Shown here: positions 1 to 64,000 of the stretch, in pieces
How the letters are laid out: the number at the start of each line of letters is the position of its first letter
Position numbering within the stretch: the first letter of the stretch is position 1
NCBI RefSeq assembly: GCF_032854445.1
Contig: NC_088300.1
Coordinates: forward strand, 61,354,984-61,418,983
From: Liolophura sinensis
Lineage: Eukaryota > Mollusca > Polyplacophora > Chitonida > Chitonidae
Reading direction: 5' to 3'
Length of the DNA stretch: 64,000 nucleotides
Position numbers and translations under genes: made by a program
Notes under the pieces: generated by a model
The model's database searches: none
What the model saw: only the letters and a program-made list of their open reading frames with translations
What the model was told of the DNA's origin: nothing

Positions 1-3000
1 TGAATTTCTTTCTCCTAAGCTTGAATGCCCAATCCATTGTGTCTGGCATGTGTGGTGTGAGCGTGTTTAGATGAGGCAGCTGAATAATATTGAACAAACC
101 TGAAAATGAGAAAAAGTGTTCAAGTAGGCACACCTCTGCTACAATATATTGTATCCCATGGTACACTATCTAAAAACTATGTTTGACTTAAAAAAATAAA
201 ATGGTGTTAATACAAAAATGTTCATGGATTTAACTGACCCAATAAGATTAAAACACTCATTAAGATTTAAAAAGTGAACAAGATAAAACAATTGCATAAA
301 AATTAAAGACCAAATGAAATGAACAAATTCAGAAAGGAAAACCCACATACTAAAATTAATATCAAATAATTATATATAAGAGAAATATATATGGGTAATA
401 TATACATAAGAAAACCTGAGATTTCTTCACAGTATTTTAAAAAACAATTTATACACAACAAAACAAAATGAAGTACATTTGACATCTTTACTTTAGTTGA
501 ATAATTTTCCATGCATACGATCTGACGTGAAAAGGTAACCATGGAGGAGGCTTTGCTCAATGCAGTAGACAAGTTGGATCCTCACATGCAGACTGCAACT
601 GGCTAACTGAACCATGTGCTCTGAAAACTTTCCTAGACTCATCAGGCCACTCCACACCTATATCCACACCCTGCTACTGAAATATTATTGGGTGAAAATA
701 CTTTGAAACTACTGGCTGTTTTAGACAGCATTTCGGATATCTGATTGTTTGAACTATGGCTACTCTGACTGGCTGGAATTTAATTCACTGCATCTAAGCT
801 TAATCCATTTGTGTGAAAAAACTACATTAAATAAACACTGAATTATGTAATACATGTAGTGATCTTGTTTTTTTTGTTTAGCCATGAAGAATGTGGCTGG
901 AAGTGACAACAGCACAAATAACACAAAACATATTTGCATGACAATAATCAAGCAGTTTTAAGCTTGTTTTCATAAGAAAACCATGGCTACATTCATAGTG
1001 TTGAATGAGTAAATTCTCATACCATGATATTCTTTGTACAACTGGGTTTTTCTCTTTGTCAGATCCAGCAAAACTCTGAAGGGCCACCACTGTGTCCCCC
1101 AGCCTCTCTATCCGGGATGTAAAACCAATGTCCTTTTAGGAAAGAAACAGAAAACGCTATCAGAGGGGCCTTCGTGGCCAAGGGCTTTAGCACGCCACGG
1201 CGCCGCGATGACCCAAAAGCCTTCACCCAATGTGTTCAAGCCCAGCTCACCTCATGTGGGCTTCCTGTCCAGCAGTATGTGGGAAGGTCTGCCAGCAACC
1301 TGTGGATGGTTGAGGGTTTCCCTCAACTCTGCCCGATTTCCTCCCACAATAATGTTGGCTGCCATTGTACAAATGAAATATTCTTGAATACCGCATAAAT
1401 GACCAATCACCAAAGGAAACCCTATCAACCAAGGCCCAGTTTCTTTTATTTAAGCAAAAGTGTTTTGCTTAAGCAACATAATACTATACCTTGGAAGTGT
1501 TTGATTTGAGGTTTGTTGAGATACACTTCAGGTTGGACAGGTTGGACAGGTTCTGTTGCTATCTTACACTTGTCAAATTAAAAATTTTGTGGCATGTACA
1601 TTGTTCAAAGCCACACACTAGAATCACAACAGGCATCCACGGCCTTGTCAGAGCCTAAACAATTGAAGTGCCAAAATCTGAAGACGGCATATCAATCCAA
1701 AATCCATCCACTGTGTGAGGCCCCTGCAAAATTACATGCAGGGAAATATACCTTCACCTAATATTGGTTTGGAGCATGCAGTGTCTGAGCTCGCCCATAT
1801 TCGCTAGGACTCGCTAGGGAAGCCTCAGGGCACATTGTTCAGCAGTGAATATGTTTGGCTAGTATGGCCTCCATGTTATCTTCTACACATGCGCTCCATG
1901 TAAACCTGGTTCTCCCTGGTACCTCCAATCATTAAGCTAGACCCATTTTGCAGTCAAATAACAACCCTCTTTAAAAAAAATATGAATGTTGACATTTAAT
2001 CATTTATTTATTCACTTCATTGGAGTTTAAATGATGGATGCTGAACTCATACAATACTGGTGTTCTTTTTAGGAGGGAAGGAAACCAAATGGAGTTAGGG
2101 TAAAACTATTCCTTCACCAGTCAGCAGAAGGACTTAGCCTAAACGAACTAAAATTTTGTCCATGACTAAGTTGCTCATTTTTCCAGATTCTGGGAGTTCT
2201 ATTGATTTTAGAAAGGTGATTTGAGAGGTGTTTGGAAGGTAGGATGATATCCTGCTGGGAGAATATAAATTTTTGCACCAGAAGTAATGTCTCATGACAT
2301 TTATTTGCCTCCAAAAATGCTCTTTTGTGGTCGAATTTTTAGGTCATGTAGGGTACACATTGAATTCAAAGCTACAGAGATGTTAACCCCTGACAACATC
2401 AAAGTAAGACAACCCTTACAATGAAAAATACATTTTGGAGAAAAAAAATAATACTATCGTTTGTACTTGCCTCTTGCTTCAAAATTTATGGAACTTCAAC
2501 GCACCCTTTATATATAGCCAAGAAAAAATTATTGTTTTCAAATAAAGACAAACTGTTAGTGTAACTGACCTGGAAAAGATGTGAAGGCACAGTGAGTAAA
2601 CAAACAGCATAAGCACTTCTCAACAAGGCCCTCAGCCCTATCAAAAACCTGGGTAAGGCAGCGTCATAACCTGATCCAAGGGAGCCAACTCCACCATTTT
2701 CACCCCACAGAGGTGAACCCAAGGAATGAATACCTTCCGAGAAATAAAACAAAACATGACACAAAAGCTTTGAATGTGGACATGATGTAAGGCTAATCCT
2801 TAAGTTAAATATACATGTAGACCTTATAAATATAATTTAAGAGGAAAGACAATAAGTAATATAACTTTATTACTGAAGAGCGGTGGAAACAAAGCTAAAT
2901 GGCCTTTCTGATGTGTGCATATCATCTTTTAATCTGGAATTATCACGTCACTTGGGCTATGTAATGTTAGAGAAACTGAAAACATGAGGTTAAGCAGATA

Positions 3001-6000
3001 TAGCACAATCAAACAACAATTAAAGACAATTAAAAAGCTTACCTATCCTGAGAATGTTTCTCTTTTCAGTGGTAGACTTTGTTAAAAATTGCCCTGTGTC
3101 AATCATCTGTTTGACAGATCGTAGTAAGGGAACATATCGAGATTTGCTGTCTGCATCTTGTCTGCAAAACAATAGTAATAACAGTAATTACAATATCTCA
3201 TTATAATAAAATAGTAATGTTTCTGTCATGTGTTTTTCAAAGTTTCTCAAGATATTTCCATTACTTGACGATGGTCAAGTTTATAGGTGGCCCAAACTGT
3301 GTACAAATTGGTCACTGATAAAACATCCAATTAAGTAAAATTAATAATTCTCAAAATTATGACTGTTTAAGTGATAATTGTTGTGTACCTATTTTTCAGA
3401 AACCTGTCTGCTAAAAGAAACTTATGGAAAATTCCACACTGCAAATTTCATTCATAGTTAAAATTGTCATTATGAGTGTTTCTAATTCAAACTGGGCAAA
3501 GTTACCAACAAGCTCACCTGTAGGAGACATGGAAATGCAAAACTTCAGTTCAATACATAAAGCACTTGTTTGCATGCTTGTTAATTTTGTAATTTACAAT
3601 AATTAAGAAGCACACAAAGCATCAATAATGGAACACCCTCTCTCGTGTTCTTGTGCTATACATGTAAGCAAACCCTCAGCTCAACACATGAAGTAATTTT
3701 TGAGATACCACCCTTACATTACATTTACTTTTTATCGGATTCTGACGCCAACACTTGGAGTATGAGATAAGCTATGCCTGCACTTTGTAAGAGTCAAGGA
3801 CACATATTTAACACTAATTAGTAGTTCAAAATTTAGGTCAAAACTTGCTTTCTAGAATCACCTAGAATCTCAAGCCGATAAAGAGCAAATTATTCTTATA
3901 TGAAATTAACCTTACAACAAATTCAGTGATCTTGAGAACATACGTCCTTAAATTGAAAGACATGTACTCACTGTTTGGTGACTTGAGCTACATCAAAAAG
4001 TGTTTTGTCCACAGCATCAACTCTCTCTGGTGACATAGTCTTGGTCAGATCATAATAATGACCAAACTTGGAAGCCACTTGGCCTGGCTGGAAATTATCA
4101 GCCATGAATAAGTTACCATGTACTTTATGTTCAGCACTCAGTTAACAGTAATGTATCATTTAGCATCTAAGCACCAATATGTACTTGTTTGCATGCATGC
4201 TTGTTCTTTTATTTTTTTTTTTACTTATACTATGGCGGTTATTTTAGTGCATGGAGAAAATGTTCAAACCAGAATGTCTACATGTGGGCTAACCCACAGA
4301 CTTTTGTCAAATTAATGAAACACTTTCCAATGTGTGACCAATAAATGCACGTATCATATTGGTGGAAGACAAATGGTCTTCAAAGAATGTTAGACTATGT
4401 CAGTAGACACACGAGCGTGGATAATTGCTTAATGTCACACAGGTCATACAAACAGAAAGAATAGGGAAACACTCAATCTAAAAACTCACACACTTAAATC
4501 ATAAAGGTTGAATAACAGCGGCAGATGAGGAGTCCTATGATATTTAAATTTATTTGACTTGTGTTTTCTTCTCAGACTTGAAATAATCAGTTTACATAGT
4601 TGTTCAACATTTTAATATCACACCATATATGACAGCACCACTGTCACACACTATTGTATCATCACATAAAATATATGGATATCATTTGGATACGGTATCA
4701 AAGTAAGGGCCTGTATCTGACTCACCTGGAGTTTCGGTAGATTCTGATACCTCCAGGCTATTTTCAATGAGTCAGAGCCTGTGTTATCAGCTTGGTCAGG
4801 ATGCTGGGTAACTGGCTCATCTGTTACTGGTCCGGGTAGCTCCTGTGTGTCAACAACAACAACTTCATGTGCATCATGCCATCTATCTGTAGTGAGTAAA
4901 CTGCCAATTTTGACAGACAGCAATGGAAACTATATTTAAATCATGCTCAGGGTTTTTAAAAATATTTGAAAAGATGTTTTCCAAGGACTTTTTAGAACAT
5001 ACTATCCTATGTTTTCCAGCACTTCCAAGGACTAATTAGTTTACTTATTTATTTGAATAGTCTTTTTTTACAGTATTCAAGAATATTTCACTTATAGGGC
5101 GTCTGAGAGACATGAGTTCATGGGAGTTCCTTGTGAAGGGCACTTGCGCATATACTGGAAGTTAGGGCTAGAAAATGGTCCATTCGACCAATGCTCATGC
5201 GCGGTTGTGTACCACCAAGGTTCTAACGACATGTTCTTTTATATGCTCTGGCGCCTCCATGCAGAACTCCCAAGAACTCATGTTTCTCATAGGTCCTATA
5301 TAAAGGCACCCAGCATTATTGTTCGGAGTAAATGGGCAGGGCCCGGTGGAAAACCACAACCACACAGGTTGCTGGCAGATATTCTCATGTATGACCACTA
5401 GGGAAGCCAGCAAGATTCAGCTGGACTTGAACTCACAGAGGCAGACTTGGTGAGAGGCTTCTGTGTCATTTTGCTGCACCAGCACTAACCACTCAGCAGA
5501 TAACCACTCCTCCACAATCCCAGTTAGTTTAAAGGCAAAGAAAACACTAAAATAAAGTATTCATCAGACAAAAGGCCATTAAACACAGTCCAGGGATATA
5601 GTTTGATTTATTTTTTAGAATTTTTCAAACCAACTAAAATGCATTTAAAACCTAAGATTGTATGGTGGTCTTGTATCGTGGACATCATAGCAATATTTTT
5701 GGCTAGAGATAGTTTGTTTCAAAGTCCATTTGTTGATTGCATTCATGTCTCAAAATGAAGATGCATTTTGAATGATGACATATTGCAATCTATGTGTGTC
5801 AAGTTGTAAAAAGCTGAAGTGACACTGGTCACTGGTCCCAGTATGGTCAGAAAAGGCCACAGTAGAATCCAAAGCTTTAAATGCATTTTACTGGGTCGAA
5901 ATATATTCTAAAGAAATAAATCAAACTATTTTCCCAGACAATATTTAATGGTTTTTCACCTGCCATGTACTTCATGCTGGTGATTTATTTATTTATTTAT

Positions 6001-9000
6001 TTGATTGATGTTTTATGCCATACTCAAGAATATTTCACTTATACAACAGGGGCCAGCATTATGGTGGGAGGAAACCAGGCCGGGGGAAACCCACAACCAC
6101 CCGCAAGTTGCTGGAGGACCTTCCCACATACTCATGCTAGTGTGTTGTTTGCCTTCAGGTACAAAACTTAATGTGGCCATCAATCATTATACCATTTTTA
6201 TGGCTTACTTATCGGTTAATTTAGAAAACATTCCAATATATTTAAAATTTAAAACATTCAAGTACTTTGCAGGACTTATATGTCATACTAAAATAAACTC
6301 TTTGTCAAAGACTTTAAAGGTCTTGAAAATTTTGATTTCCTTTACTTTGTTTTTGCGGCCAACGGCATGTGATTCTTAAGGTTTGGTGTAGGCAAAAATA
6401 ATGACATTTCCATATAATAATAGATCTCATAAAACCTAACTGAAAACAAATATATCACTCTAAAATGAAACTGCATTAATTAACACAGTAATTGACTGTA
6501 CCTTCAAGAGTTCATCAGGAGAGAGATCAGCACTGGAAACATGTAAGTGATGGCTACACATCACACCTTCAGCCAGAAAATACTTCAGCAACAACTTCGC
6601 ATAGTTTCCATAGGTATCCTCCTCTAGTAACAGTACAAGAAATGAAGGTAGCAAGTGATAAAACTCTCAAAAGAATCAGTATTCCAAAAGGTTTACAAAT
6701 CTCTTTTGATTCTAGTTTACATATAAATACATCAGAATACATGTTACGGATATTTAACATGTGTGAGAGAGAAAACTAAATTGTAAGTTTCATTTTGAAA
6801 CAGGACCAGACTAAGATCAAGAAAGACAGCTCATATTAACATATTACATATTTTCAGTAACTTACCTACAATGACAACAGATCCAACTGCTATTCCCCCA
6901 CCTTCAAAAACAAAAATATAATAATATAAATCAAAGATTTTATGTGTCAACGAATTAGCTGCAGTTCAAATATCTCCATTTCACTGATAAGCTTTACAAA
7001 GTAGAGTATTGTGGTAGCTCCAATTTACTAAACAAAAGATACAAAGTGATTCATGATTCAATATTTCAGATTTACTTAAACTATTTTGAATTATGTATCA
7101 CCTTGTATCTTTTGTTGGCATTCCCACAATACTCTAATTAGCTGAAGATTTCACATCTTTCACTTGGCATGAAATTTATGTACAGTAAACTGACTCTTAA
7201 AGTCAAACTTAACAGTGATATTTGCATGTTCTCAGAAAAACACGTGTTAATGTGTCGGTCAGCCTGTCATTTTTAACAAAATTCACACTGAGAAGCAGAA
7301 TTTTGCATTGAATTTACTCATACTGTAGCCCTTATATATACAGGTTATTATTTCTCCATTCTACGATTGCATGGAACAGCAATAAAACAGCAACATATGA
7401 ATTTTATTCCAAGTCGATGTAACAGGTAGGAACTGGCATACAAACATTTGTTCATAAACTAGTCGGCCTCCTAGCAATGATAGCTCTGGCCCCAGTGTCA
7501 AATATTTGTAGTGCTGTCTCACCAAATCACCATACTGAAGACACTATTTGCCACACTGTCACAATGACAGTGAACCTACCTTCCAGTTTTTTTTTAACAC
7601 CAACTAAGGGCGGACCTGACAATTTCTATTCTTGAAACATTTGCCGTCTTGTACTTTTGAGGCAGATGGTGTAACCATGCTCCCATGGGTAAGGAAGACA
7701 TGTTGCCACTGAATTTGGAGCCCTTCATGTTCCGAGGTCAACCTAATTCAGCAAGCTAAATGATCTCCCTCCTTATTCAACATTCTGACATTTACCTTCA
7801 AATGAATGTCAAAAATACAAAATATGGAGGTAGTATATTTAACATTGCTGAATTAAGGTTCATAAACCATAATCAGTGTGTCTCAACAGTCTAATAGCCA
7901 TAATTTCATTTAGATTCTTCAGTTTGTTAATACAAGAGAGGAATTCTTGAAAGAATCACCCGAACACCTCTGCTGTGAATTGCACCAGCATGAAAGACAG
8001 AGCACGCTGTACGTCCAGTATACCACCCACAGATTCATGACAATTCTGCTAAATGAAACAAGTTCAAGTTTATCAAACTTTGAAAAAATCAAAAGAAAAA
8101 GATTGTTTGGCTGTACCAATAATGGGTCTTTGAGTCTAATATCACCCTTATAACTTTTTGTCAGGCTTAGAACTAGACACAGTGTGCAGTTTTCATATAT
8201 GATTCCTGACAGACAAACCGATGCTGGTGATAATCAGTGAATGCACACGGCTGAGGAGACTTATTCTTACAGTACTGCTTGATCCTAACAATATATCTGG
8301 TATGGATGTGGGTCGGAAAAGCCACGTAGGAAGGGCGTAATATCACAGAAAGATGTTCACATCATACGCCGATCACAGTGGCAAGATGGATTTACCATAT
8401 GTGTATGATGGGCGGAGGATGGAACCATCATCCATGTAGTGTTTTTATGACATGCACTAACATTCATACATTTACTCATCCAACTTATGACAAATGCCAT
8501 GTGGTTCAATACCAGCCTTGTTTGTTCTCTCAGAATGAAAAAAAATATTCACAAACGGTCTAGTTCACACATAATCATGATAATACGCAAATCATGTTTT
8601 GACAATTATTCCATAAATGCAAAACCAATACACAATATATAAAATAATATACAATATACAATACACGATTTTCTTCACAGCAAAATTTTTCTGAGAAAGT
8701 CAATTTATGTGCTAAATATAGTGTATAGTTATAACAGAACTTATACATGATAATTTAGCCACCACAAATGGCTTTTTTATAATATTTGGCGAGAATTTAC
8801 ATCATCTCTGGTTGTCCGCGAATGCGGTAACGATTTTACATTTCCACTGACACTAAGAACCTAATCAAAACTCGGAAGCCATGTATTGGGCTAGCTCACC
8901 TTTTTACTGACTTGAACGAGAGAAAGTTAGGCGAATGATAGATCATTCACTTATTTCTCTCGTCACCACGCCTGCCTTACCAGGTAAGCAAACTGACGAT

Positions 9001-9538
9001 ACATGGTGTTATGGTTATAGCCAGCGTATAGGCAAAGGCTAAAGTGCCGTCAAACACTCCAAACGAAACTCCATGCACCGACCGACCGATCAAGATCTGC
9101 GTAAGATGCGATCAGGATGGTGCCATCATCCGTGCATGGGCCACCCATCTTGGCCGTATGATCCGTAAAGAATCCACCCCACATCGGATCAAGATGCGCG
9201 TAGGATGGGCGGATGATATGTGTAGAGTATATCGTTAGGGTCGGGCAGTACTGTATGTGGGGCTAGTATGCTAGGGATAGCATAAATTGTTAGCATACAA
9301 CGTCTCATTCATTAGGCTAATGTTAGGCCAGTGATAAGGCCGTGTAGACACTGACAGCATTTCAAAGATATACATATATTCATAAACGAGATCTACCTAT
9401 GACTAGGTCAAAGGACGGCACTCCAGTAGAGACAAGAAGTTGGTTATTTTGCAAGGAAGGCTTCACACCAGCAATTTGGGAAACTTTAGCACGTGTTTTT
9501 CGCTGAAAGCTGGTTCCCGATGCCATGTTTGTTTCCAT
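1..9538 (-). CDS. ELP4: Elongator complex protein 4 (ELP4), 3'-partial, nine exons visible
   Basis: ELP4 is a RecA-fold subunit of the Elp4-5-6 hexamer of Elongator, which modifies wobble uridines of tRNAs. Coding exons on the minus strand, in transcript order: 9397-9538, 6866-6901, 6502-6623, 4726-4842, 3972-4087, 3043-3161, 2570-2733, 1023-1132 and <1-99. Seen: GVPSFDLVIGGGIAVGSV (the Walker-A-like glycine loop of the family), EEDTYGNYAKLLLKYFLAEG, SLKIAWRYQ, KFGHYYDL, RNILRIGIHSLGSPLWG and LIGLRALLRSAYAVCL, in ELP4 order. The start is at 9538 or at the in-frame ATG at 9526. Exons 1 to 7 join in phase. Exon 8 has one base too many for its conserved reading; see findings. The last exon runs off the window edge and lacks the C-terminal tail. 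FBXO47 lies head to head upstream. Confidence 0.95.
1023..1132 (-). CDS. ELP4: ELP4 exon 8 with an apparent one-base frameshift
   Basis: The acceptor is cctaaaag and the donor is CATG|GTATGAG. The exon opens in phase 0 with DIGFTSRIERLGDTVVALQS, then FAGSDKEK. After a run of five A (minus strand; T run at 1047-1051) the family motif LYKEYHG is readable only in the next frame. Removing one A would make the exon 109 nt and join it exactly to exon 9 (H-G split codon, then LFNIIQLPHLNTL). Either this is a homopolymer sequencing error or the allele is broken. Confidence 0.85.
1166..1425 (+). mobile_element. SINE-1 copy (tRNA-derived), diverged
   Basis: It starts with a tRNA-like head (ggggccttcgtggcc, then an aged B box gtgttcaagccc) and runs through the family body (ggaaggtctgccagcaacct, gatttcctcccacaataatg) to the tail atgaaatattcttgaatacc. 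It sits in ELP4 intron 7, antisense to the gene. Confidence 0.8.
5050..5520 (-). mobile_element. SINE-1 copy interrupted by a 200-bp element
   Basis: The family tail (atttatttgaatag, gtattcaagaatatttcactt) and the body plus head (cagcattattgttcgg, gaagccagcaagattcagc, gacttgaactcacag) are split by the inserted element at 5097-5296. The insert follows the family consensus position cacttata exactly. It lies in ELP4 intron 3. Confidence 0.8.
5097..5296. mobile_element. MITE-like element with terminal inverted repeats, inserted in a SINE
   Basis: The 200-bp insert begins gggcgtctgagagacatgag and ends with the imperfect inverted partner (reverse complement ggacctatgagaaacatgag). The inverted match extends about 35 bp. 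It is flanked by TATA on both sides (5093-5096 and 5297-5300), which reads as a 4-bp target-site duplication within the SINE. No coding capacity. The superfamily is not assigned. Confidence 0.75.
5985..6146 (-). mobile_element. SINE-1 copy, 5' truncated
   Basis: It holds the ATTT repeat tail, then gattgatgttttatgccata, ctcaagaatatttcactt, ccagcattatggtgggagga and ccgcaagttgctgg. The tRNA-like head is missing. It lies in ELP4 intron 3. Confidence 0.8.
7741..7860. mobile_element. Hairpin MITE, about 120 bp
   Basis: The left end acctaattcagcaagctaaa and the right end (reverse complement aaccttaattcagcaatgtt) are inverted partners, and the similarity continues to the centre (tctgacatttaccttcaaat against gacattcatttgaagg). 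A second copy, split by another element, lies at about 26503-27340. It is in ELP4 intron 1. Confidence 0.7.
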
Positions 9539-10178
9539 TCGTAAGGCAAAACCAATCGAAAACAGAGCGAGGGATAAAATTAATTTAATGCGCTTAGTAC
9601 TTAAAACAACACAGCTTTTATCTCCATAGATACATTAAATAGCGTCAGAAAGTTAACTGTGCATACGTAAGTTTGTCACAATTTATCGCTTTTGGAGTTT
9701 TATGCGACTAGAGAGGTCTAACAGATAGCTCTTCTGTATAAGAAACAACGAAAGGTAGTGCCTCAAAACATTGGCACGTGCGCGGGAACCTGTCGTATGC
9801 TTCTTCCATTTGACAGACCAACGTGTACCCGTTGACTTTTTACGTGGGCTGAACTGAGTGCCCCGTACACATTTTATGCGCAGGCATCAATTTTTGTTTG
9901 TTCAGGGAAAAGTGAAATCCACTTACACAGACACTGACAAACACAGGTAATCTTTCCTGTTTTAAAAATTTATTTGGTATTGAAGAAGAAGTAATGTGTC
10001 AAGTACAGTACCCGATACGTCAAGAAAGATGAGCTATCGGTCAAAACTACAATTATGTACTCAACTCGTTTAATAACTTCAATACTATAGTTAAGTTACT
10101 TACTTTTATATGGTAATCCTGACTATTCTTAGCGTTGATTCAGTTTTAATCTCACACTTTGTTTGCTGTTATTTGCAG
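9539..10178. promoter_or_regulatory. Shared ELP4/FBXO47 head-to-head promoter region
   Basis: About 640 bp separate the ELP4 start from the first recognised FBXO47 coding exon. A donor-like site (acacag|gtaatc, exon end 9946) and an acceptor (atttgcag, 10171-10178) suggest a short noncoding first FBXO47 exon ending at 9946, so the core promoter would lie at about 9540-9900. No TATA box was recognised. Confidence 0.5.
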
Positions 10179-10185
10179 AAGAACA

Positions 10186-13100
10186 ATGATTACTATCAAA
10201 TCATTCTTGAGGTGCAAGAAGTTAAGACGATCGAACCGGCTTGAAAAAATTGAAAAAGAAGAGATCAGAGAGAAAGTGATTCAGGATGGACCTCTGGGTT
10301 ACTTTGACATACTTCCTATTGAATTAAAATACCACATACTGGGGTATTTTTCAGGTATAGTTTTAAGAAAATCTTTCAGTTTCAGTTGCATTAAATATAT
10401 TTTCTTGTTAACTGTTAACTTATCTAAATGTTTGTTATTTACTTCTTATGCATTACAAACCTTCTGCTTAACTTTTGTTCTGAATATTAGAATGCTGAAG
10501 TGATGTTGTAAATAATAGGCCTACATCAATATGATAAGATATCTATATAGTCTGTGGTACTGTAGAGGTATTTGGGGGTATTATTCAACAATATGTACAT
10601 CTTCTGTCTTATATTATTTACGGATCTACATGGCCTGTAGTTGTACAATACAAAATTTACTTCAACTTTCCGTTGGTATAAATACATGCACAGCTGAAGT
10701 GCTACATAGGAAATCTGTCTCCAAAATTGATCATTGAGGTTTCTTCTTCAACATACAGGTTTATCACAAGTAGCCCTGGAAAATCCTTGAAAGCCTTGGA
10801 ATTTGGAATTAGATTTTCCAGGCCTTGAAAGTTATGGAATTTGTTTGTAGGTCTTTTAATTTCGATAGAAATGATGATTATTTTGGGTTGAAAATTTTTG
10901 ACATTTAAGAGGATTTTGATTTGAGTTGATAATTATTATGTTGCTAAGTGGTTAAACATTGGATAAAAATTGGAAGGCAAAAGTGAAAGGTACTTCTATG
11001 TGCTGAGGGTCTGCAAACTGGTTTTGAAAGTCCTGGAAGAGTCCTGGAATTTAGTGACACAATAGTACTTATGGGAAAAAAAAGGCAGACTGTATCAACG
11101 TAAAGAAAGACCAAGTGTATTACTCTACATTTACTTTGCTGTTTTGATGTAACTCTGATGTAAATTTTGTTTAGTGCATGATCATATCATAGTTATTGTA
11201 GATAATAAAGGTAATTAGTGCTGAGGGGCCTATGTGGTCGAGAGGGTATGCACGCCAGCACGTCGCAATGATCTTGGAGCTTCTCACCAATGCGGTCACT
11301 TTGAGTTCAAGTCCAGTGCTTGCTGGCTTCCTCTCCAGCCATACGTGGGAAGGTCAGCTAGCAACCTGCGGATGGCCATGAGTTTCCCCTGGACTCTACC
11401 TGGTCTCCTCTCACCGTAATGCTGGCCGTCACCGTTTAAGTGAAATATTCTTGAGTATGGCATAGAACACCAATCAGACAAATAAATAAATTAGTGCTGC
11501 TGTGTCTGTCAGGTAAGTAATGCCACAGTGCACCCAGTCCCACTTAATGCGACTTAAGATTCATTTATTTAGTATAATGTATTTTAGGATTCATAAGGTG
11601 GAGTTGCTAAAGTACATGTCATGTGCAGAGCCGCATTTGGAAAATTGTGACAGTGTCTCTTTAACATTAAATCACCTGTTCTTTTTCTGTTTGCAGTTAA
11701 GGATCTCAGTATTTTGACAATAACATCAAAGATGATGAGAAACCTAGTGGAAGGTTATAGAGGTACCTCCCACTTCAGCCGCCATCTTCTTCCACAACCC
11801 TTACCACACAAGAGTGTCCCTGTTGACAAGCAAGCAGACTACATCCGAAATTTTGAAAAATTAGGTGAAAGAAAAGTGCTGCTGTAGTCATATAATTAGA
11901 GCTAAAGTACAAATTTGACATTTTCCAATTCTTGTGGCACAAATAATAATTAATTCCAAAGAATAATTTTCATGTGTAAGTATTTATATTGAATGTGTCA
12001 ACTATATTGAGTGGTTAGTGTTCTTTATTACAGTTACAGTAGGCTTACTAATCTAAGTGTGGAAATATTTAATTACATGTACTGTATGTGGTCTTTATTC
12101 CCCTGACAGGTTTGTTGTTGAAGAGGTCAACATGCCTGTATGCCACAAAAGATAGACTGAAGTTTATTATTGACTTCTTGAACAAGGTAAATTTATTACT
12201 CCTTAAACAATACTAGCCACAGAATCAAGTAATGTTGCAGGATTGTTCAGTCTCAGCATTGAACTGGGAATTGGTGGACTCCCCCACTCTCAGTATGGTA
12301 CATGTAACAGTCGACGGTCATCATGTGAGCGACCCCATACCCATGTCTACATGATGGGGAAAATTTGTCAGTAACTTGCCAAAGGTTGTCACTTTACCCA
12401 AAGCACCCCAGTTTTCTTCACCCATGAAAATGATCGGTATAAGTGAAATTGTAGACCATGGTGTTAGAGAACAAATAACAAAAAATAATGCTGCAAGAAT
12501 TGTGAAGTGAATAGAAAATATCTAAAAACATTATTTTGAAAATATTTTTAACACAAAAAACATATAAACTCAACATACTTGTATTAAGTTTTCCAAAAAA
12601 AAAAAATTTTTGCATTAAAAAGTAAACAATACTGAAATAAATTTGTTCTGTCTTGTAGATGAGCTGCTCTTACACCAAGGATTGTGAAGATATCTCAAAA
12701 TGCATTGCGCTTACATGTTTTGGAAAGTTTCTTCACACAGTTTTGGCTGGATGGGATGAGGCAGAATGTATCAGGGCATTTGACTGCATTTGTTTTCACG
12801 TCAATATGCAAAGAACACTGACAAGTATCTTAACAGGAAAACCGGGTAAATATGTTGTAAAAATATCTACGAGTATTTGTTTGTGAAATTTTTAATGGAT
12901 CATGCCTTCAAATATATTTAAATAATGTATTTTATAACCCAGCAAGCTAATTACGCTACAGATATGACATTTATTTTTCCTAGTCAGAAGTGGGCACCAC
13001 GTGTGTATGACAGAAGAAAATGTTCAGTGTATTCTGCCAATCTAGTCAATCTATCACAGCAGTTTTATCAAATTTATAAGGAGCTTGGACACAGGGGACA

Positions 13101-16100
13101 CAGTAGCACTTTAGGTAAGGTGATGAGAATAATTTCACCCAGCTAAGTGTCTATGCGTATGTTGACTCGGCAGGTGTTCACTGTTGAATTCTCCTTTAAA
13201 ATACATGTTCCATGCATCATCTGTGTACCATTTTGTGATTTTCAGGGGCAAACCTGAAGGTAGAATATGACATCAGAATATTTTTCCGACGAGTGTTCCT
13301 GAATCAGTGTGAGTCAGTCCAGGATCGTGGATTCTGGCTCACAAGAATACTGAAGCCATTTCCACTCGTTCACCAGGCCAGGCTACTCTTCATTCTGTAT
13401 GGACCAGTAGTTGAAGGTGGGCTATTATGATTAAGCACTTGTCACATTACTGTTCTTTAGAATTGTTATACATTATTATCGCGGCATAAGCTGGTAACGG
13501 TTGACTCCAGTAGCTGATGAAAGTATGGCTCATATTAATTTATTTATGTGATTGGTGTTTTATACTGTATTCAAGAATATTTCAGTTATACAATAGCGAC
13601 TAGCATTATAGTGGGAGGAAAGCGTGCCGAGCCCACATTAAACACACAGCCTTCCACAGGTTGCCAATAGACCTTCTCAAGTACCACCAGAGGGAAGCCA
13701 GCAGGAAATGGATTTGAACCATATTACTTTGTGAGGAGCTCCTGATTCAATGTTCTGCTCCAGCACGCTCACTACTTGGCCACGGAGGTCCACGTATGGT
13801 GTATAGGAAGTACATGTTCATGTTATTAATACATGTGTATAGAACCAGTTAAAGAGTGAGACCTTATGCAGCAGTAAATGTGAACGGAATGTGTGTCATT
13901 GTACATCAGACAAATACGTACGTTTAATATTGGTATATCTTGTCTGTTTTCATGAAATGCTGATGTCAAGTATTGTTGACAAGTTTTCATAATTATTTGG
14001 ATACATATACAATTATTACTGTTAATTTTACCTTGTTACTCTATAGCATAAAAATGTCTCTGCCAAAATGTTCAGTGTGTTGTAGGCTTTCAGTGGGATT
14101 AAAGTTTTACAAAAATGTCAGCGACAAGTGAAATGGGATTAACATTAGCATTCACTTACAAAAACAAGACAAAAATGAATGATTCATTGTGATCATGAAC
14201 CATACAAATCACAATTCACTTGAAGTTTCATTGACTCTTTAACTTTAAAAACAAGTAGTGGTAATGAAAACTTTTCAGAATTATGTTTAGCGTTATAGTA
14301 GATCTGTCTGAAGATAATGTGCAACTTTACTTTCCTCTACAGAAGAAATTAGCTGGTATGAGATGTGCGACACATCCCCAACAGGGTCAGAACAGACAAG
14401 CTATTATTTCAAGGACCTTGCCAATACAATCCAAATTCTTCACTGCAAAACTCAAGAGTGGTCAGAAGATGACATAATCAGTGTAATGGATGAACTTTCA
14501 TGTGAGTAATGCTTTGATAATGTACATGTAAGCAAGTGTGCTGAAACAGATAGATATTCCTTAAAAATCTTCAGATACCACCTGCATACCTGTAGCTGTT
14601 CCTTTAATATCTGAATTTTTTGTCTGTTTTTTACTTGTTGTAGGTATACCAGAGGAATGGCTCCCAGAAAATTATGCAAATCTGATGCTACTTTGTGGTG
14701 ATACTATCACAACAAAAACTTTGATTAGCAAGGCAATAAATGGTCGAGTGCTTGAGCTGTCTAGCATCATTGCATCACTATGTGGGGTAACTAAACGTTC
14801 ACTGTAATTCAGTTTACACATTATCTTATCTTACAGTATTAATCCTATACTTAATAATGCCATGTGTAAAGATGGTTACAAATTTGTTGGCTCACATATT
14901 ACATGCACCAGTCATCAGATTGCTGGCAATTTTGTCATTTTATTGACATGTACATATTTTCCTTCAAACCATGCTCTTCATTTTACAGTACTTTTTCTTG
15001 TAACATGTAGTTGAGATATCAGTAAAAACCTACCTTTTTAAAAGCAATTTATTGCTCCATTGGGAATAGCCGATCAAAATGACACATTGATTTTACACTA
15101 GAAGAAAAAATAAAAATTTCACCATACTGCATAATGGTTATTTCAGGTTTGCTCAAAGAATGGATTTAGCCAAGACTATGTCATAAGTTTGACCCAGAAG
15201 ATTTTAGAAATCATGGACAGCGCTAAAGAGAGAGTGCATCTAATTACCTCTATAACAGAGAATTTCAAGGAGCTTTTGATTGACCTTCATGACTTTTCTT
15301 CCCAAGGTAATTTTGCACAATGAATGTTTGAACTACGGCATGCATCATGGAAAGCATTATGGCAACAAGATCAAAAACTCAAGCCAGTGTTTGCACTGCA
15401 AATGACAACCGTGGTGTTATTATATTCGCACACTATAGACTAACAGTGATACGTTAAATATGTATGGGCGTGAGATAAAATTTCAGGACCAGTGACTAAC
15501 AGTTGATATATTGCTTGACCACCCATTAAATTAACAGGACAAATTATGGAAGTGAACGTAAAGTTTGCCATTATATATACACAGAAAAAATGATATAGAA
15601 CACTGTCATCACATTAAAATATGTAAAAAAATTCTATAAAGATTTAAAAGATGAGAAGATGAAGTTCAGCATTGGGAATTAGCAGTGACGGACAATTCAC
15701 TCTGAGTAGCCATGTTGTAGAATCCCCTATGAACTTGGCCAATCACTGGTTCTGAAAGCGGCATGTGAAAATTGGCTGTCATGTCAAGAAACCTATTAGC
15801 TCTCAATTGTCAGTGTGGTTTCTTATAGTGGACAGACAGATATCAATGCAATAAATTGGATTTTGCAGTTAAAGTGTTAAACTGATGCATTTTGAACCAC
15901 ACATTTATGAGTAGGCAACGACTGCCCATGTCACAATGCGTACGTTGGGCAGGATACTGCAGCAGCTGGGCAGGGTGAGCTGGCAAGAAAACCACCTCAG
16001 GAGAGTCTTTGCTTGAAGAAAAATATTGTGACTTTGCATTATTTTTCCTTAGCAAAGTCAGAATTATCACGAAAATATCTTCCCAAAATCTGAATGAAAG

Positions 16101-16983
16101 GCTCAGTTATCAATCAGAAGGTCCTGCTATGTTTGGTAAATTCTTTGAAGTCGGTACAGCCAGCTAGGCAAAAATGCTTTAATTACACACATGCAGGACG
16201 AGGACGAGCAGGATCATTATAACACAATGCTTGTGTCCATGAACATCTCCCTGGCCGAGCGCCAAACTAAAAGAAACATCGGCCCTTTGAACAGCACATA
16301 GCTGATACTCTCTGGTTGGGTATCAGGCGTTTTGTTTGTATTTTCCCATTGTCATATTGCTTAATATCAGTGGTACGGAAGAGCTCCAAGGTGTTGTGAC
16401 GTCACTCTAGATAGCTATAACATGGCAAAATGGCATCACAGAATGAGTGGCTAGGTACTGACGATTGTTGCTATTTATTTTGTTGATAAGCAATGTGAAT
16501 TTGATAAAATTTCTTTTTACAACATTTCTGAAATACTGCTTTGTTAATTAATTCAGCTTTAGTGGCTGACTTTATGTTCACTTGAATGAATTTTCATTGC
16601 ATTGTTAAGATCATTCTGTAGTTGATTTATGCTTTTTCTGACGCTGGAGAAAACTGCTTGAGAGAGGGATTTCCGGTACAGTTATTTACGCAAAGTTGTC
16701 TTTGAAGGCACAGAAAACATGGCCATCTAAATCATTTAAGCGCATCATAAATGAATTATTAAAATGTTACAGCATACAGAAAACAAAGCACAGATGGGGA
16801 TTGATCAAAATTTTGCAACAAAACAAGCACTGCAATTTCTAAGTGATGACGTGGTTACACTTTTTATTTTTTCTTATTTCAGATGATCGTCAGCATGAGG
16901 AATTCCTGTACATGGTATCTGCTGTCACTCAGCTCACGAAGAAGGCCCTTCATTTTGCATTCAAGGATATGCTTTCATCATAG
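10186..16983 (+). CDS. FBXO47: F-box only protein 47 (FBXO47), ten coding exons
   Basis: F-box proteins supply substrates to SCF ubiquitin ligases; vertebrate FBXO47 is linked to meiosis. Exons: 10186-10354, 11697-11864, 12110-12186, 12659-12845, 12962-13114, 13246-13416, 14343-14501, 14644-14786, 15147-15306 and 16883-16983. They total 1488 nt, or 495 residues plus stop, all in phase. Seen: the N-terminal KKLRRSNR shared with the family; the F-box at about residues 40-80 (GYFDILPIELKYHILGYF, then KDLSILTITSKMMRNLV); LTCFGKFLHTVLAGWDEAEC; FWLTRILKPFPLVHQARLLF; DIISVMDELS; and a C-terminus ending FKDMLSS. An acceptor lies 7 nt upstream of the ATG. Exon 5 (51 codons) is absent from the vertebrate protein as I recall it. 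A polyA signal AATAAA is at 17309-17314. Confidence 0.93.
11224..11488 (+). mobile_element. Full-length SINE-1 with 11-bp target-site duplication
   Basis: The tRNA-like head is aggggcctatgtggtcgaga with B box gagttcaagtcc. The body contains gtgggaaggtcagctagcaa, and the tail is caccaatcagacaaataaat. AATTAGTGCTG occurs immediately before (11213-11223) and after (11489-11499), as expected for LINE-driven insertion. It lies in FBXO47 intron 1. Confidence 0.9.
12962..13114 (+). CDS. FBXO47: FBXO47 exon 5, candidate extra or cassette exon
   Basis: The exon is 153 nt with phase 1 at both ends, so skipping it leaves the frame intact (exon 4 KPG joins exon 6 ANLKVEYDIRIFF directly). It encodes a basic, Tyr-rich stretch containing KWAPRVYDRRK and QQFYQIYKELGHRGH. 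The donor TTTAG|GTAAGG is strong and the acceptor gctacag is weak. A stronger pyrimidine tract precedes tcctagtcag at about 12983. That acceptor would also stay in frame if exon 4 used a downstream donor (GTT|GTAAAA). Confidence 0.6.
13532..13791 (-). mobile_element. SINE-1 copy, old
   Basis: It reads from the tail atttatttatgtgattggtg through gtattcaagaatatttcagt and agaccttctcaagtacc to a head ending cttggccacggaggtcc. It is heavily diverged. It lies in FBXO47 intron 6. Confidence 0.75.
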
Positions 16984-17856
16984 AATGTGATACATGTATA
17001 CATACATTTGGCCAGTGGTTCTTAATATTTGGTTGAACTGTGATACTAAAAATGTGATAATAATTGTTATCTTTACACCCAGTCATGGTTTCACACCTTA
17101 ATCTTTAATGTGTAAATTATAACATACTAGTATATTTACCCATGTTAAGTAGGCAACCTCAGTAGTTTTTTAGGGTGGAATTTTAGGGGTGGAATAGAAA
17201 ATTGTTAGGCTGCAAAATTATTTAACAATTATACTACATGTGTTGGACCTTTTATAGTTGTTGTCCTGTGTTATGATCGAATGTACAATGTATGTAAATG
17301 CATACATAAATAAAAGTAATTGTGCATAATATTTGAGTCCTTGATTTAAAGACATTGTAAACTTTGCAAAATTTTGCTTCAAATAGATGTTTCAAACAGT
17401 GCTTGGCCATCTCAACTATCTTCACACATGAATTGATAATTATTTAAGGGTGCCTGAAGAAAACTAGTCATCTTTGGCAAGTTACTGACAAACTTTTCCT
17501 CAGGTGAAATACAGACTTGCATATCTGTGGAAAACAAGTAGCATTTTAATGAACGACTGCAAATCATCAATTAAGGCCCACTGAGTTTGACGTAAAACAC
17601 CAATCAAATAAATATATCAGTTAAGGCCCTTACGAATAGTGAGAGATGGGAATTTACAAATTTCTTGTATAAAGGCTGGAATTGAACCTGCACTTCTTAC
17701 GATGTATTAAAGCAGTATTGCAACAATCCATTTGTGCTATCCTTCTTCTTGCTGTCAAACTGTGCATTAGTTCATATTTTGTCAAATGTTTTGATCAGCT
17801 CATGCACATGTATCAATTCATTCAACCAACATTTAATGTACTTGCCGTGGAAGGGC

Positions 17857-18602
17857 AACAGTGCATCAAAAGCAAATTCCCTCTGAAACTGTGTTTGACA
17901 TTTACAAAAACATTTGCTCTATCGTTGTGAAATTTTGCACAGTATTTCAGTAATCAAGTCAACATACTGTAGCAAGGATTACTCTGTAGACACAGATGTG
18001 CTCCTATGAGTATGTGCAAATGCATTATCGGTTGGATTTTCAACATTTTACAAACAGATTCAAGATTGCAATGGATTTCTTTTTATGGATGACAATGCTC
18101 GTCCTCATTGTGCCAGAGTGATAAATGTTTTCTTTGAACATGCAATGGCCCGGTAATTCCCTAAATCTCAATCCTGTTGAACATTTGTGGGACCAGTTGA
18201 AACAGTGTATCACCGTGTTACAACGGTGTCCAATCTTGATGATGTTAGACATCTGTTTCAGGAAGAGTAGTTAATCATCCCTCAAAATCGGATCATATGC
18301 CTCATTAACACGATGCGAGCTGACTGTCTCAGTGTGATACAAAAGCGTGGTGGTTATACCAGATTTTAACATTATCTGGTTGTACAGGTAGCCAAAATTA
18401 TCTATAATCTTCTAAAATTTTCAAAATCTGACTGATAATGCGTTTGCGCATGCTCATTGCAGCACATCTGTAATCCTTGCCACAGTGTGTTGACTTGATT
18501 ACTGAGATGCTGTGTGCAAAATTTCACAACAATCAGGCAAACATCTTGGTAAATGTCAGACATGGTTTTGGGGAGGGGGGGACTTCCTTTGATGCACTGT
18601 TT
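17857..18602 (+). mobile_element. Tc1/mariner relic with about 200-bp terminal inverted repeats
   Basis: Inverted repeats at about 17857-18058 and 18410-18602 match over most of their length; for example cagtaatcaagtcaaca on the left pairs with tgttgacttgattactg on the right. Between them are fragments of a Tc1-type DDE transposase C-terminus: FMDDNARPHCARVI near 18080-18125, then, after a stop and a frame change, LNPVEHLWDQLKQ near 18168-18206. The two outer thirds of the transposase are missing, so this is a dead deletion derivative. Confidence 0.8.
18080..18206 (+). pseudogene. Tc1-like transposase C-terminal remnant
   Basis: It retains the second catalytic Asp segment (DDNARPH) and the NPVEHLWD segment carrying the third acidic residue. 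They lie in different frames, with an in-frame TAA between. Too short and broken to act. Confidence 0.8.
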
Positions 18603-20541
18603 ACATATATATATATATATATAAATATCCACCAAAAACACGCCAAATGTGCCATGAAATCACTAGACATACAGATAATCACATTAAACTAACTCATAAT
18701 ACCAGTAGCCTTGTTCAACAAATACAGCCCATAGCATTTATTTTAAAGTTATTTCGTTCATGAAAATAAACCATGAAAGACACTGTAACACTCTATATTT
18801 CAATTAAACCATTCTACCTTGCTGCATTCAGAACATAAACACATTTTGCACTAAACTGAAAGAAAAATCTTAAATGTGATGAAGGTAGTCCAGTTCAGTA
18901 CAAATGATCATTTGGATCCTCCAGTTAAATCATTCACCTAGATATGCTGTATCACATTCCAGTACAAAAATATATAGCACAGGATATATATCAGGCAGAC
19001 ATTACAAGTGCGTGTGTTATTTTAAACCCATTCATTTACCAATTTATAGCCTGAGTATCAGTCACTTATTTCAGTCTATTTTTTTAGAGTATGGGCTGAC
19101 AAGAATCTAAACCATTATGGGAATGAAAATCAAATGAGAAAGAAACACATCTGTTTAGATAAATAACATCAGGTATTATACAATCTAATTTTCTTGCTGT
19201 GACAGCTTGAAATAACAAGAAAACAAGGTGAATTTACGAGACTATAGCTGAGAAAACATGGGTAATTTGCATATGCCCTGGCCTCCTTATGCTTGCATGA
19301 CTGTTCTATTTTCAAGCCATAATTCTGTTTCAAGAATAATGATGAAGCAACAGCACGATACTCAGGTTACTATTTTGAAAGATTTTTTTTTTTTTTTTTT
19401 TGATTCCCTTCTACCTCATACTCTTGAACAGTCTTTCCTATTTGAAGGTGATACAAGATGTTTTTGCCTTGTTGTTATCTTGATCAACCAACACACAAAA
19501 GGTTAGTTTTGAGATACAACTACAGAGTGGCATCTCTTTGGTATATAACATTATCACATAACCGCACGCAAGGGTCAATTTGCAAATTTATAGATGGGGT
19601 GGTATATAGAGTAGTATAGAAAAGTAAACAAAACAGAATTGAATTACTCTTCTGAATTATGGTCTTTGGTGGCTTTGGGTGTCAAAGATTGCACAATTTA
19701 ATATTCTGTTAAATTTTATGTAAAGATGAATACTGCCAGTGCTGTAAAGTGATTCTAAGTATAGATTCTTTTCATTATGACCTCTATCCGTTTTCGACAA
19801 CTGATTGGCTATTTCATGCAAAGTCACGCCCTCTCTTCATGTCACTGGTCTGTCAGTGTGTCCACCCAGCAGCCGTTGTGATGTCACATGGTCGGTGACC
19901 TGTCAATCAATCTCTGCTCGCTCGGCACACGTTTTTTTTTGCTCCGCCCCTACTATCTTCACATGAAGACGTTTTCTTCATCAATAAGTACTTTGGAATT
20001 AAAACCTGTGATTGGCTGAAAACACCATCGATAGCCAATCTGTCGTCTAAGTACAATTGTTGCAAATGTGATTTTTCTTGCAACTATAAAGTCATAAGCT
20101 TCCCTTTTTTAGTTCAATGTTTATTACATTGAACAGTCATGCATTTACCAGTTATAAAATGACCAGCAATTATTCAAAAACAAAAAAAAAAAAACAATCA
20201 TTCATGGTTTGTTAATACAATGTATTAGTCACTGGCCAACCAAAGCAACAAATGTATTTCTATTCCTGTACATTATTATCTGTAGTCATATTCAATACCT
20301 GTAATTGTGTTATGCTATGTTCACAATGAAATAAGACGATGTAAGTTTTGTATCAAACACTGCAAGTTCACTATATAAAACATTCTTATATACATGTATT
20401 TAAAAAAAAAAAAAAGATAAAAAAGACAGTATATGCAGGTGTGCAAGTTTGCATCAGTCACATCATGAAATCTTAATCTCCCTTTGAGGATGGTTTCCCA
20501 CAAGATCTAGACTTGAAGATATTCCTACGGTATAACATACA

Positions 20542-23500
20542 TCAAGACACAACTCTTTCTTCTGGTGTGCTATCCTGCGAAGTTTCGTAGCTACCACTGA
20601 TTCGTAATGAATGTCGTCGTAATCGTTCGTGAGCTTGACGTCTGAGAGCCGTGTTAAGACGCGATGCCCCCCACATCCAAACTCTTTCTGGTATCAAGGC
20701 AGAGAACCAAGACTGAAAAGAAGGAATATATTCTTAAACTGGCATCAAACTGGCATCAATCTGGCATCAATTCAAAGACATAAGTTATGTGTGTGTTGAG
20801 AAGCAGAGGTGGCTATTTCACACTCAGGGTTTAAATCCCCATCATACACCCTTCTCAACAGGTGGATAACGATTTTATCTCTACAATATTTATCAAATAG
20901 CAAGCCAGTTTTCAGTATATGTAAAGATGAACTAAGAACACTCATGCAAGCTTTGTCGACTGCAAACAGTGCTGGAATAGTTGTTTGACGTCACAATGAC
21001 ATGTCATGAAATGCAGCATCACAAAAAAAAAATGACATCAGCCTGCACAGTAATTTAGCCGCGCAGGTATAAATTTAGGCCTGTCTGGGACTATTTATAC
21101 CCTCAAGCCTACATGTATTTAGCCTATTATGCTTAAGATATTTCTGTACAAAAATTACCTGCTATCTAAAAAAACGAATCAAAACACAACTCAAAAAACT
21201 AGAAAACATGATAACTTTGCTTCTTTAAGTTTTTAACTGTGTTTCGACCACATGTAAATCTGCAGTAGGAGTAGAAACCTAAACTTGCACATTAGGTTAA
21301 TCAGTTCAATTGCTGCTTCCTACCTGTATGGTGTGAGGCCAATATCCAGTCGTTCTGTTGGAGTAGCCTAAGGTGGAGACAGCATGTTGAGCATACACTG
21401 TGGCGGAGGGAATAAACAGGCCAGACTTGGACAGGGTCTTGCTGAATTGCGTCATTCTTGTGGCAACGTAGAAGGGCAGCAATGACTGAACCACAATGCC
21501 TTTGTCCTTGTATTCATATCCAATGGCTCGTGCAAAGTAATCCAGATAGCTCTTTGAAAATAAAAATATAGCAATACATGTATTAATTGGCATTTTTTTT
21601 AAAACAAGCATTTGGTATAAACAATAACCTACACTGTATTTCACCTAAAAATCCATCAAAAATGTACATCTTTACAGGTAAATGAAGGTCATGTAAGTTC
21701 CCTTCAGCCATGTCAAAAACTGAAATATAATAGTGCCAGAAATGAATATATAACTGACCTTTGTAGCAGCATAAGCTGTCATCTGAGGAGTAATTTGGGA
21801 ACAGGCACCTGATGATACTATAACAATTGCTCCTCTTCTCCTGAGTGAGAGCAAACATAAATTAATAAATAAATATAAAGCACAAATTCACAATACATGT
21901 AGCCGTGACATTCCCTGTATAGAATTTTGTACGGTCATGCACTCAGGCAAATGCTCAAAGCTATGATGCCAAAAATGTGACTGACCGACCTATCAGTTTA
22001 CAGAGCTGCTAAGTCACAGGAAAAAAGATCTACTTTCTGTGCTTAGCTGATTCTTTCGCTAATTCTTCAGCCGTTGTGCAACCAATATTTTAAAACGTTC
22101 TGAGAGAAATATTGGGTGTAGAGAAATAATTTGCACAGTTTCAGGAAGCTTTCATCTGCAGTGACACTAATAAATCATTTTAGCCTCATTTTCATAATAA
22201 TAGCATGCATGAATTCCAGTCCTTTGAAAGGGTTGAATCTTTACAGTAAGTCTTGAGAAGCCCCTACTCTCAATATCTTGACATCAGTCATTGAAATCTG
22301 GGACCCACCTGGAATAGTCCTCTTTGGTGTTTCTCTTGCTGCTGGTTTCTATCTACCACCCATTGTTTTGGTTGTGTTAAAAGATCAATTAATGAATGCA
22401 TGAATGTGTTTGGTTTTCATTCGTAATTTGAGTACAGAATGTGGCCCAACATGTAAAAGTACAAAAAAGCTTCTCAGCTTTCTTCTTGCAGTGTAAAAAT
22501 TGCTTTAAACTACACTGTACAGTTTTCCTAAAGCCCCAGCAGTCAGTCTTGAAAGTCAGTAGCCTGCCATGGTGACGTTACTGGTAATAGTTGTCAGAAC
22601 AATTTTGCCTGGAGTGAGAGCCAAATTAGAGGTGCTAAGCTGGTGCCACGTTCCCAGAACCACAAAACAGGAATCAAGCAAGTGCTTTGATTTATTTATT
22701 GATTTGATTGATGTCTTACGCTGTATTCAAGAATATTCCATTACACAACGGCGGCCAGCATTTTGGTGGGAGGAAACCAGGCAGAACCTGGGGTGGGGGG
22801 GGGGAGGCTCAAAGTGACCACATTGGTGAGAGGCTCCTGGGTCATAGCACCACGTGGCGTGCTAACACCCTCAGTCACAGAGGCCCTCCAAGTACTTCTA
22901 AAATACAAAGCTAGTGCTGTAGTATGTCATGAAAGGAGCTGGTCTTGAACCCACCTTTTAACCATTTGCGGGAGAATCATATGTGTCATCTGGAATGACA
23001 GAAAAGCAATGGACATCATCAGGTTTCACATACATCAAGGACTATCGGCATTTAAATCTATGCAATCACAGAAAGAGAATTTCTCATCCAAAGCACATTA
23101 TTACAGCAATATGATCAAATCTAAAAATTTATGCAAGGGAAAAAGAGATAATACATATATTGTACTGATAATTATTTATTTAGCAGATTGCTGTTTAATG
23201 CCATACATAATACTCAAAAATTTTTCACTCGTACAGTGGTAGTCAGTGTAATGCCTGTGTAATACACCAGCTTTTGGAGAGTCATTCATAAACTTTCCAT
23301 AGTGCAATACTGGTGAAAGACAAGTGGTCTGCACACAAAGTCGAAGGAGAGTTGAGACCACTTATTGTCAATAAGGCCTCACAAACAATGATAGTAGGGG
23401 AATATACACATTCCCTGTCCATGGCTGGGTTGAATATATTGTATTGATGACAAAGGTCCACATTAAAATGCATTTACATACACATGTAACTCACCATCGT

Positions 23501-26500
23501 TGCAGCAGCTACATTGACGTTTACAAGCTGCCATAATCTCTGGGAAAGAAAGTCAAGTAACAATTTATATTTGTATCACAGAACAATTTATTTACAGTTG
23601 TTTGTATTTTGTGCGCAGGAACATCTTCACATGTAGAATTTAAAGGAGTTAACACTTGTTTGATGATTAGACATCTAAAAATGTAGAAGAAATGCATATC
23701 TGTAGATGCAACTTTTAAGGGGACTATGAAGAAAATGATTTTCAAGGACTTGATGTTCTATGTTTTTTAGCTCTTTTCCAGGACATTCCGTTTAGGCAGA
23801 AATTCTCATGTGGAGATTTATGGATATTATTTTGGCACCTTATTTATCAGTTTATTTATTTATTTGATTGGTTTTACGCCGTACTCAAGAATATTTCACT
23901 TATTCGACAGCAGTCAGCATTATGGTGGGTGGAAACTGGGCAGAGCCTGCAGGAAATCCATGACCATCTGCAGGTTGCTGGCAGACCTTGCCACGTACGG
24001 CTGGAGAGGAAGCCAGCACGAGCTGGACTTCACAGCGACTGCATTGGTGAGAGACTTCTGGGTCATTACGCTGCGCTAACCAACTGAGTCACAGAGGCCC
24101 CCCCCCCCCACACCATTATTTATCAGTTCATTTGGAAAATAAAATATGGTATTCAGCATTCCACAATAAAGTACTTTAAAAGAATTATTCCAGAAAAAAA
24201 CTCCTTTCAAGGACATTTTTCAGAGATTTCAATGGATCAGTGGGAACATGGCTCATCGGCGTGTAATAAAAAGTTGTAGCTAATTTGAAAATGTTGTGGT
24301 TGTGCTTACCCGTTCAGGTACATCAAGGAACATCTGAGGGTAATCATACATCACACCCACATTATTTACTGAAAGCAAATGAAAACTTTGAAGTTATTTC
24401 ACATAAGTCACAATACAAGGTTTTCTTTAGGTCGAAAAGAGTGCATTAGGTATTACAAAACTGGAAATCTGCAGCTACTGTCCTTAAGAACAATGTCGAA
24501 GTAGACAAAACTATTACAGGTAGTTTACACATACATGTATACATACATTAACACAATAAAAAAACAAATTTTAATTTGGTAGATGAACATAATTTCTTCA
24601 GGAATGACAAGAAATAAATCGTGTCATTTTACAATGGGTTATCCACAGCTGAATTTGGGATTTTCATATGTATATACCCAAAATTCCTATCTCTTTGCCT
24701 TTGATGGCATCTCGGATCCTGTCATACACATCTCTTCCAGCATTGAAGTCGACTGTCACAGCAATTGTTTCCACTCGATACCTTTCCCCTATTCAAGCAA
24801 AAAAACATTCAATCTTAAAACTAATACGTAAACAGTCTGTAAAAATCTGTCAAACAGTCCAAATCATACATAAATGTAACACACTCAATTGCCTCCTTAA
24901 AGTTCACACTGAATGAAATCTGGTAATAAAAATAGGAGATCTAAAATTAGTCAAATGAGAAGTGTATGTATTCCCCACAAGTAAGCCACCCAATACAAAA
25001 AAAAAATGACATGATTTCAAGAGGCTATAATGATCAAATTATACGACATTTGTTCATTCAAAGACAGATACATGTCAGCAGACATCTGAAAGTCTCAACT
25101 TTATGTAGATTAGGCCTAAAATAACAGCACAATTTTTTTTCTACTGGCAATATATCTATTTAATATACTCATTTTACTGTATGTTTTTTGAGGCATCTCT
25201 ATAAATTTTACCTCTGTAAAAGAAAGAGCTCATATTGCTATCTAATATGGAATCATAATATGATGTGCAATGTGGATTTTTTCAAACAAATTCATTACCA
25301 TTTTGCTATTATTCATTGGGCATTGGCAAGGTTGAAATATTCAGTTACACTATGGCAAAATTTCATTCTTTGCAGGCGATCAAGTAAGTCATGCATCTGC
25401 TAGTATACATATTTGTCAAAGTTTCTTACGTATTTCTTCGGCTGCACGGCTGAGCCGATTCTCTCCTTTACTTATTAGAATGATATTTAACCCTTTGCTT
25501 GCAAGTTCCTGAGCATATGCTCTGCCAATCCCTTCACTGCTTCCAGTCACAACTGAAAGAAGCAAAAACACAAGTAGTTTAATACAACAGTTTAAAATGT
25601 TAATATCCAGCATCACATTTCCAGATTTGCAATTAACACAGTAGAGTTGAATTTTGGTATGTGTATTAGAAGTAACAAAATGGTAATAATTACATTGGAC
25701 TCATTAAACTGGTTTAATAATTTACGTTTGCTATGATGCATGCAATTATTTTCTTTCAGGGGTATGACCAAATGTTATGGTATGAACTAGGAGACAATAT
25801 ATTTTGAGTAACCTGATACTTGTTTAACTAGCTACTGTGGAGGAACATAACTGATGGCTACAATTTTACGCTACCACCCTGGTTGACCAGATATCATGAC
25901 ATTTAATCAGAATGCTTCAATGGCTTATTAAAAGTGTGTGTGTGTGTGTGAAGGGGGGGGGGGGGGGGAGGGGGTCATCACTAAGCAATCAGTAAATCCC
26001 TGATAAAAGCATGTCTTAATTCAATTTGTGTCAGAGACTTCAAAGAAACAGGTTAATTAGCTCATGGAGGTAGAATAGTGTGAGTGAATGAGTGCTTGGG
26101 GTTTAGCATTGTCCTTATCAATTTTTTAATTATATGACGACAAAGGAGTCAGAGTGCATGTAATTTGCCTCCTAGGACGGCGTAAAACACCAATCAAAAA
26201 AAAAAAAAAAAAAAATTTGCCTCCTTGTTGCAGGATGGATTTCTACCGCTCTTTTATCTAGTGCTGCTTCAAAGGCAAGCAAGCTGCCCCGTTATAGTTA
26301 TACGAGGCAACCAGTCATTCCACTATCCTCTTCACGCTGAACGCCAAGCAAGGTCTTAGGTGTGACCCAACCCAGAGTTGATCCTGGATCAAATGCCTCC
26401 CGAAGCGGACGCTCCACCAACTTTGCTATTGAGACTGGTAGGTACAACAGATTAGAATATATTTGTTCTACCCCTATGTTTTACATGCAGTTAAAGTTAA

Positions 26501-27889
26501 ATGTTAATTCAGCAAGCTAAATGATCTCCCTACTTATTTAAAGGGACATACCGCCAGCGTTGAAAAATTGCACTGTTATTTTAGACGTCATCTACATGAA
26601 GCTTCCAGATATGATGTCTAATGACAAGTATCCGACTTTAAATGAACAATATTCAGTTTTATCCAGGATTTCCCATCGACCATAAAGTCACTCAAGCCTC
26701 TGTATTTAGAAAGCATGTTTTTTTGAGTCAGTTACCTCCCCTTGTCTTCATGATGGAAAATGTTCAGCTGACTTGAATGTCAAACAAAGTATTCTGTTGT
26801 AATTACGTGGTCTACTGTGTAACTTTAGTTCTACCGTACAGATCATTGGCAATTACAAATACTTTGTAAAACTTTATCGATGGAAAGGAAGATCACATTT
26901 GGTTTACTAGGCTTATAATTTGCTTTCAATCTATCATATTGTCTATATGTGCGATCCACGAGCAAACATTGCATTGTGAGAATCTTTGCCCTGTCTCTTT
27001 TGCATGTTATCTCATTGAGCAGACAGTTTAGACCAGTGACTGATTTCCCCTTGTAATTCTCTTAATTGACATTTTTTGGAAAATATAGGCCCACAAGGTT
27101 TAGTTAGGAGTGAGTGATTGGGGTTTAACGTCGTACTCAACAATTTTTCAGTCATATGACGACCGGTTTAGTTAGGATTCAAAGGCAACTCATTTCTGTA
27201 TTTAGCTGAACCAACTAAAAAATTCTGAATTTCTTTTGGTGGTATGTCCCTTTAGCATTCTGACATTTATCTTGTTGGTCGACCGACTGAGCGAATGTCA
27301 GAAATATAAAATATGGAGGTAGTACATTTAACGTTGTAATAAGCTAAATGTATGCTTGGATTTGCAGTACCAGTAAAGTGAGGTTGTATCCAACAGTCCT
27401 CCTCCTTCCTTCCACTTTAAGCTTTTGTTCACTATAATCATCAAAGGCAACTAGTGTGGGTGCGATTTCATGTACAATGACCATGGGAATCACCTGTCTG
27501 TAAATATGTTCAGTATATACAATAACACTTACACGGTCACTTTTCAAGGGCATAACACAACCATCAGACGTTATAATTTTCCCCTAAAATAGGTACATCA
27601 CGATTTCTTGAACTGCTTAAATGACTGTACTTGTTGCCCTTATTTTGACATTTCTGGGAAATTTACTCAGTTTACCTGCCCAAGGTCCGAAACGCCGACT
27701 CAGGTCTCGATAAACACCTAGCTGTTTAGCAATACACGCCGTAAAAAAGTCAACAGTATAAAATGTTAGATCGATTGTTTTTTTAACAACGTAAAGGGCT
27801 CCTACGACTGCCAGAGTATCTCTTCCTGATGACAAGTGACAAGAGATTTCTTTGACCAGGAACTCGAACCTGTCGATTGCTGCAGCCAT
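20542..27889 (-). CDS. HSDL1: Hydroxysteroid dehydrogenase-like protein 1 (HSDL1), nine exons
   Basis: HSDL1 is a short-chain dehydrogenase/reductase related to the HSD17B3/B12 branch. Exons on the minus strand: 27676-27889, 25430-25552, 24678-24788, 24310-24368, 23495-23539, 22955-22989, 21759-21840, 21324-21551 and 20542-20712. They total 1068 nt, or 355 residues plus stop, all in phase. Seen: the cofactor loop TGSSEGIG (about 74-81), NIILISK, NNVG (151-154), catalytic Ser in VSSGA (205-206), YAATK (Tyr219, Lys223), and then [11 protein letters not shown] and [18 protein letters not shown], which is typical of HSDL1. The start [11 protein letters not shown] matches the family N-terminus. 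The catalytic Tyr is present, whereas vertebrate HSDL1 is described as having Phe there. The C-terminal exon is basic ([11 protein letters not shown]). Confidence 0.95.
22689..22888 (-). mobile_element. SINE-1 copy with internal deletion
   Basis: Tail gatttgattgatgtcttacg, body cagcattttggtgggaggaa, a G-run, and then head-side sequence cattggtgagaggctcctgg. The middle (the gttgctggcagacc part) is deleted. It lies in HSDL1 intron 6. Confidence 0.8.
22955..22989 (-). CDS. HSDL1: HSDL1 35-nt microexon (exon 6)
   Basis: The microexon encodes [11 protein letters not shown] plus two bases of an Arg codon, between acceptor tgtcattccag and donor AAAAG|GTGGGT. It supplies the segment that aligns with the family's conserved LPGM stretch (Q replaces G here). 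Its length of 35 nt is exactly what is needed to restore the frame between exons 5 and 7. Confidence 0.9.
23172..23445 (-). mobile_element. SINE-3-like copy
   Basis: Read on the minus strand it carries caacccagccatggacaggg, a motif also found near 40330 and 59610, and a tail resembling tgagtattatgtatggcatt. The family shares the attcttgagtacggcat type of 3' end with SINE-1. It lies in HSDL1 intron 5. Confidence 0.5.
23853..24115 (-). mobile_element. Full-length SINE-1 with 13-bp target-site duplication
   Basis: TTATTTATCAGTT flanks the element at 23840-23852 and 24116-24128. Tail gattggttttacgccgtact; body gcattatggtgggtggaaac; head ending gagtcacagaggcccc followed by a C-run. It lies in HSDL1 intron 4. 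Confidence 0.9.
25936..25975. repeat. (TG)n and poly-G low-complexity tract
   Basis: A run of TG repeats is followed by a long G run broken by one A. It is a simple repeat in HSDL1 intron 1, and its length is likely to be unreliable in assemblies. Confidence 0.85.
26077..26436 (-). mobile_element. SINE-2 copy carrying a 40-bp SINE-1 insertion
   Basis: It reads from the tail (gagtgcttggggtttagcat, tatatgacgacaaaggagtc) to a tRNA-like head that in sense orientation contains cttcgggaggcatttgatcc. A related copy in the opposite orientation is at 35213-35545. A micro-insertion at 26174-26213 interrupts it. Confidence 0.75.
26174..26213 (+). mobile_element. Extremely 5'-truncated SINE-1 insertion (40 bp)
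   Basis: Only the last bases of SINE-1 (aggacggcgtaaaacaccaa) plus a poly-A run are present. They are flanked by the 12-bp duplication AATTTGCCTCCT at 26162-26173 and 26214-26225. Retrotransposition, rather than decay, explains the small size. Confidence 0.85.
26503..27340. mobile_element. Hairpin MITE (second copy) split by a 712-bp element
   Basis: The two halves (gttaattcagcaagctaaat ... ctacttattta, and agcattctgacatttatctt ... ggaggtagtacatttaacgt) match the 7741-7860 element. The break corresponds to its middle. Confidence 0.75.
26541..27252. mobile_element. 712-bp TIR element with TA target duplication
   Basis: It begins aagggacataccgcca and ends tggtggtatgtccctt, an inverted match of 15 of 16 bases. 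It is flanked by TA at 26539-26540 and 27253-27254. No transposase reading frame was seen. A SINE-2 tail fragment (about 27104-27164) is nested inside. A TA-specific (Tc1/mariner-type) non-autonomous element is likely but not proven. Confidence 0.8.
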
Positions 27890-29028
27890 GCTGCCTGGAT
27901 GTGTACAACGTGCTTTTTTACCTCCCAACACAGAAGATCGACATCTAACATTACATCAGAACAAGGTTATGCCTTCCGATCCAGGTTAAACAAATATATG
28001 CCTACGTGCCATCAAATCACAGTCATAACGCCCTCTAACTAGAACGCCCTCTACCTACCCTCTATCTATGGCCAATAAATGTTGCTATATGTTGCTATGG
28101 TAAAATACACATTTTTACATTATTTCTTGACTGAAAGTTTGTAAAATGATTTCACGTGAATATGATTGTTGTATAGAGAAATGAACAGAGAATATTTGAT
28201 ATTTCTGACAAAGATTACACAGCTAGGTCTACTGATAATTGTCACATACTTCCAAAAATACATAGGCTTACAGGGACACGTACATGGCGCCCGCTGACTG
28301 ACCAGTATTGTTGTTGTAGACCGTCAACTGCAAACACGTAGGACCCCTGGCGTGTAGGTAGTGTGTGTTAAGGTAGATGGCGTTCTTGCAAGAGGGCGTT
28401 TTGACCTGATTTCGTGCCATCTATCTTGTATTATCTCTGGAGGTGTTGGGCCATTCTACACGGTGACATTATTTTACACAGATTGTGTGTTAGATTTTCT
28501 TAGAGTCATCATGCCAGGAATGGTTCTAATTAACATGATGTGATTAGGCCTACATATACAGTTTCAGTTTTTTATAGTTGCATGAGATCTGTTTTTAAAG
28601 ATTTAATTTATGATTTCTACTCCGTGTATTGCCAGTTTCATTAATTATAATCTCAACTCTGCGATGAAACTTAAAAATACTTCATAAATAAATATCGCTG
28701 TAACTGGAAGACATACTTCTTCAAAACTTATTTAAACTACAATTAATTGAGATGGAGGTGCAGATTTTTTTTCCCACTTTACTTCGGTTGATTCCGAAAA
28801 GCCTCGTTTTGGTTGGAGATTTTTCTGGAAATGTTGGTTTACAGGGGGTTTCCCAACCGGAAATGACGACATTTTAGGTGAAGTCCACGTCTACCTTCCC
28901 TAAGGACCAATGAATGAATCAAAACAGCATCACATGGGCAACAGCGAACACATCAGATTGAGTGATGTGAAACTTTTGATGTCATCCGTCTGCTCCTTGG
29001 ACTGGATGGTGCAAGAAAGACTGCCTCG
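27890..29028. promoter_or_regulatory. HSDL1/PERK head-to-head promoter region
   Basis: About 1.1 kb lie between the two start codons, which point away from each other. It must hold both 5' UTRs and core promoters. No TATA box or repeat was recognised in it. Confidence 0.5.
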
Positions 29029-29183
29029 ATGGGGCGCAGAAAAAACAAATGGTCGGCGAGATTGTGGAGTGTCATTGCGTCTGTAGCCACCCTTTTCATA
29101 GCAAAATCGGGTGTGTCAAGCACTGCAACAACAACATCTGCGGAAAATGTGAAAACACCATGCAAAATCCCGCAAGATTATTC
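29029..29183 (+). CDS. EIF2AK3: PERK exon 1: signal peptide
   Basis: The exon opens [20 protein letters not shown], giving a basic n-region and a hydrophobic core. A small-residue cleavage region (GVSSTA) and a Thr-rich luminal start follow. Donor TATTC|GTGAGT. It joins exon 2 ([10 protein letters not shown]) in phase. Confidence 0.88.
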
Positions 29184-32100
29184 GTGAGTCATGTTTCTTT
29201 ATCTGTTTATCTGAAGATGTTGCATACAGCACAACAGTATAAGTCAAGCTGACACGATACATGTGATGACATTATTATGATGTTAATTATAAAATTAATC
29301 TGTAGCTAACGTTCTCACGAGTCTAATCTGACACTCAAGTGTCATAGCATGATTGACAGCCAGCGAGAGCGTCGGGGTAGAGTGACAGGTGTTACGGATG
29401 CGTCATGAATGTGTAGTGTATACAATCACAGCTTGTGACAGCGTGTGTTTCAGACAGTGCAACAGTAGCCATCGTCTTGTCTGATCATAGTCAAGAGATC
29501 TCACAACTGGACATTTGATAGAGTGTCTCTGACTCATGCCTCAGACGATTTACTGATCATAATTTCCTTCTTGCAGACATGTATCACTTATGATATCTAA
29601 GGAATACATGCAAAAATCTGTTTCTGCCCTAAAGTCAAATCGTCTTTTTTTCTGACCGGTATGTAAGCCAATTAGTATGTATGCTTTATAGCTTGTTGTA
29701 ATTACCAGTTTATGTTGTCAAGCATTCTTCCAAATGCACATAATCTCCCAGTATTCCATACTGTAATATATTCATTTAGTTTGCAATTTATCATGACAGC
29801 TGTGCTTAATAGATTGACTCCATTTCTTCTATAATGTCTTTAACCTGCAAGACCATTTTTCTGTGCTCTGAGACACTTATAGTAATAGTTTGCATTATTG
29901 TTTTTATGTAACGGTAGCTCAAACCCCATTTATTGTGTTACGAGAATGTGTAACAGTAAATCAGCATTGTGAAGTGAAATTTAGACCAACATGCCAACAT
30001 TGCCATCAAATTATTACTTTCAGGTTTATTCTTAACAGACATTGTAAGTGTAAGAAGAAAACTGGTACAGCCTGAATAAAGTAAAGTAACTTAGGTGCTA
30101 CATGAAAATTAGATTACGTACAGTTTCTGTATATGCACTTACATGGGACGAGAGTGGAGGCTCTAACAAAAGAATTTCTTTCTGTGCTGTTGGCTGATGA
30201 GTTTGTTAATTTTCTGTAGAAACCTGATGCTTGTGAGCACGCTAGATGGTAAGATGTCTGCCCTGGATCTAAATCAGAAGGGGTCGATGGCCTGGAGCAT
30301 TAACACTGGCAGTCAGCCTCTTCTTTCCTCCAGTATCAGTAAACTTGGGGTAAGCCTAACTCTGTAAGAATCCTACATGAAATGTATAAAAATCAACAGA
30401 AACATCATAGCCAAAATGTTATTATTTTGTTTGTTAGGCAACATATACATTACGACGTGACACGTATAGGATCTCCATCCTGTAGTGTTGTATACAGAGA
30501 TTAATTTTAAAACAGTGCTTCTTATTGTTTTTTACAGTGTCCTGTATATTTGTCCAAAGGGTATCCTCAAGTCAAATATTTAGAGCAGCTACATTGGCAG
30601 TGTAGATGTTAGTTTGACATAAATGCACATTTAAGCTGAGAATTATTTTCTCATGCACTATACCAAATTATTGGTAAATATTTTTCACCTGATTTTGTTG
30701 TAAAATGTTTGTAGATCATGAGAAATGGGGAGCGAACTCGGTTGATCCCATCATTGGATGGAGGCCTGTATCAATATAATGGAGAGAGTATTGAGGCTGT
30801 TCCTTTCACAGCTGAGACTTTGCTCAGTTCTTCTTTCAAGCTGAGCGAAAACACTGTTGTTGTTGGTGGAAAAGAACTCTGCACATATGGACTGGAAAAA
30901 CAAACAGGACAGGTGTGTACTCTGTGTCCTTAATGTGTATTTTTGTGTAAACAATGTGAAAAGTAAAAAAGAAAATCAAGGGATAGGTTACTTTAGATTT
31001 GTCCAAACTTAAATGTTATTTTGGATTATTGCGAGAGGATTTTTTGATGGTATTACATGTAGGTGTATGATAGCACAATCTATGAATAAGTTGGGGAGAT
31101 TTACCAGCTATTTTATTAGAAAAGAAATGTTCGTTTTTGTTTTTTTGTTTTACCATTAGTAACATAATTAGGACAGTCATTGCCTTCCCTCTTATATTAG
31201 GTATTATGTATTACTATCAAAATGAGATGGAAGTCTCTCAATCTTTTCCTTTCGTACATTGCCAGTGTGATATAAAACCTCAATCATTCATTCAAATAAA
31301 CTCAGTTAGCAGGAAAACTTCCTCTACCTCCATTTTAGTAGTTGTGGATTTTGTTCTTGTTTAATCAACTTTTTTTCAAATATTCATGCGAAATGATTTT
31401 CTGAAAACTCTGACATTATGTCATATTATGTTATAGTTTATAATAGGGGCAAATTTGGATGTTGCAACCTTCTTGCTCAACATATATAGGACAACATTAG
31501 TCTATGTACTATTTACAGACTAAGAATTTTTCTAGAAATGTGTTTGATATTTGTTGTGTGGGTGTTGAAGGTGTAGGGATATATTTTGGTTCCCATGAAT
31601 GCTTTCTCTCACTGTATGTTGCTGTGTGTTTGTCAGACTCGGTACAGGTGCACTGTACAAGGCTGTACCCTGGTGGGGAATAAGGAAGTCTCTGAGGAAG
31701 AGGATATTCTAATGATAACCAGGAACACTCACACTGTCAGAGCTGTGGACTCCCGGACTGGGGCAGAGAGGTGGGCGAAAGAAGCAATAGATTCATGATC
31801 ATAAATCTGATATAAATATCAAAACCAGTTTCCTATTTTTCTATTTTCATAGAAACAAAAAGAAGTAAAAAAAATAAAAAGCTCAGAGAACACCACAAAA
31901 ACTGTATTTTGATTTTAAATGACACCGTGCAGATATTCCCAAAAAGATCTGAGTTTTTTTTTAGAAACATAAGCAATAACTAACAGTCTGCTTCTAATCT
32001 ATCTCACTGTGAGCAACATGTCAAGATTTAGTTTGCTTATAAATATGATAAAATCTATGGCAGTAAGTAAATTTTCAGTATTCAGTCTGCTTCTAATCTA

Positions 32101-35100
32101 TCTCACTGTGAGCAACATGTCAAGATTTAGTTTGCTTATAAATATGATAAAATCTATGGCAGTAACTCAGTTTTCAGTATTCTCTATGTAACGTAAACCT
32201 GTGACACAAATACAAGTAAACTTGAGCATTGAAGTAGATATAGGGAAATAGAATTTGGAATAATTGCATGTACTTGTATGTACAATGAATTGCGTCTGTA
32301 GGTGGAATTTTAGCGTAGGCCAGCATGAAGTTCACCTGTTTGAAGGTGTGAAGAAGGTGATACAGACAGACACATCTGAGGAAGAAGATGATGATGGAAT
32401 CTCCATAGTGACATGTCAGCATTCAGGTAAGACATTGTCATTAATGATTGGGTTCAAATAGATAGAAGAACCAATTTGATTTGTGTGTTTTCTTCACTGG
32501 GTCTTCCGAGTTATACCACAAATTAATGGTGAACCTTTATGTAATTCACTAGTGTTTAAGGTACCTGAAAAGCCACGTGTCTAGCTTAAAGTTATGGCTA
32601 GCAGCAGGAGGGTTCAAGTCTGCAGTCGTAGTGGTTGTATACCTTAATTATTTTGAAAGTTATTTAACAGTCAAACTTTCATGTACCTCATTCCTTGTTT
32701 TGGAGGCTGTTCATGCCAATGTGCACAACTTCCACAAGTCCTGCTACATGAAGGTCTTGGAAATGTTCTACAAAAGATCCAAAAGATCAAGGATTCAGTC
32801 CACAAGATAAGGTGACATTACATTTGTGTAGATATCTGTTTTCAGCTCATTTTTATTTGTAATGATTACCTCAAATAAAATGCGTGAGCAATGCTTGAAC
32901 AAACACCTGTTGGTGTCATTTAAAGTAAAGAATTACAGATTGCTGCGGCAGACAAGCACATCTCTTAGATTGGCACTACTAAGAATCCCACCCTTCAATG
33001 CAAGCGTCACAAGTTATCCTTACCAAAAGAGACTGTTGATAAAGTCCAGTCATTCCTTGTGAAGAATGCTGTTCTGCTTCCATGCAGAAACGCCAAACTC
33101 TTCAGCTCAGCATCAATTGCTACATTGTACAAGCAGTTTAAAATTCAGCATCCTTCAACCTTTATTGCATGTACAATGTTCTATAGACTGCGGCCTCCAC
33201 ACGTGAAACTGATGAGTCTTTATACCAGTGTTTATGTCAGTATTACACAAACACCAACCTTAAAATCTTGGTCATAAATAGCCTGGTTGACAGTAACAAG
33301 GACAGTAATCAAGGACTATAGAATCAAAGACATTTACTAGGCTATAGAATGCAGTGTGGCCTAAGGAAGAAGGGAATAAGTTCTACAAGACGGGATTTAT
33401 TGACCATAGCTGTACCAAATGTTCTGATGATGGGATTAAAGACCTGATTGTTCAGTTGAGCTCAAATACCGAAATCTTTGGAAGGTATGGGTAACCTCGA
33501 AAGGTCCATTGAAACAATTAAGAAAATTGCTGTCCACCAAAATGGGGACTGTGTATACCCTTATCAAAGATTTGAGTAAGGAGGTTGTATTTTTAACTTG
33601 CCATCTTCACACTTGATCGTCGCAGCATAATCAATTCCAGAAGTTAAAGAACAACTTACGTGACGGATGGGTGATGGTGTTAGATTTTTTCTGCTATTGG
33701 TGTCCACAGAACGGATTTAACAAAGTAACTACAGAATCCATGGTTTTTCTTACTGCTGATCACAAACATGACCATCATTACTATTGTCTCCGGCCACACG
33801 TCTCCATGCAACCTGTGTATGGTCATGGATATCGCCTGGGCTCTGCCCGGTTTCCTCCCACCATAATGCTGGCTGCCGTCGTATAAGTGAAATATTACGG
33901 CGCAAAACATCAATCAAATAAATAAATAAATAAATAAATCAAGCTAAGAAGAATAGGTTCCCAGTTCCCTAAGCAAGCTTGCTGTAAGAGGCAACTAATT
34001 TAGACACAATGTGTTTCTTACCTGTTGAGTATTTTTGTATTGTGAGTTACATTGTTTTCACAGCAAAGTATGTGAAATATTGCTCATGCAGCAAAAAAAC
34101 ACCAATCAATCATTGAAAAGTATAACTGCCACGTTTATGGTTGTGACAGTACTGTGAGCTTCATGTATATTTGCTGAATATTGCTGGATGTGGCCGTAAA
34201 CACTAATCAGTCAAAATTTATGTTCTGTTATAGAACTTGGTGTCTCAGTTACACACGCGACTGTGGGAAAGAGATGGCTGTTAGATTGTATTAGAGAAAA
34301 ATACAATGAAGGAACTTTGCCTGCCCAATATTGAAAACACACTTGTTCCCTGATTAAAAATATTTTAAAGTTATTCATGGAATACTTCTCAAGAAGAAAG
34401 ATCATATAGTTTACCATGCATTTCATATTAGCTATTGCAGATTCTATAGAATTTCACACTTTCAAAACATAGGCTTTGAAGTTGCGCTAACTTGACTAAA
34501 GCATTCCATGGATTTACTCATTCCTGTGAGAAGAAAAGTGTTTACTTCACATCTGTCGTTTCTTGTTCTCCCTTTTTGTATGCATATTTGTGTCCATGTT
34601 ACACAAGCACCTGGTGTCTGGTCATGTATTTTTTCATATTTCACACACTCTTCATACTTGCGTCTTAGTTACACCCATTGTCAGTGCTATAAAACAGTAG
34701 GATTTTTGTTGGACTTCAACAAAGTGTAAATCCCCCCTTGTGTCACACATTGATTACCCCTTTTTGTGGGCTGACCCCAAGAACATTATTTGAAAAAAAA
34801 ACATTTTTTATTCTTTCAGCTTATAAAATAAAAACCTTAATTACATGTATGGTGTACTTGAAGAAATGTAAACATGGTTGCCACTTTTCGTACTTACCTG
34901 ATTGTGTTTCATAACAGGTGAGGAAGATCCACCAGTTCAGCAGACAGAATTTGAAGGAGTTCTGAAGGTGATAGTACCACGGGGCATGGTGGTGGCTGTC
35001 AGTAAAACTGATTCAGAGCAGGTCCTTTGGAAACGAGAGGTGAGGACCTGTAGATCTCTTGTGATGTGGTAGATAAGACCCTAAATCCTTCCAGTGAGGT

Positions 35101-38100
35101 ATTACTTTGGATGCACTTTGAAAACATTATTTATTAGATTTTCAGCACCGGAAAAGTATTGCGGGTTAATTATACAATAACCTGTCCAGATCAGGTAACA
35201 CACTTATAATAACACAGCTGGTAGAGCATCCGCTTCGCGGATGGGAGAACCAGGGTCAATTATGGGTCGGGTCACACCTAAGACCTTAAAAAAGAGGAAG
35301 TTGAGGATTCAGCATTAGTGCAATGGCTGGTTGACCAGTATCAGTATGATGGCTCGGGCGAGGCATCTTACTTGTCTTTGGTAAGTCGTCTCAGTGAGGC
35401 AGCACTGAATAAAAGAGAGTTGGAAATCTGTCCTGCAGCAAGCTGGCACATTACATACATTCTCCTTGTTGTCATATGATTGAAAAATTGTTAAGTACGA
35501 CATTAAACGCCAAGTACTCATTCACTCACTCACTCACTCATTCTCTCTAATGTGCCAAAACATGCACTGTGTGGGTGATCTCCCTGTTGTAAGAACAAGT
35601 AGATGATTTGCTGTACCTTGTACATGCAGAACACAAAATTATATTAGAAAAAACTCTTACCAGAATAACTTCTTGTCATTCATTCACAGTAGGTAACTTC
35701 TTGTCAGTCATTCACAGCAGGTACCCTGAATGACTTAAAAAAGAAAAGTGTTTTTTTAGAGGCAAAATAAATGTCGCAAAATATTATTTTTGGTGCTGAA
35801 ACTTACAATTTTCCAGTAGTATATCATTTCATGTTCCAAGAAAAACTCAAGATACAGTTCTAAACTCAAAAGAACTCTCAGAATCTGGAAAAAAATGGAC
35901 AAATTAGTGATGAACAAAATTTATGGTCATTTAGGATAGGTGTGTTTACCTTCTGAAATGTTCTTGGTTGCAGTTCCCCTCTCCCATTGCCAATGCCTGG
36001 ACAGTAAGCAAAGGGAAGTTGGAGCCGGTGAATCTGTTCAGTGAGCAAATCATCCCAGCTCTGACCGGATCTGCTGAATCAGAGACTGTTAACCTACCTC
36101 CTGAACCTCTGCTTTATGTGGGTACGTCATGCGCTATGAGTTTAGTTAGTGTCAGACTTTGTTTTTTGATAGTAAGCTGTCTCCTTCTTCAGATTTCTGT
36201 CAGAACCCTTATACACTTACACAAGGAGACACTATTGTGAACTTGCTGTAAATAATGTTAAATGTTGGGATGAATTCAGGTGTTAATGTACTAATGTGAC
36301 CACAGGTATCCACCAGGACCAGATGTATGTGCAGCCCTCAGTCAAGATGAAGGATATGGTATCCGAGGCATCGGCCGGATCATATCCGGGCAGGAATGGT
36401 AACAGTGATACTAACAGCGGTGTGGCGGTGCGTGTGCCCCGTGTCTCATGGAAGCCTTACCTGGCCACAGGTATTTAATGGAGAATGATATACCTAATAT
36501 CTTAGTATATGATAGTAGTGTGTTCAAATATTTGAATGTTAAATCTGTCATGTACAATATTTCATGAGATAAGATTATTGTTGATTGATCACATTTAATT
36601 GTTTTAATTGAGTTTCCATGAAGTTTTCACATTTATTTTAATGTGAAGGGACTACACAGGTGATTTTAAGAAAACAATCGATCAGCACACATCTATTCAA
36701 ATGTTTGCCATTATGTTGAAGTAGCCAAAGTAATTGCATTTCTCAAAATATCACCTTTATCTGTGCATGTTTTGCCATTCAAAATGGGTGATAAAGTTCC
36801 AAATGATTATAACTTTTTCAAACTTTAGAATCATTCTAACGCCGTATATGGTAAGTCTGGTATTCACTGAAAGGCAAGAATTTTAGCTGTTCTTGGTAAA
36901 TAGAGAAAATTTGATATGATCATCAGATAAGAAATTTGTGCCCAAAATCTCTAGTATAGCCTATTTAGCATTACGAGAAAGAGCTTTTAACATTGCATTC
37001 AGCAGTCGGGTGGAATGTATTGATCTTATTATATCATTACCAGCCCCATCACGAACACCAGCCCTGCGTGTAGGCTTTGAGCGGGCGAGCCTTCCTCTCC
37101 TTGGGGAAGAGGATTCTGTGATTGGCGAATCAGATTCCAGCGCTATGTCTGTGTGGCAGGATATGTACCCTTACGGTCAGTAAATTATTACCTTTACCTT
37201 AAGTATGATAATTTCTGCAATTATGTGTAATCACTCATGGACAAGGATGATGTGTGCTTGAAGTTGTCTTGAGGTCATCGCGGTAAGCTTGGCATCCATG
37301 TACATGAGAGCTCATGATGTGGCACAGCCCAACTCAAGTGATTGTGTGTAGTGGGCCCCAATGCTGATTGCCATATCAATGTAAGATTGACTGGCATACA
37401 TGTAACGACTTACATGAGCACAACTCCAATTTAGTTGTGTTTTTATTTCTCACGGGCACAAAGAACCAGACACAGCAGTCAACAAAGTTGAGTTGAGTTG
37501 TGTCTTAAGCCCCTGTGTATGACAAGCTTTGGTTGCTCATGATGACTAAACTTGACTGAATGCTCATGTTTCCTCTAACTGAAAATTGATGGCCTAATAT
37601 ACCCTAATTCCTCGACCTTTTCGCATGTGATAGAGCAACTTTTTATGCAGTTTATGCCCATTTTTAATTTGATTTTGGAGACAAAACTTCATGGGTCATA
37701 TTGGTCAATTTCAGGGCTTCACTAAAAGTATGATATTATCAGTCTTCACAGAATAATGTGTTCATAATATGCTTGAGTAAACACCTTGCAAATGTAAGGA
37801 AAGAGTGAAGAATTACAGTATGTCTGCTTTTGCGTTCTAATTCAGATGGTGGGTGTTACCTGTACCCAGACTTTACGCCTGTGTTACCACTAGAGGGAGC
37901 TGAAGATGCAGGCTTGCACAATAATGGTTCAGTGATGGATGAAGGCATGGATACCATTTCTGTGACACTATGGAATTGGTGGTAGGTGGAAGTTAGCTGC
38001 TTATCTTTAGAAAACTCCAACAAATGGGAGTAGCACTTGTCTCATTTGCCTCTTTGGAAACATGGGGAGGTCATGATCATCTAGAAATGCTGATGGCCCC

Positions 38101-41100
38101 ATCTTACATGACTGGTCAGGCTAGTGGATGACACTGATGTTTTTAAAAAATATGAAAATATTATATCAAATATGGTATTTTTTGGTGTTGAAACTTAAAT
38201 CTTTCCACTAGAATATCACCTGGCCTTCCAAACAAACCTTGAAACAACTTTGTAAAGTCAATAGAACTCTCAGAATCAGGAAAAATGAGTAAGTTAGTCA
38301 TGAACAAAATATTAGGTCATTTAGGGTAGCCATAAATACCACAGGTGTTTCATTTCGTCATTGACCTAGAGGTTCCTGTGTAACTGTATTATGGCAGCCT
38401 ACATTATCATCTGTAGAAGTTAGAGAATGGTTTAGCCAACTAAATGCCAATATGTTCAGTGTCATGAATATCTTGGAAACTTCATTTGTCCTGATATGAT
38501 GTGACCATAAACATTTAACATGAAATACATCAATGAATTCCTGAATTTGTCACAGCCCAACCTATGGGAGCTGCTTTAGAAAATTTCACCTTATCATACA
38601 GGGCATAATGAAAGCTTGAAATGTTTTTTTTAAAATCAGTGTCTTATTGATCGAATGATCGGTGTTTAAAACTGTACTGATTAAGTTTTCACCTGTATGA
38701 TGGCAATCAAATTTTTTGCTCATAGAGGTAACCAGAGTAAACCATAGACCTTTGCCATGTACCTGACAAACCGTCTGGCCTAAAGTCGCAGCTGAAACAG
38801 CAATTTGAACATGTGTGCTCTATGGTCAAAGGTCTGATAGTCACAGTAAGCCAGGTCTATGACCCTATCAAACAGGGCAAAATGATTAGTGTTTTGCATA
38901 TTAATCTGCATAATGCTATGCTTTAGCAGTTCTGTGTGAGCCATTTTCGGTTCCTCTTGATTCAGGAGAGAAGTGGTTGCCATCACTGTGGTGACAGCTG
39001 TAGTTGTTCACCTGCTTACCTACAAATACTCCCAGAGAGGTCTTACTCACCAAGTCTCCGTCTCAGATAGCCAGGTGAGTGCAGTTGAAATTAATAAATT
39101 TGTGATATAGATTTGTTCTTACATACTTTTACGCCTGATGTGGTCAGACATGGCTAATGAGTATTTCTTTTGAAAGGATTTCCTCATTGAAAAGAAAACT
39201 CTCTCATTGAGGAAGAGAGATCAGTTTTTCTACCTGTTTCTAAAGCAAGTAGTTTTGAAATACGTGCGAGTGCTTTTCTTTAAACTCGCTTCACAGTACA
39301 ATCAGTTGAACAGTTTGAAAGACTGTTGATCATATTGTCAATGTTTCTGATGTTGGATATATGATTTTGTAACAAGCGAAAGTTTATGCACTATCTTACG
39401 TTCTCCCCTCACCATCCCATGGATTAACAGATAGCTTGCTTTAGGCACTCTGGAATTTCATAGTTTCCTTTTTATGTTGCCAGGGCACGGACAAATCATC
39501 AGAGAGTAAGTCGGTTGACGATCAGTCAGCAAAGATGAAGGAGTTGGAGGATAAAAGTACGGAATATACTTCCAGGTGAGATTCTTGATGGATAAGTTTC
39601 TCATGTGTAATTTGATTACTGGGATCAGGTGATTGCAGTTTTAGATGTTCGACTACAATCCCTTTTTCCAATGACAGCTTTGTCTTCAACATGGAGTGGT
39701 ATATGGACAATAGAAAACTTATTAAACAGGAATAGATTAATCTTCGGGTTTCAGTAATTAAAAAAAATGCTCTGCCATTAGCTTTATCTGAACTTGCACA
39801 CTGCCATGTTTAACGATAAACTTTACACATTGTGTAAATTGACAGCGACACTTTATTGTCCTAATGGAGTAACTGGAAAAGTGCATATTTCATATTACTT
39901 GAAATTTCAAATTTGGGTTGAACAGTTTTAAATATCATAAAAACCATTAGAGATTTTACAACACTTTCATTTCATTAAAACTGCTACTAGTTTTCTATTT
40001 GATGTGAAGCTTAATGCTTAATTCTGTGCTGTAGGTATTACACAGACTTTGAACATGTTCGCTGTCTGGGTAAAGGCGGCTTCGGGATTGTGTTTGAGGC
40101 TATGAACAAGATGGATGAGTGCCCATATGCAGTGAAAAGAATTTCCCTTACTAATAGGTGAGTGATGAGGTTTTAATTTTGATCTGGTTATGAATGGTTT
40201 ATGGTTGTGTTTCATTTCAAGCTGATATTAATTCATGAAATGAGGGAGTCGTGGCTGGGTGGTGTATAGCATGTTTGGCTTTTAGTAGTTAGGACACAAG
40301 ATGTACTATATATGTATGGGTTGAATACCAGCCTTGGTAGGGGAATTGCCTTAGCATCAATGGACAGTCAGCAACACTCATTTACATGTACATTCGTTGA
40401 AGGACACTATGTACATGTACATATCTGTATGACACACGTAGGAACCTTTGCCAGTATAAACTGGCTGGTGCATTATCTTGGACATCAGTAGAGCTAACTG
40501 GTGTGGTATCAGTGAAAAATTCTTGAGTACGGCATTGTACACAGCTGTTATATATACCAGAAGATACATTACTCAGAATGCCTTCAACAGTATACCATAA
40601 ATCTTTAACTCACTACAGTACTCCTTCTAGTGTGAAGTCATGCAAAGAGTTTGTATTGTGTGCCATAAGGTAAATTTCCCACGTTTCAAAGGTATCAGCT
40701 GAACAACAAATTTATATGTAAATAAACTTTATTTAAAAGGGATGGCTGATCTTAGGTCAACAACTCAACAACTGGTATAAATTGTACTGCTGTACAAACA
40801 GCTAAGTCATGGTGAGCTGCTTTAAAACTATTATAAGGGATTATTACTGCACAAGCCTATGAAAGGGAAAATCTGTTGGACAAAAATGTGTCCATAGTAT
40901 CTGTGTATTTGTAGGCACAAAGATATGACATACATGCAGAGATACTATGGCACTTCTATAACAGTTATCAGTGCTTTATATTTACGTGTATTTGTGATTT
41001 TGAATTTATATTAAAACATTATGTCATGCATACAAGCACTTTAATACCCATGGGCCAAAGTTTATGCATTGAAAAAGTGTTACTTGAGAAAAAGATTCAT

Positions 41101-44100
41101 TTAGGCTTATTATTTGGTAAACTTCACTCATCTTGATATGGAAGCTCATTGGTCTACAGCATTGTTCTCGCTAAAGCTGGACAACTCCTGAACAATGAGG
41201 CCACAGGTTCAAGTCCAGCTCGTGATTTACACAAATATATAAATAAATGGGAATATAATAGGAAGCCTATCAAACATGAACATTGTTGGATAATATCTAA
41301 CTATGTTATGCCATCTCAGTGAAATATGATATTCCATGATGTGCCTGCAACTGTGCATGTTCACAACCTGGATAGCTATAGACCTTTGTATATTTCAGTG
41401 ACACAGCCAAAGAGAAGGTGATGAGAGAGGTGAAGGCATTGGCCAAGCTTGATCATGGAGGTATAGTGAGATATTACCAGGCCTGGTTAGAGTCTCCACC
41501 TATAGGCTGGCAGGAGAAGAGGGACAGAGCTATGGAGGACAGGTAAAATGTTTGCGGTGTAGGAGATGGTGCTGTGAGTGTATTCTCTGCTGATAATGTA
41601 AACATGTAATGGAGTGATGCATTTTTACATAAAGTATACACAATATCATCTTTCTCACGATAAAATTTTGACTGTTGATTCTGTGCTGTGGTGGTAAAAT
41701 TTCAGCCAGATTTGAACGTCTAGCTTCAAATGTTTTGTTCTCAAAAGAAGATCAAAGTTTAGGACTTTTACTTTGTGAAACCTAACCCAATACAGTGTAA
41801 ACTGAAGTTTTATGTCCATTTTTGTTGTTGCTTTCAGTGAGTGCCTGACTCCAACGCCGTGTAACTCTGGTAATGACCTTCATACAGATGTCTTTACTCC
41901 ACCTTATGTCAATCCATTCTCATCATGCAGTCCTTCACACAGGGTGGACATTTCCTCAGACGTCTCCACAACGCGCGAAAGTGAAAATGATAGTGAAGGA
42001 TTTGTTCCTAAAGTGAACTTCTCAGATGATGATGAAAGCGGGTCTTTCAGTCTGGGTATACCCACTCCAGTCAGACACACCCTTTGGTCTCATGATGACT
42101 CCATTGAAGTCGTGTTTTCGAACTCTACCCCAGGGGATACAGGAGACTCGGACATGGGTGCTGGTGATGGCATGAAGTTATTCCATCATCAGGAGGATAC
42201 AAATGACACCTGTAGTATTGTGTTTGAGGATTCAGGGTGTGGGGATGGACATCATGGGATAGACAAAGGCTCCAGTCTATTTAAGAACTGTACTAACAGT
42301 GACCAGAAACTGTCCTCTGCTGTGGTTTCCAGTCAGTCAGAGGATCTCCGTAATTCCAATCGAAATAAATCCAAGCATTTTGGTGCTCCTAGACTTTATC
42401 TGTTCATTCAGATGCAGCTGTGTCAAAGAGAGACACTCAAAGATTGGTTGATGGCAAACACTTTGAATCGTGACCGACACATGCTACTGGATATATTTGA
42501 CCAGATTGTTACTGCTGTGCAGTATGTACATGACTGTGGACTGATGCACAGAGATCTCAAGGTAACTGTTATAGGGTTATTCTTTCATTATGTCTATGTC
42601 GTTGTCAGTACACATGTAATAATTTGTTTGTTAGCCTGCACATTTCTTTTCAAAGGAGTTTTAAGTCCCATTAGACCATATTTAGATTATATTGTGTTCT
42701 TGCTTGACTTCATACATGCACTGTTGAGGCTGGCGCAGAATATTTGATGTCACCAGATGTAATATCTCCCACTTCAGACTTCTGTTGGTATCTCATTGGT
42801 CATATTTGACTCTGTGGGTTTTCTGTGTATTTGCATTCATGGTTTCTCTGCAAATTATTTGTCAGGAAAAGCCGTGTGTAGAAAAACACTCCTCTGAACT
42901 TAAGAGGGTGAATGATAAGAAATGTCTGAACACGGTCTTGTAGTACATCTCCATTTACGAGGAAAGGCTAATCTATGTTGCTGAATATAGGCTTGTGTGC
43001 GTATAAAAATTGCAGTAGTCTCAAGAGCAAAATGTCTGCATAGGGAAATTTTATGGAAATTCTGGCAACTGTTTTTCTTGAACTGATGTTAATAATCTAC
43101 AGTATTAAGGGACACATGCATATTATCTTTACATGCCACACAATGGTATTGTTTCATTACAAATGTTGCTTCTTACCTTTTAGTGAGAGCTTTGTCTTGG
43201 CTTGCATATTGTCTTAGTCCAGTATAAAAATACATTGAAAGTACTCAGCCAATCCCAGTGAGAGCTGGTAGATGTTATTCTACTAAAGCACTTCTATTGT
43301 TCTCGCCAGTTGATTTTTGACTCGAGTCTTACAAAGGTCTCAAAGTCAGCATTCTTGTTAGGTACAGTGTACGGGGGTGCTTTTCTGTGGCCTCATGCCT
43401 GCCCAGTTTCTTCAACTCATTAGTTAACATTAAAACCCAAGTCAGTCAAATTAACATTTCTACTTTTTTTGTTAAATGTTTAAGATTTTGTGTCATTAAT
43501 TTTTCTTGTAGCCATCTAACATATTTTTCTCAACGGATGGAGTGGTGAAGGTTGGTGATTTTGGTCTTGTTACCGCCCTGTCAGAGCAGGAAGACAGCAG
43601 TGAGCAGAGGTTGACCAGGCAGAAGTCTGGGGACAACCACACAGCTCAAGTCGGCACACATATCTACATGAGCCCAGAACAGGTGAGAGGGTACCAGGAA
43701 CATGTGGGAAACTTCATGTACTCTTCTTACATTCTTTTTAGAGCGTGGGAAATTTTCATACTCTGTGTCACATGGGGTGATGGTGCAATCCTCATCTTTG
43801 CTGTTCTTGGGGATTAGGTGACAGTAAGTGGTCGCAGTGTTTAGGTGGTGAATTGTCTTTAATGAAGCTCATCATAGATCACTTGCTTTGCACCAATATA
43901 GCAAACTCATGGTCACTGAGGTCATCCTGCAGATGGAAATCTGTGAGTCACAAGAGGGCAGTTAGATTTATGTCCAAGGCCAGTGGTTTACTCCGGCTCC
44001 TTAAATCCATAAAATTTTAGCTGCCACCCTAATAAGTGGAATATTTTTGAGTATGCAGGCATTAAATCTCAATGAAATATATAACTTTCAAATTAATTAT

Positions 44101-44900
44101 GAAATTATTCAAAAATGATCAATACAGCTGGAAAATGATGATAATTATGTTGACAGGTGTTTGCAAACGTATTCTGCATATTCTGCATTCTGGTGCATGC
44201 TAAGTTTATTCTAAACTTAAATTCTAAAATTATTTTCAGAGGGCTGGAAAAAGTTATGACCAGAAAGTGGACATCTATTCGCTGGGAGTGATTCTATTTG
44301 AGCTGCTTTTCCCATTTGCCACACAGATGGAGAGAATCCGCACTCTTCAGGATGTCACTCAACATAAGTCTCCAGAGAGGTTCAAAAGGGAAATGCCTAA
44401 AGAGGTAAAGGCATTAGTACATGTATACATTTTTTCTGTATCTAAATCTGTGCTTTCTTAATTTTCATGGGAAGTTTCATGCGTGAGGAAGTACAGTCTG
44501 TAGAACAAGCTCATCTCCCTAGCAAAGGTGCCTCCTTCGGGCCTTTTATAGAAATGATAGGATTTGGAGGTGAAGAGTGAGGAGCCTATAAATACATGTA
44601 ATTTAAGCCTTTAGAACAAGCTCACCTTCAGCGAAGGTCCCTCTCACTCTCCCACCCAATGGAAATAAAAGATTTGACACAAAATATACGGATAAATAAA
44701 GTTGTGGGGCTGATACATGTCTAATTTCCTTGTTTCAGCATGACTTTGTTGTCTGGTTGCTGGACCACGACCCTGACAAGAGACCAACTGCCAAAGATAT
44801 TCTGGAGAGTTCATTGTTGGAGGACTTTGCTGTTCGTCACAACTTTCCCAAGCGTCTGCGTACTAGGACCATTTCTTGTGAGAGTAATGGCTCTCTATGA
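29029..44900 (+). CDS. EIF2AK3: Eukaryotic translation initiation factor 2-alpha kinase 3 (PERK), 18 exons
   Basis: PERK is the ER-membrane stress kinase that phosphorylates eIF2-alpha. Exons: 29029-29183, 30220-30349, 30715-30912, 31637-31770, 32302-32426, 34918-35039, 35974-36121, 36306-36470, 37044-37175, 37846-37981, 38966-39074, 39484-39575, 40035-40157, 41399-41542, 41838-42561, 43512-43682, 44240-44404 and 44739-44900. They total 3135 nt, or 1044 residues plus stop, all in phase. Seen: a signal peptide (residues 1-30, hydrophobic [11 protein letters not shown]); a luminal sensor with [32 protein letters not shown] and [18 protein letters not shown]; a transmembrane helix at about 485-501; kinase P-loop GKGGFG (561-566), Lys583, a long acidic insert (about 638-835), MHRDLK (Asp877), DFG (895-897), and Thr928 in the activation loop before SPEQ. 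A polyA signal is at 45275-45280. Human PERK is somewhat longer (1116 residues). Confidence 0.97.
31984..32181. repeat. 99-bp tandem duplication in PERK intron 4
   Basis: Two adjacent 99-bp units (31984-32082, 32083-32181) both start cagtctgcttctaatctatc and differ at only a few positions near their ends. This is a recent local duplication between exons 4 and 5. Confidence 0.95.
32985..33260 (+). pseudogene. Relic of a transposon-type protein in PERK intron 5
   Basis: An open stretch reads [20 protein letters not shown], then [19 protein letters not shown] and ATLYKQFKI. The spacing FL..NA..LP.R resembles an uncharacterised protein family that is very common in mollusc genomes and probably comes from a mobile element. 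Sequence to about 33600 (for example [16 protein letters not shown]) may continue it with frame breaks. The assignment is from memory only. Confidence 0.35.
33791..33940 (+). mobile_element. SINE-1 copy, 5' truncated
   Basis: Body ctgcccggtttcctcccacc, ataatgctggctgccgtcgt, and a tail of five AAAT units after caatcaaataaat. It lies in PERK intron 5. Confidence 0.85.
35213..35545 (+). mobile_element. SINE-2 copy (tRNA-derived)
   Basis: The tRNA-like head is agctggtagagcatccgctt with a B-box-like gagaaccagggtcaa. The tail is gttgtcatatgattgaaaaa and ttaagtacgacattaaacgc, followed by a CACT/CATT simple repeat. It lies in PERK intron 6. Confidence 0.8.
35752..35938. repeat. Dispersed repeat X, copy 1
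   Basis: It carries gcaaaatattatttttggtg and agaactctcagaatctgg, then gacaaattagtgatgaacaa. Related copies are at about 38148-38340 and 63090-63200. No coding capacity or clear termini. Confidence 0.6.
37625..37840. repeat. Dispersed repeat Y, copy 1
   Basis: It shares tttcagggcttcac, atatgcttga and taaacaccttgcaa with the region at 60478-60680, in the same order. It lies immediately upstream of PERK exon 10. Confidence 0.55.
38148..38340. repeat. Dispersed repeat X, copy 2
   Basis: It shares tagaactctcagaatcagga, gttagtcatgaacaaaatat and taggtcatttaggg with copy 1, in the same orientation. It lies in PERK intron 10. Confidence 0.6.
40240..40545 (+). mobile_element. SINE-3-like copy
   Basis: A head-like ggtggtgtatagcatgtttg, middle ttgaataccagccttggtag, and 3' end gtgaaaaattcttgagtacg. 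Shared motifs recur at 23172-23445 (minus) and 58960-59830. It lies in PERK intron 13. Confidence 0.5.
41838..42561 (+). CDS. EIF2AK3: PERK exon 15: kinase insert and catalytic loop
   Basis: This 724-nt exon holds most of the acidic, Ser/Asp-rich kinase insert and ends at the catalytic loop (GLMHRDLK|). The insert is poorly conserved overall, but it contains SIVFEDSGC (764-772), which I recall from the human PERK insert as well. The acceptor is ttgctttcag and the donor is CTCAAG|GTAACT. Confidence 0.95.
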
Positions 44901-45321
44901 TTTTTATTTTCATCAATAAGGACTGTTATTACCAAGGCAGTAGGTTTGTCATTGTTGTGTTGAGACATTCCTTATGTTTCCTGACAAACCACATTCAAGA
45001 AGGCATGGGTCAATGTACATTTTGTATTTATTTGAAATTATCAAATTCACAATGCGTTGTTTGCTCATTTTAATGTAGTATAAATTTATGTTAAAGGTGA
45101 CATAACAGAATTCCTTATGTCAGAAAAGCTTTTATGGACCAGAGTGTATTTTGAATGGTATTTATTTGTACATAACATATTATGCATATATGTACATTTC
45201 TGACAACGATCTGTAAATATAACATCTTAATGTATATATACTGCTGTAAATATTGTAACACATGTCTGGACTTTAATAAAGAGGTCATCAAATGCAATAC
45301 CAAGTTGCACTGAATTTTGAT
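44901..45321. other. Convergent 3' UTRs of PERK and the small gene
   Basis: The PERK polyA signal AATAAA is at 45275-45280. The stop codon of the opposing gene is at 45322, so its own 3' UTR must run into or across the PERK 3' UTR on the other strand. A minus-strand AATAAA candidate lies at about 45162. Confidence 0.6.
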
Positions 45322-46571
45322 TTAGAATTCATTGTTGGGGACAGTTTCAGCATCAGATTTACTTTCTTTTGCTTGGCATCTTTCATCTTGTTTCATCTTT
45401 TGTGTGCACTTCTCGCACTCCTGCTTTACACTGCGCAGTGTATCCACCATGTAAGGACTGAATTGAGTGGCTAGGTCTACCTCCAGCATATGACATCGGA
45501 CTTTGGGAAGAGAAAGGAATGTTTTTTATCAGGAAATTATTCAACCTTAATATGCATATACATGTACATGTAGTGCCTAATTCAGTGTTTCACCAAGACA
45601 TTAGGGTCTAAAAAGTTTCTTTGACCCAAGCTGTAGGCTTTGCAACTATCAAATAATAACAGTATGTGAAGCCTTGATGGCTCTTTCCAAGACATAACTC
45701 AATGGTTACTACCTTTTTCTCAGAAACAGACTTGATACAAGTAACAGATGGCTCAGGCAGTATTAGCTTACTCAGAACTATGGAAAATGCGGCCTATTTT
45801 TGCAACATGACTGGAGGCTGATGTTTTTGCATGTACATATGTCTCTATTTTTATATTATGGGAGTAAGCTTATATTGCTTTGTTCAACAGGGTTACATTT
45901 GAACAAATTGATGATTGGAGCACATCTGTATCTACAGGGTAATCCTTCCTACAGTGCCTTGATTTGATTACTGAGATGCTGTGAGCAACATTTCACAATG
46001 ACTGAGCAAATTTTGTGGTAAATGTTAGACATTGTTTTGGGGGGGAACTTTTGATTCAGTGTTTCTGTCCATGATCAGCATCATAACAAGGCTTCACTAA
46101 GGCAGCTTTTCCTGATGATATACATGTATTCACAAAATAATGTTAAGCACAATGGTATGTCACAAGCACAAAATAAGCACTGCTCATAGACGCAGGCATT
46201 ATTACCACTGGTTTTGATGAGATTTTCCTTCATATCATCAAGTTGTTTGCTGATATCATCCACATTTGACATTTGAATGTGATGGTTATATTCCATCATT
46301 CCTTGTTGGGTACCAGTACCTCTACGTTTGGAATGGTTGCCTGGACTACTGGACTGTGGATAGTGATTGCTGAAATTGAAAAACAGTTTACAAACGTGAG
46401 CTGTGGAAAACAAAAACGTGCAGAACATGAAATGACAGCCGGAAAGAAATGTACTCATTTCAAATTACAAGAGGAATGTGAAATCGAGTGAGTAGTTATA
46501 TAGTTCTACCTTTCCAAATCGGAGACCTCACCCATCAAGTTCACATTGTCTCCATTTTGGCTGGAAATCAT
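45322..46571 (-). CDS. Unrecognised 134-residue coiled-coil-like protein, three exons
   Basis: I do not recognise this protein. Exons on the minus strand: 46510-46571, 46206-46369 and 45322-45500. They total 405 nt, giving 134 residues plus stop, with all junctions in phase and canonical (GAAAG|GTAGAA; ttcaatttcag; AGTG|GTAATA; cttcccaaag). It starts MISSQNGDNVNLMGEVSDLE and continues with a polar, low-complexity N-terminal half (QSSSPGNHSKRRGTGTQQG). A charged, helix-prone C-terminal half follows, with VDDISKQLDDMKENLIKTS, HMLEVDLATQFSPYMV and a Cys/Lys-rich segment QECEKCTQKMKQDERC. Its length and heptad-like pattern resemble small complex subunits such as those of BLOC-1 or BORC, but this is only a guess. 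It is tail to tail with PERK. Confidence 0.68.
45932..46066 (+). repeat. Solo Tc1-like terminal repeat copy
   Basis: It matches the right-hand inverted repeat of the 17857-18602 relic (ttgatttgattactgagatg; aaatgttagacattgttttg followed by a G run). No transposase is next to it. It lies in intron 2 of the small gene. Confidence 0.7.
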
Positions 46572-46988
46572 ACCGAAGCACTTCTTCAAAAGAGGACAAT
46601 TTAGGAGAATTCAATTAACTATCTAGGTGGACGTCACGTCGTCTGCTACCTGCAGATGTCGCTGTTTTTCGAAATTACCTCCCTTAAATATGGGTTAACC
46701 CACCTGATTTCAGTAAAGGGGTGATTTTTTTCTACTCCCGATTTTAGCATGATACAAATGGAATAAATTCTCTTGAACATTTGTTTATATAGGAGTTTTT
46801 ATGACATTTCAACTGACAATGATGAACAAGACTGATTTCTGCTGTACCCATTACTCCAGTATTAAAATTAAGGTTTGTGTACATCCCTACCGTTTTGGCG
46901 CTGTCAAAACAGAAAACACGTGGTGGCGGGAACTCTGGATGGAAGGCGTGCAAGCTGGCTGTCAGTTTTGTATTCGAGAAAGTGTAAG
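46572..46988. promoter_or_regulatory. Promoter region between the small gene and the TRIM-like gene
   Basis: The small gene starts at 46571 on the minus strand. A plus-strand donor (GTGTAAG|GTAATG, exon end 46988) could close a noncoding first exon of the TRIM-like gene, whose coding exon is preceded by an acceptor 6.4 kb downstream. This is inference from splice-site context only. Confidence 0.35.
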
Positions 46989-47914
46989 GTAATGCGAAGT
47001 TCTTTTTTAATTGATATATTCCTTTTATGGAAACATTGAACGGTTGAAGATTATAACTTTCCAGTATACTTTATGTCGTTTTTCAAAAGAATTTCTCAAA
47101 TGAAATCAAATGGCCAAAAATGTGTCCATTTACACAGAGATGGCCTAGGTGGAATCAGAAAATGAAATTTATCGTTTGCCAGTGTTATGATTAAATTTTG
47201 GGTTGTATTGCATCCTGAAATCGATTTCCTCAGTGTAATAATCGTCTGCCTAGTCCTAGGTTTAGTTCTCCATTTTCTGTTGATGACTAATTGCTTCTCG
47301 GAATTCAAATATAGTCGTACATTGTTAAATCTTGCGTCAGATTCAGTCATGTAGCCAAGAAAGAGCCCTACCTTTGTTCTTCATCAGTGATAGTAAATGT
47401 TTTGGTGCGCTTGTTTTGAATACAGGTGCTCTAAGCCTCCATCGTTTTGTAGAAATAAGACATAACTTATATTCAAGACGAAAGTACATTTGACAGAGGG
47501 AGGTTGAGTTGTTTTTACATGAAGTTCATTGTAGATCACTACCAACATGATGGGGAATAAATGTCCTTTGAGTTTGCTCTGCAGGTGAAAATCAGAGTCA
47601 TGTGGGTGAATTACACTAGTTTCCCTCGTTTGTGAAATTGGCCACGGTTAATGAAACATATTCTTTAGTATGGTGTTACACCCCAATAAAAGAAAAGAAT
47701 GAATTACTAATATTGTATGGATGTCAGAGGTAAATACTAGTAATAGTTCTTCAGTGCCCACTGTGCAGGCATAACATTGCCACTAATATGGCATGTTCAT
47801 TGATCTCACACTGGGTGGGTGAACCTGTGTGCATCATTTCCTAAGGTTAGTCGTTTACTAAGCTTAATATTGGTAGGAAAATATCTTTTGAGCATATCTC
47901 AGGAAGTGAGGAGA

Positions 47915-48263
47915 GGTATTTGTGAGAGGGGGATGAGGCAGTGGCGGTGGCGGTGGCGGTTTCCAGCTTAGTTAAAGTTTATGGCCAATCATATGGTTGC
48001 AATGCCCACCCATAGTACACAGATAGCCAATCATCAGTAGCCATTTGCATATCGAAGACCAAGGAAGTCTTTTACCTCATAGCCCAACATTTTGGGGTAT
48101 TTGTGAGAGGGGGATGAGGCGGTGGCGGTTTCCAGTGTGGTTCAAGTTTATGATCAGTCATATGGTTGCAGTGCCCACCCATAGTACACATATAGCCAAT
48201 TATCAGTAGCCATTTTTATATCAAAGACCAAGGAAGTCTTTTACCTCATAGCCCAACATTTTG
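47915..48263. repeat. Tandem duplication (181 and 168 bp) with a GGTGGC microsatellite
   Basis: Both units begin ggtatttgtgagagggggat and end cctcatagcccaacatttt. Unit 1 (47915-48095) has four GGTGGC-type repeats, and unit 2 (48096-48263) has fewer. Scattered substitutions show the duplication is older than the 99-bp one in PERK. Confidence 0.9.
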
Positions 48264-51200
48264 CTCAGCTATTCACAGGGTTGCACTTGCCTTCCATAAT
48301 ACATGGATTGCCAAATGCAGTTCACGATTTGCATATATCAGTAACCTCTGTGGTAAAGTTATGCACTTGTGAACACAGTGTCTTTTACCACCACAATGAT
48401 TTACAACCCCATAACATATGAAGTCATTGCTCTGCCATCCTTACTCATACAGTAAACAGTCTTAGTTGTAACAGTATAATAATTTTGGTCTTGATTCAAG
48501 ATCTAAGCGCTATATAATTAGAGTATAATGTCTCTGTATGACTGTGTCAATCATTCTCCTTTTTTTTGTTTAAAGGTCAATATTTCAGTGTATCATATAA
48601 CTTGAACATTATGTAGTTTTACAAAGTGCCTTGTTATTTTATAATCTGATGTATGAAAAGGATAGCGATTTTAAAGAAATTATTAATCATGAGATATAAT
48701 CAATTTCCATCAAAAGTTCAACAAAAACTTACAGGGAAAGGCCCTTCTGTGGAGGGTTAGACGGGTAACCCTCAGTGAACATATTTTTAATCATGGTTTC
48801 AGCTGAAGGTTTCAATACATGAAACACAAAGAAGGCTGTCGCAACACCATTTAAAATTTCATGTAGCCTTGTAGGCTGGGCCTTATGTTAAAAGATGGGA
48901 AGCTTAGGTTAAAAGAGAGGTCAACAAAACAGTTACAGAGCTGCTTAATCGCATCTAAAAATGGCTAGGTCTTTCGGGAAAGTTTGCTTTTATACTGGGT
49001 AATACAAGGATATGGATCATTCACTGATGTACTGCATGTATTGACCTTAGGGTTTGCACATATGTAGAGCGCCATTCTAAAATAGACATGTACCTACTGC
49101 CTCCATTGAGATTACATCTGCAATATACTTGGGCACCATGTTTTTTACAAAAGTGTCGTCGAAAACGAGGCTTGTATATTATGTCACCTGATCTGAAATG
49201 ATTAATTTTGCCTTGTGTGAACAACTGCGCCTGTTATTTACAGGCGTCCATGGGTATTATTATCATTTCTGTCCATGCTCAAGCTGAGCCATAGCAATTT
49301 AAATATATTTACACACTTACCACTTGATTTGGAATAAAACAATTCAGACGGCATACAACAATAGTTATTGTGGGTTCCTCACTTCGTTCTCGACACTGGA
49401 TGACCCAAGGCATGAGCTGATATACAAGACTTTTTGCCATACCCAGTGGATTAGACTACAGTGACATCTTTGTTCTGATATGCCACAGGAAGACTGGTGA
49501 TCTGAGTTGCCTTTAACTCCACCGCTTGCTTGACATATGAGATTACTTCTTTGAACTCTTTTTTACATGTTGTCTTTCGTGGGCGCCGCCATGTTGAATA
49601 ACTAATATTCATTAGTTCATATGTGAGTAAATAGTTCCTTTTTATTTTGGATACATGTAAGTGCTGGATAACTATAATCGGTAGAGATTTAGACTCAAGG
49701 AATCTGAAAATACCTATTAAATATCTGTTACTCCTCTATCAACAATTGTCCCCAAATTTTAAGGGAAATTACCACGCTGATGGCGCCCATCTATACACGA
49801 GCTTTGTCTCGGCACCATAGGTTCACGTAGAAAGGCGCGTGATCTCGGAGGGTAGAGCACAATGGAGCGAGGGGGATATTCCATCCTTGATTTGGTGTGT
49901 AGATATTAAAAACTGTAAGTTACTGAATTCCTGACTTAGTGTATTGTAGAGTAAGGCTGTAGCTAGGATGTGGCTGCCCGCCTTTTTTGGCAGTATCAAT
50001 GTGTTAGGTCATGGATGTAGAATAGAAGAAGGCACTACTTGACCTGGTTACCGTTTACTGACCTGCCCAACAGGACGCTGGTCTATTGAATTATGGAAAG
50101 GTATCGTGCGGCCTTGTCTCACTTCGATGTACACTGTGCATTACTGACAATCAGCTAGAGTCACCTGGAAAAGGAGCTTTCTCCAAAGAGCACATAAATT
50201 GATTCTGTGTAGCATTTTTCCTGTACGTACATGGTAACAAGTGGTCACCAAGAACGGTGCTAAATTGCTTGTAAAATGACCACATATTTGATCGACAGCT
50301 GTATGAGATTTGGTTTGGTTGTTACAGTGATCTGAAAAAGACCATGCTGTAAAACGATTTGTCGTACTGTGAAATATTTTCCAATCATTTGGGAAAAAAT
50401 GAAATCTCGTCTGAATGTAACATATCAAGTTAATGACTTCTTAAGTGAATTGGAGGTCGTAAGCATATTTTCAGAGAAATTCAGTGTTAAAAAATCCCCA
50501 AAAAGCCCATTTGATTAAACATTAGGAAAAACTGAGATAATCAGAATGCCTGACTTTGATACAGTACTGTATGCTTCCCGATCAGATTGCGTAAAAAAAG
50601 ATTACGCCAACCAAACAAACAAAATGAAAAGCTCATGTGCACAAGAGCTCGAGGCTATCCAGGTTGAATACACAGGGTAATTAGACCACACATTGTGTAG
50701 TGCCGTTCACACATAGTAAGGATGCGGTCTAACAAAAAATTACAACATTACTTTAAGGAAACTCCTCCTGGCGTGTAGTCGTGTTTAAAAAGCCTCTACA
50801 CTTGTTATTTCCGAGGGTAAAACTTACCTGTATCTGTTGATAATAGAGGAAACATAATTGTTGCATGCATAGTTAGAGTGATATAGACACGTAAACTTGC
50901 AAGCCTGTTGCTTAGCAGCTGCATGGTGACTTTAATAAATATTTACCTAATAGACCGAATTAAAAATATGTGTGACAGTCTGAACTTCCATACTTCTGGC
51001 ATTACCCAAGGTGATCTCCTGTAGACCTAATAAAAACATTAAGGATTAATTAACACCTACATATACATATTTATATAACTCAAACCCCTCTACGGTAACT
51101 TAATTTCCTATGGATTTATATACAATAGCAAATTATTTGCTTTCCTTTCCCTGTGGACAAATGACACTATGATTTCCTTATATAAATACAAATGAAAAAG

Positions 51201-51311
51201 GCGAAGCATTGTCTCATCTTTTTTAGGAAGGGCATGGCTGATTGAGACCCTTAAGAATGGATATTTACGAAGAAAAGCTGCCTGAATAGGACTTTTGTCG
51301 TATTTGGTGAA

Positions 51312-51506
51312 ATGGATGCTACACGGAAAATGGATGCTACACGGAAAAATCCAGCCAAAAAGGCAAAATACCAGCGTGACTTACTGAATTTCTTACCACT
51401 TGACACTCGCACTGATGATATCAGGGTTCATCCAACTACCATCTGCCATCGGTGTCCATTTATCTCAGTGTTGAATACAAACTTCGTAATGGATCTCGAT
51501 AAATAA
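51312..51506 (+). pseudogene. Short open frame with HPxxICxxC motif, possible relic
   Basis: It starts with an 18-bp direct repeat (atggatgctacacggaaa twice), then reads KYQRDLLNFLPLDTRTDDI, RVHPTTICHRC and a stop soon after. The HP-xx-(I/V)C-xx-C arrangement occurs in zinc-binding N-terminal regions of RAG1-like and related transposon-linked proteins. No partner exons were found, so it may equally be chance. Confidence 0.25.
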
Positions 51507-52867
51507 AATAATGACCAGTACCTCGAGTTTGTTCCAAACCAAATTGGATAAACCAATAGGATTGCATCGACCACAAACAAACATGTAAATTATCAGATTT
51601 ACTGAGCTGATAAGTCCATTAAATTCAGTAACTGTAGACCAACATTTGTAACGATATAGACCCTGTAATTCCTGAAGATTTGGTTTTTTATTCCATACAG
51701 GGCATAAAGGACGCCAATTAAAAACCATTAACATCTCGCATGACTTTCACGGAAACTTTAATATTACACATGTAGGTGTATTTTTTGCTTTGTTCATGTG
51801 ATTCCAGGATCCAAGTTCTTCATCTTGTTGGTCTGCTTATTAACCATTATAGAAAGGCTTCAGTGTTGAAAACATTTATTTATTTTAATTTCAACCAAAA
51901 ATTACAAGAAGGAAGTACACAAACTTACAGGCGTTATTGGCAAACCTCTGCGAGCTTGACTTCAGTCTTTATCAAAGCATGCCCTTGCTGTTCGCCAGCG
52001 ACAGCCTCAAGAACACTTGCATCTTGGCCTGAACAAGCTAGACAACTCTAATCTCCTGTCACAACAGTGAGCAACACTAGCAGTGTTAAATACATTGAAC
52101 ACTTCAAAGCCTTATACTTGTGCCTCCTCCTAATCTACCTCCATGGTTAGGTTTACAGACTTTAGGGAAGAAATGATGAGTGATTCCTAATAGGTAGGGA
52201 CATTGTATATCACTGTGTTCATATTAACTTGTACTTTATCATGATAGGTACTAGCTTGCAGGGGGAATGATATTTAAAAAGTTATTGAAGATTTATAGTA
52301 AAATTAAATGAGAGTGTGGTTTCATAGTGTTTAAATGAGGTGTAGTTATAAAAGTAGTAGTAGGTTTTTCCTGTTTTGCCTTTAGAGTTTAAATGATGGA
52401 TTTAAGGAGCAGTTAAATGTGTGTACATGTACCTTTTAGATTGTCGTTAAATGCAGTGTTTCTAATGTTTTGGTCATCGTCATATGAATGAAAAATTGTT
52501 GAGCACAATGTTAAAGCCCGAGAACTCGCTCACTCACTCACACTAATGTTTTGGAAACACAGATCTTAGTTAAGTTATATACTAAGGAGAAAATCACAGC
52601 TGTGTAATTAAATGTTTTCTGTGAGGTTCTCACCGGGGCTATAAATGTCCAGCCCTAATGTGTACAGACCAGTGAGGAGTTAGTCACCACCTTGGGCGGT
52701 CATCGGGTGGTCATCTAGATGTCAGCAGTACACATCTATGCCTCTGACTTAGTGTTTGTATCCAGTTATTTGCCTACCAGCTAGCATCCCCTGATGTTAG
52801 TGATAGCTAACCTGGTGCCTCGCTTCAGGCAAGGTTACAGTTGTGTATTAAAATCATTGTTAAACAA

Positions 52868-53195
52868 AATGTTAGGGGTGGTATCTCAAGAAGTACTGCA
52901 TTTATTGAGATCAATGCTTGCACACATGTGGTCGTCAATAACCTGAGGCGGATATTCCATCATTGATACAGTGTGTGCATATTAAATACTGTAAATTACC
53001 AAATTCCTGACTGTGTTTTGTACGTTAGAATGTAAAGTTAAACCAAGTGTTAGGGGTGGTATCTGAAAAAATACAGCATGTATTGACCCAAAGTTTTACG
53101 TGCATATAAAACACTTAATCACACAGGATGGGGATATTCCATCACTGATGCTCTGTGTGTATATTAATTACTGTAAGTTACAAAATTCATGATGT
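52868..53195. repeat. Dispersed repeat Z, two adjacent direct copies
   Basis: Copies near 52868-53010 and 53036-53195 share gttaggggtggtatct, ggatattccatca and attactgtaa. A third, partial copy lies at about 49862-49940 (gggatattccatccttgatt). Confidence 0.65.
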
Positions 53196-53390
53196 CTGTA
53201 GTTTATGTATTGAGCTGAAATTTTGCATTCATTTGCCTCCAATAGATGAGCTCTTTGGGAACCTTGCTACCAAGTGTAAGTTTGGAGGGTGGGTTGCGCC
53301 TAACAAACGTTTTTAATCTTGGCCTAACATGAAAATAACTCTTTTAAATGACTAAATACTTGTGTATTTTTTGTAGATTTTATTTTCAAA

Positions 53391-56300
53391 ATGGACAAGA
53401 GGGAATGTCTGCAACAACTGCTAACGAAGGGCAGACAGCGACTGTCAGAGTGTCACTTAAGGGCAAGGAAGCTTGATGGCCTAAAGGGCGTCCTATTCAT
53501 GAGGCGTGACAAAGCCTGTCAGGCAATGGAGAAACATCTGACACAGTTACAGGTCAGGCTTACTAACATCCTCGATGAGAGACTGGCTCAGATTGAGCAG
53601 CTGTGTGCAGAAAAGGAGATACACATCAGTTCTGAGAAAAGATGCGTGCTCGAGCAAATGTCTACCCTCACTCAAATCTGCAGCCGCTCGACGGATTTTC
53701 TGCAGTTTGGCAACGAGGAGCTGTGTAAAACCAAGGATTGTGAAGAGGTCATCCTCAGTTTTGAGAAGATTCTGAAAGAGCGCAGATGTCCATACATCGA
53801 GGAAAAACACATCAACTTGTCTTATGTTCCCTTACTTCTGAACGAAAGTGTGACCATGAGCAGTGTTGGGATGTTAATGACCTCCCATCTTGACCCTCAC
53901 TCTGTTGAAATTGAAAGATGTCGGGACAAACCAAGAGAGGTTAGTCTGTGTGCGAGTTTGGGACTGAGTCTTTTCATCAAAACAAATGCTAGCAGTCTGT
54001 CTACTGATGACCTTGAGCTTTTCCAGGTCAAGGTCACTGACAGTAAGAACATTATAAAGCCCATTACAGTGGCTGTTTGTTCAGATCAACCTAGCAAACT
54101 TCAGGTGACCTTCTCTCCAACCTTCCCAGAAGCCTATCTGCTCTCGGTGGTGTTGTATGACACCCATGTCATGAACAGCCCGTATAAATTCAATGTTCGG
54201 AGCAGTCCGAATAAAGTCAAGTGCGCTCCCAACAAATCGGAGTCTTCAGACTCTGGAAATCTTTCAATATCCCCTTCCCAGATGAGTTCAGATGGTGTAA
54301 GCAGTGGGAATTACTGGGAGTCCTGTAAAGCTGGCAACCTCTTGTGTAATCAAAGGCTGGAGTCTCTTGAACACCAAAATGTGGCAGCCAGTCAGAAGTC
54401 TGGACCAACTCACAAAGGTAGCAATGTGTATGTATCCACAGAGAAGCACCACAGTTACAAAAGTAATAATCTGCACCAGTGCCATGGAAGAGAGACAAAT
54501 CGGCCTAACTCTTCTCTAGTGAATAACTTAGAAAGCAGAGATAACATTCAGAGGTCATCCGCAAAATCACAAAGTGGCAACTGTACAGAGAAGGAACACA
54601 GTTACAGGAATAATGATCCACACCAATGCAGTGGAAGAGCAACCTGTGGACCCAACTCTCCTCCACTGAATGGCTTAGAAAGCAGAGGAAACAATGAGAG
54701 ATCATCTTTAAGGTCACAAAGTGGCAACTGCACAGAGAGGCAACAGGGCTACAAAAGTACTGATCCGCACCAGTTCAGTGAAAGAGCAATGAGTGGATCC
54801 AACTCTTCCCCACTGAATAACTTCGAATACAAAGAAAACCCTCAGACGTTATTCCCAAGGTCACAAAGTGGCAACTCCTGCAGTCAGGGCAATAATAGTG
54901 GGGTTACACGTCTGTCACAATCAAGATCTGCTCAAGCCAATGGTTTGTTTCACAGTAGTAACAGGGCTCAGAGGCTCTGTAGAAGATCATCACCCACAGT
55001 CTCTGAGGCTAACAAAGAAAGCAACAATAAAATAATTGGCCAGGCAGATTTAGCTCAAAGAAATATTGTCAGCAAAGCATTGGCAAATCAGGTACATTTG
55101 TCTTCAAGGACAAATAGTAGTTCACAGTGGCAACATAACAGGGCGGGGAACAGTTTGCCATCCAAACCGGAACATTCCCAGCAGACTGATAATCGAAGAG
55201 AAACCTCTAAACCATCAAGAGGTTATGGTGAATCTCCAAGCAGGGCACATCAAATGTCGCCAAGGTCAGGTTCAGTCATGTCAGTAGGCAGAAATGGCTC
55301 TGCCACTTGTCAAACGGGTCAAACTGCTCTAAGGTTTACCAATGGTTCTCCAGATGCTTACCAAAACAAAGCAGGGATCTGTAAGGTAGAGTCTAAATGT
55401 GAAGAGGCTCAGAGTTATAGCTCCAGTATGACAAGTTATGGCTCAGAGAAATACTCTCCAAATCGTGACAACCAATCAGAGCATTTAAGTTACCAACACA
55501 AGTCATTTCCTAACAACAGAGCAACAGTTCCAACTGCTGATTGCTTGTCTGTGAAGTCTGGAATCAGAAGAGAACTGTTTACCCAGAGAGCATCTCAGCC
55601 CAACAGTGACTTTATCAGTGGTAGGATGTGTCCAACTAATGATGAGGAATGTGCAGACGACAAGACTAGGCAGATTGGCTATGGGCTTTCGCCGAACAAT
55701 GTTGAGATGTCTGGTGGAAGAGCTCCTTTGGACAAAGATGAGATCAGTGGAAGAAACACACCAGGCAAAGTTCAGCAGAACAGCGGAAGAAAGTTTTCAG
55801 GCAGCTACAAGTATGAATCACCCAGTAGAAGACATTTCGCATTCAGCTCTGAGCAACCAAGTATGCCTGTAAAACATAGTCAGGTCAGATTTTACAAAAC
55901 TGATGAAAGAGATTCACAAGGCAATTCAGGCAACTTTATAGATGACAGTGGCCAAAATTTTACAGGCAACATTGAACGTGCAAGTTGCAGAAATGTTCGA
56001 GGCTACTTTGAGGATGACAATGGCCAAAATTCGGCTGTCAACATTGAACAGGCAACTTGCAGAATTGTTCAAGGCTACTTTGAGGATGACAGTGGCCAAA
56101 ATTCTGCTGGCAACATTGAACATTCAAGTTGCAGAAACAATCAAGAATACTTTGAGGATGACAGTGGCCAAAATATTGCTGGCAACATTGAACAGGCCAG
56201 TTGCAGAAATGTTCAAGGCTGCTTTGAGGATGACAGTGGCCAAAATTCTGCTGGCAACATTGAACAGGTAAGAAGTAGGAATTTCCAAGGCAACCTTGAT

Positions 56301-56624
56301 GACACCAGTGCAAGGAATTGTCCAAATAGCGTTGAGCATATGGAGGGTAGAAATTCTTCTTGCAACTTTGAGCATTCCAGCTATGGAAACTTTTCCCATG
56401 ACAGAGTTAAGCTTACAGCAAAGCGTAGTCTAACTCCCAAGGCAAGGACAACACAAAGTGGAATCTACATGTCTGCAAGTGGCAGTGACTTCAAAACTTC
56501 ATCATGCCAACACAATCCTCGCATCAGTGGCCTTAATCTCAAACAGTGGGAGGCTCAGAGAGCTCTCAGCAAGTATCCTATCCAAGCAAGGCCCAATTCT
56601 GTTTTGACCCATAATTTTCACTGA
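53391..56624 (+). CDS. TRIM-like protein: coiled coil, filamin repeat and long repetitive tail (1077 aa)
   Basis: One uninterrupted coding exon, preceded by an acceptor (exon start 53377) 14 nt upstream of the ATG. Residues about 1-150 are helical and resemble the coiled coil that follows B-boxes (HLTQLQVRLTNILDERLAQI, EKRCVLEQMSTLTQICSRST). Residues about 165-300 look like a filamin/ABP280 repeat (LELFQVKVTDSKNIIKPITV, SFPEAYLL-type core, NSPYKFNV). The order matches the C-terminal half of TRIM45/TRIM71-like proteins, without RING or B-box. The remaining 770 residues are Ser/Asn/Gln/Arg-rich and probably disordered, with two tandem repeat families (49-aa units at 54436-54876; 24-aa units at 55926-56340). 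The leader is open in frame, so an upstream coding exon with B-boxes cannot be excluded. Candidate polyA signals are at 58415-58420 and 58428-58433. Confidence 0.85.
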   Translation: MDKRECLQQLLTKGRQRLSECHLRARKLDGLKGVLFMRRDKACQAMEKHLTQLQVRLTNILDERLAQIEQLCAEKEIHISSEKRCVLEQMSTLTQICSRSTDFLQFGNEELCKTKDCEEVILSFEKILKERRCPYIEEKHINLSYVPLLLNESVTMSSVGMLMTSHLDPHSVEIERCRDKPREVSLCASLGLSLFIKTNASSLSTDDLELFQVKVTDSKNIIKPITVAVCSDQPSKLQVTFSPTFPEAYLLSVVLYDTHVMNSPYKFNVRSSPNKVKCAPNKSESSDSGNLSISPSQMSSDGVSSGNYWESCKAGNLLCNQRLESLEHQNVAASQKSGPTHKGSNVYVSTEKHHSYKSNNLHQCHGRETNRPNSSLVNNLESRDNIQRSSAKSQSGNCTEKEHSYRNNDPHQCSGRATCGPNSPPLNGLESRGNNERSSLRSQSGNCTERQQGYKSTDPHQFSERAMSGSNSSPLNNFEYKENPQTLFPRSQSGNSCSQGNNSGVTRLSQSRSAQANGLFHSSNRAQRLCRRSSPTVSEANKESNNKIIGQADLAQRNIVSKALANQVHLSSRTNSSSQWQHNRAGNSLPSKPEHSQQTDNRRETSKPSRGYGESPSRAHQMSPRSGSVMSVGRNGSATCQTGQTALRFTNGSPDAYQNKAGICKVESKCEEAQSYSSSMTSYGSEKYSPNRDNQSEHLSYQHKSFPNNRATVPTADCLSVKSGIRRELFTQRASQPNSDFISGRMCPTNDEECADDKTRQIGYGLSPNNVEMSGGRAPLDKDEISGRNTPGKVQQNSGRKFSGSYKYESPSRRHFAFSSEQPSMPVKHSQVRFYKTDERDSQGNSGNFIDDSGQNFTGNIERASCRNVRGYFEDDNGQNSAVNIEQATCRIVQGYFEDDSGQNSAGNIEHSSCRNNQEYFEDDSGQNIAGNIEQASCRNVQGCFEDDSGQNSAGNIEQVRSRNFQGNLDDTSARNCPNSVEHMEGRNSSCNFEHSSYGNFSHDRVKLTAKRSLTPKARTTQSGIYMSASGSDFKTSSCQHNPRISGLNLKQWEAQRALSKYPIQARPNSVLTHNFH
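54436..54876 (+). repeat. Three 147-bp (49-aa) coding tandem repeats
   Basis: Units spaced exactly 147 bp apart carry a SY-(K/R)-x-(N/T)-(D/N)-x-HQ core and end RSQSGN or KSQSGN. They are diverged but without frame loss. Confidence 0.9.
55926..56340 (+). repeat. Coding tandem repeats of 72 bp (24 aa)
   Basis: gatgacagtggcc-type starts occur at 55941, 56013, 56085, 56157 and 56229 (72 bp apart), then at 56298 (a 69-bp spacing, degenerate). Each unit reads roughly FEDDSGQNSAGNIEQASCR followed by NVQGY. Neighbours are very similar, so unit number may vary between individuals. Confidence 0.95.
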
Positions 56625-56764
56625 AGTGACATGTACCATTGAAAAAGAAATTGCTACAGTTCTAAATGTTGGCTGCTCATAAGTTATCATATCCTGTATT
56701 TGGTATCACCCGAGACTGTAACTTGTGGTGCAAGTCATTGATTCAGGACATGCTTGTGACACAA

Positions 56765-57640
56765 ACCGTGTTTTGGACATCAACATAATCGTTTCACAAA
56801 GTCATGATCTACAGAGACTGGATCTGGAATATCTGGATAGAGTTTGGATGAGCAGATTCAAGTGATTTAAAGTCGGCTTTTCACAGCGATACATAAACAG
56901 CCACTTTTTTAACAGTTGCAATAGGATTGTCCAGAAAATTAACTTGTTTATCTCTTGTTATTGTTAGTTTGTGGGTCACAAACTAAAAGTTTAGCGTGGG
57001 CATAATCAATTCTCAGTGCCTTGAACATTTTTCTGCAGAGGCCACTCTGAATTGCTACAGAGGTAGGACTTGCAGATTCAGAGGTTTAAAGGTTACTTTT
57101 GATTGTGAACAACCATCTTGACCAGACTTAACCATTTATTTATACAAGGGAATCTTGTACAATCTCTTGTTGTGTGTTCTTGTACGACAATCTAAATTTT
57201 GGACGTCGGAATTCCACCCTGCAATGGACGTCATTTCTCAGAGACCATTCTGGTTTGCTGTAAGAAGCTGGACCAGCAGATTCAGGGATTTTGATGTTAA
57301 CTGCACCTTGTAAGGATTGTAAGTCAGTGCTAGAGCTGTGTTATGTATATCTCTTGTTCAGAGTTTTAGTGCTGCAAACTGTGTGTTGAAAGGTCAGCAT
57401 AGATACTTCCCAGTGCTGTGGATGTCATTCATCTGGATTGCTGTAAGAGACAGGACCACCAGATTCACAGCTTTGAAATCTTCTTTTGGTATTGATACAT
57501 AAACAGTCCATTTGTTCACAATTGATTGATTGAACTGATCACTCTGGATAGCTGTACTGTTAGAACAAGCAAATTTAGGTGAACAAAGTCTTACTTTTGA
57601 TATTGATATGATCATCTTTTTGACAGTTATGTCTGGTTCT
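56765..57640. repeat. Degenerate tandem repeats of about 190 bp in the 3' region of the TRIM-like gene
   Basis: A block like tctggattgctgtaagag, ggaccagcagattca and gatacataaacag recurs near 56810, 57043, 57243, 57425 and 57540, with variable spacing. No open frame persists, so the array lies in the 3' UTR or just beyond it. Confidence 0.7.
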
Positions 57641-58959
57641 GTTTCTGATATTATATTGATGAATTAGATTTTTTCTCTTATTAATGTTTTGATAGGAATT
57701 TACCTTATTTCTAAGCCTTTCATTTAGTTTTTAGAAAACATTTTGTAAGCACAGTGTTAAACGATAGTGCATTCGTATACCAGATACTGGCTATTCAATT
57801 ATATTTGGTATACATATCTACACAGGACATAAGAATATCTTTCCTAGGTACTTTTTAGAGGAAGTATGTTTTGATGATGTAGTTGTAGTTTTTTATGAAA
57901 AGTCTGGGAGTCTTTCAAGTTTTTTTTTTGGTAAAACTTGAAGACAGCCATTGAAGCAGTCACTGGGCTGAGGTCAGTTGAACATTATTAGATTTCTGAC
58001 TTGATGGTGGTGGTCCAGTGTCATGTCTGCAATCCCATCATGTTAAGGCTGAATTATTGCTGATGAGGCGTTAAGCCATAACCAGTCATGCATGTCTGCA
58101 ATACCATACCGCTACGTCTCCACGTATGTCTACATCAACATTCTAATAAGCCCAAGAACCATGTTTGTGGAGACAGCTCTTTTAAGTGCATTTCATGTTT
58201 AAACTATGAATCTAACATCTTAAAAATATCAAGACATGTACATGTATACAAATGTCCCTTTTTTTATTCTCCAGCAAGTAATAACAGGTAAGTCTTGCTA
58301 AATAGGCAAGTGCCTAAAATGTAAAACTGTGAAGGTTCCAACCCCTTACACCCCCCCCCCCCCCCCCCAATTTGGTTTTTTCTATAGACCAAATGACATC
58401 AGCTGAGCGGTTTGAATAAAAATGCTTAATAAACGTGCAGTTTACCCCTGATTTACCTAGACGGCCCCTGGACCCTTGCCTGATGGGCAGGGATACTACT
58501 GCTTTCTCAACACCCCCAAAGTTCATAATGTTACACGACTCCTGTGAGAGGTTTCGCTGTGATTTTATGTAGACATGCTTAACACAAAAAATTGATTATC
58601 ATTTTATAATATAGGCCATGAACAGGTTTCCCTTTACACTTGCCTAGTCATTCTTTATATTATATTATATGTATATTCTGAGTGCTTGGATTAGTTAACA
58701 GAACTTTGGAAGGAAAGAGTCAAGTTGATAGTTTCCAATGTATGTTATCAAATTTTAATGCAGGTACCTTTTAGTGTTCTCTTTTCCTCCAAATATTTTT
58801 GTTGACAGCCTTGGCAGGTAAAGTGTAGCACTGTCACAGGAACTTTTGTTATGCTTTCTTTACAGAATAGAGAAAATCTGTTTATTAAACTTTTGTATTA
58901 TAACATGTGTTTGTAGTATCGATAGTCTTTTTTTTCAGTGTAACAAGGTTCGATCTATC

Positions 58960-59830
58960 TCTGGGCTAGCGGGAATTGCCATTCAGTCTAGTAGTAAAAG
59001 CATGGACTCCAAACCCAGAGATCTCTGGTTCAGATCCCTGGCAGACACATCATTTCAGCATAATTGATATTCATTTGTGCAACAAAGTATTTGTTAACAT
59101 CAATGATCATACACATATGCTGACTCATGTACTCAAATGCTGAATTCAGTTTCCCCTTTCCATGCATTAACTAATGGAATAATCCAGTACTTAAGCCAGT
59201 TTTATCAGCGACTTTTACAAACCCGATTCGAGTGTAAGCTGGTCATTGCTCAGTCCATAAAAGTTCAGCCCTTAACCAAGTGGTATGGGCTCAATCTTCC
59301 TTTCGACACACCATTTGTAGATTTCCCAATTTTCTCTCTTTCTGGGGGCTTGGTGGCAATAAGCAAATGTTTGTTGTGCAAGTCGCTTGGAAAAGTTCAT
59401 CACTAAATTGCCACTAAAAGGTCAGTGGTTTATCTGTGGAACTCCAGCATCCTCCTCTCGTAAAGCTGAAGGCCATGGTTTGAGTGAAAAATTCTTGAGT
59501 TTGGCATTAAAACAATAATTCATACTTAGTAGTAGTGGCACATTCGTGACTTGTCAGTGGAGTGGGTTAAGACGTTTGTCGTCCAGTTGCTAGCACACAG
59601 GTACAGGTTCACCCCCAGCCTTGACAGGGAATTTGTGGAATCTCCTCTCATTTTTCATGGGACTATGGAAGACAACTTTTCTTCTACCAGTATGGTGTGT
59701 TGTATCTATGTCCCACATGGTAAAGTTAGTCTGTGTCCTGCCAAAGGTCTGTGGTTTACCATGTACACTCCTAGTTTTCTCCACCCACAATTACTGACTG
59801 CCAGTAAAAACAGTTCCTCAGTATGACAAG
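58960..59830 (+). mobile_element. One or two SINE-3-like copies
   Basis: tRNA-like head segments (gtctagtagtaaaagcatgg with tctctggttcagatccc; and gtggagtgggttaagacgtt with caggttcacccccagccttg) are each followed by the family's 3' motif (gtgaaaaattcttgagtttg in the first). The second contains the gacagggaatttgtggaatc motif seen at 23172-23445. Confidence 0.5.
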
Positions 59831-60477
59831 CAAAGAATCTATCAATCATCAGCACAGGGACCTAAAGAAATCATGCACACATTTCAAACCGCTGGACTTC
59901 ATCTGGTCTTGGCCCATGAAACAACATGAAGTAGAGGAGACCGGGACATCATTAGCAAATCCAGAGTATGCGTCATGTGGCCAAGTGATGCAATATGCCT
60001 GGGTCTCTCTATGTGAAATGGAAGTACAAGTTGCCTAGTTTATTTTTTATATGTGAAGCCAAACTTTGCTGACTGTCAACTCTCCAATATGATGAAATAA
60101 AAAAAAAAGCATCTTTCACATCACAATATCACATTTTATTGCTCTTTTAAGGCATATACTGAAAGGATTATGTAAAATGCTTTCACGTATGTTATCCCTA
60201 AAACTCAAAAAAAAAAAAAAAAAAAAAAAAAATGATTAAAGATAAACAAAACATGCACTATCAAGATATTTTCATGTAGCACCTTTCTGATACAAGCAAA
60301 TGCTTGTATTATATACAGCAAAGTTTTCATTGTACATCTACAGGATTCATAAATTTATGGGCACTTAGGGAGTAAAACAGGTTGGATGAAAAACAAGGGG
60401 ATTTCAGAAGGTTTCCCTTGTTTTTTCTTATATATATTTACTAGCAGCCAATGAAATCAACATTTGTTAATGAAGAG

Positions 60478-60680
60478 CAACTTTCAGTGCAATTTATACA
60501 CTTTTTCATTTGATTTTGTTGACAAAACCACATTGGTTGGGTTGGCCATTTTCAGGGCTTCACAAGAACTACAATTCTATCAGTCAACACATGCCTTCAA
60601 AATATGCTTGAATAAACACCTTGCAAACAGGTTAAAGAATCACACTATTACAGTTTGCTCCTATTTGTGGCGACGACGCA
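60478..60680. repeat. Dispersed repeat Y, copy 2
   Basis: It shares tttcagggcttcac, atatgcttgaataaacacct and ttacagt with 37625-37840, in the same order. Confidence 0.55.
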
Positions 60681-61337
60681 AAATGAATGTACAAACCTAC
60701 ATCCATTTTTGGAATTGTCATTTAAAACTAAATTATTTACACACTTTATAACATGCATAAATGAAGGCACACCTTCAAAAGAATTTGGAGTCTTCAGACA
60801 AATCTATTGTCATGAAAACCATCATATATCATGGAAGACAAAAAATGTAGCAAAAATACTTCATCCTATGACGTTTGAGAAACAGTGAGTTATGGCCATG
60901 ACAAACAACCAAATAAGCATGCTGACAGATCCATGGATGAGTTATTTCCCTGTTAAGTAATTGTTCACATGTACATTAGCCTTATGGCTTATTGTGTAAA
61001 CTGCTTCTGTTTGGTGATTTGCACTAGTGCAGAATTAACTTTCCTTTGTAAAGTTCCTTTGGATGCGCAGGTCTCCAGCTAATTTATGTGGATGTTTTGC
61101 TAAGCCCCGTCGACGTTAAGAATTCTTTATGGTTTGCGTTTTAATTCTGTAGTCCCTTTGCTTAGCTGTACTCTGTAGAGTCCATACGACTACTGCACCG
61201 CCAATTGCAATCCTAACTTACGAACTTGGGCAGGCCAACTGGGACAGCAACACAGTTGCCTCCTGTTACAGTGCCAAGCCATCAAGAGTGTTCATGTGTA
61301 AACAAATGAGGCTTGGTCAACACGTTTACAAAATGTT

Positions 61338-63015
61338 TTACTTTGCTTTTCCTTTGCCCTTGGCAGTGCTGGACTTTCCTAGCGGCCGTTTCTTTTTTGC
61401 AGGGGGTTCTGGCTCTGCTTCTGGAACCGGATCTTGGTTTTCCTCGTCACTAGCTTCATCCTGCTGGGGTTGTGTTGTAACCTGTGATAAAAGACAAGCA
61501 ATTAGCCTTTCAGACAAACTCAATGCTTGCAGTATTCCTGTACTATCAAGGCACTAACGAACAGTACCAATGTACGTGTCCATACAAATGAAACAAAAAA
61601 CAGATATCAGCCAGCCTACTCGCCTTGTGCAGAGGACAGTAGCCATCAGTCTACTCAACCCCAGCTGAAAAGCCTGCACATCTCGCATACGGTGACTCAA
61701 ACGACTCTACTATCTCCTGGTGCGAAGTCTTGAACAGTAAATGACAGCTGACATGTGCAGACACCTCTATAATGCTCTATATACGACAATCATGCGATTC
61801 GATGGCCATGCCAAAGCAATAGCAAGATTATGTGGATTTCAAGGTTTACTGTAGACTTTGATTAGCACAGCTAGTATCCACAGTGAATAATGGTGTTGTG
61901 ACAGCCCAAAGGCGTGATTTGACGGCGGAAAGTAAGACTTCTAAGGAGCTCCTGGACGCTTTCCACTTCGTCTTCCCGACATTGTTGTGGTAAAAGGAGA
62001 GGGCTATGTTTACATGCCATGTTCCAAGAGATTAAATAAATGAGAAAACGCTATACGGAAAGAGGAAATCTGCAAACAAGAGAGGGGAAATATTTGCTAG
62101 GATATTAAAGAGCAATGGGAAAGGAACTTGAATGGCTGTCAGAAGTCCATCTCCCCGCATTAAGAAGAGATTTAGAGCCATCGCTCCCACGGCGGAGAAA
62201 GAAAATGTTTCAATCACTTCTGCTCCAGTACTACAACCTGTTATTGTAAGTTACAGGAAGTTTTATCTGACACACAAGGGCTAGGCTTCTCTGCTCACTT
62301 CCTCACACTCGTGTTCTTCGGACAACGTCTTACTTTTGCCAGTTCTTGCTTGATGATGAATATTAATGAAGACACACCCTCACTTCAACCAATGAAAATT
62401 TGTAATCTTCTACAAAGGCTTCTTTCTTGTACAGAGCGTTCATTGACTAACACTGATTACATCACTGTCCACTTGCATACGAATGTGATAGGTATTTTGA
62501 CAGTGAATACCGGTAGGTTAGGACAGTCTGGTTTAGAGAGACTACAGCCAGCCATAAATAGAAATGCACGTGAAGCATATGATGTACTTTCCCTATCCAC
62601 AGAAGAGAATTTTGTACATCAAAATTAGTTAAAATTGCTTCTGCTAGCTGATCCCCATCTGCAAAACGATTAGTTATGGCCATTTTGGTCAAAGATTAGA
62701 TACTTTGAAAATTCTGATCCCTCTTAAAATTAGCTGATAACTGAAATTTCTCATCCTTGTCTACCTCCTAACATCACTAGGTGCCACCGACTCAACCTGA
62801 CTTAAATGATTTCATCTAACAAATACAGGCTTGATTTTCTTTAGCTCAGGTTTATGGTGAAGAATATACAGCACTACATGTACAAACATCAGAGTTACCT
62901 CCTCTTCCTCACTCTCTTCCTCATCACTAGAGGGCTCTAATGCCTGGTCCAGAGCAGCAACATTCAACCTGAAGTCTCGGGCTGTACTACGCTTGATGTG
63001 TTCCATCAGGTTCAT
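61338..63015 (-). CDS. Unrecognised acidic, probably nuclear protein; last two coding exons visible
   Basis: Exons on the minus strand: 62899-63015 (39 codons, open at both splice ends) and 61338-61481 (last exon, 47 codons plus TAA). The upstream part of the gene is presumably beyond the window. The first exon reads MNLMEHIKRSTARDFRLNVA, then ALDQALEPSSDEEESEEEE. The last reads VTTQPQQDEASDEENQDPV, then a basic tail with KKKRPLGKS and KGKGKAK. Acceptors tctgatctag and ttatcacag and donor GAGGAG|GTAACT are in phase 0. An acidic stretch followed by a KKKR cluster is typical of nuclear or chromatin proteins. The family is not identified. The ATG of the visible exon may be internal. Confidence 0.65.
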
Positions 63016-63089
63016 CTAGATCAGACAAAGCAAAACATACAGCATATGTGTAGTGAAGTTACCCTAAGAATTCATCCCCAAAACAGCAA

Positions 63090-63200
63090 TTTTTGAGGCA
63101 AAGAAAAGGCATAAAATATTATTTTTGGTGCTAAAACTTATAAAGATATAAATAACCCTTTCTGAGATCAATAAAACTCAGAATCAGGCAAAATGAATAA
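63090..63200. repeat. Dispersed repeat X, copy 3
   Basis: It shares aaaatattatttttggtgct and aaaactcagaatcaggcaaa with copies 1 and 2. It lies upstream of the visible exons of the minus-strand gene, probably in an intron. Confidence 0.55.
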
Positions 63201-64000
63201 AAAAAAATTTAAAAAAAATCTGGGGAAATCTTAGTAGTCAAATTTAGTAGGGAAATTTTAGTAGGTCTTTCTTCAACCTTATTTACTTCCCAGTTTTATT
63301 GGTATCAAATGTCAGCTTTGATGTGAAAGCCTAAAAAAAGTATCACATTACTATTTCTGCTCTCTCTGACACCCGGACTTCTTTGCTTTGAAAATGATTG
63401 AATGACAAACTTTTTTTTTTGGACGCCAGGGTGCACACTGAATAGTCAGTTGTTTCCTATTTCTCATCACAACAGCATGAAGCTAGCATGAAGTAAAACT
63501 GTATAAGAGTATCTCAACTAACAGATCAGCCTATTATACACAAAGATTTCTGTAACACAGTTTAAATGTCTTATACATGTTTAATCACCAGGATGTTATG
63601 TCACAAGACAAGTGATTAAATTGTTACTCAATACAACCACAAGGATACTACATGTGATCCATTTCATCTCAGCTGTTCTGAAGTCTCCCAGCATCTTATT
63701 TCATAGTGTGTCTGCTTCATAAAAAAAGGCTTCACACCACTCAATCCACATTTATCCGTGCACAATGTTGTTTATGAACACAACGCACTGCTTGGGCCCC
63801 TCAAGAAGTTTTAATAGCCATTCTCTGATTACTTTCCATAAAGCAGTCTGAATTTCGTTATTCGCAGTAACTGCAGAATTCAAGAGCAATATGCAGCTAG
63901 ATGCATGTCACATTATTATCTGAGCTCCAAATACATGTTCACAAAACGTAGAGCAAAGTGAAGCTATATGTCAGAAATGTTAGAACTAAAATTAGCTGAT
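63201..64000. other. No feature recognised
   Basis: AT-rich sequence with no exon, repeat unit or splice-bounded open frame that I can support. It is presumably an intron of the gene ending at 61338. Confidence 0.4.

Follow-up and report, generated by a model that had tools for sequence, protein, structure and literature searches.

The window analysed here, the whole stretch of 64,000 nucleotides of Liolophura sinensis DNA presented above (contig NC_088300.1, positions 61,354,984 to 61,418,983), carries on its minus strand a gene assigned to HSDL1, which extends from 27889 to 20542 and, judging from its splice sites and reading frame, is made of nine coding exons that join into one open frame with a 355-residue product. 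Its introns are GT-AG throughout. An earlier note on this DNA had singled out 21759-21840 (minus strand) as encoding Ser, Tyr219 and Lys223 of a protein that also has TGSSEGIG and NNVG; this segment proved to be exactly one exon, preceded by the acceptor TCACTCAG and followed by the donor GTCAGTTA, and all the named elements were found, with residue numbers that are exact in the spliced protein. The coding exons are:

27676..27889, minus strand: HSDL1 exon 1, start codon and residues 1-71, with the N-terminal extension (splice model; aligns with the human HSDL1 N-terminus)
25430..25552, minus strand: HSDL1 exon 2, nucleotide-binding TGSSEGIG (74-81) and the coenzyme-specificity residue K100
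24678..24788, minus strand: HSDL1 exon 3 (splice model)
24310..24368, minus strand: HSDL1 exon 4, NNVG (151-154)
23495..23539, minus strand: HSDL1 exon 5, catalytic Asn178 (NVN at 176-178)
22955..22989, minus strand: HSDL1 exon 6 (splice model)
21759..21840, minus strand: HSDL1 exon 7, catalytic Ser206, Tyr219 and Lys223 (VSSGA...TAYAATK)
21324..21551, minus strand: HSDL1 exon 8, SYLDYFARA...PFYVATRMT, in the HSDL1-specific C-terminal half
20542..20712, minus strand: HSDL1 exon 9, stop codon and a tail of ~25 residues without counterpart in human HSDL1

A search of the same genome found no second copy of the gene, and HSDL1 (SDR12C3) is single-copy here. Its introns contain SINE-like repeats in the intervals 22700-22900 and 23880-24090 of the window (with sequences such as GGCCTCTGTGACT and AATAAATAAAT), which resemble mollusc SINE-like elements. 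The divergent neighbour of HSDL1 (29029-43814, plus strand) looks by eye like the eIF2-alpha kinase PERK (EIF2AK3): its first exon, near 29029, resembles a signal peptide, exons of luminal type follow near 30200-31780, and the kinase itself, recognized by Pfam (Pkinase), is encoded at 41806-42744 and 43512-43814. Farther along, 53352-56621 (plus strand) is one uninterrupted reading frame (1090 codons) that weakly matches the Filamin repeat, and within it ~55850-56339 consists of tandem 72-base repeats (24 residues, DDSGQNSAGNIEQASCRNVQGYFE-like) whose copies are 63-85% alike.

When aligned with outgroups, the chiton HSDL1 protein displays a complete classical SDR tetrad (N178, S206, Y219 and K223), in which Tyr219 is encoded by TAT and the vertebrate-type Phe replacement is absent, while TGSSEGIG at 74-81 corresponds to the classical-SDR cofactor motif TGxxxGxG. 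The Pfam adh_short profile matches with E = 3.2e-41 (141.4 bits against a cut-off of 26.6), and because this goes together with a full-length alignment to human HSDL1, the match is beyond chance. Residue 100 (codon 25467-25469, exon 2, minus strand), at the position of Arg80 in HSD17B3, is Lys, where almost all relatives sampled have Arg. Since Lys is still basic, a preference for NADP(H) is the expected reading, and the replacement could change the affinity for NADPH. No segment of the protein exceeds 1.5 on the Kyte-Doolittle scale in windows of 19, a profile that does not point to a membrane anchor. Human HSDL1 is a mitochondrial protein.

The identity of the gene was examined against human HSDL1, HSD17B12 and HSD17B3 and yeast IFA38, all in provisional sequences, of which the human ones were checked only for their lengths (330, 312 and 310) and for motif positions, including Phe218 of HSDL1 and Arg80 of HSD17B3. 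With these provisional human sequences, the alignment of the chiton protein with HSDL1 covers the full length at 50% identity (166/330), and the protein is 37% identical to HSD17B12 and 31% to HSD17B3. Columns that it has in common with one of the three alone number 54 for HSDL1, 17 for HSD17B12 and 9 for HSD17B3. Like human HSDL1, it has an N-terminal extension, the C-terminal signature blocks and the Asn, Ser and Lys of the tetrad, but it differs by Tyr219, Thr74 and Lys100 in place of human Phe218, Ser73 and Arg99, and by its ~25 extra C-terminal residues. HSD17B12 and HSD17B3 (SDR12C1 and SDR12C2) belong to the same SDR12C family and also have a complete tetrad and NNVG, but do not have the signature residues of HSDL1. 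Prokaryotic classical SDRs and FabG-type 3-oxoacyl reductases (PDB 5fyd and the haloarchaeal L028-L030) share the SDR core (chiton residues ~63-260) and the Tyr and Lys columns, but are a deep outgroup without the HSDL1-type N-terminal extension and with 32-33% identity at best (L028-L030). In a sequence search of the PDB, the best 60 matches included no HSDL1 entry, and the nearest were bacterial SDRs, which have their Tyr and Lys in the columns of Y219 and K223. Scans for animal HSDL1 elsewhere returned only prokaryotic SDRs from the genome collection and nothing from the viral one.

A grouping of this gene with HSD17B12 instead of HSDL1, which the earlier note had named as a possible refutation, is not borne out. 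In a maximum-likelihood tree, which contained one other HSDL1 and used the provisional human sequences, the chiton protein and human HSDL1 were joined with 100/100 support, and constraining it to group with HSD17B12 was rejected (p-AU 0.003, delta lnL 35.8). A separate HSD17B12 gene, with its own YSAAK, lies on the same contig ~17 Mb off (C6:43.95-43.97 Mb); its exons match HSD17B12 best, at 60-65% in several of them, and it is the sole other close gene in the genome. The tree, the signature residues and the outgroups support an assignment to HSDL1 and not to HSD17B12, and that we are dealing with an HSDL1 whose active site is intact seems almost certain. That we might have mistaken for HSDL1 a homologue of HSD17B12 (the very-long-chain 3-oxoacyl-CoA reductase) or HSD17B3, in which a Tyr would be trivially expected, is scarcely credible: common membership of SDR12C and the resemblance to HSD17B12 speak for it, but an HSD17B12 identity is ruled out by the tree and the genome's own HSD17B12, and the protein has the HSDL1-type N-terminus and the VSTLG-RTTGYW-IQ block.

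The column of residue 219 is occupied by Tyr in HSD17B12 (both human and the chiton's own), HSD17B3, IFA38 and prokaryotic classical SDRs, and by Phe in human HSDL1. The latter, again in its provisional version of 330 aa, reads FSASK at 218, in agreement with the Phe that the earlier note had cited. The same note had considered Tyr to be the ancestral state, a view that is supported because every sampled classical SDR outgroup has Tyr and a single change suffices to explain Phe, which is derived on the human HSDL1 branch. A comparison of motif and tetrad columns adds a second difference, because the Gly-rich motif is SGATDGIG in human HSDL1, while its Thr is kept in the chiton protein and in nearly all other rows. 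Human HSDL1 departs from the classical residues at two positions (Phe218 and Ser73), chiton HSDL1 at neither, and SGATDGIG is consistent with a loosening of catalytic constraint along the human lineage. The opposite polarity, i.e. a chiton Tyr that reverted from an ancestral HSDL1 already inactivated by Phe, appears very improbable: a single base separates the Tyr and Phe codons, and the comparison took in just two HSDL1 sequences, from chiton and human (the latter provisional), but this course of events needs two changes versus one, with classical SDR outgroups that all have Tyr, and Thr74 of the Gly-rich motif is likewise ancestral in the chiton and changed in human. The Phe of human HSDL1 is then a later derived loss. 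The claim that this loss occurred later in vertebrates holds in so far as it would postdate the split from the chiton lineage, whereas the sequences compared do not tell the deuterostome, chordate and vertebrate stems apart. If the earlier note is correct that zebrafish Hsdl1 also has Phe, the loss took place before the bony-vertebrate ancestor.

What these residues imply for function can be approached by analogy. The best overall explanation, and a very probable one, is that exon 7 belongs to an invertebrate HSDL1 that has kept the full set of classical SDR residues and is likely an NADPH-dependent ketoreductase. In the established SDR mechanism, Lys223 would lower the pKa of Tyr219, which would act as acid/base and protonate the carbonyl of a substrate that Ser206 holds in position, NADPH would give the hydride, and a proton relay would run through Lys and Asn. 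The substrate might be a hydrophobic ketone or a 3-oxoacyl-CoA, by extension from the sister enzymes HSD17B12 and HSD17B3. Activity, cofactor and substrate class are all inferred. Since the tetrad is complete and the cofactor motif present, it is reasonable to call the protein probably active, and we regard catalytic activity of chiton HSDL1 as likely.

Human and zebrafish HSDL1 were reportedly found to be inactive by Meier et al. in 2009. The earlier note had described both as inactive, and the support for this comes from the title of that report and from papers citing it. The strongest competing idea is that the chiton Tyr has been kept but merely tolerated, HSDL1 being a non-catalytic (scaffold or binding) protein in all animals. 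In favour of this, HSDL1 has been conserved in vertebrates despite its inactivity on the substrates tested, the only ones to which the word 'inactive' refers (PMC11209984), which makes a non-catalytic role probable, at least in vertebrates; K100 also deviates from the common Arg. Nevertheless, extending such a role to the chiton protein is unlikely, as the full tetrad and a canonical TGxxxGIG have been kept across a long divergence (as measured by the identity to human HSDL1) in which many other sites changed. The reading of chiton HSDL1 as an enzyme can be taken one step further. It is fairly likely that the bilaterian ancestor already possessed HSDL1 as an active reductase, that this lineage has retained it as such, that the vertebrate lineage made it a conserved pseudoenzyme by replacing Tyr with Phe (and Thr with Ser in the cofactor motif), and that the name 'inactive' which invertebrate orthologues bear in public annotation is therefore wrong.

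That an invertebrate orthologue has kept its Tyr is no surprise, because a 2022 survey already reports identical N-S-Y-K tetrads for invertebrate orthologues in SDR12C and other families, from which it infers that they arose before the vertebrates (PMC9859523). These orthologues were selected by a YxxxK requirement, so that the survey could not have seen losses, and its passages on SDR12C tetrads contain no discussion of the HSDL1 Phe. To have the Tyr is the default for an SDR, and chiton HSDL1 is the expected retained ancestral state. A literature search on mollusc HSDL1 or on the date of the Tyr-to-Phe change returned nothing useful. In the prawn Macrobrachium nipponense, RNAi of an HSDL1 lowered sperm numbers (PMC8494903), a phenotype for an invertebrate HSDL1 that does not itself bear on catalysis, and hemichordate and sea cucumber HSDL1 entries bear the label 'inactive' (PMC7838161), which should not be passed to invertebrate orthologues without a residue check. 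With its full active site, chiton HSDL1 is a natural comparator for dating the turn of HSDL1 into a pseudoenzyme; knowing its substrate would indicate which pathway gave rise to the vertebrate pseudoenzyme, and HSDL1 sequences from across the animals would reveal when the loss occurred.

Two further observations concern the material searched. The mitochondrial genome is present in the assembly (contigs C99 and C632; L086-L089) as ~15.5-kb units arranged head to tail, at least seven of them on C99, where they are probably an assembly concatemer; cox1, flanked by nad2 before and cox2 after (by eye), reads with AGA as Ser, ATA as Met and TGA as Trp, i.e. the invertebrate mitochondrial code, which excludes a vertebrate source. 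Finally, the acidobacterial sequence L032 that was included in the tree has no bearing on HSDL1 and is one of 41 prokaryotic SDR-like proteins that form a uniform group (L032, L034-L046 and similar ones), mostly from Acidobacteriota. In their catalytic columns Tyr is replaced by Ser and Lys by Arg, with LSNAVRAAVVG for YxxxK, and the first Thr of TGxxxGxG is mostly Ala, so that, as far as these columns go, the group is a widespread divergent set of SDRs without the classical active site.
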